A DNA stretch of 64,000 bases from the NCBI GenBank assembly GCA_017853555.1, contig JAFMJH010000004.1, forward strand, positions 1-64,000, written 5' to 3'. This document shows positions 1-64,000 of the stretch, one piece after another; the stretch's first letter is position 1; every line of letters begins with the position of its first letter. Below the pieces are notes generated by a model. It had not been told where the DNA came from. It did not search any database and was given only the letters and a program-made list of their open reading frames with translations. The translations under genes and the position numbers were made by a program. The stretch comes from Steroidobacteraceae bacterium. Its GTDB lineage: Bacteria > Pseudomonadota > Gammaproteobacteria > Steroidobacterales > Steroidobacteraceae.

Positions 1-536
1 AAAATCGACGCGAGGTGCGAGCCGTCTTCACTCAAAACGAGATTCGCGGGCGGACGCGCCAGCCGTTCGGCGCGCTCGCGCGCGTCGTAGAGCGGCGTAC
101 CGTGCATCACGAGACCTGCCGTACGCGACGGATGCCGCGCCGCAAACGCCGCCGCGATCGCGGCGCCGGTGTGATGCCCGACGACGATCACGTGCGGCAA
201 CTGCAAACGTGCGCACGCACTGTCGAGATGATCGGCGAGCTCGGCGATCGTCACCGGCCGCGTGAGCGGATCGCTGAAACCGTAACCGGGATTGTCCACC
301 GCGATCGAGCATCGTCCGGCGAGCGCCAATTCCGGTTGCACGTCGACGAACTGCGCGAAGCCGATCGGCGTTTGATGGATCAACAAGAACGGCACGCGAC
401 CGCGCGACCCCACCTCGCGATAATGAACCTGACCGAGCGTGCCGGAGACGTAACCTTTGCCGCCCGCCATCGCACGCGCGCCCACCCAATTCGGACCGAC
501 GCCCGCGCCGTCCGTTTCGCCCGTTGGTGTCGTCAT
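1..536 (-). CDS. alpha/beta hydrolase, C-terminus cut off by the window edge
   Basis: About 178 residues are visible, starting with MTTPTGETDG. The protein shows the order expected of an alpha/beta hydrolase: an early strand followed by LLIHQTPIG (oxyanion region), DNPGYGFSDP, and a nucleophile-elbow region VVGHHTGAA. The usual serine of GxSxG is replaced by histidine (GHHTG), so it may be a C-C bond hydrolase or haloalkane dehalogenase-like variant, or a non-esterase member. The ATG overlaps the stop of the upstream flavoprotein gene by four bases (ATGA), so the two are probably co-translated. It is the last visible gene of the minus-strand catabolic array. The acid and histidine of the triad lie outside the window. 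Confidence 0.75.
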   Translation of the reverse strand, partial: MTTPTGETDGAGVGPNWVGARAMAGGKGYVSGTLGQVHYREVGSRGRVPFLLIHQTPIGFAQFVDVQPELALAGRCSIAVDNPGYGFSDPLTRPVTIAELADHLDSACARLQLPHVIVVGHHTGAAIAAAFAARHPSRTAGLVMHGTPLYDARERAERLARPPANLVLSEDGSHLASI

Positions 537-1981
537 GCCGGAATCAATCGTTCGCCGAGCAAGCGCCCATAGACCAAAGCTGGCATGGCCATCATTCCTC
601 CCACGAAAGCGTTGCCTTGCAACTGACCGGACCCGAGTATCTCGCCCGCCGCGTAGAGATTGGGAATCACGCTGCCGTCACGACGCGTCACCCGCAGTTC
701 CGCATCGACCGCAAGACCGACCGTCGAGGTGACCGAGCCGCCCTGCTGTCGAATCGCGTAAAAAGGCCCGTTCGCGATCTGCGCGGGCATGTGGACGCGC
801 CCGAAGGCGTCGTGCCCGCTCGCCACACCCGCGTTGTACGCTTCGACCGTGCTGCAGAATGCAGCCGCGTCGACGCCCATCGCACGCGCGAGCTCGGCGA
901 GCGTGTCGGCTTTGATGAAGGCGAATTTTCTGCCGAACGCGTCATGCATCGCCTCGCGAGTCCAGTTGTACACGATGGGCGGCGCACGTTCGAAAATGGA
1001 CTCGTCGAACACCACCCAGTACCGCAATTCCGGCTGCTCGCGCAGCACATGCTCGCGCACGTCGACGCTCGGCTCATCCTCGCGTATGAAGCGGCGACCC
1101 GCCATGTTCACGTAGATTTCCCACGGCGGGCGCTCGTTCGGATAGGTGTTGACGCGACCGATGATCGCACTCGGAAAATGATCGTCTTCGAGCAACCAGC
1201 CGAAGTTGCTCAAATATTTCTCGCGCCCACGGAGATATCCGCCCGCTTCGACGCCGAGTTCGAGTCCCGCGCCCTGGCAATGCGCGTACGCTGCACGCAC
1301 GTACAACGGCACGCCGACCAAGCGCTCGAACAACTCCGGATTGGCGGCGTATCCGCCGGAGGCCAGCAGCACGCTGTTCCCGGCAACGGTGTGACGATCA
1401 CCCGCCTCGCCCTCGGTTTCGACGCCGACCACGGCGCCGCTCGCATCTTGCAAAAGCCTCGTCATGCGGGTTCGAAGTTGCACGGTCACCGTCCCGCGCT
1501 CGATTTGTTCACGCACCGTTTTGACGAGCACGCGCGCCATGCCGCGCCCGAGATCGGCCGACCAATAGTATCGCGCCACCGAATACGGCTCGTGCGCACT
1601 CGAGAGCGCCGGACACTGCGGCAACACTTCGTAGCCATTGTCCATCAACCAATCGAAGGTCTTGCCGGCATTGAAAATCGCCAGTCGCGCGAGATCGGCG
1701 TCGATCGTGCCCTTGCTGATCTTGAGCGCTTCTTCGAAATGCGCCTCGGGCGAATCGACGATGCCTTTTTGCGCCTGCAACTTCGTACCTGCGGCGCTCA
1801 CTTGCCCGTGCGCGACGAGCAGCGTGCCACCGAGCTCCGTCGATGCTTCGATCAGCAGCACCCGCAGATTTCTTTGTCCGGCGAACGTGGCGGCCGTCAA
1901 ACCGGCGGCGCCTGCGCCGACCACGATCAAGTCCCAACGCTGATCGAACCATGCATCGAGTCGTTGTGCTTTGTCAGTCAT
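533..1981 (-). CDS. FAD-dependent oxidoreductase (fumarate reductase/3-ketosteroid dehydrogenase-like)
   Basis: This 482-residue flavoprotein belongs to the FAD_binding_2 family. A Rossmann dinucleotide motif VVGAGAAGLTAA lies near residues 19-30. A C-terminal FAD-binding signature (NLYAAGEILG, then GNAFVGGMMA) closes the fold. Family members catalyse dehydrogenation or reduction of C-C double bonds (fumarate, urocanate, tricarballylate, 3-ketosteroids); the substrate here cannot be read from sequence. There is no signal peptide, so it is probably cytoplasmic. I chose the ATG giving MTDKAQRL because the extra 22 upstream residues are the end of the transporter gene read in another frame; this start overlaps the transporter stop by 8 bases. 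It sits between a transporter and a hydrolase, consistent with a catabolic step. Confidence 0.82.
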   Translation of the reverse strand: MTDKAQRLDAWFDQRWDLIVVGAGAAGLTAATFAGQRNLRVLLIEASTELGGTLLVAHGQVSAAGTKLQAQKGIVDSPEAHFEEALKISKGTIDADLARLAIFNAGKTFDWLMDNGYEVLPQCPALSSAHEPYSVARYYWSADLGRGMARVLVKTVREQIERGTVTVQLRTRMTRLLQDASGAVVGVETEGEAGDRHTVAGNSVLLASGGYAANPELFERLVGVPLYVRAAYAHCQGAGLELGVEAGGYLRGREKYLSNFGWLLEDDHFPSAIIGRVNTYPNERPPWEIYVNMAGRRFIREDEPSVDVREHVLREQPELRYWVVFDESIFERAPPIVYNWTREAMHDAFGRKFAFIKADTLAELARAMGVDAAAFCSTVEAYNAGVASGHDAFGRVHMPAQIANGPFYAIRQQGGSVTSTVGLAVDAELRVTRRDGSVIPNLYAAGEILGSGQLQGNAFVGGMMAMPALVYGRLLGERLIPA

Positions 1982-3341
1982 GGGTACGCTTTCCGGAAAG
2001 TGCATCAATTTCTGCCAGCAGGCTCGCGGGCGCCGAGCGCGCCGCAACCTCTTTGCGGACCTGCTGCCGCGTCAACCAGTACAAGCCGCTGGCGAGCAGC
2101 AAAGAGGGTACGACGACGCTGATGATGGCCATGCCCACCATGCGCGGATCGCCATAGACGCGCTCCGTCAGCAAAGAAATCAGCAAAGGGCCGGTGGTCG
2201 CGCCGATCACGGTATTGAGCAGCCCCGTCAAGGCAACGGCAACCCCGCGCATCCCGGGCTCCACCATCGACTGCAACAACGCCAGCGTCGTCGTGCCGAT
2301 CACCGCCACCGCCGCGGGGCTGGTCGCAATCAGTATCATGGCCAGCGTCGAGTTAGGCGCCAGCGCAGCCACACCGGCGGGCACGATGAACAACGGCGCC
2401 GCCACCAGGATGCCGAATCGCGCGAGATTGTCACCGCGCCGCATGACGGCATCGACCAGCAATCCGCCGAGCAAAGGACCGAGCAGCGAGAAGGCGAACA
2501 TCAACGGCCCGAGCACCGCACCCAACTCCGCGCGGGTCACGCCATACGCGCGCATGAGCATGGTCGGATTCCACGCCGCGGCACCGTAGTTCGCCAAAAA
2601 GCACACGGCGAAGCCCAAATACAGCGGCACGAATACACCGGCGTGTTGCCTGAAAAAACCGATGGCAGCGCGTGTTTGCACCAACGCGCCGACCGGCGGC
2701 CCCGCGACGCGGCGTATCGGCTCGCGCGTCGGCAACAGACCGATCACCACCACGAAGCCCGCCAGACCGCACACGATGAACACCGTGCGCCACGGCGCCA
2801 GCGCCCCCATGATCGGTACGGCCGAAAACGCGCCACCGGCGGCCGCGTCGGTGATGAAGCTCGTGATCGAGATTCCGAGCCCGTTTGCGGCGGCCTGCCC
2901 CATCAGAAACAGACTGATCGGTCGGCCGCGAGCCGTCGGCGGAAACAGGTCGGCGATCAAAGAAATTGCAGCAGGCGAGAGGGCCGCTTCACCGAGTCCG
3001 ACGAGCAGGCGTGCGGCGAACAATTCTCCGAAGTTGCGCGCGAAGCCCGAATACAGCGTCGCGAGGCTCCACACCGTGATACCCGCAATCACGACGAGGC
3101 GCCGGGAATAACGATCGACCGTCAAACCGAGCGGCAGGCCGACGGTCGCGTAGAACAAGCCGAACGCGAGCCCCTGCAGCAAACTGATTTCGACGTCGGA
3201 GAGCCCGAGATCCGCCCGCACCGGATCGACGATGACATTGAGGATGGTGCGATCGAGGACCGACACCACCCCGGCGAGCGCGAGCACGACGACCATCCAC
3301 CACGCGCGTCGGCGATCGGGATATTCGCCGTGCGCGCTCAA
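1974..3341 (-). CDS. MFS transporter
   Basis: A polytopic protein of about 455 residues with twelve predicted hydrophobic segments. The MFS motif A-like loop lies between TM2 and TM3 (GLTVDRYSRR) and acidic DRTILNVIVDP lies in TM1. It resembles the spinster/anion-cation symporter branch of MFS. The likely start is TTG: the TTG overlaps the TGA stop of the upstream kinase (TTGA), and the predicted N-terminus MSAHGEYPDRRRAWW directly precedes TM1. An ATG is not available near TM1. Coupled on both sides, it probably imports the compound handled by the neighbouring flavoprotein, kinase and hydrolase; the substrate is unknown. Confidence 0.82.
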   Translation of the reverse strand: MSAHGEYPDRRRAWWMVVVLALAGVVSVLDRTILNVIVDPVRADLGLSDVEISLLQGLAFGLFYATVGLPLGLTVDRYSRRLVVIAGITVWSLATLYSGFARNFGELFAARLLVGLGEAALSPAAISLIADLFPPTARGRPISLFLMGQAAANGLGISITSFITDAAAGGAFSAVPIMGALAPWRTVFIVCGLAGFVVVIGLLPTREPIRRVAGPPVGALVQTRAAIGFFRQHAGVFVPLYLGFAVCFLANYGAAAWNPTMLMRAYGVTRAELGAVLGPLMFAFSLLGPLLGGLLVDAVMRRGDNLARFGILVAAPLFIVPAGVAALAPNSTLAMILIATSPAAVAVIGTTTLALLQSMVEPGMRGVAVALTGLLNTVIGATTGPLLISLLTERVYGDPRMVGMAIISVVVPSLLLASGLYWLTRQQVRKEVAARSAPASLLAEIDALSGKRTHD

Positions 3342-4345
3342 GGCAACAACCCGAGTGGCCTCGCGCGATCCCGGATGTAGCCGCCCAACCAGTCCATGCT
3401 GCGAAACCGCAGCGTGCCACGTCCGACGCTCGCCGAACTGTGCGCCATGCCCGCCACCAACCGGAACGTCTTGGCGAGCAGGAACAGTTCTTTGTGCCGC
3501 AACTCTTCGGCGGTGAACGGCCGCACGGTCGCATAACCGCGCTCGAACGCTACGCCGTACTTGGGATCGAATCCGTAGAACAGATTGCCCCAAATGTAGT
3601 TCTGCACATCCTGCATGAAGTAGTCGACGCCCGTACCGTCGAAGTCGAGCAGCATGATCTGCCCGTCGTCGGTGACGTGAACGTTGCTCGGATGAAAATC
3701 GCGATGGCAGATGCCCACCGGAACGTCTCGATTGCGCAACTCGAGCAGCGCGTTCTCGAGCCGCGCCGCAATCACCGGATAATCGCGCAGGTCGTCCGGA
3801 CGGTCGTAACAGAACTCGAGCAGCGCCGGCACGTTGACTTTGAATTCGACGATCTGATCGCTGGTCAAAGGTTTGTCGGCATTCCACTCGAGACCGAGCA
3901 AATGCATCCGTGCGAACGCCGCGCCGATCTTCTCGGCGATCGGCACGCTCAAACAATCGCCGAATTTGCGTCCCGGTGCCCATTCGTAGAGCGCGACCGC
4001 GCGCGGCCCTTCGGGCGATTCGACCTTGAAATAGAGACTGCCGTCGCGCGCGTGCACGCCCGCCGACGCAGGGAAACCGCGCGCTTTGAGAAATTCGAGG
4101 AAGTGCAGCTCGTCCGCGACGACGTCGACCGGCCGCCAGGTCTTGCGCCACACCCGCAACGCCTGCCGACGATCGCGCGACTGGATGATGTAGACGTCGT
4201 TCATGCCGCGGTAGAGCAGAAAGGCCTTCACGGGCCCTGCGACGTCATAGCGCCGCTCCACTTCACGCGCGAGATAGTCGGCCTCGAGCACCGAATGCGC
4301 CACAGGCGCGATCTCATGGATCGCGCCCGTGGCGGCCGTGGTCAT
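3338..4345 (-). CDS. phosphotransferase of the APH/SrkA kinase fold
   Basis: A 335-residue kinase of the aminoglycoside phosphotransferase/homoserine kinase-like fold. The catalytic loop ICHRDFHPSNVHV carries the HxDxxxxN signature and the metal-binding motif LLDFDGTGVDY follows about 18 residues later. The N-terminal lobe has ALRVWRK, a candidate ATP-binding lysine region. The length matches SrkA/RdoA-type kinases. It starts with MTTAATGAIH, 23 bases after the stop of the TonB receptor gene, and overlaps the MFS gene by four bases. In this setting it may phosphorylate an imported small molecule; a protein kinase role like that of SrkA is the alternative. Confidence 0.75.
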   Translation of the reverse strand: MTTAATGAIHEIAPVAHSVLEADYLAREVERRYDVAGPVKAFLLYRGMNDVYIIQSRDRRQALRVWRKTWRPVDVVADELHFLEFLKARGFPASAGVHARDGSLYFKVESPEGPRAVALYEWAPGRKFGDCLSVPIAEKIGAAFARMHLLGLEWNADKPLTSDQIVEFKVNVPALLEFCYDRPDDLRDYPVIAARLENALLELRNRDVPVGICHRDFHPSNVHVTDDGQIMLLDFDGTGVDYFMQDVQNYIWGNLFYGFDPKYGVAFERGYATVRPFTAEELRHKELFLLAKTFRLVAGMAHSSASVGRGTLRFRSMDWLGGYIRDRARPLGLLP

Positions 4346-4368
4346 AGTTGACGACACGAGTCGCGAGA

Positions 4369-6924
4369 TCAGAATTCGTAACGCAGACGAAGACCGATGT
4401 CGCGCTTGTCCGGCGCGAGCACTGCGAAGCCCTGCGGCACGCCCGAATTGCCGAGCGGCAAGATCGTCGCGGTGGAGTTGCGCGGATCGGGTACCGAGGT
4501 GCGGTACGCCATATCCCAACTCTTGTCGTCGAACAAATTGGTCACGTACAGCTCGATGCCGAGCGGACCCTTCTCGAACGACACGCGCGCGTTGGCACGA
4601 TAGAAAGCGTCCGTCTGGACGATGTTCGCCGTGCTGTCCCAGGCGCGGCCGGTGTAGGCCAGCTCGCCGCGTACCGCCCAGCGCCACTCGGAACCGATCA
4701 CGCCGCGATAGGTGCTGTTGAGGTTGCCGGTGATGTCCGGTTGACGCTGCAAAGAATTGCCCTTCCACTGGACTGCACCGAATCGCGGATCGCCCGCGAC
4801 GGACCCCGGCGATTGGCCGCCCGCCAGCTCGCGAATCAAGCCCGCTTCGAACCAGTCGGTGAATTCGCCATGCTGGTAAGCGATGCCGCCACCGACGTCC
4901 CAGTTGCTGGTGAGCAGCGCGCCGCCTTCGATTTCGATGCCGCGAAACTTCGCGCTGCCGGAGATCGTGACGCCCGGCAAGGTGAGCGGCGTCGCGTTGG
5001 TCTCGGAGGTGCGCGGCAGAATCAAGGGCGTGCTGCCTTTGATGTTCTGCCACTTCATGGAATACAGCGCGACGCTGTATCGCAGCCGACCATCGAGCAG
5101 CGTCTGCTTGCTGCCGATCTCGAAATCGTCGAGCTTGTCCGAGCCCAGGATCGTCTGCACGTTCGGCACTTGCTGACGAATCAAATCCTGCTGATACGGC
5201 GTGCGCGAGGTATAGCCGGTGTTTTCGGTACCCGGCAACACGCCCTTCGAATAGCTGGCGTACAGGTTCCATTCGGCATCGGGTTTGAAGTTCACGATCA
5301 CGCGCGGCAAGGTGTCATTGAAGGACAACTTCGTGGGCGGCGTCGGGAACGTCGGCAAAAACACGCGGCCGGTGACCGACTGGTCACGCTGATAGCGGGT
5401 TTCGGCCGTAACCGTCAGATTCTCGAGCACGTCGAAATCGATCGCCGCATAGGCCGCGCTGACCGTCGCTTTTTCCGCGGCGGCATACGGGTTGCGCGCA
5501 TTGTTCTGCGACAACAGCACGGCCGTTCGGTAGGCCGCGGTCGGCAAGGTGCGCGATTCATAGGCGGCCGATCCGCCGTTGCCGAAGTTGCTGATGAGAT
5601 CGCCGCTGTAACGCGTGGCACCCACCAACCAACGCAAGCGCTGGTCTTGCGCCGAGCGCACACGCACTTCATAGCTGCGCGTAGTCGTGATTTGCGGCAC
5701 GAATTGGAAGGACGTTTCGATGTTCGAGCGATCGGAGTCGAGAATCAAGCCGGCGCGCGTATCGTCGTAGCCGATATTGAGACCGATCGAAATGCCGTTT
5801 TCGAATTCGTAGTTGCCCTGCAGGTTCGTCATGAAGATGTCGCGACGCAAACCGATGCCGTTGGGCTTCGGGACGTCGTTCCAAAGTTCGATGCCGAGCG
5901 TGTTGTTGATGAAGGCGTCGACCAACGCATTCGGCGCGCCGACCGAGGCGAGCAACGCCGGCCGCAACGAGGTGTTGGTCGAGACGATGCTTTCGCCCAA
6001 CTGCTTGAGCGTCGGGATGCGGCCGCAGAAATACGGCAGCGAGATGTTGAAGCCTTGCTTGGTCCCGGCGAGGTTGTAGCCCTTGTTGACGAAGCGCGCA
6101 CCGCAGGTGTCACCGAGCGCTGTCGGCATGATGTTGATGATCTGACCCGCACCGTCGCTGTCTTGCTGATACGACGAACGCAAGCGCCACCACATCTTCT
6201 CGGAGGGCTTGGCGAACAGCGTTGCAGCATAGGAGCTCGAACCCTCGTCACCCAGACGGCCGCCATCGAGTGCCTGGTAGTGGCCACGCTTGTCGCGCGA
6301 GGACACTTGCAACCGACCGCTCAACCAGTCGGCCAGCGGCCCTTCGATGCTGCCGTTGATGGAATTGTTCGCGCGTTCGCTCGTTTGCAGATCGACTTTG
6401 GCCTTGATCTCCTGGCCAGGGTTGCGCGTGATGAAGTTGATCGCGCCGGCGAACGTGTTGCGGCCGAAATAGGTGTTCTGCGGACCACGCAGCACTTCGA
6501 TGCGCTCGACGTCGTTGGTGTTGATCGCGTTCACGCCGCCCAACACGTAGTTGCCGTCGACGAACACCGCGCCGGTTTGCGAACGCGGCAGCGGAACCGA
6601 AGGTTGCAGACCGCGGAAGGTCAAGTTCGGCATGAAACGTCCCGTACCGTTGCCGCCCGTCGTTTGCAGCACGACGTTCGGCGAGAGGCGCACGACATCG
6701 CGCACGTCGTAGATGTTCGCCTTTTCGATGGCGTCCGCAGAGAACGCCGTGATCGACAGCGGCACGTCCTGCAAACTCTCTTCGCGTTTACGCGCGGTGA
6801 CGGTCACCTCTTCGAGCTTCAGCTCTTCGTTCGCGCCTTGTGCACGCGACTCGGACACCGGCAACGTGATCGCGACCGTCACGGCCGCCGCAACCAAATA
6901 CGACAACGGTTTCTTGAAAGACAT
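4369..6924 (-). CDS. TonB-dependent outer-membrane receptor
   Basis: An 851-residue receptor. The signal peptide (MSFKKPLSYLVAAAVTVAIT...ESRAQ) is followed by a TonB-box-like segment LEEVTVTARKREESLQDVP. The plug domain has the family signature RIEVLRGPQNTYFGRNTFAG. A 22-strand barrel region follows and ends in the terminal aromatic RLRYEF. Such receptors take up siderophores or, in catabolic bacteria, carbohydrates and hydrophobic organics. I chose the ATG giving MSFKKP because GGGAG lies just upstream; the longer version adds six unlikely residues. It is followed 23 bases later by the kinase-MFS-flavoprotein-hydrolase genes, so ligand uptake and metabolism are probably linked. Confidence 0.93.
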   Translation of the reverse strand: MSFKKPLSYLVAAAVTVAITLPVSESRAQGANEELKLEEVTVTARKREESLQDVPLSITAFSADAIEKANIYDVRDVVRLSPNVVLQTTGGNGTGRFMPNLTFRGLQPSVPLPRSQTGAVFVDGNYVLGGVNAINTNDVERIEVLRGPQNTYFGRNTFAGAINFITRNPGQEIKAKVDLQTSERANNSINGSIEGPLADWLSGRLQVSSRDKRGHYQALDGGRLGDEGSSSYAATLFAKPSEKMWWRLRSSYQQDSDGAGQIINIMPTALGDTCGARFVNKGYNLAGTKQGFNISLPYFCGRIPTLKQLGESIVSTNTSLRPALLASVGAPNALVDAFINNTLGIELWNDVPKPNGIGLRRDIFMTNLQGNYEFENGISIGLNIGYDDTRAGLILDSDRSNIETSFQFVPQITTTRSYEVRVRSAQDQRLRWLVGATRYSGDLISNFGNGGSAAYESRTLPTAAYRTAVLLSQNNARNPYAAAEKATVSAAYAAIDFDVLENLTVTAETRYQRDQSVTGRVFLPTFPTPPTKLSFNDTLPRVIVNFKPDAEWNLYASYSKGVLPGTENTGYTSRTPYQQDLIRQQVPNVQTILGSDKLDDFEIGSKQTLLDGRLRYSVALYSMKWQNIKGSTPLILPRTSETNATPLTLPGVTISGSAKFRGIEIEGGALLTSNWDVGGGIAYQHGEFTDWFEAGLIRELAGGQSPGSVAGDPRFGAVQWKGNSLQRQPDITGNLNSTYRGVIGSEWRWAVRGELAYTGRAWDSTANIVQTDAFYRANARVSFEKGPLGIELYVTNLFDDKSWDMAYRTSVPDPRNSTATILPLGNSGVPQGFAVLAPDKRDIGLRLRYEF

Positions 6925-7065
6925 CGATGACTCCCTCTGCAAAGCATGAAAGCCCGACGGCCGACGCCGCCGTGGCTATGCTGACTGTGTTCCCCGGTGG
7001 CCGACTGTAGACGGAAGGACCCTTGCTGACTAGCCCCGGACGCGGCGCGTCATGTCGCGGCACGA
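6925..7065. promoter_or_regulatory. 141-base intergenic gap upstream of the TonB receptor
   Basis: This is one of the longer gaps inside the minus-strand array, so a promoter for the receptor operon is plausible. A purine-rich ribosome-binding site (GGGAG) lies about 6-10 bases before the receptor ATG. I could not identify convincing -35/-10 elements or a terminator hairpin with a T-run. Confidence 0.35.
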
Positions 7066-7371
7066 TCAATAGCGGCAACGAGCTTCCGATTTGTACGGCG
7101 TGAAGAAGACCACCAAGTCCGCCTCGGATTTGTAACGCGTGTAGAAAATCGAAGCGCGCGCCTCGGACTTGTATTGCGTGAAGAACCAAACGCCCGGGCC
7201 CGTCTCGGACTTGTAGCGCGACTCGTAGACGATGCAGTTGGCTTCGGATTTGTATTTCGTGACGTAGACGACCGCATCCGCATCCGATTTGTAATCGGCA
7301 ACGAAGATCTGTGCCGCGCTCGCCGACGTGACGAGCAGCAACGAAAAAAGGCTGGCGGAGATCGTGCGCAT
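7066..7371 (-). CDS. small secreted YKS-repeat protein (DUF6150/7(1) septoil knot type)
   Basis: A 101-residue protein with a signal peptide (MRTISASLFSLLLVTSASAA) followed by six copies of a YKS[ED]-centred repeat, at residues 27, 40, 53, 67, 80 and 93. Spacing is 13, 13, 14, 13, 13, so each repeat is a short strand plus a YKS turn. From memory this matches DUF6150, later named the 7(1) septoil knot domain, a family best known from Bacteroidetes with YKSQAD repeats; its function is unknown. A good ribosome-binding site (GAGGA, 6-7 bases before ATG) supports the start. It begins 12 bases after the molybdenum hydroxylase gene stops, so the two are probably co-transcribed. Cys46 and Cys99 could form a disulfide. 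Confidence 0.82.
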   Translation of the reverse strand: MRTISASLFSLLLVTSASAAQIFVADYKSDADAVVYVTKYKSEANCIVYESRYKSETGPGVWFFTQYKSEARASIFYTRYKSEADLVVFFTPYKSEARCRY

Positions 7372-7383
7372 CGCGATCCTCGG

Positions 7384-9567
7384 TCAAACGATCGAATATC
7401 CCTCTTCGGCGATGGGCAAGCTGCGGATGCGCTGCCCCGTCGCGGCAAAGACCGCGTTGCAAATTGCCGGCGCGAGCGGCGGTAGCGCAGGTTCGCCGAG
7501 ACCGGTCGGTGCGAAATCGCTCGCCACGAAGTGCACGTCGACCGAAGGCGCAGCCGACATCCGCAGCAGAGGATAGCGATCGAAGTTGGTCTCGACCACG
7601 CGCCCGCGCACGTGCGTAAGTCTTTGTGCAGCCATCGCGCTCAAACCGTCGACGACGGAGCCCTGACATTGCGCTTCGGCGCCGGATAAATTGATCACGG
7701 GACCGACGTCGGCCGCGACCGTCACTTTGTGCACTCGAATTCTCTTTCCGGCATCGACGGATACTTCAGCCACTTCGGCGACGTGCCCCGCATGACTGAA
7801 ATAGAACGCCAACCCCAAACCGCGACCTTTCGGTAGACGTCGCCCCCACCCGCCCTTGTCGGCGGCGAGTTTGAGAACGGCGGCCGCACGCCCGGTGTGC
7901 AGCGCGTTGCGGTTGCCGTCGACGAGCCACCGCGACTCGCCGAGCAGATCGAGCAGGAACGACAAGTGATCGCGGCCTGCGGCGACCGACATTTCATGCA
8001 GAAAACTTTGCAGCGCGAAGGCGAAGACGTTGGATCCCGGTGCGCGCCACGGACCGCAGGGCGACAGCCACGGCAACTGCGTGCGCGTGAGCCGGAAATT
8101 CGCGATGAGTTGCGACAAATCCGCTTCGGCCTTCAAATCACCTCCGGTGACCGGCTTTTTGCCATCGGCGGTGAATGTCACGAAGTGGTTCTGCCAGACG
8201 ATCGGCCTGCCCGACGCATCGAGACCGCCCTTGAGCGAATGAAAGCCGCCGGCCCGCAAGAAGTCGTTGCGCATGTCGTCTTCGCGCGTCCACTGCAGTT
8301 TCACCGGCGTTTTGATACGCCGGGCTATCGCCGCCGCTTCGCAGCAGAAATCGTTCATCAACCTGCGACCGAAACCTCCGCCCACGCGCATCTGGTGCAA
8401 CGTGACTGCGGACTCGGGGATGGCGAGCAACTTGGCAACCATCGGGATCGCACGTTGCGGCATCTGCATCGGCGCCCAAAGCTCGATGCCGCCGTCGGCA
8501 TTCATGCGCGCCGTGACGCTGTGCGGCTCCAATTGCGCATGCGACAAAAATGCGTAGCGATAATCGGCACTGACCACGCGATGCGCGCTCGCCAGCGCCC
8601 GATCGACTTCGCCACGGTCGGTGACGGTTTCGAGCGTGCCCGCGCGCGCAGCCGCCGCCTTCTTCGCTTGTTCCCAGTCGTCCGTCGATGCACCCGCGTC
8701 GTCCCAGGTGACGCGCAGCGACTTGCGCGCCTTGAACGCGGCCCAGGTGCTGCGGGCGATGATGGCTACGCCAGGCTTGAGTTCGGCGAGATCGCCATTG
8801 CCTTCGATCAAAAAAACGTCGATCACGCCGGGCAGACGACGCAGCTCGTCCACGTTCGCGCTGATCGGTTTCGCGCCGATCGCCTCGCCTTTGACGTATA
8901 CCGCGTACACCATCTCGGGCAACACGGTATCGATCGCGAACAAGGGTTCGCCGCGCACGATGCGCGGCGTGTCGACCCCGGGCACGCGCGTGCCCAGCAA
9001 TTTGTACGCACTGCGATTTTTGAGACTCACGGCGTCCGGCGCCGGCACCGGCAGTCGCGCGGCGGCCTCGGCGAGCTCGACGTATCGCAAAGTCTTCCCG
9101 GATTCGTGAATCACGGCGCCGGCTTCGGTGCGACATTCGGTCAGCGGCACGTTCCAGCGTTGTGCGGCCGCCTGCATCAGCATCACGCGCGCCGTCGCAC
9201 CGGCTTTGCGCAACGGATCCCAGCAGCGCGGAGTCGCCGTCGACCCACCGGCGAACTGCATGCCGTAGCGCTTGGCGTCGATGGGCGACTGGACGATGCG
9301 CACATCCGCCCACGCGACGTCGAGTTCCTCGGCGACGATCATCGGCATCGCGGTTTTGACGCCTTGCCCGATTTCGGGCTGCGTCGCCATGATGGTGATG
9401 CCGTCGCGCGAAATCTGCAGGAAGGCGTTCGGCTCGAAGGCCGCGTTTGCGACGGGCCCATCGGCCGCATCCGCAAACGAAATGCCGAGCACGAACCCGC
9501 CGCCGACGATCCCCGAAAGTTTGAGGAAGTCACGCCGCGCCGTCATGGATCCGGATGAGTGTGTCAT
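7384..9567 (-). CDS. molybdopterin-dependent hydroxylase, large subunit (IorB-like), Tat-exported
   Basis: A 727-residue protein resembling the isoquinoline 1-oxidoreductase beta subunit/aldehyde dehydrogenase molybdenum-binding subunit. An N-terminal Tat signal (TARRDFLKLSG) predicts periplasmic export of the folded cofactor-bound enzyme. Motifs typical of the family are QPEIGQGVKTAMPMIVAEEL, MRVGGGFGRR and the C-terminal GLGEPALPPLAPA with its conserved glutamate. Family enzymes hydroxylate N-heterocycles or oxidise aldehydes and pass electrons to a [2Fe-2S] partner (IorA). No such partner is visible next to it, which is unusual. Two starts are possible, 9567 and 9546 (MTARRD...); both keep the Tat motif, and the choice of the longer one is weak. 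Confidence 0.87.
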   Translation of the reverse strand: MTHSSGSMTARRDFLKLSGIVGGGFVLGISFADAADGPVANAAFEPNAFLQISRDGITIMATQPEIGQGVKTAMPMIVAEELDVAWADVRIVQSPIDAKRYGMQFAGGSTATPRCWDPLRKAGATARVMLMQAAAQRWNVPLTECRTEAGAVIHESGKTLRYVELAEAAARLPVPAPDAVSLKNRSAYKLLGTRVPGVDTPRIVRGEPLFAIDTVLPEMVYAVYVKGEAIGAKPISANVDELRRLPGVIDVFLIEGNGDLAELKPGVAIIARSTWAAFKARKSLRVTWDDAGASTDDWEQAKKAAAARAGTLETVTDRGEVDRALASAHRVVSADYRYAFLSHAQLEPHSVTARMNADGGIELWAPMQMPQRAIPMVAKLLAIPESAVTLHQMRVGGGFGRRLMNDFCCEAAAIARRIKTPVKLQWTREDDMRNDFLRAGGFHSLKGGLDASGRPIVWQNHFVTFTADGKKPVTGGDLKAEADLSQLIANFRLTRTQLPWLSPCGPWRAPGSNVFAFALQSFLHEMSVAAGRDHLSFLLDLLGESRWLVDGNRNALHTGRAAAVLKLAADKGGWGRRLPKGRGLGLAFYFSHAGHVAEVAEVSVDAGKRIRVHKVTVAADVGPVINLSGAEAQCQGSVVDGLSAMAAQRLTHVRGRVVETNFDRYPLLRMSAAPSVDVHFVASDFAPTGLGEPALPPLAPAICNAVFAATGQRIRSLPIAEEGYSIV

Positions 9568-9598
9568 GCGGATAATGTACCTCAGGGCGGCGCCCGGC

Positions 9599-11569
9599 CT
9601 AAATGGCGTCGGGCACCGTCAGGCGCGCGTCGTCTTCCGCCCGCGCATAAATCCCTCGGGCGAGGTAGTCGTCGATCCGGCGAACGATCTGACGCGCCCC
9701 CGAATACGGGTTGACCGCCGGATCGCCCGCCCAAAGATCGTTGGGCAAGCCGACGTCGCCGGCGTAGACGCCGGCGTAGACCACCGGGTCGTCCCACAAA
9801 GCCAGATTGGCGAGCGGATTGGCACGTGCCCGACGCAACGCGGCCAAGTCGATGTTGACCCGGAAGGCCACCGGCCCCGGACCATCCACCGTACCCTCCA
9901 CGCGACCGTCGAAACGCACGATCCGCGAGTGCCCGCGCCGGAAAAACGTGTAGACGTCCGAATCGTGATGCGCGTGCTCGCCACCGTCACAGGCCGACAA
10001 CACGTAGCAGGTGTTCTCGAATGCCCGCGTACGACGACACACGTCCCAAATATCCCGCCCCGCACCGCCATGCGGCTCGGAGCTCGAGTGCATGATGACT
10101 TCGGCCCCTGCGCGACGCAGACCATGGGCGACCTCGGGCACCATGTTGTCGAAACAGATCATGTTGGCCAGACGGCCAAGCGGCGTATCCGCGATCGGGA
10201 ACAGCGCATCGCTGCCGAACGTGTCGAGGTATTGGCTGAGCACGCTGCCGGGCGTCGTGTCGGGCAACAATCCCCAGACGTCGGCACACTGGTTTTTCCG
10301 ATAGGTGTGCACGAGGTTGCCCGCATCGTCCATCAAAAATGACGAATTGAAGACCCGACCGGGCATCTTCGGATGCACTTCAAAGTTCTGGAATGCGACG
10401 TAGACTTTGTTGCGCTGCGCGAAAGCCGCGATGCGATCGAAGATGGGATCGGGATACGAGATCGCAAGCCGCGCCATGTCGTCGACGGTGCGTTGCACGC
10501 CGCCGATGCCGCCGGGACCCGTCAACCAGAATTCCGGAAAGATGCACAGTCGCACGGACGGGATGTTGGCGCGCGAACCCGCCAGCTCGAGCGACTCGTC
10601 GAGATTCTTCATCATCAATGCGCGCGCATCGACCGAGCGGTCGAGCGGAATCAGACGCGGACACTCCTGCACGAGCAAAGCCTCGTATTGCTCCTCGTGC
10701 TTCGCATGGCGTGACGTCGGGCGCTGTGCCTGCAGGCGCCTTTTCGCCTCGGCACGCCACTGCGCTGCATTGCGTGGCGCAGCCACCGAAGGCGAGTCCG
10801 CGGCGGCGCGTTGATAGCCGCGCGCATAGGTATTCGCGCGCACGATCGCCGGAAACGATTTGTGCGGATTGAGGCGCGAGCGACGCAAGGTTTGCAAATC
10901 GTAATCCGGGAACACGAATTTTTCGTCGCCACGCGCGCAGGCCACCATGCCCGTCGGCGCATACAGCGCCGTCGCAGGCAGGTCCCCCGAAGCGGCGACC
11001 GCCACGTAACACGCCTCCTCGCCGGCACGCGCGAGTCGCGCGCCTTGGCGGCTGTCGAACAGACTGTCCGAGCGCTCGAGCGCCGGATTCAAGATCAGCT
11101 CCGCGCCGTGAAACACGAGCGCGCGGGCATAGGTGCAATACAGCACATCTTCACCCGGCAGCATGCCTATTTGACCGAACGGAGTCGGCACCACCGCGAA
11201 CGGCGCAGGTTTGCCGATCGCACTCGTCGCGTCATCGAAACCGTCGACCAGCGAAGGCGTGATCTTGTCCACGGACAATCGCATCACACCACTGTCGTCA
11301 AATAAAAAAGCGACCACCTGCACCGTGCCGTCTTCGCGCTGCAGCCGCGCCGCGCCGGCGAGCCACACTTTCGCCTCACGCGCGGCCGCACCGATCGGCT
11401 GCAGCGTCGATGTCGCCGCACCCGAGGCCTGCGGCAACACGACGAGCACCGGGGCCTCGTCGAGCTGGCGACGCGTCGCCACTGCACGAGCTTCGACGAG
11501 CTCGCTGACGAGCGCAGTGCTCGCTGCATCGACGGACCAAGACGACTGGGAAAGCACGAGTGAGGTCAT
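9599..11569 (-). CDS. tandem nitrilase-superfamily protein, C-terminal domain active, N-terminal domain degenerate
   Basis: A 656-residue fusion of two carbon-nitrogen hydrolase domains. The C-terminal half keeps the complete Glu-Lys-Cys triad: E346 in FPEFWLTG, K425 in YRKNQC and C472 in ICFDNMVPE. It should therefore cleave a nitrile, amide or carbamoyl C-N bond. The N-terminal half (about residues 1-250) has the same layout but reads VVLPQASG where the glutamate should be and GMLPGEDV where the cysteine should be; only the lysine region (VDKITPS) remains. It looks like a pseudo-enzyme domain. There is no signal peptide. The gene starts two bases after the upstream transporter stops, so substrate import and hydrolysis are likely linked. 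The exact substrate is not predictable. Confidence 0.85.
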   Translation of the reverse strand: MTSLVLSQSSWSVDAASTALVSELVEARAVATRRQLDEAPVLVVLPQASGAATSTLQPIGAAAREAKVWLAGAARLQREDGTVQVVAFLFDDSGVMRLSVDKITPSLVDGFDDATSAIGKPAPFAVVPTPFGQIGMLPGEDVLYCTYARALVFHGAELILNPALERSDSLFDSRQGARLARAGEEACYVAVAASGDLPATALYAPTGMVACARGDEKFVFPDYDLQTLRRSRLNPHKSFPAIVRANTYARGYQRAAADSPSVAAPRNAAQWRAEAKRRLQAQRPTSRHAKHEEQYEALLVQECPRLIPLDRSVDARALMMKNLDESLELAGSRANIPSVRLCIFPEFWLTGPGGIGGVQRTVDDMARLAISYPDPIFDRIAAFAQRNKVYVAFQNFEVHPKMPGRVFNSSFLMDDAGNLVHTYRKNQCADVWGLLPDTTPGSVLSQYLDTFGSDALFPIADTPLGRLANMICFDNMVPEVAHGLRRAGAEVIMHSSSEPHGGAGRDIWDVCRRTRAFENTCYVLSACDGGEHAHHDSDVYTFFRRGHSRIVRFDGRVEGTVDGPGPVAFRVNIDLAALRRARANPLANLALWDDPVVYAGVYAGDVGLPNDLWAGDPAVNPYSGARQIVRRIDDYLARGIYARAEDDARLTVPDAI

Positions 11570-11571
11570 GT

Positions 11572-13020
11572 TCAACTCCTGGGCCGATTGCGCAACGTCG
11601 CGGCGATCTCGGCGTACCGCGCGCGCGGCAGATGGTAGCGGGAGTAGCAGGCGAGCGCGATGCAACCGGCGACTAGAGTAAGCGACACCGCCGCCAAACC
11701 GAGATCGAGCAGTGACGACGCGGAGATCTCGCTCGCAGACTTGCCGACCGGCAACGCGATCCATTGCACCACCACGCCGGCAACGAGCTTGCCGATGCTC
11801 GAGGCCATCTTGTTGCCGAGCGGCAGAAACGCCAGCAGCAAGCCGGTGCGCGATTCACGCTTCTCGAAGGCATATTCGTCGGCGCTCTCGGCGAACATCA
11901 CCGCAGAGCAGACCATGATGAGTCCCGTGCCGACACCGACGCCGACGTTTGCCACGTACAGCGCTTGCACGAGGGCCTCCGTGCCGTTGGCAGGCATCAG
12001 ACCGAGCAAGCGCAACGCGGGCGGCAACACGTAGCCACCGAGCATCAACGACACCCCGGTCAGATACAGCGCTTTGGGTTCGATGCGTTTGATCGCGAAG
12101 CGCGTCGCGAATGCCGCCACGAACGTCGCGATTTGCACGGCCATGAGCCAGGCGCCGGTTTGTCGCGTCGACAATTCCCAGAAATACGTCCCGAGATGCA
12201 GATTGAGGGATCGGAAATACGAACCCATCACACCGGCAAACAGCAGGCCCAGAAACATCGCACGAAAATTTCGCAAATCGGTGAGTGCCCGCCAGGCCGA
12301 GCGCAAGGACTCGGCGATGCCGAACACGCGCGGCTTCACGGCATCGAGCTCCGCTTCGCTGCGTTGTACGGCACGCTGCGTCGTGAGCGCGCCGATCAAG
12401 GCACACACGACGATGATCGCCGCGACGAGCAAGGCAAAGCGCGGATAGTTGTCGGGATTTTCCTGACCGCGCTGAAACTGCGGGGTCGGCAAGAACGCGA
12501 AGTTGAAGATGGCCCAGGTGATCACCAAATTGACGCCAGCGACCACCGCTTGCCGCCATATGCCGAGCTCGGCCCGCAACTCGGCGTCGGCGGTGATCTC
12601 GGCTGCGATCGCCGCAGCCGGCACTGCATAGATCGATCCGACCAGACGCACCAGCAAACTCAGGATCAGCAACCAGGCGAACAAACCGAGCTGACCGAGT
12701 CCCGCGGGCGCCGAGAACAGCAGAAAGACGCAGATGCCGACGGGCAACAAGGCGAAATACATCAGCGTATGGCGACGCCCGAATCGCCCGCGGAAACTGT
12801 CCGAATAACTGCCGATGAGGGGGTCGAGCACCGCGTCGGCGAAGATCGAGATCGCGATGGCAAGACCCGCCAAGGACCCCGCAAGTCCGAGCACCTGCGC
12901 GTAGTAGAAGATCAGAAATACTTCGTAGATCTGGAACTTCGTGGATTCGATCACCGCAGTGAAACCGAACCCCACCCGCGCGTGCCAAGGCACGCCGCCA
13001 TTTGCTGCCGTTGGTGTCAT
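11572..13020 (-). CDS. GPH-family (MFS_2) cation symporter
   Basis: A 482-residue membrane protein of the glycoside-pentoside-hexuronide:cation symporter family. Twelve hydrophobic segments are visible. The N-terminal family features are FADAVLDPLIGSYSD and RGRFGRRHTLMYFA. Family members usually co-transport sugars or glycosides with Na+ or H+, but many GPH proteins next to catabolic genes move other compounds. A strong ribosome-binding site (GGGAGGGG) precedes ATG 13020. The downstream nitrilase-fold gene starts two bases after its stop, which makes an imported nitrilase/amidase substrate an attractive, untested idea. Confidence 0.82.
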   Translation of the reverse strand: MTPTAANGGVPWHARVGFGFTAVIESTKFQIYEVFLIFYYAQVLGLAGSLAGLAIAISIFADAVLDPLIGSYSDSFRGRFGRRHTLMYFALLPVGICVFLLFSAPAGLGQLGLFAWLLILSLLVRLVGSIYAVPAAAIAAEITADAELRAELGIWRQAVVAGVNLVITWAIFNFAFLPTPQFQRGQENPDNYPRFALLVAAIIVVCALIGALTTQRAVQRSEAELDAVKPRVFGIAESLRSAWRALTDLRNFRAMFLGLLFAGVMGSYFRSLNLHLGTYFWELSTRQTGAWLMAVQIATFVAAFATRFAIKRIEPKALYLTGVSLMLGGYVLPPALRLLGLMPANGTEALVQALYVANVGVGVGTGLIMVCSAVMFAESADEYAFEKRESRTGLLLAFLPLGNKMASSIGKLVAGVVVQWIALPVGKSASEISASSLLDLGLAAVSLTLVAGCIALACYSRYHLPRARYAEIAATLRNRPRS

Positions 13021-13093
13021 CCGCGTCCCCTCCCGCGCCCAAGTCGGAGTGGGACTATACCTCCAGGCGCTGATGCAAGACGGAACGATCGCA

Positions 13094-13129
13094 GCGGCCT
13101 CGCCAATGCAGAAGCACTGACGAGGCCGC
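13094..13129. repeat. 9-bp inverted repeat between TonB receptor and transporter genes
   Basis: GCGGCCTCG at 13094-13102 is perfectly complementary to CGAGGCCGC at 13121-13129. A short inner stem (TGC/GCA, loop AGAA) lies inside the 18-base loop. It follows the stop of the upstream TonB receptor gene (13184) and precedes the transporter start, in a 163-base gap. There is no T-run on the minus strand, so a canonical intrinsic terminator is not supported; it could be an mRNA-stabilising or Rho-associated hairpin. Confidence 0.5.
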
Positions 13130-13183
13130 CGATGCGGAAAGCGTGGCGTGGAGAGCCGCGGTTGCCTGTGGCAACGAATTTAT

Positions 13184-16100
13184 TCAGTCGAACGCTTTCG
13201 TCACCGTCGCATAGACGTACCGCCCGTACGGACGATGCACGAAGCCGTCATATCCGCCGGAGGTGAGCGGTGGTCCGACGTTGGTGATATCGCGCGCACC
13301 GACGCGAATCTTGGATCCCGACATGAATCCGCCCGCGTCGCCGAATTTGTACTGCACGTACAAATTGTGCGTGAGTTGCGACTTCACGAGCCAGGGCTTG
13401 CCGGTGGCATCCAGAAAACCGATCTCGTCGTAATTGCCGATGTACTGGTGGAAAGTTCCGATCTGCACGGGACCTTTCGACCAAGTCAGCGACGCGGAGC
13501 CGCGCCACTCCGGGCGGCCGCCTTGACGGATCAGGTCTTTGCCCTCGGGTAGCGACGTGGCGACGTTGATCTTTCCCTGACTGCGCGCGGCGAGCAAGGA
13601 TTCGATCACCGGCCCGGGATCGCGCTGGAACTCCAGCAGACGGGTCGCATTGAACTTGAAATTGAACTCGCCGAGTCGCGTACGCGGCAAAGCCCATATG
13701 AGCGCCAGGTCGACGCCTCGTACCGTTTGCGGCTGCAGATTCACGTACACGTCGTCGATGGCCAAAAGCCGACCGACGGGCGTCAAACCCGTACCGGCAA
13801 AAAACGCGATGTCGTCGGCGTTGACGGCGGAACGCGTCACGCTGGGATTCGTCGAACCGTTGAGGCGGGCCAGATAGTCGAGCGCGAGCGTTCCCTCGGG
13901 CCCGAGAATGCCCACGATCCCGCGCTGTCGGATATCCCAATAGTCGACGCTCGTGGTGATGCTGCCGACCGCTTCGGGCAAAAACTTCGGCTCGAAGATG
14001 ACACCGTAGGACTTGTTAGTGCTTTCCTCGGGCTTCAGGTCGGGGTTGCCGGCGATCCGGCGTTGGAAGCTCAAAGATTGACCGCAGTTGGCAAACGAAG
14101 CGATGCGCTTGGCGCGCAGGTCGGCTTCGCAACGGATGTAGTCGTTGTTGGTCGTATTGCGCGAAATGAGCGGGACCGTGGTCGTTTCCAGATTGGGAGC
14201 ACGGAATCCCTGCGAATAGGAGGCGCGGAAGCGCAACCCGTCCACCGCATCCCAAGCAAGCGCCACCTTCGGTTTGGCGACACTGCCGAAATCGCTGTAA
14301 TTCTCGTATCGACCGGCAATCTGGAACTCCAGACCGCGGATCAGCGGCAACACGCGGTCGCGACCGAACACGGGCACGGCGAATTCGACGTACGCCGCGC
14401 TGACGGTTCTCGCGCCACCGGAGTCGGGGTTCGGACTGACCGCCGCGACGTTGCTGACGTTTGCGACCCCGGTCACCGAATCGACGAACTGAATCGTGCC
14501 GTCGACGTTTGCATCGCGATCGTCCTTCTGCGTTTCGCGCCGCACTTCGGCACCGAACGCTACGCCGATATCGCCGGCGCCCCAGTGCGCGAGATCGGAC
14601 TTCGAGGCCTTGAAGTCCAACATCGACAAAGTGGTGCGCGTATCGCGCCGCAGCTGCATGGTGATGGCGTCGATCGCCGCCTTCGAACTCGGCGTGCAGT
14701 CACCATAGCTCTGGTCGTTCAAGCATCCGCCGTTGAACGGGTTGTAGGCATCGGGCGTCGCGAGTGCGAGCTGCTTTTGCAATGCCGTGGTGTTCACGTT
14801 GTTGGACACGTCACTCGCTTCCGCTTCGGCATACACCAAGGCGGAGTTCCAATCGAAGCCGAATTTTTCGCCTTTCAAACCCACCAGCAGTCGTGCCTGA
14901 CGGTTGTCGACGTCCACGTATTGAGCCCCGGCATCGGCGAAACGGTAGTTGTCGAGTCGCAGCGGGATGCCCGCGGCCGGCACGTTGGTCAGCCCCGACA
15001 GACGATTGGGGTTGGCCTGCCCGTTCGGCAACGTAGTCGCACCGAACGGATTCCAATAGTTGCTGGCCGGAATCCAGATCTGGAACAGGTTGATCACCGC
15101 GGGCTGCAAGCGGAACGACGAGGCGTTGTAGTAGCCGGCCTCGCCGAACAGCGTCACCCCGGCCGACAACTCGCGCTCACCCGACAAAAACAGGTTCGAG
15201 CGTTTGACGTCCGGATTCACCATCGTGCCGCGGCTCGTGTCGTAACGCAGATCGCGGAACACACCGGTGGTCTGCAGCGCGACGTTTACGATGCAGAGAC
15301 CGTTGCCGATGTCGCGTGTGCACGAGCCGTAGCTCGACGGACGGATGTAGAACGCGCCCGCAGCACTCGTCAGCGCCGTGGTACCGGCAAGTACGCGCGT
15401 ATTCGCGAGCAAGTTCGGCCATAGGCCTCGAGTGTTGCGCGTATCCGATCCGGTGAGTCCTGCGAATGCGGGATCGTTGGCAAAGAAACTGCGGCGATCG
15501 TCGGTTGCCGACAGCGGGCTATCTTCGGCGAGCATGCCCGAGCGATCGGTGTATTCGAACGATCCGGAGAAATGACCGCTGTCGAATTTCATTCCGCCGT
15601 GCAGGTTGACTTGCGTTTCGCGCAGGTGGGTCGATTCCGCACCGCCGTACTGGACCGACACCGTGAGACCAGTGTCTTTACGGCGGGTGACCGTGTTGAC
15701 CACACCGGCAACGGCGTCGGAGCCGTACAGTGCCGCACCGCCATCGAGCAGCACTTCGATACGCTCGAGTCCGGCGCCCGGGATGGCGTTGGTGTTGTAG
15801 GTCAACACCGGCACCGAGTTGGTGTTGGTCAACGCCTGACTGGTCGGATGCGTGACGTTGCGTCGACCGTTGATGAGCACCAGCGTGTTGCCGATACCCA
15901 AGGTACGCAGGTCCGCGGAGCCGACGTCGCCGCGCGCCGCGTTGGTAGTCTGCGCGCTGTTGGACGCGTTGAAATTCACGTCGCCAAACTGCGGCACGCT
16001 GCGAAACAGTTCATCGCCGCTGACGGCGCCGACCGCCTGGATGTCGGCGTCGGTGATCAGCGTCACCGGGACCGCGGCGGATATTTTGCCCTTGATCTGC

Positions 16101-16264
16101 GAGCCGACGATGACCACCTCCTGCAAATCGTCGATCGACGCTTGCCCGGCCGCTTGTTGTGCGACTGCCGAATCCGCGTGCAGACCGACGAAGAAAATGG
16201 CCGCCGCTGCGCAAGCTGCGCTGCGTACACCTTGAATTTTCAACAGAACTACAGGGTTGGTCAT
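13184..16264 (-). CDS. TonB-dependent receptor (large, 1026 residues)
   Basis: The signal sequence (MTNPVVLLKIQGVRSAACAAA...) ends near VAQQ. A TonB-box-like QEVVIVGSQIKG follows. The plug domain carries VLINGRRN and GLERIEVLLDGGAALYGSDA, and a long beta-barrel ends in YVYATVTKAFD with the terminal phenylalanine one residue from the end. It belongs to the large receptor class common in polymer- or complex-substrate-using proteobacteria. GGAGGGG lies directly before the ATG. The gene starts 19 bases after the dctA-like gene stops and precedes a GPH transporter, so it probably supplies the outer-membrane step of the same uptake route. Confidence 0.93.
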   Translation of the reverse strand: MTNPVVLLKIQGVRSAACAAAAIFFVGLHADSAVAQQAAGQASIDDLQEVVIVGSQIKGKISAAVPVTLITDADIQAVGAVSGDELFRSVPQFGDVNFNASNSAQTTNAARGDVGSADLRTLGIGNTLVLINGRRNVTHPTSQALTNTNSVPVLTYNTNAIPGAGLERIEVLLDGGAALYGSDAVAGVVNTVTRRKDTGLTVSVQYGGAESTHLRETQVNLHGGMKFDSGHFSGSFEYTDRSGMLAEDSPLSATDDRRSFFANDPAFAGLTGSDTRNTRGLWPNLLANTRVLAGTTALTSAAGAFYIRPSSYGSCTRDIGNGLCIVNVALQTTGVFRDLRYDTSRGTMVNPDVKRSNLFLSGERELSAGVTLFGEAGYYNASSFRLQPAVINLFQIWIPASNYWNPFGATTLPNGQANPNRLSGLTNVPAAGIPLRLDNYRFADAGAQYVDVDNRQARLLVGLKGEKFGFDWNSALVYAEAEASDVSNNVNTTALQKQLALATPDAYNPFNGGCLNDQSYGDCTPSSKAAIDAITMQLRRDTRTTLSMLDFKASKSDLAHWGAGDIGVAFGAEVRRETQKDDRDANVDGTIQFVDSVTGVANVSNVAAVSPNPDSGGARTVSAAYVEFAVPVFGRDRVLPLIRGLEFQIAGRYENYSDFGSVAKPKVALAWDAVDGLRFRASYSQGFRAPNLETTTVPLISRNTTNNDYIRCEADLRAKRIASFANCGQSLSFQRRIAGNPDLKPEESTNKSYGVIFEPKFLPEAVGSITTSVDYWDIRQRGIVGILGPEGTLALDYLARLNGSTNPSVTRSAVNADDIAFFAGTGLTPVGRLLAIDDVYVNLQPQTVRGVDLALIWALPRTRLGEFNFKFNATRLLEFQRDPGPVIESLLAARSQGKINVATSLPEGKDLIRQGGRPEWRGSASLTWSKGPVQIGTFHQYIGNYDEIGFLDATGKPWLVKSQLTHNLYVQYKFGDAGGFMSGSKIRVGARDITNVGPPLTSGGYDGFVHRPYGRYVYATVTKAFD

Positions 16265-16283
16265 GACTGCCCCTCCGTAAGAG

Positions 16284-17570
16284 CTAGCAATTTTTTGATT
16301 TCGAGTCGTTGAGTGCTACTGCAAGCGCTCCAGCGTCCAGAGCGCCCTCCCACGTCGCCACCACTATCGTGGCGACCGCGTTACCGATGAAATTCGTGAC
16401 CGCGCGACATTCGGACATGAATCGATCTATCCCGAGGATCAACGCCATGCCCGCCACCGGAACCGATGGCACGACGGCAAGCGTGGCCGCCAAAGTGATG
16501 AAACCCGCGCCCGTGACGCCGGCCGCACCCTTGGAGCTCAGGATCGCGACCAACAACAGCGTGATTTCCTGCTGCAGCGTGAGCTCGACGCCCGTCGCTT
16601 GCGCGATGAACAGGGCCGCCAACGTCATGTAGATGTTGGTGCCGTCGAGATTGAAGGAATATCCGGTCGGCACGACGAGCCCGACGACGGACTTCGCGCA
16701 ACCGGCCCGTTCAAGCTTGCTCATCAGCGAAGGCAGTGCCGCCTCGGACGAACTGGTGCCGATCACGAGCCAAATCTCTTCGCGCAGATAACGCAACAAG
16801 GCCCAAAGCGAGAATCCTGAAAAATGGGCGATCGCACCCAGTACCAGCGCGATGAACAAGGCGGAGGTCAGATAGAACGTCGCGATCAGCGCGGCGAGGT
16901 TCACGATGGCGTCGACGCCGTACTTGCCGATCGTGAAAGCGAACGCGCCGAATGCGCCGACTGGCGCGAACTTCATCAACATCCCGACCATGCGCACGAA
17001 GACATCGCTGCCGGCATGCAGACCTTGCACGACACGAGCACCGGAGACGCCGAGCGACGAGACGCTCACGCCGAAAATCACCGCGATGAACAGCACCGGC
17101 AATACTTGACCGCCCGTGAAGGCCCCGACGAAGGTGTCGGGAATGATCGCCAGCAGAAAGGCGACGATGGTCTGCTCCTCGGCTTTGCCGACGTAATCTT
17201 TGACGGCTTTCGGGTCGAGCGTCGCCGGATCCACGCCCATGCCGGCGCCGGGCTGCACGACGTTCGCCACGATCAAGCCGATCACCAACGCAAGCGTCGA
17301 TACGGCCATGAAGTAGACCAATGCTTTGCCGGTCGTTCGTCCCAGACGCCCACCCGCACCGGCCTCGGCGATACCCGTCGCGACGGTGAAGAAAATCACC
17401 GGCGCGATCACCAATTTCACCAATTTGATGAACCCGTCACCGAGCGGCTTCAGTTGTACTGCGAAGTCCGGCAGGTAATGGCCGAGTACCGCGCCGACCA
17501 CGATCGCGAGCAGAACTTGCGCATACAAAGATCGCCACCAAGGCGCCGACGTCACCGCTACGTCGTTCAT
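16284..17570 (-). CDS. dctA: C4-dicarboxylate:cation symporter DctA-like
   Basis: A 428-residue DAACS-family transporter, the same length as E. coli DctA. Typical segments are present: [18 protein letters not shown] (the serine-rich re-entrant region), [20 protein letters not shown], and [13 protein letters not shown]. Together they form the core substrate- and cation-binding elements in the inner membrane. I set the start at [10 protein letters not shown], whose ATG overlaps the stop of the SGNH hydrolase gene by four bases (ATGA); longer versions run into that gene in another frame. A DctB/DctD-like pair lies divergently upstream, fitting regulation by external dicarboxylates such as succinate, fumarate or malate. 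A related aspartate/glutamate specificity cannot be excluded. Confidence 0.88.
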
Positions 17571-18370
17571 CTGCCGCGTCCGGCTGACTGCGCACGAAAT
17601 TCGGTGACCGTTTCCCAGGCCACCTGCTGCAGATAAGCGGCATCGGCGTCCGCAAGACCCGAGCGTGCCTTGTTGCCCACCGGGTTGATCCCGTAGAGCG
17701 TTGCCAAAATCACGCATGCGCCGAGATATGAACCTGCGACGGTCGGGTGTCGACGATCGTCGACCACCAAACGCAAATCCGGTCTTCCAGCCACCGATTT
17801 CGCGAACGCGAGCCCCGCAGGAACGACGACGGCATCATTGTCGCGACCGGCTTTTGAATACTCTGCGGCGAGGATCGGCGTCATCTCGGGCTTGTCCGAG
17901 TACGCCCAGGTCATGAACAAGGCCGGTTGCACACCGTGCTTGCGCGCGCTTTCGCTGTGCTTGCGCACCATCGCATGAAACTCGTCGCGGGTGCGCGGGT
18001 CCACCGGGCAGATCGTGCAATCGGCCATCAGCACGATATCGAAACCCCTGTCGGGAGCCTCGGTGAGTTCGTTGTTCTCCCCGACGGTTGCGCCGATGAC
18101 GCCCGGCGTCAGATAAAAGTCGACGTTGTGCCAGCCGAGCCGCCCGCCGCTGATCGTCACCGACGTATTGCGTATCCCCTTGCGCGTCGCGGCGGGCAAC
18201 GCCCCACCCAGCAACTTGCCGAGGTGGTTGTGCATCGAGTTGTTGTAATAGAAGAGGCTATTGCCCACCCAAAGAATCGAGGGCGGTTTGGCAGGCGCTT
18301 CAGCGGCAACCGCGACACCGAACGACAACGCGGCGCAAAGCGCGGCAATGAAATGCTTCTTGCTCATCAT
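17567..18370 (-). CDS. secreted SGNH/GDSL-type hydrolase-like protein
   Basis: A 267-residue protein with a signal peptide ([24 protein letters not shown]). Its SGNH-like features are [11 protein letters not shown] near residue 34 (block I serine in a GNS context) and [15 protein letters not shown] near the C-terminus (block V Asp-x-x-His). A periplasmic esterase or acyl hydrolase is likely. The gene heads the dctA operon and overlaps dctA by four bases. It might liberate a carboxylate that DctA then imports; this is inference only. Start alternatives are the first or second methionine of MMSKK. Confidence 0.72.
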
Positions 18371-18524
18371 CCACGCATTTCATGCCTGCACGCGACACGG
18401 CGCAAGCAAAGAACGTTTCTTTTAAAACCATGATTTATATGGTTTTATTTTTATTTTTGTGCGCAAATCCGCACGTCAAAATTCAAGTTGAGCGAAATCC
18501 CGCCAGTCGCTATTCTCGCCGGCG
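18371..18524. promoter_or_regulatory. divergent AT-rich intergenic region with two inverted repeats (dctA operon / dctB)
   Basis: This 154-base spacer separates the minus-strand SGNH-dctA genes from the plus-strand sensor kinase. It is far more AT-rich than its surroundings. It holds AAAACCAT-N7-ATGGTTTT (18424-18446, perfect 8-bp arms) and AAAGAA-CGT-TTCTTT (18408-18422, perfect 6-bp arms), side by side. These look like regulator binding sites for divergent promoters. I looked for a sigma54 -24/-12 element (TGGC-N8-TTGC pattern) on both strands and did not find a clear one. Confidence 0.6.
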
Positions 18525-20207
18525 ATGGTTCGCACTCCGCCCTCGTTTCGCATTCTGACCACCATCGGCCTCGTCGCGATGCTCATATCCGTATTCTTGG
18601 GCGGGCGCATCGGCAACGAATTCGAGTGGCGCAGGCAGACTCAGCAACTCGAATCGGACTTGTCACTCCGACGCGAATTGCTGCGCAGCGAAATCGAGCG
18701 GCATCGCCTGTTGCCCGAAACGCTGGCGGGCGATTCGCAACTTGCTCGCGCCATCGACCCGGCCGTGTCGACGAACGAGCGACGTTCGCTGTCATTGGCC
18801 TTGAGCGGTCGCTTCGAACAGTTGGCGCGCAGCGACGGTGCCGCCACGCTGTATCTCATCGACGCGAACGGCACCACCGTCGCCTCGAGCAACTATCGCT
18901 CGCCCGACAGCTTCGTCGGTCAAAACTATTCCTTTCGCTCCTATTTCGTCGACGCGAGACGGGACGGCGCCGGCATGTTGTTCGCGCGCGGCACGGTCAG
19001 TCGCAAACCCGGGCTCTATCTCGCGCATCGGCTCGACGGCGGTGGAGGCGTGGTCGTCGTCAAAGTCGAATTCGACGATATCGAACTCGGGTGGCGAAAA
19101 CGCGGTGAACAGACCTTCGTCACCAACGAGGCGGGCGAAGTCCTGCTCACCTCGAACCCCGATTCGCGTTTCAAAATCTTGCTTGACCTCGGAAAGACCG
19201 ACGAGCGACGCATGATCGATGCACGCGCCACGCTCGATGCACCCCGATGGACTCTCACGGTTCGCCGCGACGTCGGCGATGCGGTGCGCACCGCGAGGAA
19301 CATCGGGTGGTTGACGGCGGGATTGCTCGGTGCGTTGTTGACGCTCATCCTGGGGACGATTCTGGTCGCGCGCGAGCGGCGCGAACGCACGCAGCGCGAA
19401 CTCGAATCACTCGTCGAACAACGCACCGAAGAGCTGCGCAATTCCAACCAACGGCTGGTACTCGAAATCGATGAACGCGCGCGCGCCGACGCTCGGGTGC
19501 AAAAGCTGCGCGATGATCTGGTTCAGGCAAATCGGCTTGCGGTACTCGGTCAGATTTCCGCTGGCGTAGCCCACGAAATCAATCAGCCCGTCGCCGCGAT
19601 ACGCACCAACGTGGACAACGCCGCGGTGCTGCTCGCCCGAGGTCGACAAACCGAATGCGAGGAAAATTTGCGGGCGATCGTTTCTTTGACGGATCGCATC
19701 GGCTTGATCACCGACGAGCTGCGGGAATTCGCCCGGCGCACTCCAATCGAGCGCAAACCCACGCGACTTGCCGCGGCGATCGACGGCGCCTGCATTCTGC
19801 TCGACGCCCGCTTGCGCAGCGCCTCGATCACGCTGCACAAGAACCTCTCGCCGACCGATCCGCAAGTCATCGCCAATCGGACCAAAATCGAACAGGTCAT
19901 CGTTAATCTGCTGCAAAATGCGATCGAAGCGCTCGCCGACACGTCGATGCCCACCATCACCATCGAAACGGGTTCAAGCGCGACGGGACATTGGATCGCG
20001 ATCCGCGACAACGGACCCGGCATTCCCGATGCGCAACGTGACGAGTTGTTCGTCCCTTTTTCGTCGACCAAGCCGCTCGGTCTCGGTCTCGGCCTCGTGA
20101 TCTGTCGCGACATCATGGCCGATCTCGGCGGCACATTGGATTTCGAATCCGTCGCGGGACCGGGCGCGCGCTTCGTCGCGCGTTTTCCGGCACGTGAGAT
20201 CGCGTGA
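18525..20207 (+). CDS. dctB: DctB-like sensor histidine kinase
   Basis: A 560-residue membrane sensor. TM1 is near residues 9-25, followed by a periplasmic double-PAS-like sensor region (about 30-260) with YLIDANGTTVASSN and the NYSFRSYF segment typical of DctB. TM2 is near 265-288. A coiled-coil linker follows, then the dimerisation box GVAHEINQPVAAI with phosphoacceptor His350. The ATPase domain shows NLLQNAIEAL (N box), DNGPGIPD (G1) and GLGLGLVI (G2). It probably senses periplasmic C4-dicarboxylates and phosphorylates the adjacent regulator, whose start overlaps its stop. It is transcribed divergently from the dctA operon. Confidence 0.88.
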   Translation: MVRTPPSFRILTTIGLVAMLISVFLGGRIGNEFEWRRQTQQLESDLSLRRELLRSEIERHRLLPETLAGDSQLARAIDPAVSTNERRSLSLALSGRFEQLARSDGAATLYLIDANGTTVASSNYRSPDSFVGQNYSFRSYFVDARRDGAGMLFARGTVSRKPGLYLAHRLDGGGGVVVVKVEFDDIELGWRKRGEQTFVTNEAGEVLLTSNPDSRFKILLDLGKTDERRMIDARATLDAPRWTLTVRRDVGDAVRTARNIGWLTAGLLGALLTLILGTILVARERRERTQRELESLVEQRTEELRNSNQRLVLEIDERARADARVQKLRDDLVQANRLAVLGQISAGVAHEINQPVAAIRTNVDNAAVLLARGRQTECEENLRAIVSLTDRIGLITDELREFARRTPIERKPTRLAAAIDGACILLDARLRSASITLHKNLSPTDPQVIANRTKIEQVIVNLLQNAIEALADTSMPTITIETGSSATGHWIAIRDNGPGIPDAQRDELFVPFSSTKPLGLGLGLVICRDIMADLGGTLDFESVAGPGARFVARFPAREIA

Positions 20208-21550
20208 TGCGCAGCGACCGAGCCGAGCGCGTCATCCTGTTCGAAGACGACGACGACGTACGTCGCGCGATCGTCCAATCATTGGAGCTTGAGGGATTTG
20301 CAGTCTCGGCGTTCCCGTCCGCAAATCCTCACGCCAACGCGATCGATCGCGACTTCGACGGAATCGTGATCAGCGACATCCGCCTGCCGGGCATGGACGG
20401 CAGACAGATTTTTCGTTCGGTACGCGAACGAGATCGCGAATTGCCGGTGATCCTGATCACGGGACACGGTGAACTTCAGGAAGCCGTGGATCTGATGCGC
20501 GAAGGCGCTTACGACTTCATTTCCAAACCCTTCGCTGCACCGCGACTGCTGGCGAGCGTACGCAACGCCCTCGAGCAGCGTGCGCTCGTGCTCGACAATC
20601 GACGACTGCGCGAGCGGCCGACGAACACCTCTATCCCGTTGCCGATGCAAGGCGAGAGCGACCGTATCGCTCAACTTCGCAATATCGTGCGTGACATTGC
20701 CGACACCGATGTGCCGGTGCTGGTCGTCGGCGAGACGGGCACGGGCAAAGAAACGATCGCGAAGATGCTGCATCAAGGTGGCCGCCGGCGTAGCGGTGCT
20801 TTGGTCGTTCTCGATTGCGCCGCACTGCCGGATCAGCTGATCGATGCGGAGCTCTTCGGCTCCGAGACGATCGTCGCCGGCATGAGCCGGCGCAGCGTCG
20901 GTCGCATCGAACTCGCCGACGGAGGAACGTTGTTCCTCGACAATGTGGATAACCTGTCTCCGGCGGCGCAAGCACGCCTGTTGCGCGTCGTCGAGGAAAA
21001 GAAGTTCACGCCGACCGGCACGAAATCATCGCGGTCCGCCTCGTTCCGTGTCGTTTCGGCATCGACCGTCGATCTCGTGAAGCTCGTCGAAGCCGGCCGT
21101 TTCCGGTCGGATTTGTTTTTCAGACTGAACACCGTCACCTTGCAACTGCCCCCGTTGCGCGAGCGGCGTGACGACATCGCGACCCTCTTCGTGCAATTGC
21201 TGGGCTCCGCTGCACAACGTCTCAAGCGCCCGCCGCCGACCCTGACGCGGGCGGTCAAAAGTCATCTGTACGAATACGGGTGGCCGGGAAACATTCGCGA
21301 GCTCGGTCATTATGCCGATCGAATCGTACTCGGAATCGACCGGGTTCCCGTCTCCCCGATCGAGATGGATCTCGATCCTCTGCCCGAGCTCGTCGATCGC
21401 TTCGAAGCGAGCTTGATCAAAGATGCGTTACGCTCGACTCGCGGCAGCGTCAAAGCGGCATTGGGCGTACTGAAAATCCCCAGAAAGACGTTTTACGACA
21501 AGATCGCGCGTCACGGCATCGATCTCGATGCCTTTCGGGATCAGGCATGA
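20207..21550 (+). CDS. dctD: DctD-like NtrC-family response regulator lacking the GAFTGA loop
   Basis: A 447-residue regulator with three domains. The receiver has an acidic pocket at 13-17, Asp57 in VISDIRLPGMDG, T85 and K107. The AAA+ domain has an intact Walker A (GETGTGKE, 175-182) and an arginine-finger region RFRSDLFFRLN. The C-terminal Fis-type helix-turn-helix is intact. Two key features of sigma54 activators are altered: after ELFG (215-218) the expected GAFTGA loop reads IVAGMS (222-227) with about one residue deleted, and Walker B is FLDN (Asn246) instead of FLDE. It may therefore bind DNA but not remodel sigma54-RNA polymerase, as in sigma70-type family members. TGATG overlap with dctB; a GTG three bases earlier is an alternative start. 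Confidence 0.87.
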   Translation: MRSDRAERVILFEDDDDVRRAIVQSLELEGFAVSAFPSANPHANAIDRDFDGIVISDIRLPGMDGRQIFRSVRERDRELPVILITGHGELQEAVDLMREGAYDFISKPFAAPRLLASVRNALEQRALVLDNRRLRERPTNTSIPLPMQGESDRIAQLRNIVRDIADTDVPVLVVGETGTGKETIAKMLHQGGRRRSGALVVLDCAALPDQLIDAELFGSETIVAGMSRRSVGRIELADGGTLFLDNVDNLSPAAQARLLRVVEEKKFTPTGTKSSRSASFRVVSASTVDLVKLVEAGRFRSDLFFRLNTVTLQLPPLRERRDDIATLFVQLLGSAAQRLKRPPPTLTRAVKSHLYEYGWPGNIRELGHYADRIVLGIDRVPVSPIEMDLDPLPELVDRFEASLIKDALRSTRGSVKAALGVLKIPRKTFYDKIARHGIDLDAFRDQA

Positions 21551-21729
21551 AGTACGAACCGCAATGCTGGAACTGCAGGTTCTTTCGCGTCACGTGGGAG
21601 CCGCAGCTGCCCTACGCCTGCGAGGCACTGGGTTTCAAAAGCAAGGCTCTGCCGCACCTCGAAGTGCTGCGGACCGACGGCAGACCGTGCCAGGCCTACA
21701 CACCGAAACCGACCGAACCGGCGCGCTGA
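21547..21729 (+). CDS. small conserved four-cysteine protein
   Basis: A 60-residue protein starting MKYEPQCWNCRFF. Its ATG overlaps the dctD stop (ATGA). Cysteines at 7, 10, 25 and 48, with a CxxC pair and the conserved-looking pieces FRVTWEPQLPYAC and FKSKALP, suggest a small metal-binding (probably zinc) fold. From memory, similar roughly 60-residue proteins are common in beta- and gammaproteobacteria and are sometimes mislabelled as uracil-DNA glycosylase; they are far too short for that. Role unknown. Confidence 0.7.
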   Translation: MKYEPQCWNCRFFRVTWEPQLPYACEALGFKSKALPHLEVLRTDGRPCQAYTPKPTEPAR

Positions 21730-21734
21730 TCGGC

Positions 21735-22805
21735 TCAACGACTCGCGACGCCGCCTCGCTGCATACGCCAAAAAGCGAATAGCGCTACGCAGGCCACGAG
21801 GGCATGCAAGCTCCAGAACGCAACGGAGCCCGCGACGACATTGCGGGACGAGAATGTCGTCAAGCCGATGGTCGCGAACGAATAGACGAAAAACACCACG
21901 ATCGCGAGTGGCAGACGCGCATAAGGCCCCTCCCGCGGTCGGGTCGTGGAGAGCGTGAGTGCCAATACCGCGAGAATCAGGACCATCAACGGCAAACCCA
22001 ATCGGCCGTTGAGCTCCGCTCGCGCCTTCGGCTCGTTCGAGGTCCAAAGATCTGTCGTCGGGCGCGCGTCGGGACGATTGCAACCGGCCTTGATCGCCGG
22101 GATCGCAAAGCTCGCCGCATATGTCCCGAACGACACGAGGCGGTAGTCGGCGCGTCCGGGAACGCCTTCATATCGTCGCCCCGACACCAACTTGACTCGT
22201 ACGAGATCGAGATCCGGACGTGGCTCGATCTGCCCGCGTTCGGCAACGATCACTTCGATCGAGTCACCGGTTTGACGCTTGATGAATACCTTTTTCAGCG
22301 CACCATCCGCGCCAACCGACTCGACGAACAACACGACGCCGGCGCCGTAGGACTGGAACTTGCCCGCGGCCACCGGAGCCAGCGCCGCGGTGCGTGCCGC
22401 CTGCCCGCGCTCCGCTGCCGCGCTGCAGAGACTGAGCGGCGCGAGATACAGCGACAGAAACGCTTGCAACACCGCCACGGGTACCGCGAGCCACAACACC
22501 GGTACCAAAAGAAATCCGGGTGAACATCCGCTGGTACGCATCGCGCCGAGCTCGCCGTCACTGCCGAAGCGTCCATAAGCCAGCACCGTGGCGAGCAATA
22601 CCGTGATCGGCAAGATCACCGGCAAATTCGCGATCGAGACCCAACCGACGAATTTGAGCAGGATGTCGGTACCGATTTCACGGGTCGCGGCGCGGTTCAG
22701 CGCGATAGGCAATTGCGAAAAAATCAGGATTGCGGTGAGTACGACCGTCACCGACGCCCAGGATCGGACCAATCCGTCGAACAAATGTTTTTGCAGAATC
22801 TTCAT
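21735..22805 (-). CDS. lptF: LPS export permease LptF
   Basis: A 356-residue YjgP/YjgQ-family permease. It has three N-terminal TM segments, a periplasmic beta-jellyroll region (about 130-255) and three C-terminal TM segments. ILPITVLLATVLAYGRFGSDGE and GAMRTSGCSP match LptF's second helix and coupling region. LptF and LptG form the membrane core of the LptB2FG ABC transporter, which extracts LPS from the inner membrane. The start ATG overlaps the arnD stop by four bases (ATGA), so it is translationally coupled to lipid A modification genes. lptG is not adjacent but lies at 50369-51439; lptF and lptG are normally neighbours. Confidence 0.85.
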   Translation of the reverse strand: MKILQKHLFDGLVRSWASVTVVLTAILIFSQLPIALNRAATREIGTDILLKFVGWVSIANLPVILPITVLLATVLAYGRFGSDGELGAMRTSGCSPGFLLVPVLWLAVPVAVLQAFLSLYLAPLSLCSAAAERGQAARTAALAPVAAGKFQSYGAGVVLFVESVGADGALKKVFIKRQTGDSIEVIVAERGQIEPRPDLDLVRVKLVSGRRYEGVPGRADYRLVSFGTYAASFAIPAIKAGCNRPDARPTTDLWTSNEPKARAELNGRLGLPLMVLILAVLALTLSTTRPREGPYARLPLAIVVFFVYSFATIGLTTFSSRNVVAGSVAFWSLHALVACVALFAFWRMQRGGVASR

Positions 22806-23710
22806 GCTGACGGGACACCTCGAACCGCGAGCGTACCCGAACGTCCGGCCACCGTACCCAGGATCACGGGGGCGTGCGGCAACGCAGCGCGGTGCGTCGC
22901 GCTGGCCATCGCCTCCAGGGTGACGAGTTGACGCCCCTGCGCTCGCCAACCGCGCAACAGTCGCAAAAATGAATCGCGGTAGGCCTGCCCCTCGAGTTCC
23001 GCGTGCAAGGTGTAGACGTGGTCGCGGTTCGGCGTCGCCGCCGTCGCCGCGAGCAGAAAATCGACCGGATCGGCACCCGCCAAGCACTCGTGACCGATCA
23101 GTTCATCGAGCGTCGGCAAGGTGGTGGGCCATTGCGGCACGGCATCCGAGAGGTTGGGGACGACGGGCACGAACGGTCCGTCGCCTCGCGTGTCGGAGGC
23201 GTGCGTGAACCCGAATTCGCGCTCCAGGGCGAACAAATGTTCATTGGTTTGCCAGCCGGCCGCACCGTGTACGCGCGCAGCGACGCCGAAAACGTCATGA
23301 AAAATGTCACAGGCGCGCCGAAATTCGTTGCGAGTCCAGCGTTCGTCCGCGGTTGCAACCCGGTCTTGCCACTCGACATGATCGTGGACGTGCACCCCGA
23401 CCTCGTGACCTCGCTTTGCCGTCTCGCGCAACACGTCCCGGCAACGCGCCGCGATGCGCGGCCCGGGCAGCAGCGTGCCGTAGAGCAAAGTGCGCAATCC
23501 GTAATTCGCGACCACGGACGTACGCCGCACTTTTTGAAGGAACCCGGCGCGAAATACGCGTCGGATCGCTCGCCCGGTATGGTCGGGGCCCAACGAAAAC
23601 AGGAAGGTAGCCTGCACGTCTTCCTCGGCGAGCACCTGCCAGAGCGCGGGCACGCCGTCCCGCGTACCGTGCCAGGTGTCGACGTCGATCTTGAGTGCAA
23701 GCTGCGCCAA
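22802..23710 (-). CDS. arnD: ArnD, 4-deoxy-4-formamido-L-arabinose-phosphoundecaprenol deformylase
   Basis: A polysaccharide deacetylase-fold enzyme of 302 residues (E. coli ArnD has 296). It removes the formyl group from undecaprenyl-phosphate-L-Ara4FN. Visible motifs are KIDVDTWHGTRDGVP (metal-binding aspartate region), FSLGPDHTGR, HEVGVHVHDHVEWQ (metal histidines), AAGWQTNE and YTLHAELEG; all align with E. coli ArnD. The reading frame has no ATG at the right place, so I chose TTG 23710 (MAQLALKIDVD). It lies 10 bases after the formyltransferase stop with AAGG upstream. Confidence 0.88.
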   Translation of the reverse strand: MAQLALKIDVDTWHGTRDGVPALWQVLAEEDVQATFLFSLGPDHTGRAIRRVFRAGFLQKVRRTSVVANYGLRTLLYGTLLPGPRIAARCRDVLRETAKRGHEVGVHVHDHVEWQDRVATADERWTRNEFRRACDIFHDVFGVAARVHGAAGWQTNEHLFALEREFGFTHASDTRGDGPFVPVVPNLSDAVPQWPTTLPTLDELIGHECLAGADPVDFLLAATAATPNRDHVYTLHAELEGQAYRDSFLRLLRGWRAQGRQLVTLEAMASATHRAALPHAPVILGTVAGRSGTLAVRGVPSA

Positions 23711-23720
23711 CGTGGAACCT

Positions 23721-24647
23721 TCAACCGCCGATGAACAGCGACTCGATGCCCTGCTCCGCCATCCACGCGTCGATCGACTGCCCGCCGACGCGGCCATCGA
23801 GCACGAGCAGATCGCGGCCATCGGCGCATTCGATGAGCACCGCGCCCGCACGGCGCAGCAGGCGGGCCCTATCACGTGGCGTGCCGATTTGCGATTGAAG
23901 ACGCGTGCGATACACGAACAGAGGGCCACCCTCCATTTCGAAGTAGGCGCCCGGATACGGCGGTGCCACCGCACGGACGAGATCGTGAATTTCTTTGGCC
24001 GATGAACGCGGATCGATGCGTCCGTCTTCGGGTCTGCGGCGTCCGTAGTAACTGCCGGTTTGAAGATCCTGCACGATACGCGGCGCAGTCCCGGTCACCA
24101 ACTCGGGCCACGCGCGACACAACACGATTTCAGCCGCCACGACCACCTTGTCGAATACTTCGCGCGCCGTGTCCTCGCCCAGAATCGGCACCGCTTGCTG
24201 ACCGACGATGTCGCCCGCATCCGGCTTGTCGATCATGTAATGCAGCGTCGCACCGGTCTGCGTCGCTCCTTTGACGAGCGCCCAATTCACGGGGGCACGA
24301 CCGCGGAACTTCGGCAGCAGCGAGCCGTGAATGTTGAGTGCGCCACGGGTCGCGGTGGCGAGCAATTGAGCGCCGATCATGTTGCGGTAATAAAAAGAAA
24401 AGATGAACGCCGGCGCGATGGATCGCAATCGCGCGAGCAGCATCGGGTCGCCCGCGGACTCCGGCATCACCACCGGGATGCCGAGCTCGGTTGCCGTATC
24501 GGCAACGCTGCCATACCAGCGCTGCTCGTTGGGGTCATCCGCATGGGTGACGACGAGTTCGACCTCAGCGCCGAGCGAATGCAAGGCCTTCAGACAGCGC
24601 ACGCCGACTTCCGAATAAGCGAAGACGACGCAACGGCGATCGCTCAC
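23721..24647 (-). CDS. arnA: ArnA formyltransferase domain as a stand-alone protein
   Basis: A 308-residue homologue of the N-terminal half of E. coli ArnA. It transfers a formyl group from N10-formyltetrahydrofolate to UDP-L-Ara4N. The catalytic signature is NIHGSLLPKFRGRAPVNWAL (Asn and His), with MIDKPDAGDIVGQ carrying the catalytic aspartate. The C-terminal OB-like domain follows. The decarboxylase half of ArnA is not fused here; it is encoded separately at 28754-29800, at the other end of the cluster. The gene overlaps arnC by four bases. Confidence 0.88.
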   Translation of the reverse strand: MSDRRCVVFAYSEVGVRCLKALHSLGAEVELVVTHADDPNEQRWYGSVADTATELGIPVVMPESAGDPMLLARLRSIAPAFIFSFYYRNMIGAQLLATATRGALNIHGSLLPKFRGRAPVNWALVKGATQTGATLHYMIDKPDAGDIVGQQAVPILGEDTAREVFDKVVVAAEIVLCRAWPELVTGTAPRIVQDLQTGSYYGRRRPEDGRIDPRSSAKEIHDLVRAVAPPYPGAYFEMEGGPLFVYRTRLQSQIGTPRDRARLLRRAGAVLIECADGRDLLVLDGRVGGQSIDAWMAEQGIESLFIGG

Positions 24648-25585
24648 GATCTATCGTCCTGCAGAGACTCGAGCACCAGATAGCGCGGACGTCGCCGCAC
24701 TTGCTGGTAGATGCGGCCGATGTATTCGCCGACGATTCCGAGCCCGAACAGCAACACGCCGATCAGGAACGTCACGATGCCGAACAGCGTGAACAAACCC
24801 TCTGCCTCGGGGCCCATCACGATGCGTCGGACGGCCAAGTACGCGACGAACCCGAGTGAAATCATCGACACCAACAAGCCGAACAGGGAAACCAGCTGCA
24901 ACGGCACGAGCGAAAAACCCGTCATCAGATCGAAATTCAGACGGATCAGCTTGTACAGCGAGTATTTGGTTTCACCTGCCGCACGCTCCTCGTGCGCGAC
25001 GGGGATCTCCGTTCTGCGCGTAGCGAAACCGTACGCGAGCGCAGGCACGAAGGTACTCACCTCTTCACAGGCATTCATCGCATCGACCACGTTGCGCCCG
25101 TAGCCGCGCAACATGCAGCCTTGGTCGGTGATTCGAATATCCGTGATGCGATCACGGATCGCGTTGATGAGGTTGGATGCGGTTCTGCGCCACCAGACGT
25201 CCTGCCGCAACTGCCGTACCGTGCCGACGAAGTCGTGGCCCGCATCGAGTTCGGCGACCACACGTCCGATTTCCTCGGGAGGATTCTGCAAGTCGGCATC
25301 GAGCGTGACGACGTGGCGGCCGCGCGTACGCTCGAGCCCGGCGAGGATTGCCAGATGCTGGCCCACGTTGAAGCGCAGCAGCAAAACGCGCACGACGTCG
25401 CGACGCTTTGCAAAAATCGCACGCAACGCCGCAGCCGACCCGTCTCGGCTGCCGTCATCGATGAAAATCACTTCATACGGCCGCCGCAACGCATCGAGAG
25501 CGGGGAACAGGCGCGCGCAGAGCAGCGGCAAGCCCTGCTCTTCGTTGAAGATCGGAATGACGACCGAAATATCCGGCGCGCTCAT
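24644..25585 (-). CDS. arnC: ArnC, undecaprenyl-phosphate Ara4FN transferase
   Basis: A 313-residue GT2 glycosyltransferase with two C-terminal TM helices. It moves Ara4FN from UDP to undecaprenyl phosphate on the inner face of the inner membrane. Motifs are VVIPIFNEEQGLP, VIFIDDGSRDGS, the metal-binding TLDADLQNPPEE, and ITDQGCMLRGY. The C-terminal segment GLGIVGEYIGRIYQQVRRRP is characteristic of ArnC and related dolichol-phosphate transferases. Overlaps with arnB and arnA at both ends suggest one polycistronic message. Confidence 0.9.
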   Translation of the reverse strand: MSAPDISVVIPIFNEEQGLPLLCARLFPALDALRRPYEVIFIDDGSRDGSAAALRAIFAKRRDVVRVLLLRFNVGQHLAILAGLERTRGRHVVTLDADLQNPPEEIGRVVAELDAGHDFVGTVRQLRQDVWWRRTASNLINAIRDRITDIRITDQGCMLRGYGRNVVDAMNACEEVSTFVPALAYGFATRRTEIPVAHEERAAGETKYSLYKLIRLNFDLMTGFSLVPLQLVSLFGLLVSMISLGFVAYLAVRRIVMGPEAEGLFTLFGIVTFLIGVLLFGLGIVGEYIGRIYQQVRRRPRYLVLESLQDDRS

Positions 25586-26727
25586 GCCCGCGACTCCGCG
25601 ACTACGGCATGCGCGGCATCGATCACGCGCTCGACTTCGGCCAACGTCATCTCCGGAAACAAGGGCAAGGTCACCGTTTCACGCCCGATCCGCTCGGCCA
25701 CCGGGAAATCACCGTCTTTCCAACCGAGTTTGCGATAGGTCGCCAGCGTATGGATGGCGCGATAATGGACACCGACCGCAATCCCGCGTGACTGCATGCG
25801 ACGCATGAACTCGGCACGATCGATCTTCATCCGATCGAGCGGCAGGAGCGGCGCAAACATGTGCCAGGAGTGGCCATCGTCACCGCGCGCCGGCAGTCGC
25901 AGCATCGAATCCGCGGGCCAACGATCGAAATAATGCGCAACGAGTTGGCGGCGACGCGCATTGAACTCGTCGAGTCGCCGCAGTTGACCGATCCCGATCG
26001 CTGCAGCGATATCGGAAAGATTCGCCTTCATCCCGGGAAAGTGCACTTCGAGCCCGTCGACGCCGATGCGTTCGACGCCGTTGAACCGGTGACGTTCGAT
26101 TTGACGCGCCTCGTCGGCGTCGTTGCAGACGATCGCACCGCCCTCGCCCGAGGTCATGTTCTTGTTCGGGTGAAAACTGAAGCAGACCAGATCGCCAGTC
26201 GCCCCGATTCGACGTCCTCGCCAGCTCGAACCGATGGCATGCGCCGCGTCCTCGACGACGCGCAATCGATGCCGTCGCGCAATGGCGTACAAGCGATCGA
26301 GATCGACGGACAATCCCGCAAAATGCACGGGCAACAACGCACGCGTCCGCGGCCCGATACGACTTTCGAGGGCGTCGAGATCGATGTTGCGCGTATCGAG
26401 GTCGACATCCACGAACACCGGTCGCGCACCGAGTCTCAAAATGACGTTGGCGGTCGAGCACCAACTCATCGGCGTGGTGATCACCTCGTCGTCGGGGCCA
26501 ACACCCGCAACCGCGAGCGCGATCTCGAGCGCCGCGGTCGCCGAGGTCATCACACGCACAGTCCGGCCGCCGACATAGTCGGCGAGCGCCGACTCGAATT
26601 GTTGCACTCGCGGCCCGCTGGCCAACCAGCCGGAGCGCAGCACATCGACGACGGCAGCGATCGTTTCGTCGTCGATGCTCGGCTTCGTGAAGGGCAAGTT
26701 GTTCAAAGGCAATCCTCGCAGCGACAC
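25582..26727 (-). CDS. arnB: ArnB, UDP-L-Ara4O aminotransferase
   Basis: A 381-residue PLP enzyme of the DegT/DnrJ/EryC1 family. It aminates UDP-4-keto-pentose to UDP-L-Ara4N using glutamate. The PLP lysine lies in FSFHPNKNMTSGEGGA. Further family motifs are TTPMSWCSTANVI, VVEDAAHAIGSSWRG and GVHYRAIHTLATYRKLG. The length equals that of known ArnB proteins. It starts three bases after the small flippase gene stops and overlaps arnC. Confidence 0.9.
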   Translation of the reverse strand: MSLRGLPLNNLPFTKPSIDDETIAAVVDVLRSGWLASGPRVQQFESALADYVGGRTVRVMTSATAALEIALAVAGVGPDDEVITTPMSWCSTANVILRLGARPVFVDVDLDTRNIDLDALESRIGPRTRALLPVHFAGLSVDLDRLYAIARRHRLRVVEDAAHAIGSSWRGRRIGATGDLVCFSFHPNKNMTSGEGGAIVCNDADEARQIERHRFNGVERIGVDGLEVHFPGMKANLSDIAAAIGIGQLRRLDEFNARRRQLVAHYFDRWPADSMLRLPARGDDGHSWHMFAPLLPLDRMKIDRAEFMRRMQSRGIAVGVHYRAIHTLATYRKLGWKDGDFPVAERIGRETVTLPLFPEMTLAEVERVIDAAHAVVAESRA

Positions 26728-26730
26728 AAC

Positions 26731-27102
26731 TCAGGAACGTGCGACGAGCCAGACACCGACGATGATGACGCCGATACCCGTCCAGCGCATGGCGGAGACG
26801 GGTTCGTTCAGCAACGCCGAGGCCAAGCCCGCGGTTGCCAAATATCCGAGCGACAACATCGGGTATGCCTGACTCACGGGAACACGTGACAGACCGACGA
26901 CCCAGGTCACTACCGAAATGCCGTAGGCGGCGAGCGCCAACCAGAATGCCGGCACGAGCAGCAGCTTCTGCGCCGAAGCAAGCATTTCCACGGCGTCACC
27001 GCGAATGGGTCCGGACTCTGCGGTCGCCACCTTGAGACCGAGTTGCGCAGCCGCGTTCAACACCACGCCGAACATCAAAAACAGAAAATCGGCGAATTTC
27101 AT
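26731..27102 (-). CDS. small four-helix EamA/SMR-type protein, probable Ara4N-lipid flippase (ArnE/ArnF-like)
   Basis: A 123-residue protein with four TM helices, of the EamA/SMR fold. SRVPVSQAYPMLSLGY in helix 3 is typical. In enterobacteria ArnE and ArnF form a heterodimer that flips undecaprenyl-phosphate-Ara4N to the periplasm. Here only one such gene is present, placed between arnT and arnB, so a homodimer or a distant partner is implied. ATGA-type overlap with arnT supports co-translation. Confidence 0.8.
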   Translation of the reverse strand: MKFADFLFLMFGVVLNAAAQLGLKVATAESGPIRGDAVEMLASAQKLLLVPAFWLALAAYGISVVTWVVGLSRVPVSQAYPMLSLGYLATAGLASALLNEPVSAMRWTGIGVIIVGVWLVARS

Positions 27103-28757
27103 CGTCGCGCCACCACCACGGATCGCGGATCCGCATCCGGCAAGCGTCGCCCTTCGAAACCGAGTGCACGCAATTCGTCATAGGCACGAGGTTCGATGAA
27201 TGCCACGGCGTCACGCTCCTCGCGCCAGCGTACGACGAACGTCTCCAGAGTCTCGATGTACCGTGACGGATCGGCTGCGCCGACTCTTCGCAGGCCTTCC
27301 TCGAGCTCGCCCTTGTATGCGACCAGCGTCATGCTGCGTCCGAGATAGAACGAAGCCGAGTGGCGATACTGAGCCACGCTGTACAGCGTGGTCGTCGGTC
27401 GTACCTCGCTGCGGATCGTGGCGACCAAGGCGCGCGCACTGCGCTCCGGCGGCAGGACCGCATAGGCAACCAGCAATCCCTGCCAGGCGAACAATGCCGA
27501 CAACGCGACGGGCATCCAGAGTGCGTGTTGCGAGCGTCCGCGCAAGTGCGAGAACCACGCGAATGCCAGCGCGACGAGCCCGACGCCGCATGCCGCGAAC
27601 ACGGGCAGGTCGAACGCGCCGTCGCGCCGACGATCGAAGATGATCATCGCTACGGACAAGACGCCGATCAGCAGCGATTGCAGGATCAGCGCGTGACGAC
27701 TGAGTTTGCGGTCGTCCTCCGACTGCGACGCGAGCAAGAGCATCAGCGGCGGGATCATCGGCAAGATGTATGGCGGCAGCTTGGAGTTGGACAACGAGAA
27801 AAACACGAACGTGACCAGGCACCAGAAAATCAGGAATCGCAGCGCCGGAAACGCCGCGCCTTCCGGTTTTTCTCGCCACGAGCGCGCGAGACCGTGCCGC
27901 CAGGTACCGATCACCGGCAGCGCGGCGAGCAGAACCAGAGGGATGAAATACCACCAAGGTTCGTCACGACGATGAACTTTGGTCAAAAATCGCGCGAAAT
28001 GCTCGTGTATGAAAAAGAACTGCAGAAACCCGGGATTGCGGGTCTCGACCGACCAGAACCAGGGCGCGACGATGGCCAGGAACAGCAGTCCACCCGGCCA
28101 GAACCGCAGCCGCTTCAGAAAGCCGGCATCGCGATGCACGATTGCGTGAACGACGAGCGTCGCGCCGGTGAGCACGAGGACCACGATGCCCTTCGTGAGC
28201 ACGGCCGCCGCGAGCGCGGCCCAGGCCAGCAACATCAGTTTTTCGGCTTGATCTTCTTCGCTACGTTGCGCGACCAAAAATGTCGCCAATGCGGCGAATG
28301 CGAAAAACGCAAACGACTGATCGAGCAGATTGACGTGGCCGATCAAGACGTAAAACGGACTGATCGCCAAAAAGAACACCGCACGCCATGCGATGGCGGT
28401 CGAGAAGCCGAGGCCACGCGACAACCAGAAGAGCAGAGGCATGCAACCGAAGGCGAGCGCGAATGCCCAGAACCGCGAGCCAGCCTCCGAGACGCCCGTG
28501 AGGGCATAGATCGCTGCCGTAGCCCAGTATTGCAGCACGGGCTTTTCGAAATAGGGCAAACCGTTCAGCGTCGGGGTGATCCAGTCGCCACTCGCCCACA
28601 TCTCGCGCGGAATTTCCGCATAGCGCCCCTCGTCAGGGTCGAACAGCGAGTGGGTGCCGATGGACGCGAACCATGCAAACGCGATGAACAACCACGCAAG
28701 CCAGGCGCGGTCGCGCGGACTGCCTTCCCCGGACGGGAAGGTTGATTGATCGCTCAC
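27099..28757 (-). CDS. arnT: ArnT, lipid A aminoarabinose transferase
   Basis: A 552-residue GT-C fold glycosyltransferase with about a dozen TM helices and a soluble C-terminal domain. The first periplasmic loop carries FDPDEGRYAEIPREMWASGDW, with the conserved aspartate-glutamate pair, and TLNGLPYFEKPVLQYW. These match ArnT/PMT-family catalytic features. It transfers L-Ara4N from undecaprenyl phosphate to lipid A phosphates on the periplasmic side, lowering negative charge and giving resistance to cationic peptides and polymyxins. It overlaps both neighbours by four bases. Confidence 0.88.
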   Translation of the reverse strand: MSDQSTFPSGEGSPRDRAWLAWLFIAFAWFASIGTHSLFDPDEGRYAEIPREMWASGDWITPTLNGLPYFEKPVLQYWATAAIYALTGVSEAGSRFWAFALAFGCMPLLFWLSRGLGFSTAIAWRAVFFLAISPFYVLIGHVNLLDQSFAFFAFAALATFLVAQRSEEDQAEKLMLLAWAALAAAVLTKGIVVLVLTGATLVVHAIVHRDAGFLKRLRFWPGGLLFLAIVAPWFWSVETRNPGFLQFFFIHEHFARFLTKVHRRDEPWWYFIPLVLLAALPVIGTWRHGLARSWREKPEGAAFPALRFLIFWCLVTFVFFSLSNSKLPPYILPMIPPLMLLLASQSEDDRKLSRHALILQSLLIGVLSVAMIIFDRRRDGAFDLPVFAACGVGLVALAFAWFSHLRGRSQHALWMPVALSALFAWQGLLVAYAVLPPERSARALVATIRSEVRPTTTLYSVAQYRHSASFYLGRSMTLVAYKGELEEGLRRVGAADPSRYIETLETFVVRWREERDAVAFIEPRAYDELRALGFEGRRLPDADPRSVVVARR

Positions 28758-29800
28758 GCGGCGCCGCCGCCTTTCGTCTTGCGCTCGAGATCGACGTAGT
28801 ATGCGATCGTCTTGCGCACCGCATCACGCAGATTGGTGCTCGGTGCCCAGCCGAGCTGCTCCGCGGCCGCCTTGATGGCAGGCACGCGAATTTGGATGTC
28901 TTGATAATACTTGCCGTAGTACTCGCCCGCCGACACGTCCGTGATCGACGCAGCCGCTGCACGCTCGGCCAGTTCGGAAAATTCTTTGCCGATCTCGACC
29001 ATCATCGTGGCAAGTTCGGCGATCGAGGCGCAATTTCCGGGGTTGCCGATGTTGAATATGCGGCGCGACGCGCAACCGTCTTTGTTCTCGATGATTTTGA
29101 CCAGGCAGTCGATCGCATCATCGATGAACGTGAACGAACGCTTCTGGCTTCCGCCGTCGACCAGGCGGATGGGTCGGCGGTACATGATGTTCGAGAGAAA
29201 TTGCGTGAACACCCGCGAACTGCCTTCTTTGGGCTCGTCGATATTGTCGAGATTCGGCCCGATGAAGTTGAACGGCCGGAACAGCGTGTAGTCGAGACCT
29301 TCGGCGACACCGTACGCGTAGATCACGCGATCGAGCAGTTGCTTCGATGCGGCGTAAATCCAGCGCTGCTTCTCGATCGGACCGTACACGAGCGAACTCG
29401 TTTCTTCGTCGAGCACGCTGTCCGGCGACATGCCGTAGATTTCGGAGGTCGACGGAAAAATCAGGCGCTTTTTGTATTTGACGCAGTGCCGCACGATCGC
29501 GAGATTGGCTTCGAAGTCGAGCTCGAACACTCGCAGGGGGTTGGTGACGTATTGCGCCGGATTGGCGATGGCCACCAGCGGGATGATCGCGTCGCATTTT
29601 TTGACGTGATACTCGACCCACTCGCGATTGATGGTGATGTCGCCCTCGACGAAGTGGAATCGGTCGGACTTCGGCAGATCACCGAGCTTGTTGTCCGACA
29701 GGTCGATACCGAACACTTCCCAATCCGGACGCCCCTGGATGATGGCGGCGGTGAGCGCGCTGCCGATGAACCCATTGGCGCCGAGAATCATGATTTTCAT
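28754..29800 (-). CDS. arnA: ArnA decarboxylase/dehydrogenase domain as a stand-alone protein
   Basis: A 348-residue NAD-dependent sugar-nucleotide enzyme matching the C-terminal half of E. coli ArnA. It oxidatively decarboxylates UDP-glucuronate to UDP-4-keto-pentose, the first committed Ara4N step. It shows the nucleotide motif ILGANGFIGSAL, the catalytic IFPSTSEIYGM (Ser/Thr) and YAASKQLLDRVI (YxxxK), and RPFNFIGP. PSTSEIYGM and RSFTFIDDAIDCLVKIIEN strongly resemble ArnA. It is the first gene of the arn cluster. A TATACT -10-like element lies only seven bases before its ATG, so the message may have a very short leader. Confidence 0.88.
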   Translation of the reverse strand: MKIMILGANGFIGSALTAAIIQGRPDWEVFGIDLSDNKLGDLPKSDRFHFVEGDITINREWVEYHVKKCDAIIPLVAIANPAQYVTNPLRVFELDFEANLAIVRHCVKYKKRLIFPSTSEIYGMSPDSVLDEETSSLVYGPIEKQRWIYAASKQLLDRVIYAYGVAEGLDYTLFRPFNFIGPNLDNIDEPKEGSSRVFTQFLSNIMYRRPIRLVDGGSQKRSFTFIDDAIDCLVKIIENKDGCASRRIFNIGNPGNCASIAELATMMVEIGKEFSELAERAAAASITDVSAGEYYGKYYQDIQIRVPAIKAAAEQLGWAPSTNLRDAVRKTIAYYVDLERKTKGGGAA

Positions 29801-29861
29801 GGCGCCAAGTATAAACCGACGGTCGGGCGGGATTTATTGCAACTTGGCGCGAAACCGCACG
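29801..29861 (-). promoter_or_regulatory. putative arn promoter with a 9-bp inverted repeat
   Basis: GCGCCAAGT (29802-29810) and ACTTGGCGC (29842-29850) form a perfect 9-bp inverted repeat with 31 bases between. On the minus strand a TATACT hexamer lies between the arms, ending seven bases before the first arn gene's ATG. No good -35 element is seen at 16-18 bases. The repeat could be a regulator-binding pair around the promoter or a hairpin after the upstream kinase gene. Confidence 0.5.
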
Positions 29862-30905
29862 CTATCCCGCGCCCTCTGCCGTCTGCCAAGCCAATTCAGC
29901 CAAGGACTCGGTCTGCGCCGCATAGTTCCGCGCATCCGGGCTCACGGCCGTCCCGCGCATCACGCGGCCGCGGATCCCGTGACAGATCGCGGCAAGGCGG
30001 AACATGCAGAATGCGAGGTAGAACTCCAACTGGTCGATGCCGTTGATCGCCCGGCGCGCGCAATAGGCCGCAACGTACTCGCGCTCGGACGGCAAACCCG
30101 ATGCCCCGAGGTCGACACCCGCCAAACCGCGTACGCCACCGGTACCGATGCGAAATGCCATCAAGTGATAGGCGAAATCGGCAATGGGGTCGCCGATGGT
30201 CGACAGTTCCCAATCGAGAATCGCGCCGATGCGCGCATCCTGCGACGCGAAGATCAAATTGTCGAGACGATAGTCGCCATGCACGATCGCCGGCGCGGGC
30301 TCGATCACCGGCGTATGACGCGGCAACCAGTCGATCAGCCGCTCCATCGCGGGTACGCGCCCGGCACTACCCGACTCGGCTGCGTATTGCTTCGACCATC
30401 GACCGATCTGACGCACCACATACCCCTCGGCACGTCCGAAATCGGTCAACCCGACGACCGCAGGATCGACCGAGTGCAAGTCGGCCAACGCACCGACCAT
30501 CGCGGCGTAGTGCGGTTTGCGTTCGAGTCGGGACAGTTCGGGCAAGGTGGGATCCCAAAAAATTCGACCCGCCACATGTTCCATCAGGTAAAACGGCGTA
30601 CCGATCACGGCGGCGTCTTCGCACAGCAGCAACGGCTGCGCCACCGGCACGGAGGTGTGTTGCGCCAGCGCGGACATCACCCGAAATTCGCGTTCGATGG
30701 CGTGCGCGGAAGGCAGCAAGACGCCCGGCGGCTTGCGCCGCAAAACGAACGTCGAGGCAGGCGTGGTGAGCAGATAGGTCGGGTTCGACTGCCCGTCGGC
30801 GAATTGTTTGACCGTGAGCGGCCCCGTCAAATCGCCTCTTCGCGCAGCCAGATACTCTTGCAGCGCCTCAACGTCAAACTCGAGCCCCGGACGAAATTCG
30901 TGCAT
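29862..30905 (-). CDS. APH-family phosphotransferase (ACAD10-type)
   Basis: A 347-residue kinase-fold protein. It shows QFADGQSNPTYLL near residue 34, a glycine-rich-loop equivalent. VLRRKP holds the ATP-binding lysine, IVHGDYRLDNLIF the catalytic HGDxxxxN and AILDWELSTIGDPIADFA the metal-binding aspartate. This is the type often found with acyl-CoA dehydrogenases (ACAD10/11 kinase domain), thought to phosphorylate 4-hydroxy acyl-CoAs. No acyl-CoA dehydrogenase is adjacent, so that role is only a family-based suggestion. It is separated from the arn cluster by 61 bases. Confidence 0.82.
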   Translation of the reverse strand: MHEFRPGLEFDVEALQEYLAARRGDLTGPLTVKQFADGQSNPTYLLTTPASTFVLRRKPPGVLLPSAHAIEREFRVMSALAQHTSVPVAQPLLLCEDAAVIGTPFYLMEHVAGRIFWDPTLPELSRLERKPHYAAMVGALADLHSVDPAVVGLTDFGRAEGYVVRQIGRWSKQYAAESGSAGRVPAMERLIDWLPRHTPVIEPAPAIVHGDYRLDNLIFASQDARIGAILDWELSTIGDPIADFAYHLMAFRIGTGGVRGLAGVDLGASGLPSEREYVAAYCARRAINGIDQLEFYLAFCMFRLAAICHGIRGRVMRGTAVSPDARNYAAQTESLAELAWQTAEGAG

Positions 30906-30949
30906 GGATCCTCACCCGCGCCAATGCGCAGGTGGAATCCTATCCAATC

Positions 30950-31615
30950 TCACTTGACCGTGTAGCCCCGCGCCTCGAGGCACGCCGTGATCGCACGCCG
31001 ATATTCATTGCGTCGCGTCTCGAGGGCGCGCCCGCCACCCTGACGGTCGGGTTGCACCGGATCGAAGCCGGTTTGCGACGTCGCCCAGCGATGGCACTCG
31101 TAGCGATCGCTCCCCTGCTTCTCGTCGGACTGGCCGTCGCGCGGGTACACGTACAAATCGTCGGTCGCATAAGACACCTCGCCGCGCGCTACCGCAGCCG
31201 AGGGTTCGTCCACCACGACATAGCGCCGCTCGCGCTCGCGCCAAAGAAAATATGTACCGTCGGCATAGAAATAGGGAATCCCGCCGACCCAAAGCGTCGA
31301 GTAATACGGCGGCAACATGCCGAGCGTCAGACCGATCGGCGGTCGCACCACGACGACCCCGCCGCCACGGTCGGCATACCAACGGCCGCGATCGAAGAAA
31401 TACCGCGAGCCGCGAAACGATCCCGAAACCCCGGGAGGCCAACGATCGCGCCGATCGATGTCGATCGGCGCAGGTCGATACATCTCGCGCGGCGGCAGAT
31501 AACGCCCGCGGTCGCCGTCCCCTCCACGGGGACGGTCGCCATGCTGCGCCATCGCCGACGAGGACAAAACCAGCCACGCGATCATGAGAAAACGCGACGA
31601 TGGCTTACGAGTCAT
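30950..31615 (-). CDS. secreted DUF6515-like protein with a C-terminal YVYPxxGQSDE domain
   Basis: A 221-residue protein with a signal peptide (MTRKPSSRFLMIAWLVLSSSAMAQ). A Gly/Arg/Asp-rich linker follows, then a middle domain with GSRYFFDRGRWYADRGGG and GIPYFYADGTYF (resembling DUF6515). The C-terminal domain starts LYVYPRDGQSDEKQGSDRYE and ends ACLEARGYTVK. That last domain is shared with the next gene downstream of its own promoter side (31627-32166). GAGGGG lies about 7 bases before ATG 31615. Probably periplasmic or outer-membrane associated; function unknown. Confidence 0.72.
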   Translation of the reverse strand: MTRKPSSRFLMIAWLVLSSSAMAQHGDRPRGGDGDRGRYLPPREMYRPAPIDIDRRDRWPPGVSGSFRGSRYFFDRGRWYADRGGGVVVVRPPIGLTLGMLPPYYSTLWVGGIPYFYADGTYFLWRERERRYVVVDEPSAAVARGEVSYATDDLYVYPRDGQSDEKQGSDRYECHRWATSQTGFDPVQPDRQGGGRALETRRNEYRRAITACLEARGYTVK

Positions 31616-31626
31616 GGCAAGACCCC

Positions 31627-32166
31627 TCAACGAACCGTGTATCCGCGGCCTTCGAGACAGGCCGACAACGCACGGGTATATCCACTGGCACGCGGGTCGG
31701 CGGGCGGCACGGCGATACGCCGTTTGCGCATCTCGGCCGTGCTTGCATCGGCTTGCGAGGCCGCTGCACCGATCACCGCGCCCGCGGTTGCACCTACCAG
31801 TGCGCCTTCGCCGCGCTCACGCGGAGACGAAACGACCGAGCCTATGATCGCGCCGGCCACCGCGCCGCGCAGGACGTTGTCCGACGTATCCGACGGACGA
31901 CTCGCGCGCACCCGCGGACGCTCGGCGGCGGGCCCCGTTTGCGCGACGCTGGGATCGAAACCGGTTTGCCGTACCGCCCACATGTGGCACTCGTACCGAT
32001 CACGATCAAGCTGCTCGTCGCTCTGGCCTTTGGCCGGATACACGTACAGCTCTCGCGGGTCGGCGGACACGCTGCGCGCATCCGTCGAGGAAATCGTGTC
32101 CGCAGTCGCCACGGCGCACGAGATAAGACCGACACCAGCCAGAAAAACCGATAGGAAGCGTCGCAT
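31627..32166 (-). CDS. secreted glycine-zipper protein sharing the YVYPxxGQSDE domain
   Basis: A 179-residue protein with a signal peptide (MRRFLSVFLAGVGLISCAVATA). It carries LYVYPAKGQSDEQLDRDRYE then CHMWAVRQTGFDP. A glycine-zipper region follows (GAVAGAIIGSVV and GALVGATAGAVIGAAAS), typical of membrane-embedding helices. The end ALSACLEGRGYTVR mirrors the neighbour's. The glycine zipper is inserted into the shared domain, which therefore looks like two separated halves. It starts upstream of the DUF6515-like gene with an 11-base gap, so the two probably form an operon. Role unknown, perhaps envelope integrity. Confidence 0.75.
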   Translation of the reverse strand: MRRFLSVFLAGVGLISCAVATADTISSTDARSVSADPRELYVYPAKGQSDEQLDRDRYECHMWAVRQTGFDPSVAQTGPAAERPRVRASRPSDTSDNVLRGAVAGAIIGSVVSSPRERGEGALVGATAGAVIGAAASQADASTAEMRKRRIAVPPADPRASGYTRALSACLEGRGYTVR

Positions 32167-32244
32167 GTCGATGACTCCTTGATCCTTGCACCTATTCTGC
32201 GTCGACCTGGACCCGGCTGCACTGCAAGCCTGTTACGAATTGTT

Positions 32245-33564
32245 TCAAGATCGGGCGATCGATGCGATCGCGGTGAATCGCCCCGCACTACGTATGAAGC
32301 GCAACTCGCCGCCGAGCTTGTGCGTCAGACGTTGCACGATGGCGAGGCCTAGCCCGACTCCGGCACCCTGACGCGCCGCATCGAGCTTCACGAAGGGACT
32401 GCAGGCTTCGCGCTCGAGCGACTCCGGAAATCCGCTGCCGTGATCGGTCACCTGCAATTCCAAAACGCGAGGATCCGGCGAAACGATCAGCACGTCCACC
32501 GGCGCCCTACCGTGCTCGAGCGCGTTGCCGATCAGATTATCGAGAATGCGACGCACCATGGAACCTGCCACGGGCCACGCGGCATCGACGCGCAAGTCCA
32601 GCGTGACCTCGTGCCCGAGCGCGCGATGCGCCGCGATCAATTCCTGCGCAACCGCGCCGATCGGCGTGCGTTCGCCGCCATCGAGGTCACGATCCTGCAG
32701 ATAATCGGCAAATTGCCGCACGATGCGATCCATGGCGGCGACGTCGCCGCGCATCCCGTCTGCATCGGCCGCTTCGGGCAACATCGCGATGCGCATGCGC
32801 AATCGCGTCAACGGTGCGCGCAAATCGTGCGGAATTCCGCCGAGCAGCACCCGCCGTTCGGTCTCGATCTCGGCGAGACGCGCCAGCATGGCATTGAAGG
32901 ACTGCGTGAGCCGTTGCAACTCGCGCGGCCCCGTCAACTCCAAAGGCTCCGGCCAGGATGCTCCGACGCGCGCCGTCGCCTCGCTCAGTCGCTCGATCGG
33001 TCGCGTGATCGATGCTGCATACAAAACGCTCACCACGACCAGCAGAGACAAGACCAAAAGTATCGCGGCCCATGGCGTTGGACGCGAAAACTCCGGCGCT
33101 TCGGACACCAGCACGACGACCCACCACGGCTCGCCGTCGATGTATTGCTTGATCCAGTAGCGCGGGCTCGGTGTCGCGCGAAACAGCACTTCGGCCGGTT
33201 GCGTCGCATAACGTTCGATCGCGCGACGCAGCGCTTCGTCACGAATCACCGCCGACTCGGCCTCGCGCGGATCCACGGTCGGCATCGACTGCTCGGCGAC
33301 CGGCACGAGTTGCACGGTGCCACTCGCCGTCAACGCTTGTGCGATCTCGCGCCGCTGCCAAGGCGGCACCGCCACCAGTACGCGACGCGCCGAATACACC
33401 AACGCGGCCGCACTGCGAGCGCGCGTATCGCGGTAGTCGGTCGAGTATTCGCGTCGTTGAAACTCGAACCCGACGGCGACGATCGCGAGGCTGGCGATCA
33501 CCACACCGACAAGCAACAGGACCAGGCGCTGCGCAAAACTGATCGACGGCGCGAAATGCGTCAC
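32245..33564 (-). CDS. EnvZ-like sensor histidine kinase
   Basis: A 439-residue sensor. TM1 is near residues 13-30, a periplasmic domain runs about 35-160, and TM2 is near 168-188. A HAMP linker (ITRPIERLSEATARVG) follows. The H box GIPHDLRAPLTRLRMRI resembles EnvZ. The ATPase domain has NLIGNALEHG, DHGSGFP and GVGLGLAIVQR. It should phosphorylate the OmpR-like regulator whose stop overlaps its start. Position near the arn cluster makes it a candidate PmrB-like or envelope-stress sensor, but the periplasmic region has no motif I recognise for metals or peptides. Confidence 0.85.
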   Translation of the reverse strand: MTHFAPSISFAQRLVLLLVGVVIASLAIVAVGFEFQRREYSTDYRDTRARSAAALVYSARRVLVAVPPWQRREIAQALTASGTVQLVPVAEQSMPTVDPREAESAVIRDEALRRAIERYATQPAEVLFRATPSPRYWIKQYIDGEPWWVVVLVSEAPEFSRPTPWAAILLVLSLLVVVSVLYAASITRPIERLSEATARVGASWPEPLELTGPRELQRLTQSFNAMLARLAEIETERRVLLGGIPHDLRAPLTRLRMRIAMLPEAADADGMRGDVAAMDRIVRQFADYLQDRDLDGGERTPIGAVAQELIAAHRALGHEVTLDLRVDAAWPVAGSMVRRILDNLIGNALEHGRAPVDVLIVSPDPRVLELQVTDHGSGFPESLEREACSPFVKLDAARQGAGVGLGLAIVQRLTHKLGGELRFIRSAGRFTAIASIARS

Positions 33565-34289
33565 GATATCGCCCGACTGGCCGGAACGAACACGTAGCCC
33601 ACGCCCCAGACCGTCTGTATGTAGCGCGGCGCACGCGGATCCTGTTCGAGATATTTGCGCAAGCGTGAAACCTGCACGTCGATCGCGCGATCACTGAGCT
33701 CCTGCGCGGAATCTCGGGCCAGGGCCAGCAGCTGATCACGGCGCAATGGTTCAAGCGGGTGATCGGTCAGCGCTTTCAAAAGTGCAAACTCGCCACTCGT
33801 CAGCGATACCCTTTCCTGACCACGCAGCAACTCTCGCGAGGCGCGATCGAAGATCCAGTCCCCGACCCGTACGTTCTCCGAAATGTCGGGAGCCGCGACG
33901 GGCAGACGCGCCCGGCGCAACAATGCATCGATGCGTGCGACCAGCTCGCGCGGCTCGAACGGCTTGCCGATGTATTCGTCGGCACCCAACTCCAGGCCGA
34001 GCACCCGATCGAATGGCTCGTCGCGCGCGGTGAGCATGATGATGGGGACGGTCTCGCCCCGGCCTCGCAAGCGCTTGCAAACGGAGAGACCGTCCTCCCC
34101 GGGCAGCATCAGATCGAGCACCAGCACGTCCGGCCGGAAGCGCGCCAATCGCCGCTCCACGTCGGCAGCGTCCGGCAGGGTCGCGATCTCGAAGTCGTAA
34201 CGACCGAGGTACTTCTCCAGCAACATCCGCAACTCCGGGTCGTCATCGACCACCAGAATACGGCGTCGCTTCGGGTGCTCTGCACTCAT
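33561..34289 (-). CDS. OmpR-like response regulator
   Basis: A 242-residue regulator (E. coli OmpR has 239). The receiver shows RILVVDDDPELR, phospho-acceptor DVLVLDLMLPGEDG, MLTARDEPFD and the lysine in YIGKPFEPREL. A winged-helix DNA-binding domain follows, with LTSGEFALLKAL, RAIDVQVSRLRKYLEQDP and QTVWGVGYVF. I chose ATG 34289 because the protein then matches OmpR in length, although no good ribosome-binding site precedes it. Four-base overlap with the kinase gene indicates co-translation. Confidence 0.87.
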   Translation of the reverse strand: MSAEHPKRRRILVVDDDPELRMLLEKYLGRYDFEIATLPDAADVERRLARFRPDVLVLDLMLPGEDGLSVCKRLRGRGETVPIIMLTARDEPFDRVLGLELGADEYIGKPFEPRELVARIDALLRRARLPVAAPDISENVRVGDWIFDRASRELLRGQERVSLTSGEFALLKALTDHPLEPLRRDQLLALARDSAQELSDRAIDVQVSRLRKYLEQDPRAPRYIQTVWGVGYVFVPASRAIS

Positions 34290-34443
34290 GGGTGGAGGCA
34301 ACGATGACAGGAAAATGCACGGACGGACAGCGTCGACACATTTTGAAACAACTTGGCGTCCGTGGCAGCCGGGCGAGATGCCATTGCCGTACCGCCGTCG
34401 CGGCGTTAACGTTGTGCCGTCGACGCAACGCGCCCGGAACGCC
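34290..34443. promoter_or_regulatory. divergent intergenic region between the OmpR-like gene and a membrane-protein gene
   Basis: A 154-base spacer from which both neighbours are transcribed outward. It should hold promoters for the two-component pair and for the plus-strand gene at 34444. I see no clear -35/-10 pair or perfect palindrome in it. Confidence 0.35.
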
Positions 34444-34998
34444 ATGAGCCTTCAAGACCCGAACTTCGACTTTTTCGCTTCAGACGCCAAAGTCGGCGAG
34501 TGCCGCCGGCAAAGCGATCAGCTCGATTATTTTGTGCATGTGTACTGCAAACTCTACGGCGACTGGAAAGACGCCCAAGCGAGGGTTGCCGACCTGCGAC
34601 GCAATCAGAATCTGGCACTGATACTCGGTGCGGCCATCGGCATTCCCTTGATCTCGGCACTTGCTTACCTGCATATCAACCAGCTCGTCATCGTCATGAC
34701 GCTGTTGCTGCTCTTCGTCGGCGGCTATCTATTGCTGGATCAGGTACGCCGAGAACAAGACCGTTGCGAGCAACTGAACCGGGAGCGCGAGAGTTTCGGT
34801 TTGTCCGCCTATTTGACGGGCAGCGATTTATCCCTCGACCAACTCGAGGCGTCGATCTCGAAGGATCTGACCGGCCACTGGGTGCTGACGCCGGCTTACG
34901 AACCTTGGCGAGACGCGCATTTGCGTGGCGTATTCCACCGGGTGTACGGCGTGCCCGTACCCCTCGACGTCATCAAGCAAATTTGCCAGCGTGCTTGA
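34444..34998 (+). CDS. uncharacterised two-helix membrane protein
   Basis: A 184-residue protein starting MSLQDPNFDFFASD. It has an N-terminal soluble stretch predicted to be helical (residues 15-50) and two adjacent TM segments near 56-76 and 80-100. A charged coiled-coil-like region RREQDRCEQLNRERE follows, then a C-terminal domain. I do not recognise the family. An upstream extension is open but looks like non-coding sequence. It converges with and overlaps the lipocalin-like gene by 26 bases. Divergent from the OmpR-like gene, so possibly regulated by it. Confidence 0.6.
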   Translation: MSLQDPNFDFFASDAKVGECRRQSDQLDYFVHVYCKLYGDWKDAQARVADLRRNQNLALILGAAIGIPLISALAYLHINQLVIVMTLLLLFVGGYLLLDQVRREQDRCEQLNRERESFGLSAYLTGSDLSLDQLEASISKDLTGHWVLTPAYEPWRDAHLRGVFHRVYGVPVPLDVIKQICQRA

Positions 34999-35461
34999 AG
35001 TCGAGCTCCGCTCGAGAGGCGCGGCGCCAAAGAATTCGATGGGTCCGGCGACCCTGAGCAGTCTGCTCGGTCGCCGACAACGACAGCGTGCCGACGTACT
35101 CTCGATCAACGCCGAAAAGCGGCTCGCGCGCCTGTACGACACCGACGAATGACGGATTCAGCGCGATCTCGACGTCGTGGATCACGCGCCCGTTCTCGAT
35201 CCGCCAGCGGCCTGCGTAACTGAAATATCCGTCGAATGCCTGCGCGCGCTCGACCGCATCGACCTTGCGCGGATTCAGGTTCGTGAGCAGCGGACGATTC
35301 GGCGCCATGATGCTCGCGCTCATATAGCCGTCGGCAGTGTAGAGGATGAGTCCCGTCGCGCCGTCTGCAAACGGGTGCGTGACGCGACCGTCATCGTACG
35401 TCGTGTCCCATCGAACGTAGCGCCAAGCGCCGACCAGTCTCGTGGGCGTCAGATCGTCCAT
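34973..35461 (-). CDS. lipocalin-like domain protein
   Basis: A 162-residue protein starting MDDLTPTRLVGAWRYV. The opening LVGAWRYVRWDTTYDDG and GLILYTADGYMSASIM match the bacterial lipocalin-like (Lipocalin_5-type) family. Such proteins form a beta-barrel that binds a small hydrophobic ligand; some act in polyketide-type chemistry, but most are uncharacterised. No signal peptide. It lies five bases after the NADH dehydrogenase gene and probably shares its transcript. Confidence 0.72.
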   Translation of the reverse strand: MDDLTPTRLVGAWRYVRWDTTYDDGRVTHPFADGATGLILYTADGYMSASIMAPNRPLLTNLNPRKVDAVERAQAFDGYFSYAGRWRIENGRVIHDVEIALNPSFVGVVQAREPLFGVDREYVGTLSLSATEQTAQGRRTHRILWRRASRAELDFKHAGKFA

Positions 35462-35466
35462 GACGA

Positions 35467-36807
35467 TCAGTGCAATTTTACGCGCGGCTCGGTCTGCGCC
35501 GCGATCGTGCGGCCCAGCGTCGTGAGTGCGGTTTTCCAGAAGCCATGCAAGGCAATCTCGTGCATCTTGTACAGCGACATGTACATCCAACGCGCGAACA
35601 AGCCCTCGATCCAGATGCTGCCACCGACGAAGTTGCCCATCAGACTGCCGACCGTCGAATACTCGCCGAGCGACACGAGCGAACCGAAATCGCGATACTT
35701 CCAGGGACGCAAAGCGCGTCCGGCCAGGGCGCGAGGAATCATTTTTTGGAGATACGACGCCTGCTGATGCGCGGCCTGCGCGCGCGGCGGAACACTACGC
35801 TCCGGGTGACCGTGCCATCCCGCCGCGGCGCAGTCACCGATCGCATAGATCGACGGATCATCGACCGATCGCAGATGCTCGTCGACCACGATCTGATTGA
35901 CGTGATTCACCTGCAAGCCGAGTTCGCGCAGGAACGGCGGCGCTTTTACGCCAGCAGCCCACACCACCATCTCGGCGGCAATCACCGTTCCGTCGGCGAG
36001 CCGTACCGCACGCGGCAAGACTTCCGCGACCCGTGCATCGACGTGAACCTCGACTTCCAGCTCTTCGAGCAAGCGATGTGCTGCCTGCGAAATTCTCGGT
36101 GGCAAAGCCGGCAGGATCCGCGAGGTCGCTTCGATCAGGTGCAGACGGATGTGTTTGTCCGGATCGATATTGTCGAGGCTGAACGACACCAGTTCGCGTG
36201 TCGCATTATGCAACTCGGCAGCAAGCTCGACGCCCGTCGCGCCCGCACCCACGATGGCGACGTTGAGTTGGTCGGCACGCAAAGGCTCATGCTGCGCGTG
36301 CGCGCGCAGAAATGCATTGATGAGGCGACGATGGAAGCGATCCGCCTCCTGGGTGCTGTCGAGCGCGATCGCATGTTCGGCGACACCCGGTGTTCCGAAA
36401 TCGTTGATGCGACTTCCGACTGCGAGCACCAGCACGTCGTAATCGATGCGGCGCGCCGGAACGATTTGCTCGCCGTTCTCGTCGTGCACGGGACCGACCA
36501 ACACCTGTCGCGCCGCGCGGTCCAGTCCGACCATTTCGCCGAAACGATATTTGAAGCCGTGCCAATGCGACTGCGCGAGGTAATCAAGCTCGTGCACGTC
36601 GAGGTCGACCGTACCCGCGGCGAGCTCGTGCAGATGCGGCTTCCAGAAATGCGTGCGCCCGCGTTCGATCAGGGTGACTTCCGCACGGCCGCGTCGCCCC
36701 AGCTGGTCGCCGAGACGGGTGACGAGTTCGAGTCCGCCTGCGCCGCCGCCGACGACGACGATACGCGGTATTTTGTTGGACGCGGCCATGAAATTCCGCC
36801 TCGGCAT
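35467..36807 (-). CDS. ndh: type II NADH dehydrogenase (NDH-2)
   Basis: A 446-residue flavoprotein that oxidises NADH and reduces quinone without pumping protons. The FAD-binding motif is VVVGGGAGGLELVTRLG near the start. The NADH-binding motif is VAIVGAGATGVELAAEL near residue 185. The second FAD contact is IYAIGDCAA. A C-terminal amphipathic region (SIWIEGLFARWMYMSLYKMH) suits peripheral binding to the inner membrane. AAGGAG eight bases before ATG 36807 supports this start over the internal MAASNK. Confidence 0.92.
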   Translation of the reverse strand: MPRRNFMAASNKIPRIVVVGGGAGGLELVTRLGDQLGRRGRAEVTLIERGRTHFWKPHLHELAAGTVDLDVHELDYLAQSHWHGFKYRFGEMVGLDRAARQVLVGPVHDENGEQIVPARRIDYDVLVLAVGSRINDFGTPGVAEHAIALDSTQEADRFHRRLINAFLRAHAQHEPLRADQLNVAIVGAGATGVELAAELHNATRELVSFSLDNIDPDKHIRLHLIEATSRILPALPPRISQAAHRLLEELEVEVHVDARVAEVLPRAVRLADGTVIAAEMVVWAAGVKAPPFLRELGLQVNHVNQIVVDEHLRSVDDPSIYAIGDCAAAGWHGHPERSVPPRAQAAHQQASYLQKMIPRALAGRALRPWKYRDFGSLVSLGEYSTVGSLMGNFVGGSIWIEGLFARWMYMSLYKMHEIALHGFWKTALTTLGRTIAAQTEPRVKLH

Positions 36808-36923
36808 GCGCCACTCCTTGGCGCGCGTCGAGATGTTACCTCAAAGGTCGTCGCACCGGGCCATCAAGAAAGTTGCCGACGTGACGACTCCGACAGCGCG
36901 TCCACGTTTTTTCGGGGAGTCCG

Positions 36924-38069
36924 GTGGCCAATCATTCGAAGTCGAGTTTGTCTTTTTGGTGCAGCGCCCTCGTGCTCGCCGGTCATGCGTCGGCCGCGCT
37001 CGCGCAGCTCGCAGTGAGCAGCCGCACCCTCGATTTCGGCACCGTAACCAACACGAGCACCTCGATCACCCGCACCTGGACCGTCACGAACACCGGGCGC
37101 ACCAATTACCAACTGCCTCCGTTCCCCGTCTACGTGTTCAAGTCGGTGGCGGGCACGCCGACCGAAAGCGGCAGCTTCTTCGTCAACGGTGGCAGCTGCA
37201 CTCCGGGCCTGATCCTGAAGTCGGCGCAATCGTGCAACTTCGTGCTCGCTTTCCAGCCGCGCGGTTTGGGCAACAAAGCGGCAACATTCTCGATCAACAA
37301 GCCCGACTTCCAGTTGCCCGTCACGCTGAGCGGCAACCGGATCGAGCCCAGCGAGTACGCGACCTCCGGTTACGGCGGCAGTCGGACGAGCCCCGCGAAA
37401 TCCGTCGAGGACCTCGTCGCCAACCGAACGGCCACGACATCCGGTTATTTTTGGTTCGACCCCGATGGAGCCGCCGGTCGCCCCCCGTTTCTCGCCTACG
37501 CGGAATTGACGACTCCGGTGCCCGGCGGCGAAACCGGCGGCTGGATGCTCGTGCGCCGCATTGCGAAGGGCACGGTCTGGTTCCCGCTCAACGACAATCT
37601 CTCGGGCGCCGGGTGGAACACCGACGAAAACGGATTCGTCGACGCATACGCCGGCGTACCGCTGGGGCCGACCACCGCCAAAACCGCGAGCTTGCAGTTC
37701 GACACCTTGCTCAATGCGAACACGCAGTTTTTGTTCGCGGCCGTCAATTCGGCCGGCAAGCCGATAATCTATTGCGCAATCGCTCGCGGCACCGACGGGC
37801 GCTTCGGCGGCTCGGCGAGCAGCAGCCTGCAGGGCGCGACCGTCCTCGCGAAGAGCGGCACGGCCGTCCCGGTCGGTCAAAAGACCAACGTCATCTTCGG
37901 CAGCGTGTTCGGCGCGCCTTGGATCGGTTGCGAAGGCAGCTTCACCGCCAATCAATCCGGCATGCTGTACGGCGAAGACGGCGCGACGACCTACCCGACG
38001 CTGCTGAACGGAGCGGCCTACGCGGGCATCAACGTCTACATCCGGAAAATCACCACCGCCGTCCGATAA
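36924..38069 (+). CDS. secreted protein with an N-terminal Ig-like (choice-of-anchor/ASPM-HYDIN type) domain
   Basis: A 381-residue protein with a signal peptide (SLSFWCSALVLAGHASAALAQ). Residues 28-135 resemble an Ig-like beta-sandwich repeat (SSRTLDFGTVTNTSTS, then SCNFVLAFQPRGLG), with one cysteine pair. The remaining 240 residues, rich in Gly, Thr and Asn, contain a second domain that I do not recognise. Probably an extracellular or periplasmic structural/binding protein. It is transcribed on its own, divergently from ndh. Confidence 0.7.
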   Translation: MANHSKSSLSFWCSALVLAGHASAALAQLAVSSRTLDFGTVTNTSTSITRTWTVTNTGRTNYQLPPFPVYVFKSVAGTPTESGSFFVNGGSCTPGLILKSAQSCNFVLAFQPRGLGNKAATFSINKPDFQLPVTLSGNRIEPSEYATSGYGGSRTSPAKSVEDLVANRTATTSGYFWFDPDGAAGRPPFLAYAELTTPVPGGETGGWMLVRRIAKGTVWFPLNDNLSGAGWNTDENGFVDAYAGVPLGPTTAKTASLQFDTLLNANTQFLFAAVNSAGKPIIYCAIARGTDGRFGGSASSSLQGATVLAKSGTAVPVGQKTNVIFGSVFGAPWIGCEGSFTANQSGMLYGEDGATTYPTLLNGAAYAGINVYIRKITTAVR

Positions 38070-38136
38070 GACGCGCAATCAGGTTGGGATAGGTTGAGTT
38101 CATAGGATAAATTGGCGGCCTCCGACGAGGCTCGCC

Positions 38137-38958
38137 ATGCCCACCTTCCGCACCAAGTCGCCGACACTCGCGGCACTGCTCTGCACGCTGCTGGCGGCCT
38201 GCGGCGGCGGCTCGACCCCCGAACCCGCCGCGCAGCAGCCGACCTTGGTGCCGACGGCGACGTCCGGCGGACTGTTCGGCCCCCATCAGCCCAAAGCGCG
38301 TCCCGAGGCTTTCGCAGCGGGCCAGAATTGTCCGCCGTTCACCAACTTCGGTTCGCCCTCCCGAGACATCGATTTTCTTTGTCGTACGGCTTTTGCGATC
38401 GGTCACGATGCCGACGCCAGAGCGCCGCTGTGGGTGATCGAGCGCTTGAGCCTCAACGGATCCTTCGGCGGGGTGGAGCGTACGGACAATTTTCGCGCCG
38501 ATCCCGACCTCGCGCCGGGCCGACGCGCCGAATTGTCGGATTACGTCGGCTCGGGTTACGACCGTGGGCACATGGCGCCGGCGGGCGACCTGACCTTCAG
38601 CAATCAGGCCATGAGCGAAAGTTTTTATCTGTCGAACATCGCTCCGCAGGATCCGACGCTGAATCGCGGCGCCTGGGCCAAACTCGAAGACAGCGTACGT
38701 TCGTGGCTCGCCGAACGCCCGGAGTTGTACGTCATCACCGGACCGATGTACGGTCCGGCCCGGCCCGTGATCGGCAAATCGCCCGTGCGCGTGCCTTATG
38801 CGTTTTTCAAAGTCGTGTACGACCCCAACCGCCGCGAAGTCGTGGCGTTCGTCTACACGAACGCCGCACCCGCCGCGTCCGATCTCATCGACCATCGCGT
38901 GCCCATCGAGCAACTCGAAGCCACAACCGGCCTGCATTTCATTAATCTTCGTCAATAG
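38137..38958 (+). CDS. DNA/RNA non-specific endonuclease, lipoprotein
   Basis: A 273-residue ββα-metal (NUC1/EndA-type) nuclease. A lipobox LLAAC near residue 22 anchors it to a membrane; a low-complexity linker follows. The catalytic motif is YDRGHMAPAGD (DRGH, with the general-base histidine) and the metal-binding asparagine is in FYLSNIAPQ. It would degrade extracellular or periplasmic nucleic acids, for nutrient use or defence against DNA entry. The pair of phenylalanine/tyrosine-rich strands VPYAFFKVVYD matches the fold core. Confidence 0.87.
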   Translation: MPTFRTKSPTLAALLCTLLAACGGGSTPEPAAQQPTLVPTATSGGLFGPHQPKARPEAFAAGQNCPPFTNFGSPSRDIDFLCRTAFAIGHDADARAPLWVIERLSLNGSFGGVERTDNFRADPDLAPGRRAELSDYVGSGYDRGHMAPAGDLTFSNQAMSESFYLSNIAPQDPTLNRGAWAKLEDSVRSWLAERPELYVITGPMYGPARPVIGKSPVRVPYAFFKVVYDPNRREVVAFVYTNAAPAASDLIDHRVPIEQLEATTGLHFINLRQ

Positions 38959-38988
38959 TTATCGGTGACGTCTCGACGAGGACTCCAC

Positions 38989-39771
38989 ATGCACTATCGC
39001 CTCTTCGGTGAACTGCGCGATTCACGGCCCGTGGTGGTGCTCGTGCATGGCTGGGCCTGCGACGAAACTTACTGGGACGCACAACTCGGGCCGCTGCAAC
39101 GCGAATATCCGCTCGTGACTCTGGATCTGGCCGGGCACGGACGCTCCCCGGCCAACCGCGACGACTGGACGATGCGGGCCTACGGACACGACGTCGCCAC
39201 GATCGTGCGCGCATTGCCGACGCGCGCGCCGGTCGTGCTGGTCGGTCATTCCATGGGCGGACCCGTCACCGTCGAAGCGGCCTTGGAACTCGGTGATCGC
39301 GTACGTGCCGTGATTGGCGTCGACACCTTCAAAAACGTCGGTCTGCCGCCGACGCCTGCGGCCGAGATCGAGTTGCGCCTGACGGCCTTCGCCGCCGACT
39401 TTGAAGCGACGACGCGATTGTTCGTCACGCGTACGTTCTTCACTCCCGCGGCAGACGTCGCGATGATGACCCGCATCGCCACCGCGATGGCGAGCGGGAA
39501 TCCCTCAGTCGGTATTGCCTCGATCCGCGCTCTGAATGACTGGGACGGACGTGCCGCGATGTCGCGACTCGATACACCCGTCGTCGCCATCAACGCCGAT
39601 TTCGGCATGCCCACGGACGAGGCACGAATCAAAGAATTCGCCCCGCACTTCCGACTGATTCCGTTTCAGGGCGCCGGTCACTTTCTGATGATGGAGCAGC
39701 CCGAACGTTTCAATGCCTTGTTGCTGCGCGAGCTTGCAACACTCGAGGCATCGTTCAACCGTCAGCCGTGA
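38989..39771 (+). CDS. alpha/beta hydrolase
   Basis: A 260-residue hydrolase without signal peptide. Oxyanion region VVLVHGWACDETYW; nucleophile elbow LVGHSMGGPV; a catalytic aspartate candidate near AINADFGMPT; histidine in FQGAGHFLMMEQP. GAGGA lies eight bases before ATG 38989, which decides the start. It ends exactly where the convergent serine hydrolase gene ends (zero-base gap). Confidence 0.85.
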   Translation: MHYRLFGELRDSRPVVVLVHGWACDETYWDAQLGPLQREYPLVTLDLAGHGRSPANRDDWTMRAYGHDVATIVRALPTRAPVVLVGHSMGGPVTVEAALELGDRVRAVIGVDTFKNVGLPPTPAAEIELRLTAFAADFEATTRLFVTRTFFTPAADVAMMTRIATAMASGNPSVGIASIRALNDWDGRAAMSRLDTPVVAINADFGMPTDEARIKEFAPHFRLIPFQGAGHFLMMEQPERFNALLLRELATLEASFNRQP

Positions 39772-41037
39772 TCAGCGTCCGCCGCGCGCAAACGCGGCAT
39801 AAACGAAACGTCGCAACATCAGGGCAGGCTCGTCGATATCGGCGCCGACGTATTGCGTCATCACGACGGCACTCACACCGTGCTGCGGATCGATGAAGAA
39901 TCCGGTGCCAGCGAGGCCGCCCCAGAAAATTTCACCGCGCCGACTGGTCAGCGTCCCGTTGTCCACGTCCCGAATACGCAACCCGACGCCGAGACCCCAA
40001 CCACCGCCCTCGACCACGGCCGGTGGCGACTTTTGATACCAGTACAGCGGCCCTTCATTCGGGGCCATCGTATTGGTCAACATCAACTCGACCGTCCGCG
40101 GTGTCAGCACCACGCGTCCCCGTGCCCGCCCCGCATTGCGCAACATTTCGCAAAACGCGAGGTAATCGGCCGCAGTCGCAACCAAACCTCCGCCCCCGGA
40201 ATGCATGCGTCCTTCGTGCAGGTAATCGGCCGATTTCGGCAACCGCGCAGACATGTCCACGAGCGTGGCACCTCCCGGCTCGAACCCGTAGGCACTCGCC
40301 AAATGATCGGCCGAGGTGAAAAATCCGCTCGACTTCATGCCGACGGGCTCGAACACCAGACGTTGCAGTGCGCGATCGAGACGCTCACCCGTGACGATCT
40401 CGATCACGCGTCCGAGCACGTCGCTCGAAAAGCCGTAATGCCACCGCGTGCCCGGCTGATGCAACAACGGAAATCCGGCAAGATGATCGATGCCTTGCGC
40501 GGTGCTGACGCCTAGCCCGATCACCTCATCGCGCTTCAACTGCGCACTCGCCGGATAGTCGTAGGCGTAACCGAATCCCGACTTGTACGTCAGCAAATCG
40601 CGCACCAAAAGCGCACGACGCGCCGGTTCGATGCGCGGCTCCGCATCGTCCGGCGTCGCAACGAACACGCGCGGATTCGCGAACGCCGGCAGATAACGCT
40701 CGAGCGGCGCTTCGAGATCGAGCCTTCCCTGCTCGACGAGTCGCAACGCAGCGACCGAAGTCACGGCACGACTCATGGAATACAAGCGAAAGCGCGAATC
40801 GGCGCTCATTGGAATGCGATCGGCAATGTTCTGCCAACCCAGCGCACCTTGCGATACGACTTTGCCATCCTTGGCCACGATCCAAACGATGCCGGCGCGC
40901 CGCCCCTCGTTGACCATCCGCGCGAAGGCCTGTTCCATTTCCATGAGCGGTGCCGCCTGTTGCGCGTCTGCGGTGCAGGGCGTCGCCACGCAGAGCGTGA
41001 ATGCGAGCGCTCCGAGCACCTTTTGCAAAAACCTCAT
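39772..41037 (-). CDS. serine hydrolase of the beta-lactamase (class C-like) family with SMSR at the active site
   Basis: A 421-residue secreted protein (signal MRFLQKVLGALAFTLCVATPCTADA). It has the fold markers of class C beta-lactamases/esterases: FRLYSMSRAVTSVAALRL near 82-99, WHYGFSSDVLG (Tyr motif) and WGGLAGTGFFIDP (the KTG-equivalent strand). The first motif should be SxxK, with lysine as general base; here the codons give Ser87-Met-Ser-Arg90. Activity may be altered or lost, or the arginine may substitute. It overlaps the OsmC-like gene by four bases. Confidence 0.85.
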   Translation of the reverse strand: MRFLQKVLGALAFTLCVATPCTADAQQAAPLMEMEQAFARMVNEGRRAGIVWIVAKDGKVVSQGALGWQNIADRIPMSADSRFRLYSMSRAVTSVAALRLVEQGRLDLEAPLERYLPAFANPRVFVATPDDAEPRIEPARRALLVRDLLTYKSGFGYAYDYPASAQLKRDEVIGLGVSTAQGIDHLAGFPLLHQPGTRWHYGFSSDVLGRVIEIVTGERLDRALQRLVFEPVGMKSSGFFTSADHLASAYGFEPGGATLVDMSARLPKSADYLHEGRMHSGGGGLVATAADYLAFCEMLRNAGRARGRVVLTPRTVELMLTNTMAPNEGPLYWYQKSPPAVVEGGGWGLGVGLRIRDVDNGTLTSRRGEIFWGGLAGTGFFIDPQHGVSAVVMTQYVGADIDEPALMLRRFVYAAFARGGR

Positions 41038-41630
41038 GCCGAGCGTTTGGCGAGTTTTGCGGCCGTCACGATCAAACGCTCTTCAGGCGTCTTGCCTTTG
41101 CGCAAAGAAAAACGCTCCTCGAACAATGAGGCCTTGGTGCCTTTGCGATACCAGTTGACCACCAGCGGTATCTTCGCAAGACGGAAAATCCCGAGTTGCG
41201 GGCAGCGTCGATGGGTTTCGGTTGCCAGCGCCTTGATGCGTGCCGTCGACTCGCGCGTGTCCAGGGTCAAATCGAAGTTCAGTTGTTCAAACTTCGGCTG
41301 CAAATGCAGATCGAAGAAAAATCCGCGGATGTCGATGAGCGAACGCAGCTTGGTCGTCATGCCACGGTGCCGGAATGCCTGATCGCGCGCAACGACCGCG
41401 ATCGTGATCGAGGTGCATCCGGCCAAAGCGGCCAGCTGCGCGTGCACGGGGGTCCACCCCCGCGACCGACCCCGCAATTCCGGCGGATCGCCGATATCGA
41501 ATCCCTCGGGCTCGTCGAACATCAAAGACTGCTGGCCCTCGAAAAACCCCTCGACGCGCATCTGCTCATGCGAGCGGGTGGTAACGTCCGAAACTCCGAT
41601 GTACGACGGATAAGCTTGACCTTCTTTCAT
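41034..41630 (-). CDS. OsmC/Ohr-family protein
   Basis: A 198-residue protein. Two cysteines fit the OsmC thiol-peroxidase pattern: QLAALAGCTSITIA, at the start of the central helix, and HRRCPQLGIF near the C-terminus. Family members reduce organic hydroperoxides, protecting against fatty-acid and other peroxides. It precedes the serine hydrolase in a two-gene operon (ATGA overlap). The gene is divergent from the Baeyer-Villiger-type monooxygenase. Confidence 0.78.
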   Translation of the reverse strand: MKEGQAYPSYIGVSDVTTRSHEQMRVEGFFEGQQSLMFDEPEGFDIGDPPELRGRSRGWTPVHAQLAALAGCTSITIAVVARDQAFRHRGMTTKLRSLIDIRGFFFDLHLQPKFEQLNFDLTLDTRESTARIKALATETHRRCPQLGIFRLAKIPLVVNWYRKGTKASLFEERFSLRKGKTPEERLIVTAAKLAKRSA

Positions 41631-41701
41631 GGCTTTGCTCCTGACGTTGAAGCTGATTAGACGCCGAACTTGAAACCCGGATTCATCATAGACTGTACGC
41701 T

Positions 41702-41715
41702 TCTACCGAGGTAGA
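41702..41715. promoter_or_regulatory. 14-bp perfect palindrome, probable operator
   Basis: TCTACC-GA-GGTAGA is a perfect inverted repeat that ends eight bases before the monooxygenase ATG, in the 92-base spacer between the divergent osmC-like and monooxygenase genes. Its position suits a repressor-binding site covering the start region. The regulator is unknown; no regulator gene lies beside it. Confidence 0.45.
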
Positions 41716-41722
41716 CCACGTC

Positions 41723-43216
41723 ATGGAGCGGCTCGCAGCGATGACCGGCGAGGATACGACCGACAACCCGATCGACGTTTTGATCGTCGGTGCGGGGCTT
41801 TCCGGCATTGGCGCTGCAGCCCATTTGCGTACCCGCTTTCCCCGGAAGAAAATCGTGCTCCTGGAGTCACGCTCAACGCTCGGCGGCACCTGGGATTTGT
41901 TTCGATATCCGGGCGTCCGCTCCGACTCGGACATGTACACCCTTGGCTACCGCGCCTTGCCGTGGCGCCGACCGCGATCGATCGTCGACGGCGCATCCAT
42001 CCTGCAATATCTGCGCGAGGTTGCAGAGCGCAGCGGCGTCGCGCAATCGATACGCTACGGATGCAAAGTGGTCAGCCTGTCCTGGTCGAGTGCGCGCTGC
42101 GAGTGGCGCGTAACGGTGCGTCACACCGACACCGATCACGCCGAAACGCTGCGCGCACGGTTTGTGCAACTGTGCACCGGCTACTACGACTATGATCAAG
42201 GATATCGCCCGAGCTTCGACGGCGAGGCCGATTTTCGGGGCAAGGTAGTGCATCCCCAGTTTTGGCCGCGCGATCTGGACTACTCCGGACAACGCATCGT
42301 CGTGATCGGCAGTGGCGCGACGGCGGTGACTCTCGTACCTGCGCTCTGCGAGCGCGCGGCGAGCGTCACGATGCTGCAACGCTCGCCGTCCTACGTCGCG
42401 AATCAACCCGGCGTCGACCCGCTCGCGGCATTGCTATCCAAGTTTCTGCCGGCAAAGCTCGTCTACCCGCTCGTGCGCTGGAAATGCATCCTCATGAGCG
42501 CGCTCTTCTACCGGATCGCACGCTGGCGACCCATGGAGTTTCGCAAGCGCCTGCTGCAGCTCGCGGCAGCCGAGCTGCCGCCCGGGTACGATGTCGAAAA
42601 ACATTTCGGGCCGCAGTATGCGCCTTGGGATCAACGTCTTTGTGCGGTCCCCGACGGCGACTTGTTCCGCGAGATCCGCCATGGTCGCGCACACGTCGTC
42701 ACCGACGCAATCGACCGCTTCGTGCCCGAAGGCATCCGCTTGCGCTCCGGCGACATCCTGCCGGCCGACCTGATCGTCACCGCCACGGGACTGAAGGTAC
42801 AGCCGCTCGGCGCCGTCCACATCGATGTCGACGGACGAGCGGTGAAACTTGCCGAGACCATGGTGTATCGCGGCGCGATGTTGAGCGGCGTGCCCAACAT
42901 GATCCACACCTTCGGTTACACCAACGCCTCGTGGACTTTGCGTGCCGATTTGATCAACGCCTATTTGGGTCGCCTATTGAATTACATGGACCGTCACCGC
43001 TACGACAGCGTCGTGGCCGAACGCGACGCGTCGGTCGGCGAAATGCCGTTCATCGACTTCAACTCCGGATACGTACTGCGCGCGTTGTCCGATTTGCCCA
43101 AACAAGGCGATCGATTCCCGTGGCGGATTCATCAAAACTATTTGCGTGACCTAGGCGTCACGCGATTCAGTCGCCTCACGGATCCCGCATTGCAATTCGC
43201 GCGGCGAGCGTCATGA
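41723..43216 (+). CDS. Baeyer-Villiger-type flavin monooxygenase
   Basis: A 497-residue FAD/NADPH enzyme. FAD motif VLIVGAGLSGIGAA near residue 19; NADPH motif VVIGSGATAVTLVPAL near 194. Between them lies the type I BVMO fingerprint FRGKVVHPQFWP at 171-182 (FxGxxxHxxxWP). Such enzymes convert ketones into esters or lactones with O2 and NADPH. The next gene, which overlaps its stop by four bases, is an alpha/beta hydrolase that could cleave the ester formed. The start could also be MTGEDTT six codons later. A palindrome just upstream may control it. Confidence 0.88.
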   Translation: MERLAAMTGEDTTDNPIDVLIVGAGLSGIGAAAHLRTRFPRKKIVLLESRSTLGGTWDLFRYPGVRSDSDMYTLGYRALPWRRPRSIVDGASILQYLREVAERSGVAQSIRYGCKVVSLSWSSARCEWRVTVRHTDTDHAETLRARFVQLCTGYYDYDQGYRPSFDGEADFRGKVVHPQFWPRDLDYSGQRIVVIGSGATAVTLVPALCERAASVTMLQRSPSYVANQPGVDPLAALLSKFLPAKLVYPLVRWKCILMSALFYRIARWRPMEFRKRLLQLAAAELPPGYDVEKHFGPQYAPWDQRLCAVPDGDLFREIRHGRAHVVTDAIDRFVPEGIRLRSGDILPADLIVTATGLKVQPLGAVHIDVDGRAVKLAETMVYRGAMLSGVPNMIHTFGYTNASWTLRADLINAYLGRLLNYMDRHRYDSVVAERDASVGEMPFIDFNSGYVLRALSDLPKQGDRFPWRIHQNYLRDLGVTRFSRLTDPALQFARRAS

Positions 43217-44199
43217 GCGCGGCAGTGATCGCGATGACCGTGATCGCGCCGGCTTTGGCGGGCGCCTGGCTGTTATCGAAGCGTCTGCAAAAACTGGCCG
43301 AACGAGCGGTGCCGCCGGCGGGCCGCTTCGCGGATACGCAATACGCGCGCCTGCATTACATCGAGCGCGGCACGGCACGCGACGACGCCCCCTCCGTCGT
43401 CATGCTGCACGGCCTCGCCGGGCAACTGCATCATTTTGCTTATGCCCTCGTGGACGATTTGGCGCGGGATGTGCATGTGATCGCCGTCGATCGTCCTGGC
43501 TCGGGCTATTCGACACGTCGACCCGGGCGTGCGATCACGTTGCTCGAACAAGCGGCTGCCGTCGACGAATTGTTGCAGCAACTCGGTGTGCGGCGCGCCG
43601 TGCTGGTCGGGCACTCGCTCGGCGGCGCGCTCTCTTTGACGATCGCTTTGCAACACCGTTCACGTGTTGCCGCGCTCGCGTTGATTGCGCCGCTCACCAC
43701 GCTCGACGCGGCATTGCCCCGCGTATTCGCCCCATTGCAACTCGGCAGCGACCTCGTGCGCCACTGCGTCGCGGCTTTGATCGCCACCCCCGCACTGCTG
43801 CTCACCCGCAAGCGCGTCATGCCCGAGATTTTCGGCCCCGAAGATGTGCCGCCCGACTACGCGATCCGCGCCGGAGGCGTGCTGTCGTTTCGTCCTTCGC
43901 AATTCGTCAGCGCATCACAGGATCTTGCGGCCTTGCCGACCGTGATGCCCGACATCGAACGACGATATCCGTTGTTGACCGATCGGGATGCGCCGCCGGT
44001 GCTCGTACTCTACGGGCGCGGCGATCGGATTCTCGATGCAACACTGCAGGGCAACGGTTTCGTCGCGCGGGTGCCGCAAGCCGAACTGACCTTGATCGAT
44101 GGCGGGCACATGCTGCCGATCACGCAACCGGCATCATGTGCCGCGCTCGTGCGCGCGGCGCTGCGACGCGCCAGTACACACGTCCCTCAAGGCGCCTGA
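43213..44199 (+). CDS. alpha/beta hydrolase, N-terminally anchored, partner of the monooxygenase
   Basis: A 328-residue hydrolase. An N-terminal hydrophobic helix (SAAVIAMTVIAPALAGAWLL) probably anchors it to the inner membrane. Motifs are VVMLHGLAGQLHHFAY (oxyanion), VDRPGSGYSTR, LVGHSLGGAL (nucleophile), a candidate acid in YGRGDRIL and histidine in DGGHMLPI. Coupling to the monooxygenase suggests that it opens the ester or lactone product. It converges with the amidohydrolase gene, overlapping by 13 bases. Confidence 0.85.
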   Translation: MSAAVIAMTVIAPALAGAWLLSKRLQKLAERAVPPAGRFADTQYARLHYIERGTARDDAPSVVMLHGLAGQLHHFAYALVDDLARDVHVIAVDRPGSGYSTRRPGRAITLLEQAAAVDELLQQLGVRRAVLVGHSLGGALSLTIALQHRSRVAALALIAPLTTLDAALPRVFAPLQLGSDLVRHCVAALIATPALLLTRKRVMPEIFGPEDVPPDYAIRAGGVLSFRPSQFVSASQDLAALPTVMPDIERRYPLLTDRDAPPVLVLYGRGDRILDATLQGNGFVARVPQAELTLIDGGHMLPITQPASCAALVRAALRRASTHVPQGA

Positions 44200-45887
44200 T
44201 ACACCGTCCTGCCGCGGGATACGGTTCGGTACACCGAGATTCCACGCAAGGCGGCCGGGTCGGCGGACGTCGGGTCGCGCGAGAGAATCACGAAGTCGGC
44301 TTGTTTGCCGACCGTGATCGAACCCTTCAACGCCGCTTCGCCCTGCTGGGTCGCCGCATTGATGGTCAGTGCCCGCAGCGCGTCCATCGCTTTGATGCGT
44401 TGCTCGGGCCCGAGCACCACGCCACTTCGCGTTTGACGGGTGACGGCAGACCATAACGTCTGCACGATGTCGGGCGGCACGACCGGCGAGTCGTTATGCA
44501 GAGAAAACTCCAGGCCGCGATCGAGTGCCGAACGCAAGGGGCTGATGCGCGCCCCGCGTTCCGGTCCCAGGGTTTCGTCGCGATGCCAGTCGCCCCAAAA
44601 AAAAGTATGGGCGACAAAAAACGACGGCGAGATGCCGAGCGTCGCCATTCGATCGAGCTGATCGTCCCGCACGGTTTGCGCATGAATCATGGTGATCGGC
44701 GGCATCGTCGCGGACGGCTGGACCATGCGCGCTTTGGCCACGGCATCAATCAACATTTGCGCCGCCGCATCCCCGTTCGCATGCGCGATGACGCCGACAC
44801 GGCGCTCGAGGGCCTGCGCGATCGCCTGATCGACCGCGCCCTGAGGCATCGCGGGATAACCGGCGTAATCCGCGGCTTTGCCCTCGGGTGGTTTGAAATA
44901 GGGCCTGGAAAGATAAGCGGTCTTCGCTTGCGGACTGCCATCCAAAATCAATTTGACACCCGCACGCAATACTCGTCCGTCGCGTACGCCGTAAGACGCG
45001 TCGACCGGAAACGGATTGCCGACCGGCATCCAGATGCGATAGGTCACGACGTCGATCGGCAACAGATCGCGCTTTGCCGCTTCGTCGAGCAAGAGCTGCC
45101 CATCGGGCGCAATCGCGCCATCCTGCACCGTCGTGATGCCCATGCTCGCGTAATAGCCGAGCGCACGACGCAGGTCGCGCAAAGAATCATCGAGCGATGG
45201 CGTCGGCAACTTGGCCAACGAACCCATGAAGGCTTTTTCTTCCAGTACGCCGTTGGGCTCCGAGGAACCTGCGCGACGACGAATCACGCCACCTGCAGGG
45301 TCCGGCGTATCGGCAGCGATCGCGAGTGCCTGCAACATACGCGAGTTCGCGGCGGCGACATGCCCGGAAACATGCACCACCAAGATCGGATAATCGGTCG
45401 ACACCGCATCGAGATCGTCGCGCGTGGGATGACGACGTTCCGTCAATTGCGCGTCATCATAACCGCGACCGATCAGCCAGCTACCGGCCGGCAGCTGACG
45501 CTCGCGCACGAACGCGCGCAGTACCTGCTGCAACCCTGCGATGTCCTTCACGTTGCCGACTGGCGGCGACGACAGATCCGCATAGCGCAACGTCGCGGCG
45601 GTTGCCGTCAAATGCCCATGACCGTCGATGAAGCCAGGCAACAGCGTACGCTCGCCGAGTTCGACAAGTTGGGTGTCGGACCCAAGGTGGCGCATCACGG
45701 TACGGCGCGCACCCACGGCCACGATGCGACCCGCACTCACCGCCACCGCCTCGGCACGAGGCGCGGTCGCATCCATCGTCAGGATGCGACCGACATAGAT
45801 CGTGTCCGCGGCCGGGATCGTCGCAGCCTGCAACGGCATCGTGAGCCACAGCGCGATGAAACCGCAGAGCCCGGCGTATCGGCGCAT
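44187..45887 (-). CDS. secreted YtcJ-like amidohydrolase
   Basis: A 566-residue metal-dependent hydrolase of the amidohydrolase-3/YtcJ family. A signal sequence (GLCGFIALWLTMPLQAA) is visible. Metal-binding motifs are LPGFIDGHGHLTA (HxH), HANGDAAAQMLID, TMIHAQTV and a catalytic aspartate in LHNDSPV. The family hydrolyses amide, formamide or related bonds; the physiological substrate is unknown. I placed the start at MRRYAGL, two bases after the upstream DUF1838 gene stops. Confidence 0.82.
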   Translation of the reverse strand: MRRYAGLCGFIALWLTMPLQAATIPAADTIYVGRILTMDATAPRAEAVAVSAGRIVAVGARRTVMRHLGSDTQLVELGERTLLPGFIDGHGHLTATAATLRYADLSSPPVGNVKDIAGLQQVLRAFVRERQLPAGSWLIGRGYDDAQLTERRHPTRDDLDAVSTDYPILVVHVSGHVAAANSRMLQALAIAADTPDPAGGVIRRRAGSSEPNGVLEEKAFMGSLAKLPTPSLDDSLRDLRRALGYYASMGITTVQDGAIAPDGQLLLDEAAKRDLLPIDVVTYRIWMPVGNPFPVDASYGVRDGRVLRAGVKLILDGSPQAKTAYLSRPYFKPPEGKAADYAGYPAMPQGAVDQAIAQALERRVGVIAHANGDAAAQMLIDAVAKARMVQPSATMPPITMIHAQTVRDDQLDRMATLGISPSFFVAHTFFWGDWHRDETLGPERGARISPLRSALDRGLEFSLHNDSPVVPPDIVQTLWSAVTRQTRSGVVLGPEQRIKAMDALRALTINAATQQGEAALKGSITVGKQADFVILSRDPTSADPAALRGISVYRTVSRGRTVYQAP

Positions 45888-45889
45888 GC

Positions 45890-46759
45890 TCAGCGCTCGA
45901 AGCGCGCCGCCGGCGCATCGAGCGCGGCGATCGGATCCGCGGCGATCTTCGGTGCGACGCGTGCGAGATTTGCGCGCCACTGTGCCGGCAGGTCTTCGTA
46001 CCGTCGCACCTTGCGACCGAACATGCGGGAGGTGAGACCGCCCGGTCGGTCGCCCATGTTCATCCAGCGTTGCCAGCCGGTCACCTCGGCAAAGAATACC
46101 GTCGCGGCACCGACTGTCGTTTTCGGATTTTTGAGGTCGGCGACGCTGCCGTGATACATCGCGATATCATTCACTTCGAACGGTTTCGCGCGCCCCGGCG
46201 TGAAGACTCTGGCAACCGACTCGTCGCGCTGGAAGACGTCGTCGGCGACGATCGACGGTGGATGCACGGTCGCCGTCGCCTCGAGGGGCGTGCCGCCGAT
46301 TTCTTTGGGCAATACGCGCACGTTGTCGGCGCCATAACGCGTCACCGTCGGGCCCACGGGACTCAAGCGGACGGGCAACACTTCGTTCGTATAAGGGTTG
46401 CGCCACGACTCGAGCGGCTCACCGGTCGCCAGATCGAGCATCACGTTCATCTCCAGCTGCGTGACGTCGAACCCTCCATCAGGCCGATATTTGATGCGCT
46501 GCAAGGTACCGATAGAGCTGTTGTACAAAGGCGTCAGCGTGGCATCGACCTGGCCGTACTTGATGCCCTGCAGCCACCAGAACACCAACCCGTCGTCGCT
46601 GCGAAAATGCATTTTGCGATACGTCAGCAACGGATCCAGCGCGGCAGCACCGCCCGCCGCCGGCGACGTGTCCGCCATCGCAACCGGCAGGCCTTCGAAA
46701 CCGGCCCACATCGCCGCAGCGGCACCCAATGCATGACGTCGATTCAAAATACGGCTCAT
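45890..46759 (-). CDS. DUF1838 family protein, Tat signal
   Basis: A 289-residue secreted protein. NRRHALGAAAAMWAG is a Tat-like signal. The body contains LLTYRKMHFRSDDGLVFWW, LDLATGEPLESWRNPYTNE and a WQRWMNMGDRPGGLTSRMFG region, all typical of DUF1838. The family has no known function but commonly occurs with TonB receptors, amidohydrolases and oxygenases in degradative bacteria. It overlaps the PhyH-like gene by four bases. Confidence 0.8.
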   Translation of the reverse strand: MSRILNRRHALGAAAAMWAGFEGLPVAMADTSPAAGGAAALDPLLTYRKMHFRSDDGLVFWWLQGIKYGQVDATLTPLYNSSIGTLQRIKYRPDGGFDVTQLEMNVMLDLATGEPLESWRNPYTNEVLPVRLSPVGPTVTRYGADNVRVLPKEIGGTPLEATATVHPPSIVADDVFQRDESVARVFTPGRAKPFEVNDIAMYHGSVADLKNPKTTVGAATVFFAEVTGWQRWMNMGDRPGGLTSRMFGRKVRRYEDLPAQWRANLARVAPKIAADPIAALDAPAARFER

Positions 46760-47637
46760 CGTAAGTCTCCTGTTTGCGCGTTGCGCGGCCAGATCACGGG
46801 GAACAAATCATCCGGCGGCGGCTCGCCCGGCCGCATCAACCCGGTCGCTTCAAGCTTCGGAATCCGAATCGTCAGAGAATTCGGCGCCCAGCGCACGTCA
46901 TCCCCCAGCCATCGCACCGTGAGTGCGATGCGGCGGCCCGTTGCCGTCGGCTGCTGCGGCAACGACGCATGGATCGTCTTCGGATGGATGAGCAACACGT
47001 CGCCGGCCTTGCACGGCCAGACGTCTTTTGGCGCATCGGGGCGCGCGACACGACGCTCGAGGTGGCTCCAGGGGATATGCTCGGTCTCGAACGCTTCCGC
47101 ATTCGACATCGGCGAGTGATAACGCCAAGGATCGCGATTCGAACCGCGCAACGTGACGAGCGGAGCGTTGTCCGCCTGGACATCCGTCAGCGCCACCCAG
47201 AACGACGGCATCATCTGCCCGGTGAACGGGAACGTACATTCGTCGTTGTGCCAAGGCGTGGCGGATCCCGGATCACCGCCTTCCTTGACGAATGTCGCAT
47301 CCATCCAGAAACGCACGTGTCGCGCACGCATCAAACGCGCGACGAGCTCGGCCGCGCAGCTGTGCCACAACCACTCGCGCATGAGCGGCACATGCTGCGC
47401 GAAGTTTCGCAGCTGCATCTGCCCCTCGCCACGGTGTACGCTCGGCGGGTTCTGGTGCCTGGCCCCCGTGTCGATTTGCGAAAACGCGGGGGTTCCGAAA
47501 TTGCGCGCTGCCTCGTCGATCGCCGCAATGAGCGCGCGACATACGCCCGCGTCGAATACGCCCTCGACTCTGACGCAGCCGTCCGACTCATAGCGATCGA
47601 CATGTTCGGCCGTGACGAGTTTTTCGACCTGAGACAC
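46756..47637 (-). CDS. phytanoyl-CoA dioxygenase (PhyH)-family oxygenase
   Basis: A roughly 293-residue Fe(II)/2-oxoglutarate-type enzyme. TPWHNDECTFPF carries the HxD metal ligands; LIHPKTIHASLPQQ supplies the distal histidine, followed by the arginine of RRIALTVRW that binds 2-oxoglutarate. It would hydroxylate a hydrophobic substrate. I chose GTG 47637 (MSQVEKL) because GGAG lies eight bases upstream and it begins four bases after the upstream stop; ATG 47658 is an alternative without a good ribosome-binding site. Confidence 0.8.
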   Translation of the reverse strand: MSQVEKLVTAEHVDRYESDGCVRVEGVFDAGVCRALIAAIDEAARNFGTPAFSQIDTGARHQNPPSVHRGEGQMQLRNFAQHVPLMREWLWHSCAAELVARLMRARHVRFWMDATFVKEGGDPGSATPWHNDECTFPFTGQMMPSFWVALTDVQADNAPLVTLRGSNRDPWRYHSPMSNAEAFETEHIPWSHLERRVARPDAPKDVWPCKAGDVLLIHPKTIHASLPQQPTATGRRIALTVRWLGDDVRWAPNSLTIRIPKLEATGLMRPGEPPPDDLFPVIWPRNAQTGDLR

Positions 47638-47641
47638 GCTG

Positions 47642-48223
47642 TCACTCCAAAGGATCATGCGCGCCCGGCGCGAGCGCGACGGGGTGATGCAATGTTTTGA
47701 ACACGGTGCCCGGTGCGTGGTGGTCCCAGCGCATCGTGAGCGGAATATTCGTGAAGTGCACGCCGATGTTGATCACCCACAGGACAAACAGGGCGGCGAA
47801 GGTGTATGCCGCCAGCGAAGACTGCGCCACGCCGTCGAGCGTGAACCCCCACCAGCATTGCCACAAGCGCCACGCCAGATAGAGACAGGGCACGATCACC
47901 CAGATCGGACTGCGCCAGCGCTTCCATACGAAAATTTCGGTCGCGACCTGCGCAACGAACATCAGCAGATAACCGCCGACGGCGGCGGTGACCGCACGAT
48001 TACCCGACCACAACCCCTCGCTCGCGAGGGTGATGACGGGCAACACGAGACCCACCAGCCAGATCACCACCAGCCATACTTTGAACCAGGTCGGTGGCGG
48101 GCGTGGCCCGGGGAACGGCAGGGTGCCTGCAACGCGCCGCGCTCCGATCCAGACGTACAAGCTCGCGATCGCGAAGAACACGATATTCTGTACCAACATC
48201 GCCCAAAGCGGATCACTCGGCAT
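47642..48223 (-). CDS. polytopic membrane protein of unknown function
   Basis: A 193-residue protein with about five to six TM segments, from MPSDPLWAMLVQNIVFFAIAS to WVINIGVHFTNIPL. I do not recognise the family. It heads the PhyH-DUF1838-amidohydrolase set on the minus strand and is followed by a 4-base gap. Its ATG and the ATG of the divergent hydrolase gene lie inside the same CATG tetranucleotide at 48221-48224. Alternative starts are ATG 48238 and TTG 48256. No good ribosome-binding site precedes any. Confidence 0.6.
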   Translation of the reverse strand: MPSDPLWAMLVQNIVFFAIASLYVWIGARRVAGTLPFPGPRPPPTWFKVWLVVIWLVGLVLPVITLASEGLWSGNRAVTAAVGGYLLMFVAQVATEIFVWKRWRSPIWVIVPCLYLAWRLWQCWWGFTLDGVAQSSLAAYTFAALFVLWVINIGVHFTNIPLTMRWDHHAPGTVFKTLHHPVALAPGAHDPLE

Positions 48224-49055
48224 GCCCAAAGATCTCATCCCCAAAGCATACGTCAATACGAGCCGCGGGCAGTTGCACTATCGACGTTCGGGCACCGGCA
48301 ACCGGTCATTGCTGTTGATCCATTGGTTACCCCTGTCCTCGCGCATGTATGCCACCGTCATGCCGGAACTGGCGGAACTCGGATACGACGTGATCGCGCT
48401 CGATCTTCTGGGCTACGGACGTTCCGATCCGCGACCGGAGCAATGGTCGATGGAGATGTGGGCCGACAACGTGCACGAGGCCATGGAGCAGTTGTGCACT
48501 CGACCGGTCACGGCCGTCGGAGGTCACAGTGGCGCCTGCGTGGTCACCGAAATCGCGCTGCGTCATCCGGACGCGGTCGAAAACGTCATCCTCGACGGAT
48601 GCCCGCTACCGACTCCGGAGCTGACCAAAACATTTGCGGCGATGCGCCAAAATTCACGCCCCGGACCGACGGCCGATCTCGGCCACGAAGCGCTGGTGTT
48701 CCGAACGGTACGCACGACCTATGAGCACTATGTGCCGGGATTCACGGTGACGCCGCAGACCATCGAAGCCATTTGGCCGGCGATGATCGACTATCTGGAA
48801 ACCGACTTCGTTTCTTCAGCGCCCATTTCGGTTTCTTACGATCTCGCCGCGCGACTCCCGCAAATCCGGCAACCGCTCGCACTGCTCTCGGCGACGACCG
48901 ACACCCTCTTCGGCAATCATGCCCGCGCCTGCACGCTCGCCGCCACGGCGCAGCAACACGTCTTCGAAGGACACCATCCGCTGCACGACCCCGCACGTTG
49001 CCGCGAGTACGCGCAGGTGATTGCGCGTTTCAGCGACCGACGCCGAGTTCTTTGA
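48222..49055 (+). CDS. alpha/beta hydrolase
   Basis: A 277-residue hydrolase starting MPKDLIPKAYVNT. LLLIHWLPLSSRMY is in the oxyanion position, LDLLGYGRSDP follows, and the nucleophile elbow reads VGGHSGACVV (GHSGA) with serine present. The histidine lies in FEGHHPLHDP. It resembles C-C hydrolases and haloalkane dehalogenase-like proteins. Its ATG sits in the same CATG as the start of the divergent membrane-protein gene. It overlaps the convergent amidohydrolase gene by 26 bases. Confidence 0.8.
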   Translation: MPKDLIPKAYVNTSRGQLHYRRSGTGNRSLLLIHWLPLSSRMYATVMPELAELGYDVIALDLLGYGRSDPRPEQWSMEMWADNVHEAMEQLCTRPVTAVGGHSGACVVTEIALRHPDAVENVILDGCPLPTPELTKTFAAMRQNSRPGPTADLGHEALVFRTVRTTYEHYVPGFTVTPQTIEAIWPAMIDYLETDFVSSAPISVSYDLAARLPQIRQPLALLSATTDTLFGNHARACTLAATAQQHVFEGHHPLHDPARCREYAQVIARFSDRRRVL

Positions 49056-50340
49056 CGACGACCCCGCCTTTCATCACGAACGCGACGTTTTCAAGCGCTC
49101 TGACCTCGGTGGTCGGATCGGTGCTGACGGCGATCAAATCCGCAAACGCTCCTGCGGCCAGGGTTCCGACTTTGCCCGCCAGACCGATGGCTTCGGCGCT
49201 GTTGATCGTCGCCGCCTGGACGGCCTGCATCGGCGTCATCCCGTAACGCACCATCACTGCAAACTGCCTGGCATTGTCGCCATGCGGATAAATGCCAGCG
49301 TCCGTACCGAAAATCATGGGGATGCCGGCACGCAACGCGCGCTCGAAGTTGCGTCGCTGAATCTCGCCGATCATGGCGTCCTTTTGAATGAACTCCGGCA
49401 ATTCGCCGCGCCGCTTCGACTCGGATTGCGTGTAATCCGTGTTGTAGATGTCCATCGAGAAAAATACGCGCCGCGATTTCGCGAGTTCGAGCCCCTCGTC
49501 GTCGATCAGGCTCGCGTGCTCGATGGTATCGACGCCCGCACGCAACGCGACTTTGATGCCGCTGGCACCGTGAGCGTGAACCGCCACCTTGCGACCATGC
49601 ATATGCGCTTCGTCGACCAGTGCGCCGACTTCCTCCGCGGTGAACTGCTGCATTCCGGGCTGCGTGCCTTTGGAGAATACCCCGCCCGTACCGCAATATT
49701 TGATGACATCGGCGCCATAGCGCACGTTTTGCCGCACCGCCTTGCGCACTTCATCCGGGCCATCGGCCGTGCCGAGCGAGGTTTGTCGATACTCCGGTGC
49801 AAGCAGATTGCTGCCGCAATGCCCCCCCGTGATGCCGATCCCCGGCCCGGATACCAGCAAGCGTGGCCCCGGCACGTCGCCCGCGTCGATCGCCTCGCGC
49901 AAGGCGACATCCGCATAACCGTCTGCGCCGAGATTGCGCACCGTCGTGAAGCCTGCCATCAGAGTACGTCGCGCATTCGCGGCGCCGATCAGCGCAAGAC
50001 GCGGCACCGACAGACCGAGACGCTGGTAACGCAAGATCGTCGGATCGGAAGTCAGATGGGTGTGCGTATCGATCAGGCCCGGCAGCACCGTCATGGCGGA
50101 CAAATCGACCTGCCGCGCGCACGAGCGCATTGCATCGCGATCATTCGGGACCACCGCGACGATTTGTTCGCCGTCGATGCGGATCACTTGATCGCGCAGC
50201 ACTTTCCCGCTGGTCGGGTCGATCAGTTTGCCGGCGCGAATTCCGACCGTGCAGTCGGCTGCAAGCGCAGGCCCGCATGCCAGAAGACCGAGTGCAATGA
50301 TGCAGGCGATGGTCGATTGCTTCTTTGATTGCAGCCGCAT
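49030..50340 (-). CDS. imidazolonepropionase-like amidohydrolase, secreted
   Basis: A 436-residue metal-dependent amidohydrolase with a signal peptide (STIACIIALGLLACGPALAA). Metal ligands are visible in VLPGLIDTHTHLTSD (HxH), VIKYCGTGGVFS (candidate metal-bridging Lys), VAVHAHGA, TIEHASLIDDE and FGTDAGIYPHG. The family includes prolidase-like and imidazolonepropionase-like enzymes; the substrate cannot be inferred. GGGAGGA just before ATG 50340 supports the start. It lies 28 bases downstream of lptG. Confidence 0.82.
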   Translation of the reverse strand: MRLQSKKQSTIACIIALGLLACGPALAADCTVGIRAGKLIDPTSGKVLRDQVIRIDGEQIVAVVPNDRDAMRSCARQVDLSAMTVLPGLIDTHTHLTSDPTILRYQRLGLSVPRLALIGAANARRTLMAGFTTVRNLGADGYADVALREAIDAGDVPGPRLLVSGPGIGITGGHCGSNLLAPEYRQTSLGTADGPDEVRKAVRQNVRYGADVIKYCGTGGVFSKGTQPGMQQFTAEEVGALVDEAHMHGRKVAVHAHGASGIKVALRAGVDTIEHASLIDDEGLELAKSRRVFFSMDIYNTDYTQSESKRRGELPEFIQKDAMIGEIQRRNFERALRAGIPMIFGTDAGIYPHGDNARQFAVMVRYGMTPMQAVQAATINSAEAIGLAGKVGTLAAGAFADLIAVSTDPTTEVRALENVAFVMKGGVVVKELGVGR

Positions 50341-50368
50341 AGCTATCCTCCCGATCGGAAACGGAGTC

Positions 50369-51439
50369 TCAACGAACCCGAGCAATTAAGGTAAATCCGA
50401 CGATCGCCATCAGCGCCGTCGGTATCCAGGCGAACAGCAGCGGGTCGCTCCCGAACACCCGTACGCTGCTCTCCAGAAGATTTTGCATCATGAAGAACAG
50501 CAATCCGAGTCCGAGACCGGTCGCCACCCACGAGCCCGTGCCGGACGAACGCAAAGAGCCGAAGACGAAGGGAAATGCGAGCATCACGGCAAAAAACGCG
50601 GCAACGATGCGCGCGATGCGAGACCACATCACATACCTCGATTCGTGAGCATCGAGTCCGTTCGTCTCGAGATGACTGATGACTCGCCATAACGTTGCCG
50701 TCGGCAACTGAGTCGGCTCGGCAGCGGCGATTCCAAGGAACTCGGCGCCGATCTTGGAGTCGATTTGCCGATTCGCCGTTTGCGCGCTGTGCACGCGATC
50801 CGTATCAAAACGCGACTCCACATAAGGCTCGAGCAACCAGCGTCCGCTGGCATCGGCGCGCGCGGTGATCGCGCGACCGATCGCGCGCAGCGAATGATCG
50901 TCATTCAATTCGAATACCATCATTCCGCCGAATTGAGACTTTCCGAGTTGGCGCTCGATCGTGATCACGAGATTGCCGTCACGTGCCCAGGCTTCCTGCG
51001 AGCCGCCGAAGTTCACGTTTTGGAATTTCGCAAACGTCTTGAGTTGGCGTGCGACTTGCGCAGCCGGCGGCGCGACGATTTCACTGAAGAAGAATCCGGC
51101 CGCAACTAGCGCAAGGCCCGCGATCGACACTCCCCGCGCAATGCGCCATATCGAAAGCCCAGAGGCGCGCATGACGTTCAATTCACTGCCGCGGGCCAGA
51201 GTCCCCAAACCGAGCAATGCACCGATCAAGGCGCTGATCGGCAACAACTCCCACACTTGTTGCGGAAGATTCAGCAAGACGAACAGCAGCGCATCGCCCG
51301 TCGTGTATTGCCCGACGCCGATGTCATCCTGCTGCTCCATGAACAAGAACGACCCACCGAGCGTCAGCAGCACGGCGGCGACGAGGCCGACGCCGCGCAG
51401 GATGGCAACGAGCAGATAGCGATCGAGACGGGTGATCAT
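50369..51439 (-). CDS. lptG: LPS export permease LptG
   Basis: A 356-residue YjgP/YjgQ-family permease. LGLGTLARGSELNVMRASGLSIW is the typical LptG coupling region, and FLNLPQQVWELLPISALIGALL is the second TM segment. C-terminal TM segments surround FGSLRSSGTGSWVATGLGLGLLFFMMQNL. Together with LptF and LptB2 it forms the inner-membrane LPS exporter. It is 28 kb away from lptF, whereas the two genes are adjacent in most Gram-negative genomes. Confidence 0.85.
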   Translation of the reverse strand: MITRLDRYLLVAILRGVGLVAAVLLTLGGSFLFMEQQDDIGVGQYTTGDALLFVLLNLPQQVWELLPISALIGALLGLGTLARGSELNVMRASGLSIWRIARGVSIAGLALVAAGFFFSEIVAPPAAQVARQLKTFAKFQNVNFGGSQEAWARDGNLVITIERQLGKSQFGGMMVFELNDDHSLRAIGRAITARADASGRWLLEPYVESRFDTDRVHSAQTANRQIDSKIGAEFLGIAAAEPTQLPTATLWRVISHLETNGLDAHESRYVMWSRIARIVAAFFAVMLAFPFVFGSLRSSGTGSWVATGLGLGLLFFMMQNLLESSVRVFGSDPLLFAWIPTALMAIVGFTLIARVR

Positions 51440-51547
51440 GATCGCGGCCATTGTAGCCGGAGGCCGCCCTGCTGCGTGCGCGCGCGAACGGACGCCTCTG
51501 TGCTTCGGCGATAACCTGCTCCGCGTGCAGTTTCGGAGGACGGTCGG

Positions 51548-52534
51548 ATGCCAAATCGCATTTCGGTTGCATTGTTGGTCACGGCGACGCTCCTGGTCGC
51601 CGCCTGCGGCAGCGGTTCGGGGACGCTGTCCTTCAATAACGCGCCCGCCGGGCTCACCGTCCGGCTGACCGACGCGCCGGTCGACGATGCGCTCGAGGTC
51701 GTCGTGGTCTTCACCGGCATCGAACTGCAGCCCGCAGGTGGCGGGGCACCCATCGCCGTGAGTTTTTCCACGCCCAAATCGATCAACGTATTGCAACTGC
51801 AAAACGGCACGACCACGAACCTCGTCGAAGGCGCGAACGTGCCGGTCGGCCAGTATTCCTGGTTGCGACTACTGATTTCCGCCGACCAAAATCTGCAGGG
51901 CGGCTCGTACATCCGCTTGAAGGACGGCCGACAATTTGCGCTTTTCATTCCGAGCGGCAGTGAATCGGGCTTGAAGCTCGTGCGCGGTTTCAGCGTTGCG
52001 CAAGGCAACATCACGCGACTCGTGGTCGACTTCGACCTGCGAAAATCCATCGTTGCGCCACCTGGACAACTGCCCAACTGGTTTTTGAAGCCCGTGTTGC
52101 GCGTCGTCGATGAACTGCAAGTCGGCACGCTCGCCGGCACCGTGAACCTCGCCACGCTGGCCACCACCTTGGGTACGACCGAATCGGCCTGCAAGCCCGG
52201 GATTTACGTTTATTCGGGTACGGGCGTCACGCCCGACGACATGGATGGCAACAATGCCGACGGGATCGATCCTCTCGTCTACCTTCCTCTCATACCCGCC
52301 GCCGGCGCCTCGACCGCCACGTACAACGTTCCGTTTCTCGAAGCCGGCGCGTACACGGTCGCCACCACCTGCAATTTCGACGTCGACGCGAGCCCCGCCG
52401 TCAGTGAATACGATCCGACCGCGCAAGCTCCGGCGCCGGGCGCCACGCCGCCCGCCGGCTATCAAACGATGAAGTTCCGTTCGAAGAACGCCACCGTAAA
52501 CAGCGCCGTCACGACGACCGTCGACTTTCCGTAG
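51548..52534 (+). CDS. DUF4382 lipoprotein
   Basis: A 328-residue lipoprotein (lipobox LLVAAC near residue 20). Residues 35-190 contain the DUF4382 signature LTVRLTDAPVDDALEVVVVF and the GIELQPAGG that follows. It is a beta-rich domain of unknown role. The C-terminal part (about 195-328) resembles a carboxypeptidase-regulatory-like beta domain. Probably anchored in the outer membrane. GGAGGA lies a few bases before the ATG. Confidence 0.82.
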   Translation: MPNRISVALLVTATLLVAACGSGSGTLSFNNAPAGLTVRLTDAPVDDALEVVVVFTGIELQPAGGGAPIAVSFSTPKSINVLQLQNGTTTNLVEGANVPVGQYSWLRLLISADQNLQGGSYIRLKDGRQFALFIPSGSESGLKLVRGFSVAQGNITRLVVDFDLRKSIVAPPGQLPNWFLKPVLRVVDELQVGTLAGTVNLATLATTLGTTESACKPGIYVYSGTGVTPDDMDGNNADGIDPLVYLPLIPAAGASTATYNVPFLEAGAYTVATTCNFDVDASPAVSEYDPTAQAPAPGATPPAGYQTMKFRSKNATVNSAVTTTVDFP

Positions 52535-52630
52535 AGGACTTGCGCGTCAGAGCTCGGCGAACGGCTCTGGCAGTGTGACGCCAGTTCCGCTCTAATTCAT
52601 GGCCAATGTGAATGGGTGGGGAACGTCGTC

Positions 52631-53179
52631 ATGATTCAGGTTTCCAGTGCGCAGGTGCTGATGTACCCGAATCACACGCTTACGTTGCTGCTGATCGGTA
52701 CGTATTTCGCACTGCTGTTGATCGGCATGGTGCGGCGCGGCCGGGAGATCTCCGGTCCGTGGCTGTTTCTGTTGCGCAGCTTTTTCCCGAATTGGCGTTT
52801 CTATCACGACATCGGCTACCAACCGCGCTTGTACTGGCGATACGCCGACGATGACGCGCAATGGTCGGATTGGACGCTCTGCATGCCGCGCGCCGCGTTT
52901 CGACCGCGCGATCTGTTTCACAACGCCGACAACAACCTCGCTCTCGCACGTCAAAATCTCGTCGACCATCTGAGTGCCGACGTGCAAGGCCTGCCCGATG
53001 ACGGCGATGCGCGCACCCTCGTCACGTATCGTCTCGTAGACCGGCTGGTACGCGAACAGCTGCAGAGTCGCAGCCTGTCGGTCGCTCGCTATCAATTCCA
53101 AGTGCGTTTGTTGCCCGCCACGCAAGCGCCCGACGACGCCGTCAATCTGCTCACCTCGCCCGAATTGCCATGGAGTTGA
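52631..53179 (+). CDS. uncharacterised protein with one N-terminal TM helix
   Basis: A 182-residue protein starting MIQVSSAQVLMYPN. One TM segment (LTLLLIGTYFALLLIG) is followed by a soluble cytoplasmic domain with FPNWRFYHDIGYQPRLYWRYAD. I do not recognise the family. The ATG 52631 is preceded by GGGTGGGG at a good spacing, which I prefer over GTG 52616. It overlaps the following membrane gene by ten bases, so the two are almost certainly made together. Confidence 0.65.
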   Translation: MIQVSSAQVLMYPNHTLTLLLIGTYFALLLIGMVRRGREISGPWLFLLRSFFPNWRFYHDIGYQPRLYWRYADDDAQWSDWTLCMPRAAFRPRDLFHNADNNLALARQNLVDHLSADVQGLPDDGDARTLVTYRLVDRLVREQLQSRSLSVARYQFQVRLLPATQAPDDAVNLLTSPELPWS

Positions 53180-53967
53180 CCACGCCGTACGCCGCGATTC
53201 GCTGGCTTGAAGCGGCCATCGGCGTCAGTCTGCTGATACAGACCTTCGAATTCCTGCGCATACCGCAGGCAACCGCCGTAACAGGCGTCTGGTCGTGGCC
53301 CGTGCAACGCGCCGATCTTGCACACGCGCAGCGTTGGCTGCGTTCGGTATTCGACGTGCTGTTCGACGCACGGGTCCACCACGCGCATCTGCTGCTGCGC
53401 GTCGTCGCCGCGGCGAGCCTCTTGCTCGGCGGCAGTGCGCTGATCATCGGCTTTCTGTTCGTCGGCACGGTGGTGATCCTCATTCGCTGGCGTGGCGCCT
53501 TCAACGGTGGCAGCGACTTCATGACCATCGTGGTTTTGAGTGGTTTGCTGATCGCGCATCTCGCCGCCGGCGTGATCGAACCGAATCTCGCCTGGCGTGC
53601 AGGACTTTGGTACGTCTGCATCCACGCCGTAACCTCGTATTTCATCTCCGGCGCCATCAAGTTGTGCTCGCCGAACTGGCGCAGCGGTCATGCGCTCACC
53701 ACTTTCCTCGACGGTGGTCTCTATGGACCACTGCCGGTGGGCAGCCTGCTGCGTCGCCCGCGCGTGGCACAACTTTGTGCCTGGGCCTTCATACTTTGGG
53801 AGTGCTGCTTCCCACTCGGCCTCGTGGGGCCCGACTGGGCGATCATGTGGTGCGCGGTCGCAGCAATATTCCATCTGCTGGTCTTCCGGTTTTTCGGCTT
53901 GAACCGATTCTTTTGGGCGTGGGTCGCCAGCTTTCCGGCCATCATCCACTGCGCCGGACAATGGTGA
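53170..53967 (+). CDS. polytopic membrane protein (HTTM-like)
   Basis: A 265-residue protein with about seven TM helices. SYFISGAIKLCSPNWRSGHALTT-type sequence near residue 160 resembles HTTM/vitamin K-dependent carboxylase-like and DoxX-type membrane families, but this is a weak match. It is translationally coupled to the 182-residue protein before it. The two probably form an inner-membrane complex of unknown function. Confidence 0.55.
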   Translation: MELTTPYAAIRWLEAAIGVSLLIQTFEFLRIPQATAVTGVWSWPVQRADLAHAQRWLRSVFDVLFDARVHHAHLLLRVVAAASLLLGGSALIIGFLFVGTVVILIRWRGAFNGGSDFMTIVVLSGLLIAHLAAGVIEPNLAWRAGLWYVCIHAVTSYFISGAIKLCSPNWRSGHALTTFLDGGLYGPLPVGSLLRRPRVAQLCAWAFILWECCFPLGLVGPDWAIMWCAVAAIFHLLVFRFFGLNRFFWAWVASFPAIIHCAGQW

Positions 53968-54021
53968 TTCGATCACCCGATTGCGCGCCGTGATTTCGGC
54001 GGATGCGATACCATCGCTCGC

Positions 54022-54651
54022 ATGTACCGCAAAGCACCCGGCGTACCCGGCCGCCATTGGCTTGAACGACTGCTGTCCTCGCGTGCGCGCCGCGCCGCGA
54101 AGCGCGATTTCCTGTTCTCGCATTTGCCGAAAGGCGGCGTTGCAATCGAGGTCGGCGTATTCGACGGAGATTTTTCGGAACGCATCCTGCACTTCAACGA
54201 ACCGCGCATCCTGCACCTCGTTGACCCCTGGTTTCTCAAGGACGATGGCTCGTTGATCGACGGGCCGACCCAGCATTTCGATTCGACCGCCGAAGCGGCG
54301 GCCAGTCTCGAGGATCAGTATCAAAACATCCAGCGCCGCTTTGCGGCCGAAATCCGCTCCGGTCGCATCGTCGTGCACCGCATGCTCTCCCATGATGCGG
54401 CCCCCCTGTTTCCGGACGAGCATTTCGATTGGGCCTACGTGGATGCCAGTCACTTCTACGACGACGTGAAACGTGACCTCTACGCCTTCTATCCGAAAAT
54501 CCGTCATGGCGGATACATGCTCGGCGACGATTACGATCGGCGCGGCATTTGGGACCACGGCGTCACCCGTGCCGTCGACGAGTTCCGGCGCGTCGAAGCC
54601 GTCGACACCCTCGAACTTCGCAACCATCAGTTTTTGATACGCAAGAGATAA
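54022..54651 (+). CDS. class I SAM-dependent methyltransferase
   Basis: A 209-residue protein of the Methyltransferase_24 type. The SAM-binding motif is AIEVGVFDGDFSERIL near residue 41; the post-I acidic loop is HLVDPWF. FDWAYVDASHFYDDVKRDL and GGYMLGDDYD provide motifs typical of the family. Substrate unknown; relatives modify sugars or small molecules. It begins 54 bases after the membrane pair. Confidence 0.78.
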   Translation: MYRKAPGVPGRHWLERLLSSRARRAAKRDFLFSHLPKGGVAIEVGVFDGDFSERILHFNEPRILHLVDPWFLKDDGSLIDGPTQHFDSTAEAAASLEDQYQNIQRRFAAEIRSGRIVVHRMLSHDAAPLFPDEHFDWAYVDASHFYDDVKRDLYAFYPKIRHGGYMLGDDYDRRGIWDHGVTRAVDEFRRVEAVDTLELRNHQFLIRKR

Positions 54652-54667
54652 CTCACTCGCGACGACC

Positions 54668-55426
54668 ATGAGCATGCTTGCCGGAAAAATCATCACCGTG
54701 ATCGGCAGCTCGAGCGGCATGGGGCGCCAAACCGCGCTGCAACTCGCCTCCCAAGGTGCGACCGTCGTGGTCGGCGCTCGCCGCCTCGATCTTTGCGAGC
54801 AATTGGCGGAGGACATACGGTCGGCGGGCGGTTGCGCAGACGCGCTGCCGATCGATGCGACGGACCCGGGCAGCGTCGAGCATTTCTTCGCCTGCATTCA
54901 AAAAACCCACGGCAGACTCGACGGCGCCTTCAACAACGTCGGCCGGACGTTGGGCAGTTCGCCGACCACCACGACGCCGCTCGAGCGCTTCGAGCAAACA
55001 TTGGCCGTCAATCTGCGATCTACATTTTTATGCATGCAGCAGGAGCTGCGCATGATGCAGCAAAGCGGCGGCGGTGCGATCGTCAACAACAGCTCGATCG
55101 GCGGCACGCGCGGCTTCGCGAACATCCAGGACTACTGCGCCGCCAAATGGGGCGTGATCGGTCTTACCAAAGCCGCAGCCCTCGAGAGTGCGGCGCAGGG
55201 CATCCGCATCAATGTAATCGCTCCCGGTCTCGTCGCCACGGAACGGTTCGAATCCATCCGTACTCAGCAATCGTCTCTGCTCGAATCGCGCCTCAAGGAA
55301 ATCCCGTTGGGCAGACCCGCGGACATGCGCGAGATCGCCGACGCGGTGATTTGGCTGCTGGGACCCGCCTGCGGGTTTCTGACCGGCGCCGTGATCCCGC
55401 TGGACGGTGGGGAGTGCGCCCGATGA
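54668..55426 (+). CDS. short-chain dehydrogenase/reductase
   Basis: A 252-residue classical SDR. Cofactor motif TVIGSSSGMGRQTA near residue 10; NNVG-type strand (AFNNVGRTLG) near 90; catalytic serine in VNNSSIGGTRG; YCAAKWGVIGLTKA gives the YxxxK pair. It should oxidise or reduce an alcohol/ketone using NAD(P). Its stop overlaps the start of a hydrolase (ATGA), which overlaps a third gene, forming a three-gene operon. Confidence 0.88.
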   Translation: MSMLAGKIITVIGSSSGMGRQTALQLASQGATVVVGARRLDLCEQLAEDIRSAGGCADALPIDATDPGSVEHFFACIQKTHGRLDGAFNNVGRTLGSSPTTTTPLERFEQTLAVNLRSTFLCMQQELRMMQQSGGGAIVNNSSIGGTRGFANIQDYCAAKWGVIGLTKAAALESAAQGIRINVIAPGLVATERFESIRTQQSSLLESRLKEIPLGRPADMREIADAVIWLLGPACGFLTGAVIPLDGGECAR

Positions 55427-56283
55427 CAGCCCATGCCGATTGCAATCGCGCGTTCGTGCGCATCGCCGAAGGCTCCATGCATTACCGGCACGCAGGCGAT
55501 GCGACGAGCGGTCGTCGGCCCGTTTGGATGATGCACGCCTCGCCGGCCTCGTCGCGCAGCGTCGAACCGCTGGCACTCGCGGTGGCCGCGCTCGGCGGAC
55601 GTCGCGTGCTTGCGCCGGACACGCCGGGCAATGGCGACTCGGCGCCGCTGCGTTTAGCCGATCCCGAACTCGGTGATTACGCCGATGCGTTTCTGCGCAT
55701 GCTCGATGCATTGCAGATCGACCGCATCGACCTGTACGGATTCCATACCGGAGCGCATATCGGCATCGAGATGGCGCTCCGTCACCCCGACCGCATCGGC
55801 CGATTGGCGCTGGACGGCTTGTTGTGGCTCGAGGCCAAAGAGCGCGAGGACTACCTCGCTCACTACGCCCCGCCGCTCGAGCTCGACCACGCGGGCACCC
55901 AGGTGTTTCGCGCGCTGCAATTCATTCGCGATCAGGCATGGTTCTTCCCTCACTTCAAACGTGATCCGCAGCACAACCTCGGTGGCGGCGCGATGCCGCC
56001 GGAACTGCTGCATACTTTGACCGTCGATCTGCTGAAGGCGGCTTCGACATACCATCTGGCGTACCGCGCGGTGTTTCGACACCAACTTGCAGAACGACTG
56101 CCCAAACTCCGGCAACCGACGTTGCTGATGGCGGACGGCGGCGACCCCACACGCGAATCCGTGCGTCGCGCTGCCGCTCTCGTGCCGGACGCTGCAACCG
56201 CCATCGGAGGCGAAGGCTGGTCACCCGACGGACTGGCCATGAAAGCCAAGCGTATCGTCGAGTTTCTGGATGTCGCCTCATGA
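55423..56283 (+). CDS. alpha/beta hydrolase
   Basis: A 286-residue hydrolase. MMHASPASSRSVEPL lies at the oxyanion position and APDTPGNGDSAP follows. The nucleophile elbow reads LYGFHTGAHIG: GFHTG with histidine instead of serine, as in the window's first gene (GHHTG). It is therefore probably not a simple serine esterase. It is coupled by four-base overlaps to the SDR before it and the secreted hydrolase after it. Confidence 0.78.
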   Translation: MTAHADCNRAFVRIAEGSMHYRHAGDATSGRRPVWMMHASPASSRSVEPLALAVAALGGRRVLAPDTPGNGDSAPLRLADPELGDYADAFLRMLDALQIDRIDLYGFHTGAHIGIEMALRHPDRIGRLALDGLLWLEAKEREDYLAHYAPPLELDHAGTQVFRALQFIRDQAWFFPHFKRDPQHNLGGGAMPPELLHTLTVDLLKAASTYHLAYRAVFRHQLAERLPKLRQPTLLMADGGDPTRESVRRAAALVPDAATAIGGEGWSPDGLAMKAKRIVEFLDVAS

Positions 56284-57230
56284 GAAAGTCCCTGCTCGTC
56301 TGCCTGGCAATCTTTGGTTGCGTCGGCGCGCATGCCGCCGAACTGACGAGCCGCGAACCCTGTACGACCTCCGAAGCGCCCGATCTGCAACGCTACCTCG
56401 CGCGACAGCGCGCTACGGTGGAGAGCGAACAAAAAGCGGCGCGAGCGCAACGTCTGCCGGTACGTTCAATCGACGATCTTGCGCGAGTCGCCCCGACGAA
56501 TGACGATTATTTGGCGCGCAATCGCCCGGGCATTCGTTGCGAACGAATCACGTATCGAGTCGATGGTCTCGCGATCAAAGGATTCCTTTGGTATCCGGGC
56601 GATGTACGCGCCGAGGCGAAGCTGCCGCTGATCGTCTTCAACCGAGGCGGCACGGGCGAAGATTCCAAACTGCGCCCGAACACGCAGTTCGGTTTCGAGC
56701 GATTCGTGCGCGCGGGCTATGTCGTGATCGGATCGCAATACCGCGGCAACGACGGCAGCGAAGGCAAAGACGAGCTCGGCGGCGCCGACGTCGCGGACGT
56801 GCTCGAGTTGGTGAAGATCGGTCGCACCTTGCCGAACGTGGATGCCGACAACGTCTACGCCCTCGGCTACTCGCGCGGAGCCATGATGACGCTGTCGGCG
56901 GTCCGCGACGGAGCACGCTTCAATGCGGTGGCGCTCGTCGGACTACCTGCAGATCTGCGCTCTCGCGGTGACAGACCCGCCGCAGACCTCGCTCACCGAT
57001 CTGCGATCACGTTCGTCGATCGGCTCGATGTCCCGATGCTCTTGTTGCAAGGCAGCGGTGATCCGCTGGTCTCGACGGCCGAGAATACCCTGCCGTTCGC
57101 GAGCGCCCTGCAACGACAGACCAAAACCTATGAGCTCGTCGTCTACGATGGCGATACGCACGGTATCGTTTTCAATGCCGAAGACAAGGATCGTCGCATC
57201 CTCGAGTGGTTCAGGCGCCACGCGCGCTAG
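56280..57230 (+). CDS. secreted alpha/beta hydrolase (prolyl oligopeptidase/dienelactone hydrolase-like)
   Basis: A 316-residue protein with a signal peptide (RKSLLVCLAIFGCVGAHAAE). The catalytic domain has LIVFNRGGTGEDSKL (oxyanion), VVIGSQYRGNDGS, the nucleophile in LGYSRGAMM (GxSxG), a candidate Asp in LLQGSGDPLVS and His in YDGDTHGIVF. It resembles the peptidase S9 domain. Being periplasmic, it may start the degradation of a substrate later handled by the cytoplasmic SDR and hydrolase. Confidence 0.83.
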   Translation: MRKSLLVCLAIFGCVGAHAAELTSREPCTTSEAPDLQRYLARQRATVESEQKAARAQRLPVRSIDDLARVAPTNDDYLARNRPGIRCERITYRVDGLAIKGFLWYPGDVRAEAKLPLIVFNRGGTGEDSKLRPNTQFGFERFVRAGYVVIGSQYRGNDGSEGKDELGGADVADVLELVKIGRTLPNVDADNVYALGYSRGAMMTLSAVRDGARFNAVALVGLPADLRSRGDRPAADLAHRSAITFVDRLDVPMLLLQGSGDPLVSTAENTLPFASALQRQTKTYELVVYDGDTHGIVFNAEDKDRRILEWFRRHAR

Positions 57231-57961
57231 GTCGTCAGTCCGCCACGAGCCGCGACGTATCGACACACGTCGCACTCGACGCCTGATTCGGGCAACACGC
57301 TCGATCGATGGCACTCGACCGCGGCGGCGACGTGCCCGTCCACCCACCCGTCGTCACCCTCGTACGGGATCACCGTCGTATCGAAGCGCATGCACCCGAC
57401 GCCCTGCTCGTAAAAACCGCCGTCCTTGCGACCGTTCACGTACAAAAAATAGCCGATCGGACTGACCGCGAACCCGGCGTGTCGAAACAGCCATTGGTAG
57501 ATTTCCATTTGGCGTTTGTAGCCGGCGCCAAAGCCGCCCTCCAGATCGGGAGTCCCCTGCTTCGAGGTCGATTTGTAATCGACGATATGCAGTTCGCCCG
57601 TCGAACGGTTCTGCCAGATATCGTCTACGGCACCGAAGATCACCGCGCCGGTCGCCGCATGCGTCACCCGCAGGCCTTTGAAGTTGCTCCGCCAAAGATC
57701 GAGCTCAGGATGGGCGTAAGCACGCACGTCCAGGTTTTCCCGCTCCCAGATCGGATGCGACGCCCCGCTGGAACGGATGGCATCGAACTCGTTTTTCAGC
57801 AGCGCATCGGTCGCCACCGCGAGGGTGAGCGGAATGCGTCGCAATCCCTTGAGATCTTGGCTGCGATGCAGATAAAAGCACCGCGGACACTGGGCAAAAT
57901 CTTCCAGCGCCGTGCGCGACAGCGCCAATGGATCGGTGGCAGATTTCTTTTTACGTGGCAT
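57227..57961 (-). CDS. PD-(D/E)XK nuclease (Cas4/RecB-like)
   Basis: A 244-residue protein with TALEDFAQCPRCFYL at the N-terminus (Cys25, Cys28). The nuclease core is FGAVDDIW and ELHIVDYKST (D-x-K), and a QMEIYQWLF helix matches the RecB-type conserved glutamine region. Further cysteines near the C-terminus (CH...ECDVCRY) could build an iron-sulfur or zinc site as in Cas4/AddB. No Cas, helicase or RecBCD gene is beside it. Probably DNA repair or defence. It converges with the S9-like gene, overlapping by four bases. Confidence 0.8.
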   Translation of the reverse strand: MPRKKKSATDPLALSRTALEDFAQCPRCFYLHRSQDLKGLRRIPLTLAVATDALLKNEFDAIRSSGASHPIWERENLDVRAYAHPELDLWRSNFKGLRVTHAATGAVIFGAVDDIWQNRSTGELHIVDYKSTSKQGTPDLEGGFGAGYKRQMEIYQWLFRHAGFAVSPIGYFLYVNGRKDGGFYEQGVGCMRFDTTVIPYEGDDGWVDGHVAAAVECHRSSVLPESGVECDVCRYVAARGGLTT

Positions 57962-58040
57962 GTTGTAATGGTATCGAAACCAAAATCATACTGGATCACC
58001 GGCTCAGCTTTTGAGCCACCGTCAAAGCAAGGTATTTCGC

Positions 58041-58439
58041 ATGCGTAGCCTCTACTCGTCGCTGCTCGTACCAGCGCTGCTCTGTGCCACCGCCGCTTGC
58101 ACGCCGACTCCGGACGATTCGGTGCAGCTGCGCCCGCCGGGATTCACGAAGTTCGACGAGTATGCGGCGCGACAACGCGTGGTCGCCGAGCTCGAGCCGG
58201 CGAGCTACGAGTCGGTCGGCAAACCGTACGGCTGCACGCCCGATTGCCGCGATCGCTCACTGGGCTTCGAAGCGGCCAAGCGGCAATGGGCGGCGATCGG
58301 AACCTGCACATGGGATGACGACGCTTTGCCGAAGGACGAGTCCCGCTTTCAGCAGGGTTGCGACGCGTACATCGAAGCGCTCGAGACGCGTATCGCGAAA
58401 TTGCGACGCGAGCATCTCGAGGGTCGCGAGAGCGGCTGA
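58041..58439 (+). CDS. small lipoprotein of unknown function
   Basis: A 132-residue protein. The signal with lipobox ends at ATAAC (Cys20), so it is membrane-anchored. The mature part has four cysteines (GCTPDC, GTCTW, QGCDAY) that may form disulfides, and a C-terminal helix rich in charged residues. Family not recognised. AAGG eight bases before ATG 58041 supports this start. It converges with the aldo/keto reductase gene seven bases away. Confidence 0.65.
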   Translation: MRSLYSSLLVPALLCATAACTPTPDDSVQLRPPGFTKFDEYAARQRVVAELEPASYESVGKPYGCTPDCRDRSLGFEAAKRQWAAIGTCTWDDDALPKDESRFQQGCDAYIEALETRIAKLRREHLEGRESG

Positions 58440-58446
58440 CGCCGGA

Positions 58447-59370
58447 TCAAGCCGGCAGAGCGTCCCAAAAAGCTTCCATACGCGTGCGCAGGGCGGCATC
58501 GGGCAGCCGGCCGCGGGCAACCCCGAGATTGTCCTCGAGGTTGGCGCGCTGCGTCATGCCCGGGATCGCACAGGTGACGGCAGGGTGCGACACCACGTAT
58601 TTCAGAAAAAACTGTCCCCAGCTCGTCGCATCGAATTCTTTGGCCCAGTCGGGCAGAGCGACGCCGCGAACGCGCGAGAACAAGTTGCCCGCGCGACGCC
58701 CGCCGAACGGTACGTTGACGAGCACTGCGACCCCGCGGTCGGCCGCGATCGGCAGCAATTCTTCGGCGGCACCGCGATTGCCGATCGAATAGTCGAGTTG
58801 CACGAAATCCAGCGTTTCGCGACGCAGGATGGTGGCAAGTTCAGCGTACTGCGTGTCGGTCCAGGTCGTGACGCCCAGGTAGCGAATGCGCTTCTCGGTG
58901 ACACGCTCGCGCAGCAGCGGCAACAACACGGCAGTACCGATGAGATTGTGCACCTGCACCAGGTCGATCACTTTGGTTTGCAATCGGGCAAACGACTCTT
59001 CAAGCATGGCCGCGCCTTCTTCGCGCGTGCCGCTCGCGGCGGTGACCTTGGTGGCGATGAATGCCTGATCGCGATTGCCGAGTTCGGCGAGCAACGCGCC
59101 GATCACGCGCTCCGACTCGCGGTAGGCGGGCGCAGTATCGATGACTTTGGCGCCGTTCCGGGTCAGGGACTGCAACACCTCTTTGCGCGCAGCGCGCTCT
59201 TCAGGCGTGGATGGGCTGTAGTTGTTTGTACCGACACCGATCACCGGCAAACGCTCGCCACTCTTGGGGATGCGCTTGGCAAGCAACGGCGATTCCGCGG
59301 CGACGGCCACGCTCGCACAGGCTGCGGCTGCAACACCGATTTTCAGCGCTTCGCGACGATGGATTTTCAT
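58447..59370 (-). CDS. aldo/keto reductase, exported
   Basis: A 307-residue AKR. It begins with a Tat-like signal (HRREALKIGVAAAACASVA). The catalytic tetrad is visible: Asp and Tyr in VIDTAPAYRESE, Lys in FIATKV, His in DLVQVHNLIG. C-terminal nucleotide-binding residues follow IPGMTQRANLEDNL. It would reduce aldehydes or ketones with NADPH. Periplasmic export of an NADPH-dependent enzyme is unusual, so the signal may be used differently. It overlaps the quinone oxidoreductase gene by four bases. Confidence 0.83.
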   Translation of the reverse strand: MKIHRREALKIGVAAAACASVAVAAESPLLAKRIPKSGERLPVIGVGTNNYSPSTPEERAARKEVLQSLTRNGAKVIDTAPAYRESERVIGALLAELGNRDQAFIATKVTAASGTREEGAAMLEESFARLQTKVIDLVQVHNLIGTAVLLPLLRERVTEKRIRYLGVTTWTDTQYAELATILRRETLDFVQLDYSIGNRGAAEELLPIAADRGVAVLVNVPFGGRRAGNLFSRVRGVALPDWAKEFDATSWGQFFLKYVVSHPAVTCAIPGMTQRANLEDNLGVARGRLPDAALRTRMEAFWDALPA

Positions 59371-60359
59371 GCGGAACAATCTACCACGATCTTGCCGACC
59401 GCTTCACGCGCCAACAATTTCGCGATCGCCTCCCCTCCTTTGGCAAGCGGATACCGCGCTGAAATCCGCGGACGGATTTTGCCGGATGCATGCAACGCGA
59501 CCAGCGCACGCATGTTCGCCTGATGCTGCAGCGGCTGCTGCGTGCGGGCAGCGCCCCAAAACACGCCGCGGATGTCGCAGCCTTTCAAAAGTGGCAGGTT
59601 CAACGGCAGCCTGGGGATGCCGGCAGGAAACCCGACGACGAGGTATCGCCCCTTCCAAGCCACACAGCGCAGCGCCGGCTCGGCGTAATCACCGCCAACC
59701 GGGTCGTAGATCACGTCGGCACCACGCGCACCGCAGACCTCTTTGAACATGGCTGCCAAAGACTTTTGATCGACCGCGTCGCGCGGATAGACGACGGTGT
59801 GATGCGCACCATGCTCGCGCGCGACCGCCACTTTGGCCTCGGACGACGCCGCGGCGATGACGTTTGCACCGAGCGCCCGTCCGAGTTCCACCGCGGCCAG
59901 GCCGACACCTCCGGCCGCACCGAGCACGAGCAGCGTCTCGCCGGGCTGCAATTCGCCGCGATTCACGAGGGCGTGATACGACGTGCCGTAGGTCGCCACC
60001 AACGCCGCGCCCACCTCGAACGGCATGGAGTCCGGCATCGGCATACACGCGTCGACGTCCGCGACGAGCTGCTCGGCGAGCCCCCCGTACGGCACGGTCG
60101 CTATGACTCGATCGCCCACTCGCAACGCATCGACCTCTTGGCCGACGGCCTCGACCACGCCCGACACCTCGAGGCCGGGCGCAAAGGGACGCGGCGGGCG
60201 AAATTGGTATTTGTCTTCGATGATCAACGCGTCCGGGTAGTTGATGCCGCAATTGCGAACGGCAATGCGCACTTGGCCGACGCCTATGGAAGGTTCGGGC
60301 AACTCCCGCAAGACGAGAGTCTCGGGGCCACCCGCCATCACGCTGAGCAAGGCTCTCAT
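59367..60359 (-). CDS. zinc-independent NADPH:quinone oxidoreductase (MDR family)
   Basis: A 330-residue medium-chain dehydrogenase/reductase. The N-terminal GroES-like domain has CGINYPDALIIEDKYQFRPP and FAPGLEVSGVVEAVG. The Rossmann motif is LVLGAAGGVGLAAVELG. Catalytic zinc ligands are absent, as in QOR-type enzymes. It reduces quinones or enals with NADPH. Co-translated with the aldo/keto reductase; together they could detoxify reactive carbonyls. Confidence 0.87.
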   Translation of the reverse strand: MRALLSVMAGGPETLVLRELPEPSIGVGQVRIAVRNCGINYPDALIIEDKYQFRPPRPFAPGLEVSGVVEAVGQEVDALRVGDRVIATVPYGGLAEQLVADVDACMPMPDSMPFEVGAALVATYGTSYHALVNRGELQPGETLLVLGAAGGVGLAAVELGRALGANVIAAASSEAKVAVAREHGAHHTVVYPRDAVDQKSLAAMFKEVCGARGADVIYDPVGGDYAEPALRCVAWKGRYLVVGFPAGIPRLPLNLPLLKGCDIRGVFWGAARTQQPLQHQANMRALVALHASGKIRPRISARYPLAKGGEAIAKLLAREAVGKIVVDCSA

Positions 60360-60461
60360 GGGAAATCCTGTGCCGTTGTTTTGGCGACCAGTATGCTCCG
60401 ATCCGCCGGACGGCGGGCACGGGATGGCAGGGATCGACCAGTTGCGTTAGCCTCACCCCTG

Positions 60462-61535
60462 ATGAGTCCGTATTTTTACGTCGTGCCTGTGTTTTTCGTG
60501 CTGATCGCGCTCGAGTTTCTGGTCGCACGCAGGCGCGGGGTGCGTCTTTACGGCCTGCAGGATACGGTCACTTCGATCAACGCAGGGATGGTCAGCCAGT
60601 TCGTAAACGTGCTCGGCGGCGCCGTGAGTGTCGTGATGTACGCGTGGCTGGTCGAGCGCTTCGGTCTTTTCGTCTGGGACGAATCGAACCTTGCCGTCTG
60701 GGTGGTCGGTCTCGTGTCGTATGACTTCTGTTACTACTGGGTCCACCGCGCGGGACACGAAGTGAACGTGCTTTGGGCTGCGCACGTGATCCATCACAGC
60801 AGCGAAGACTTCAATCTGGCGACCGCGCTGCGCCAGTCTGCGACCGGATTTTATTTTCGGTGGGTATTTTATGTGCCGCTCGCGGTACTGGGGTTCTCGA
60901 CCAAAATGTTCGTGGTACTCGGTCTCATCGACCTGCTGTACCAATACTGGGTGCACACGCAGTTGATCGGTCGCCTGGGCGTACTCGAGCGATTTCTGGT
61001 GACCCCATCGAACCATCGGGTTCATCACGGCCAGAACGACTACTGCATCGATCGCAACTACGGCGGCATCTTCAGCGTCTGGGACAAGTTGTTCGGCACC
61101 TACGCCGACGAGCGCCCCGAAGAAAAAGTCGTCTACGGCGTTCGAAAGCCGCTGCGAAGCTGGGACCCCGTGTGGGGCAACCTTCACCATTATTTCGTCA
61201 TCGGACGACTCGTGCGGGCTGCACCGACCCTGAGAGAGAAACTCGGACATATTTTCGGCCCTCCGCGTGGCGCTCTGCATCTCTCCTCGATCGGTGAACG
61301 CCCGTTTCGCGCCGAAGAGTTCACCCCGTTCACCACGCCTGCACCGAGGTTCATGAACGTGATCGGGATATTTTCGACTCTGCTCGGTGCGGCACTTTTG
61401 ATGACTCTGTACGTCATCACTCCGGAACTTTCCTATTGGCAACGGCTCGCCTACTCCGCACTGATGCTGGCATTCTTCAGTGCAGTCGGGGCGCTTTGGA
61501 TGCATCCGCGCATCCTCGGAGCGGCCCGTCGATAG
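60462..61535 (+). CDS. fatty acid hydroxylase/sterol desaturase-family membrane enzyme
   Basis: A 357-residue integral membrane di-iron enzyme. The histidine clusters are YYWVHRAGHE, AAHVIHHSSE and NHRVHHGQND, with a further HH in NLHHYF. The iron-binding set matches the superfamily (HxxxH, HxxHH, HxxHH). It would hydroxylate or desaturate a lipid using O2. Upstream the quinone oxidoreductase gene is divergent; downstream a small membrane protein overlaps its end by 56 bases. Confidence 0.88.
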   Translation: MSPYFYVVPVFFVLIALEFLVARRRGVRLYGLQDTVTSINAGMVSQFVNVLGGAVSVVMYAWLVERFGLFVWDESNLAVWVVGLVSYDFCYYWVHRAGHEVNVLWAAHVIHHSSEDFNLATALRQSATGFYFRWVFYVPLAVLGFSTKMFVVLGLIDLLYQYWVHTQLIGRLGVLERFLVTPSNHRVHHGQNDYCIDRNYGGIFSVWDKLFGTYADERPEEKVVYGVRKPLRSWDPVWGNLHHYFVIGRLVRAAPTLREKLGHIFGPPRGALHLSSIGERPFRAEEFTPFTTPAPRFMNVIGIFSTLLGAALLMTLYVITPELSYWQRLAYSALMLAFFSAVGALWMHPRILGAARR

Positions 61536-62109
61536 CCTTGCCGTCACGGACGGCATATTGTGCGGCGCTGCAGTCGCGATCGCCGCGAATCGAGCGATCA
61601 CGCCGCTGTTCCGGCTTGCGGCGACGTCCTTCGCGCTGGCATCGGCGTTCGGTGTGCTGCGCTTTTCGGGCGTCTACCCTGAACTCTTTCCGCACACGAC
61701 GTTCTCGATGCTCACCGCGGTCATGGGATTTCCCGCGCTCGCGCTCGCCATCGCGTTACCCGCCTCGGCACTGAATCGAACTTGGCGCAGCGCTGCGGCG
61801 GTGGCGATCGGGCTCGCGCTTGCAGGCACTGTGCTGGTCGAAACTTTCGGCTTTCGCATTTATCGTGATGGATGTGCGGTGCTCGGAACTCTCGTCGTCC
61901 TGGCGGTGATGCTGCGGGGCCGTGCATTGCCCGGAATGATCGGTTCGATGACGATGCTGGCGGGGCTTGCCTGCTTTGCACTCAAGATTCCCGCCACACC
62001 TCTGATACAGCCGGCTGACGTACTGCATCTTGCGCTCGCTGCAGGATTGACCCTGATCGCGCATGCGACAACTCAGCGTGGTGCGACCGACATCATCCAG
62101 GTCGGATAA
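61480..62109 (+). CDS. small polytopic membrane protein following the hydroxylase
   Basis: Up to 209 residues with about six TM segments, starting near ILCGAAVAIAAN and ending QRGATDIIQVG. I do not recognise the family. The start is uncertain: GTG 61480 overlaps the hydroxylase gene by 56 bases, whereas TTG 61558 would trim into the first TM helix. No ATG is available in frame before the first helix. Probably co-expressed with the hydroxylase. The end overlaps the convergent peptide-binding protein gene by 37 bases. Confidence 0.55.
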   Translation: MQSGRFGCIRASSERPVDSLAVTDGILCGAAVAIAANRAITPLFRLAATSFALASAFGVLRFSGVYPELFPHTTFSMLTAVMGFPALALAIALPASALNRTWRSAAAVAIGLALAGTVLVETFGFRIYRDGCAVLGTLVVLAVMLRGRALPGMIGSMTMLAGLACFALKIPATPLIQPADVLHLALAAGLTLIAHATTQRGATDIIQVG

Positions 62110-63656
62110 ACGCCGCGCGGATTATCGGCGAAACCCTGTACCCGGGCCGCCACGAGTCGCCGTCCGACCAGATAGTACACTGGCGCAACAGGCTGATCCG
62201 CGAGTGCGATCGACTCGGCCTCACGCAAGATCGCGGCGCGACGCTGCACGTCGACTTCACGCGACGCCGCTTCGAGCCTCTCGTCGAATTTAGGGTTCGC
62301 ATACCCCGAGGTATTCACAGCACCCGCAGAGCCGGTCGACACCATTCGCTCCAAATAAGCGTACGGATCGCTCGCCGACGCCACCCACACGGTACGGACT
62401 GCGTCGAAATCACCTTTGCCGATCTCGGCAAACAAGGCCTTGGATTCTTTGGATTCCAAATCGACTTTGACTCCGCCGCGCGACCACATCGCGCCGATCG
62501 TGACGGCAACCTTGCGGTTCAAGTCGGTGTTCGGAAAACCGAGTCGCATTCTGAGAGGTTTATCGTTCGTGTAGCCCGCCGCCGCCAGCAAGCGCTGCGC
62601 CTCGGCAACGCGTTTGCCCGGAAGCCAAGCCGCGAAGTCCGGCTTGGCGGCGTTGCCGTAGTTGAGGACACCGGGCGGGACAAAAGAATAACCCTCGACG
62701 CCCGGAAACCCGATCACCGCGCGTGCGATCGCCTCGCGCTCGATCAACATCGAAAGTGCACGCCGGACGCGTGCGTCAGCCGCCGGACCGCGACGGGTAT
62801 TGAATACGATGACTTCGTTGGCCAGTCCGCGCATCACTTTCAGGCGCGGATCGCGCGAAGATTGCAGATCAGCCGCGCGGTCGGGCGGGACCACCATCAC
62901 GAAATCAAGCTCGCCGGCGTTGAATCGGCGCAGCAAGGTGGCCGGATCGCTGATCGGATAGTGGTACACACCGTCGAGCGTCACGCGGTCGGCCGCCCAG
63001 AAATTTGCGTTGCGCCGCAGGCGGACATAGGCGTTGGGACGCCATTCCTCGAGCACGAAGGGCCCGTTACTCACGAAATTCTCGGGTCGCACCCAAGCCG
63101 CGCCGTATTTCTCGATCACGTGACGTGGCACGGGCATGGCGGCGGCCATCATCGAATCGACCAGGTAAGGCGCGGGATTTTCAAGATCGATCCGGACGGT
63201 ACGCGCATCGGGGGCGCTGACGCCGAGTTCGGTGGGCGGTTTTACGCCTGTCGCTACTGCACGGGCGTTGCGGATCGGGAACAAACGCGACGCCAAAGGA
63301 AAGGCCGTCGCCGGATCGAGCATGCGCTGGAACGACCACACCCAATCGGCTGCAGTGAGCGGCTTGCCGTCGGACCAACGCGAATTCGGACGCAGCTTGA
63401 AGAGATACGTTTTGCCATCGGCACTGATGGTCCAGGACTCGGCGGCGCCGGGAATCGGCCGCCCATTCATGCCGGGGGTCGAAAGACTCATGAACATGTC
63501 GAGAATGACCAGCTGCTCGCCGGGCAGCGCGACTTTGTGCGGATCGAGTGTGGCGGGGTCGTCGGTACCGACCCTATGAAATATTCGCTCGGCAGCTTCG
63601 ATGCTGCCCGCCCACATCATGAGCCAAACGAACAGAACGGCGAGATTGCGTTTCAT
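62073..63656 (-). CDS. peptide/nickel ABC transporter substrate-binding protein (OppA-like)
   Basis: A 527-residue family 5 solute-binding protein with a signal peptide (MKRNLAVLFVWLMMWAGSIEA). Family features are RVGTDDPATLDPHKV, PGAAESWTISADGKTYLFKL, the SDGKPLTAADWVWSF segment and VRRALSMLIEREAIA. It binds oligopeptides in the periplasm. No permease or ATPase genes lie next to it in the window, so its partners are elsewhere. I chose MKRNL because the upstream 22 residues contain no plausible signal. Confidence 0.87.
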   Translation of the reverse strand: MKRNLAVLFVWLMMWAGSIEAAERIFHRVGTDDPATLDPHKVALPGEQLVILDMFMSLSTPGMNGRPIPGAAESWTISADGKTYLFKLRPNSRWSDGKPLTAADWVWSFQRMLDPATAFPLASRLFPIRNARAVATGVKPPTELGVSAPDARTVRIDLENPAPYLVDSMMAAAMPVPRHVIEKYGAAWVRPENFVSNGPFVLEEWRPNAYVRLRRNANFWAADRVTLDGVYHYPISDPATLLRRFNAGELDFVMVVPPDRAADLQSSRDPRLKVMRGLANEVIVFNTRRGPAADARVRRALSMLIEREAIARAVIGFPGVEGYSFVPPGVLNYGNAAKPDFAAWLPGKRVAEAQRLLAAAGYTNDKPLRMRLGFPNTDLNRKVAVTIGAMWSRGGVKVDLESKESKALFAEIGKGDFDAVRTVWVASASDPYAYLERMVSTGSAGAVNTSGYANPKFDERLEAASREVDVQRRAAILREAESIALADQPVAPVYYLVGRRLVAARVQGFADNPRGVYPTWMMSVAPR

Positions 63657-63743
63657 GGGCTTCCACTCTACCCGAACGTCCGCTCGAAAATCCCCGCTAC
63701 AATGTACCGGTCGTTCAGCCATCCGACACGCCGAGGGGCAAAC
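63657..63743. promoter_or_regulatory. divergent spacer between the peptide-binding protein and SDR genes
   Basis: The plus strand has a good -10-like hexamer TACAAT at 63698-63703, about 40 bases before the SDR start, but the -35 region at 17 bases is poor. GAGGGG lies six bases before the GTG start at 63744. Confidence 0.35.
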
Positions 63744-64000
63744 GTGAAATTCACCGATCGCGTGGTACTCGTCACCGGCAGCAGTTCAGGCATCGGTCGT
63801 GCCGTGGCCGTGGCATTCGCCGCGCAGGGCGCGGCGGTCGTGGTTAACTACCCGAGCGAACGCGAAGCCGACGCAGCGCACAGCGTCGTCAACCGCATAG
63901 TCGCCGAGGGCGGAAATGCCGCGGCCATATGCGCAGATGTCAGCAGCGAAGTCGATGTCGCGGCACTCATCGCCGAGGCGCACCGCCGCTTCGGTCGCAT
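63744..64000 (+). CDS. short-chain dehydrogenase/reductase, cut by the window edge
   Basis: The first 85 or so residues are visible. They show LVTGSSSGIGRAVAVAFA (TGxxxGIG cofactor motif) and CADVSSEVDV, typical of a classical SDR of the FabG type. Start is GTG 63744, supported by GAGGGG a few bases upstream. The catalytic Ser-Tyr-Lys lies beyond the window. Confidence 0.85.
   Translation, partial: MKFTDRVVLVTGSSSGIGRAVAVAFAAQGAAVVVNYPSEREADAAHSVVNRIVAEGGNAAAICADVSSEVDVAALIAEAHRRFGR

Follow-up and report, generated by a model that had tools for sequence, protein, structure and literature searches.

Why does the gene of an LPS exporter subunit stand at the end of an operon for lipid A decoration? 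The question is raised by the window, a stretch of 64,000 nucleotides from the draft genome of an uncultured Steroidobacteraceae bacterium (G000; GenBank GCA_017853555.1, contig JAFMJH010000004.1). On its minus strand, from position 29800 to 21735, eight packed, co-directional genes follow one another in the order arnA_DC-arnT-arnE/F-arnB-arnC-arnA_FT-arnD-lptF, with DC and FT standing for the decarboxylase and formyltransferase halves of ArnA (Table 1). Five of the seven junctions are four-base overlaps, among them that between arnD and lptF, which reads ATGA. Gene calls and family models bear out the initial annotation, made from the letters alone, that the arn cluster ends with lptF, which overlaps arnD by four bases. 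Profile models find all enzymes of the Ara4N pathway, from UDP-glucuronate to the transfer onto lipid A, represented in the cluster. An arn model is the top match for ArnB, ArnC, ArnD, ArnT and ArnE/F, yet all five proteins score below its cut-off; with five of the seven arn proteins in this position, we infer that the sugar is Ara4N. A search for consensus sigma-70 sites between 21400 and 30100 returned no promoter-like sequence, compared with a mean of 1.8 in shuffles.

Table 1. Genes of the arn-lptF operon and related features of the window (coordinates are window positions).
Feature	Position	Strand	Evidence
arnA, decarboxylase half (UDP-4-keto-pentose synthase type), first gene	28754..29800	-	NF008872, 551.7 bits (cut-off 294); Epimerase PF01370
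arnT, Ara4N transferase	27099..28757	-	Arnt_C PF18583, 82.2 bits; PF02366; NF009784, 225 bits (below cut-off of 567)
arnE/F-like, single flippase subunit	26731..27102	-	ArnF model, 61 bits; ArnE model, 52 bits (both below cut-off); EamA
arnB, aminotransferase	25582..26727	-	PF01041; top NCBIfam match is the ArnB model, below cut-off
arnC, undecaprenyl-phosphate transferase	24644..25585	-	top NCBIfam match is the ArnC model, below cut-off
arnA, formyltransferase half	23721..24647	-	NF005414, 395.8 bits (cut-off 316)
arnD, deformylase	22802..~23710 (TTG start is a guess)	-	NF011923, 240.4 bits (below cut-off of 382)
lptF, last gene	21735..22805	-	TIGR04407, 274.2 bits (cut-off 230); ATG overlaps the arnD stop by four bases
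lptG, alone, presumed partner	50369..~51451 (start approximate)	-	TIGR04408, 284.4 bits (cut-off 240)
Sensor kinase and response regulator of EnvZ/OmpR type, ~2.4 kb ahead of the operon's first gene	32245..34445	-	EnvZ and OmpR models, neither cut-off reached

The last gene qualifies as LptF by the equivalog cut-off of its model and reaches only 66.1 bits with the LptG model, and its nearest relatives in the PDB are the LptF chains of LptB2FG. A genome search returned exactly two LptF/LptG genes, the arn-linked lptF and a lone lptG in the same window, the latter being the presumed partner of LptF. The sole lptF found is therefore the 3' gene of the arn operon, and the observation that raised our question is confirmed. 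The initial annotation went further and proposed that Ara4N addition and LPS export by LptB2FG would be co-translated, a proposal that a second lptF beside lptG would count against. None was found in the draft, which comprises 2.48 Mb in 74 contigs and is 93.8% complete. Because lptG lies outside the operon, co-translation with arn could concern LptF only and not LptB2FG, and the proposal has to be narrowed to this one subunit.

Which part of the cluster is unusual? The enterobacterial arn operon has the order arnBCADTEF. Every step of its pathway is also represented in the window, which differs from it by the split ArnA, by one ArnE/F-like gene instead of two, by gene order and by the appended lptF. 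Both ArnA halves exceed the curated cut-offs of the split-ArnA type (NF008872 and NF005414). The initial annotation had singled out the split ArnA and the single flippase gene along with lptF. As descriptions both hold, since FT and DC occupy two ORFs and the cluster contains, in place of an ArnE/ArnF pair, one gene scoring between the two; the halves do not, as had been stated, lie at opposite ends, FT being the sixth of eight genes. When 33 arn loci (one of them partial) were compared, FT and DC were found in separate ORFs in every one of the family's 25 complete loci, window included; outside the family they are separate in 5/7 loci and, unlike in the window, form one ORF in two members of the order (G172 and G122). 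ArnE/F matches never exceed one per family locus, and some loci have none. Common as they are in the family, the two features are uninformative on LptF, and we rejected them as the odd feature. The order DC-T-EF-B-C-FT-D is also shared with G072, G090, G129 and G305, and with G188 except for the EF match. None of G072, G090, G129 and G188 showed an lptF behind arnD; G305 is not counted since its contig ends ~190 bases past arnD. With this same limit for G305, lptF is the last gene in the window and in its relative G019 and was not seen there in the 23 other complete family loci. The unusual part of the cluster is the placement of lptF.

The initial annotation had pointed to relatives as the place to check the cluster. 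Among 23 genomes of the same genus, lptF and lptG are adjacent in 16 and apart in one (G019); two contain one lpt gene only (G014 and G016) and four contain none (G004, G005, G018 and G023), where the contigs of G004 and G023 start at pepA, so that a break at that site is likely. An arnD gene is present in two of the 23 (G019 and G021) and additionally in G024 of the same family. G019 has kept the identical eight-gene operon (protein identity to the window is 62.9–89.3%), including a four-base arnD/lptF overlap (GTGA), and has a lone lptG on another contig. In G021 and G024, arn is present and lptF-lptG are still paired elsewhere; in G021 the pair lies on a different contig and an amidohydrolase gene comes next after arnD. 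The arn genes of G000, G019 and G021 form one clade. In G016, which has a partial LptF of the window type at a contig end, we found no arnD; the 621,901 of ~1.4 million bases read gave no more than weak ArnB- and ArnA_DC-like matches. Since the window genome and G019 are both drafts (74 and ~180 contigs, respectively), the arnD-lptF junction might be an assembly artefact; both assemblies, however, show the same gene order and a four-base junction, with operon proteins that share 63–89% identity, and we regard an artefact as highly improbable.

The relatives also reveal where the two genes came from. In the relatives read, the standard locus of the genus is VOC-like gene-lptG-lptF-pepA-valS, in which pepA is identified by PF00883 and the names of the VOC-like and valS genes are provisional. 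In both G000 and G019, the VOC-like gene adjoins pepA and both lpt genes are missing; the two flanking genes are directly divergent, in G000 with ~40 bp between them. The window has the same two permease genes as this locus, one copy each, but lptF and lptG now stand 28 kb apart, and lptG occupies a new site whose neighbors are common to G000 and G019. The empty pepA site indicates that both lpt genes left it, lptF for the arn operon.

Several neighbors of the operon deserve description. The EnvZ/OmpR-like pair upstream (Table 1) may regulate arn-lptF, and the kinase is found upstream of arn in G019 too. A Cache-domain sensor kinase and a sigma-54-type response regulator (18525-21550) head toward the operon from the opposite strand. 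A dicarboxylate symporter gene (16284-17717) lies close by. Just beyond lptF, a small Cys-containing ORF is seen by eye on the plus strand (~21541-21729), with a similar one in G019 (L003, ~1-195). Next after lptG lies an amidohydrolase gene (49030-50385; Xaa-Pro dipeptidase model, above cut-off), a relative of which is the gene behind arnD in G021 (L005, 2639-4264). We considered an ancestral arn-lptF-lptG-amidohydrolase run as the source of both amidohydrolases and set it aside, because we found nothing of this kind next to the G019 lptG.

To place the arrangement in a wider frame, we surveyed genomes with arnD, which is present in 108/396 genomes of the order, 28/369 of the class and 52/398 of the phylum (the latter two counts each include the window's own genome), 186 distinct genomes in total. 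For the first 135, the coordinates of arnD and LptF/G were compared by eye among the matches listed; LptF/G was not found in three of them (G305, G319 and G390), and arnD lies at a contig end in some genomes (e.g. G305, G362, G377 and G397). From the last 51, leaving out G1124 and G1035, we read 49 flanks (1.5 kb each in 29 genomes and up to 5 kb in 20, three of the latter, L166, L168 and L171, ending ~100 bases or less past arnD) and saw no lptF behind arnD. Taken together, lptF directly follows arnD in 3/184 arnD genomes examined (G000, G019 and G452), among the matches listed and with some genomes contig-limited. LptF/G within 5 kb of arnD was found, again among the matches listed, in G000 and G019 (the overlapping lptF), G452, G061, G226, G236 and G733; in the last four, lptF-lptG lie 2.2–3.7 kb from arnD on the opposite strand, facing arn. 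In genus g20 and G733 (L048, L049, L050 and L121), the arn operon stands 2-4 kb from the pair and points at it from the other strand. In most other arn-bearing genomes examined, lptF and lptG are adjacent, among the matches listed. Outside the class, a pepA-like gene comes next after arnD in genus g442 (L153, L165, L170, L177 and L178), and neither lptF nor lptG was found near the g442 arnD within the stretches read.

G452 belongs to a different order, from which this genome alone was sampled. Its lptF follows arnD on the same strand with a gap of ~217 bp, and its lptG is still beside pepA with no lptF between. A quick tree with long branches does not group its LptF with that of the window. 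In view of the lptG left at pepA and the separate position in the tree, the placement in G452 most plausibly reflects a second move behind arnD that happened independently, and a functional matching of exporter and Ara4N would be a possible explanation for two such moves. Other moves have no link to arn: in genus g27, lptF stands behind a presumed ATP-grasp-like gene (L051, L054, L056 and L059; the native lpt site was inspected in G173), and in G465 lptG instead of lptF was relocated. The g27 lptF went to a place without evident LPS link, and relocation alone hence does not imply function. A chance landing of lptF behind arnD, adequately expressed and without functional tie to Ara4N, fits these moves and the rarity of the arrangement among arnD genomes. 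Excluding the window lineage, on the other hand, one of two recognized lptF moves ended directly behind arnD, for which we would estimate a chance of ~1 in 1000 (an after-the-fact figure that supposes a few thousand genes), and the four-base overlap is kept in both G000 and G019. We consider a neutral relocation unlikely.

LptF and LptG of this lineage have different histories in our trees. The LptGs of G000 and G019 fall among those of the genus, whereas their LptFs form, together with the partial LptF of G016, one clade (support 100/100) that falls outside the genus clade and inside the family (support 99/100). The stem of the arn-linked LptF amounts to 1.8 changes per column compared with 0.42 for LptG, and identity to the native genus LptFs compared is ~35–39%. 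This would be expected if an arn-linked lptF from an unsampled lineage had displaced the native copy, the alternative being a native copy that moved and diverged. Forced monophyly of all genus LptFs (AU p 0.073) and nested placement (p 0.147) are, however, not rejected, the protein stays inside the family, and lptG has also left its native site. We could not find a donor: the best other match in 369 class genomes is 36–37% identical (at E <= 1e-50), and a contig scan with two narrow peptide patterns gave no match beyond G019. A foreign origin of the gene appears to us unlikely, to about the same degree as a neutral move.

Divergence also bears on whether LptF, with LptG, has become specialized for Ara4N-bearing lipid A, such that export depends on arn and co-translation matches sugar and exporter. 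At near-invariant positions (counted without the rows G016, G014 and G326), G000 and G019 are altered in 16/58 cases in LptF and in 2/60 in LptG, so that, as in the stem lengths, LptF is the subunit that changed. Ten other sister pairs show 0-3 such LptF changes in 7/10; the exceptions are the g20 pair (8/63) and two g27 pairs (12/68 and 9/71), and six single rows range from 0 to 8, with G179 at the top (8/60). That LptF change is also raised in g27, where lptF has moved and arn is unlinked, and to a lesser degree in g20 and G179, where lptF and lptG are still adjacent, argues against reading it as adaptation to Ara4N. Differences between lptF of G000 and G019 at codon positions 1/2/3 are 0.295/0.165/0.599, a pattern that shows the gene to be under constraint.

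A precedent for such specialization exists in Burkholderia cenocepacia. According to the passages available to us, its LptB2FG is unable to export Ara4N-free LPS and an LptG D31H mutant can, residue 31 being the equivalent of Lys-34 in Klebsiella pneumoniae LptG (PMC5548808); excerpts of two further papers report both that arn is required and that a suppressor lies in lptG (PMC5377068, PMC8208086). The initial annotation suggested that the same link may be built into this operon. In our alignment, G000 and G019 have Leu, and thus no acidic residue, at the K34/D31 position. Of the 15 further genus members, 12 share the Leu, and the remaining three (G009, G015 and G021, the last with arn) have Val. 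Leu also occupies this position in 12/14 arn-less members aligned; the site carries no signature of Ara4N dependence, being Leu or Val genus-wide with or without arn, and a link of the Burkholderia kind is not borne out. Both cases may connect arn with Lpt; the link described in the available parts of the Burkholderia reports (PMC5548808, PMC5377068) is functional and runs through LptG residue 31, whereas that in the window is genomic and runs through lptF. The titles and passages searched, from a literature in which many journals lie outside coverage, contained no description of lptF within an arn operon. The precedent, the altered LptF and the move in G452 speak for a co-adapted exporter; the ordinary Leu in LptG, the changes in g27, g20 and G179 and the adjacent lptF-lptG of most arn-bearing genomes weigh against it, and we hold it to be doubtful.

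We favor a simpler account, to which we assign a probability of about one half: LptF would function as a regular subunit of LptB2FG, and its position behind arnD would force the arn genes to be expressed. In an ancestor of the window lineage, the lptF-lptG pair would have departed from its usual position next to pepA, with lptF becoming the final gene of the arn operon and lptG going to another site. LptF would still be an ordinary predicted subunit of LptB2FG, paired with the unlinked LptG. LptF is normally needed for viability. A single-copy gene of this kind, presumably essential here as well, that overlaps arnD as the last gene and is probably co-transcribed with arn would render expression of the entire operon obligatory, and lipid A would be expected to carry Ara4N at all times and not on induction. 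The ~217 bp between arnD and lptF in G452 could hold a promoter, which speaks against obligatory co-expression there. Obligatory co-expression is the safest mechanism for the arn-lptF arrangement.

A farther-reaching scenario, in which lptF was recruited at least twice independently to arn 3' ends through co-evolution of the export gate with Ara4N, LptB2FG accepting mainly Ara4N-LPS and arn being essential, strikes us as improbable. Coupling of lipid A decoration and LPS export is reported through suppressor genetics in B. cenocepacia, as far as the accessible portions of these reports tell (PMC5377068, PMC8208086). In this uncultured bacterium, evolution seems to have placed the gene of an LPS exporter inside the decoration operon itself, and LPS export and aminoarabinose decoration may be tied together. 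Its genus relatives without arn, or with paired lptF-lptG, offer natural before-and-after pairs for the question whether the exporter reads the Ara4N mark. Should the two be coupled by expression alone, a bacterium with obligatory, uninduced Ara4N would still be predicted.
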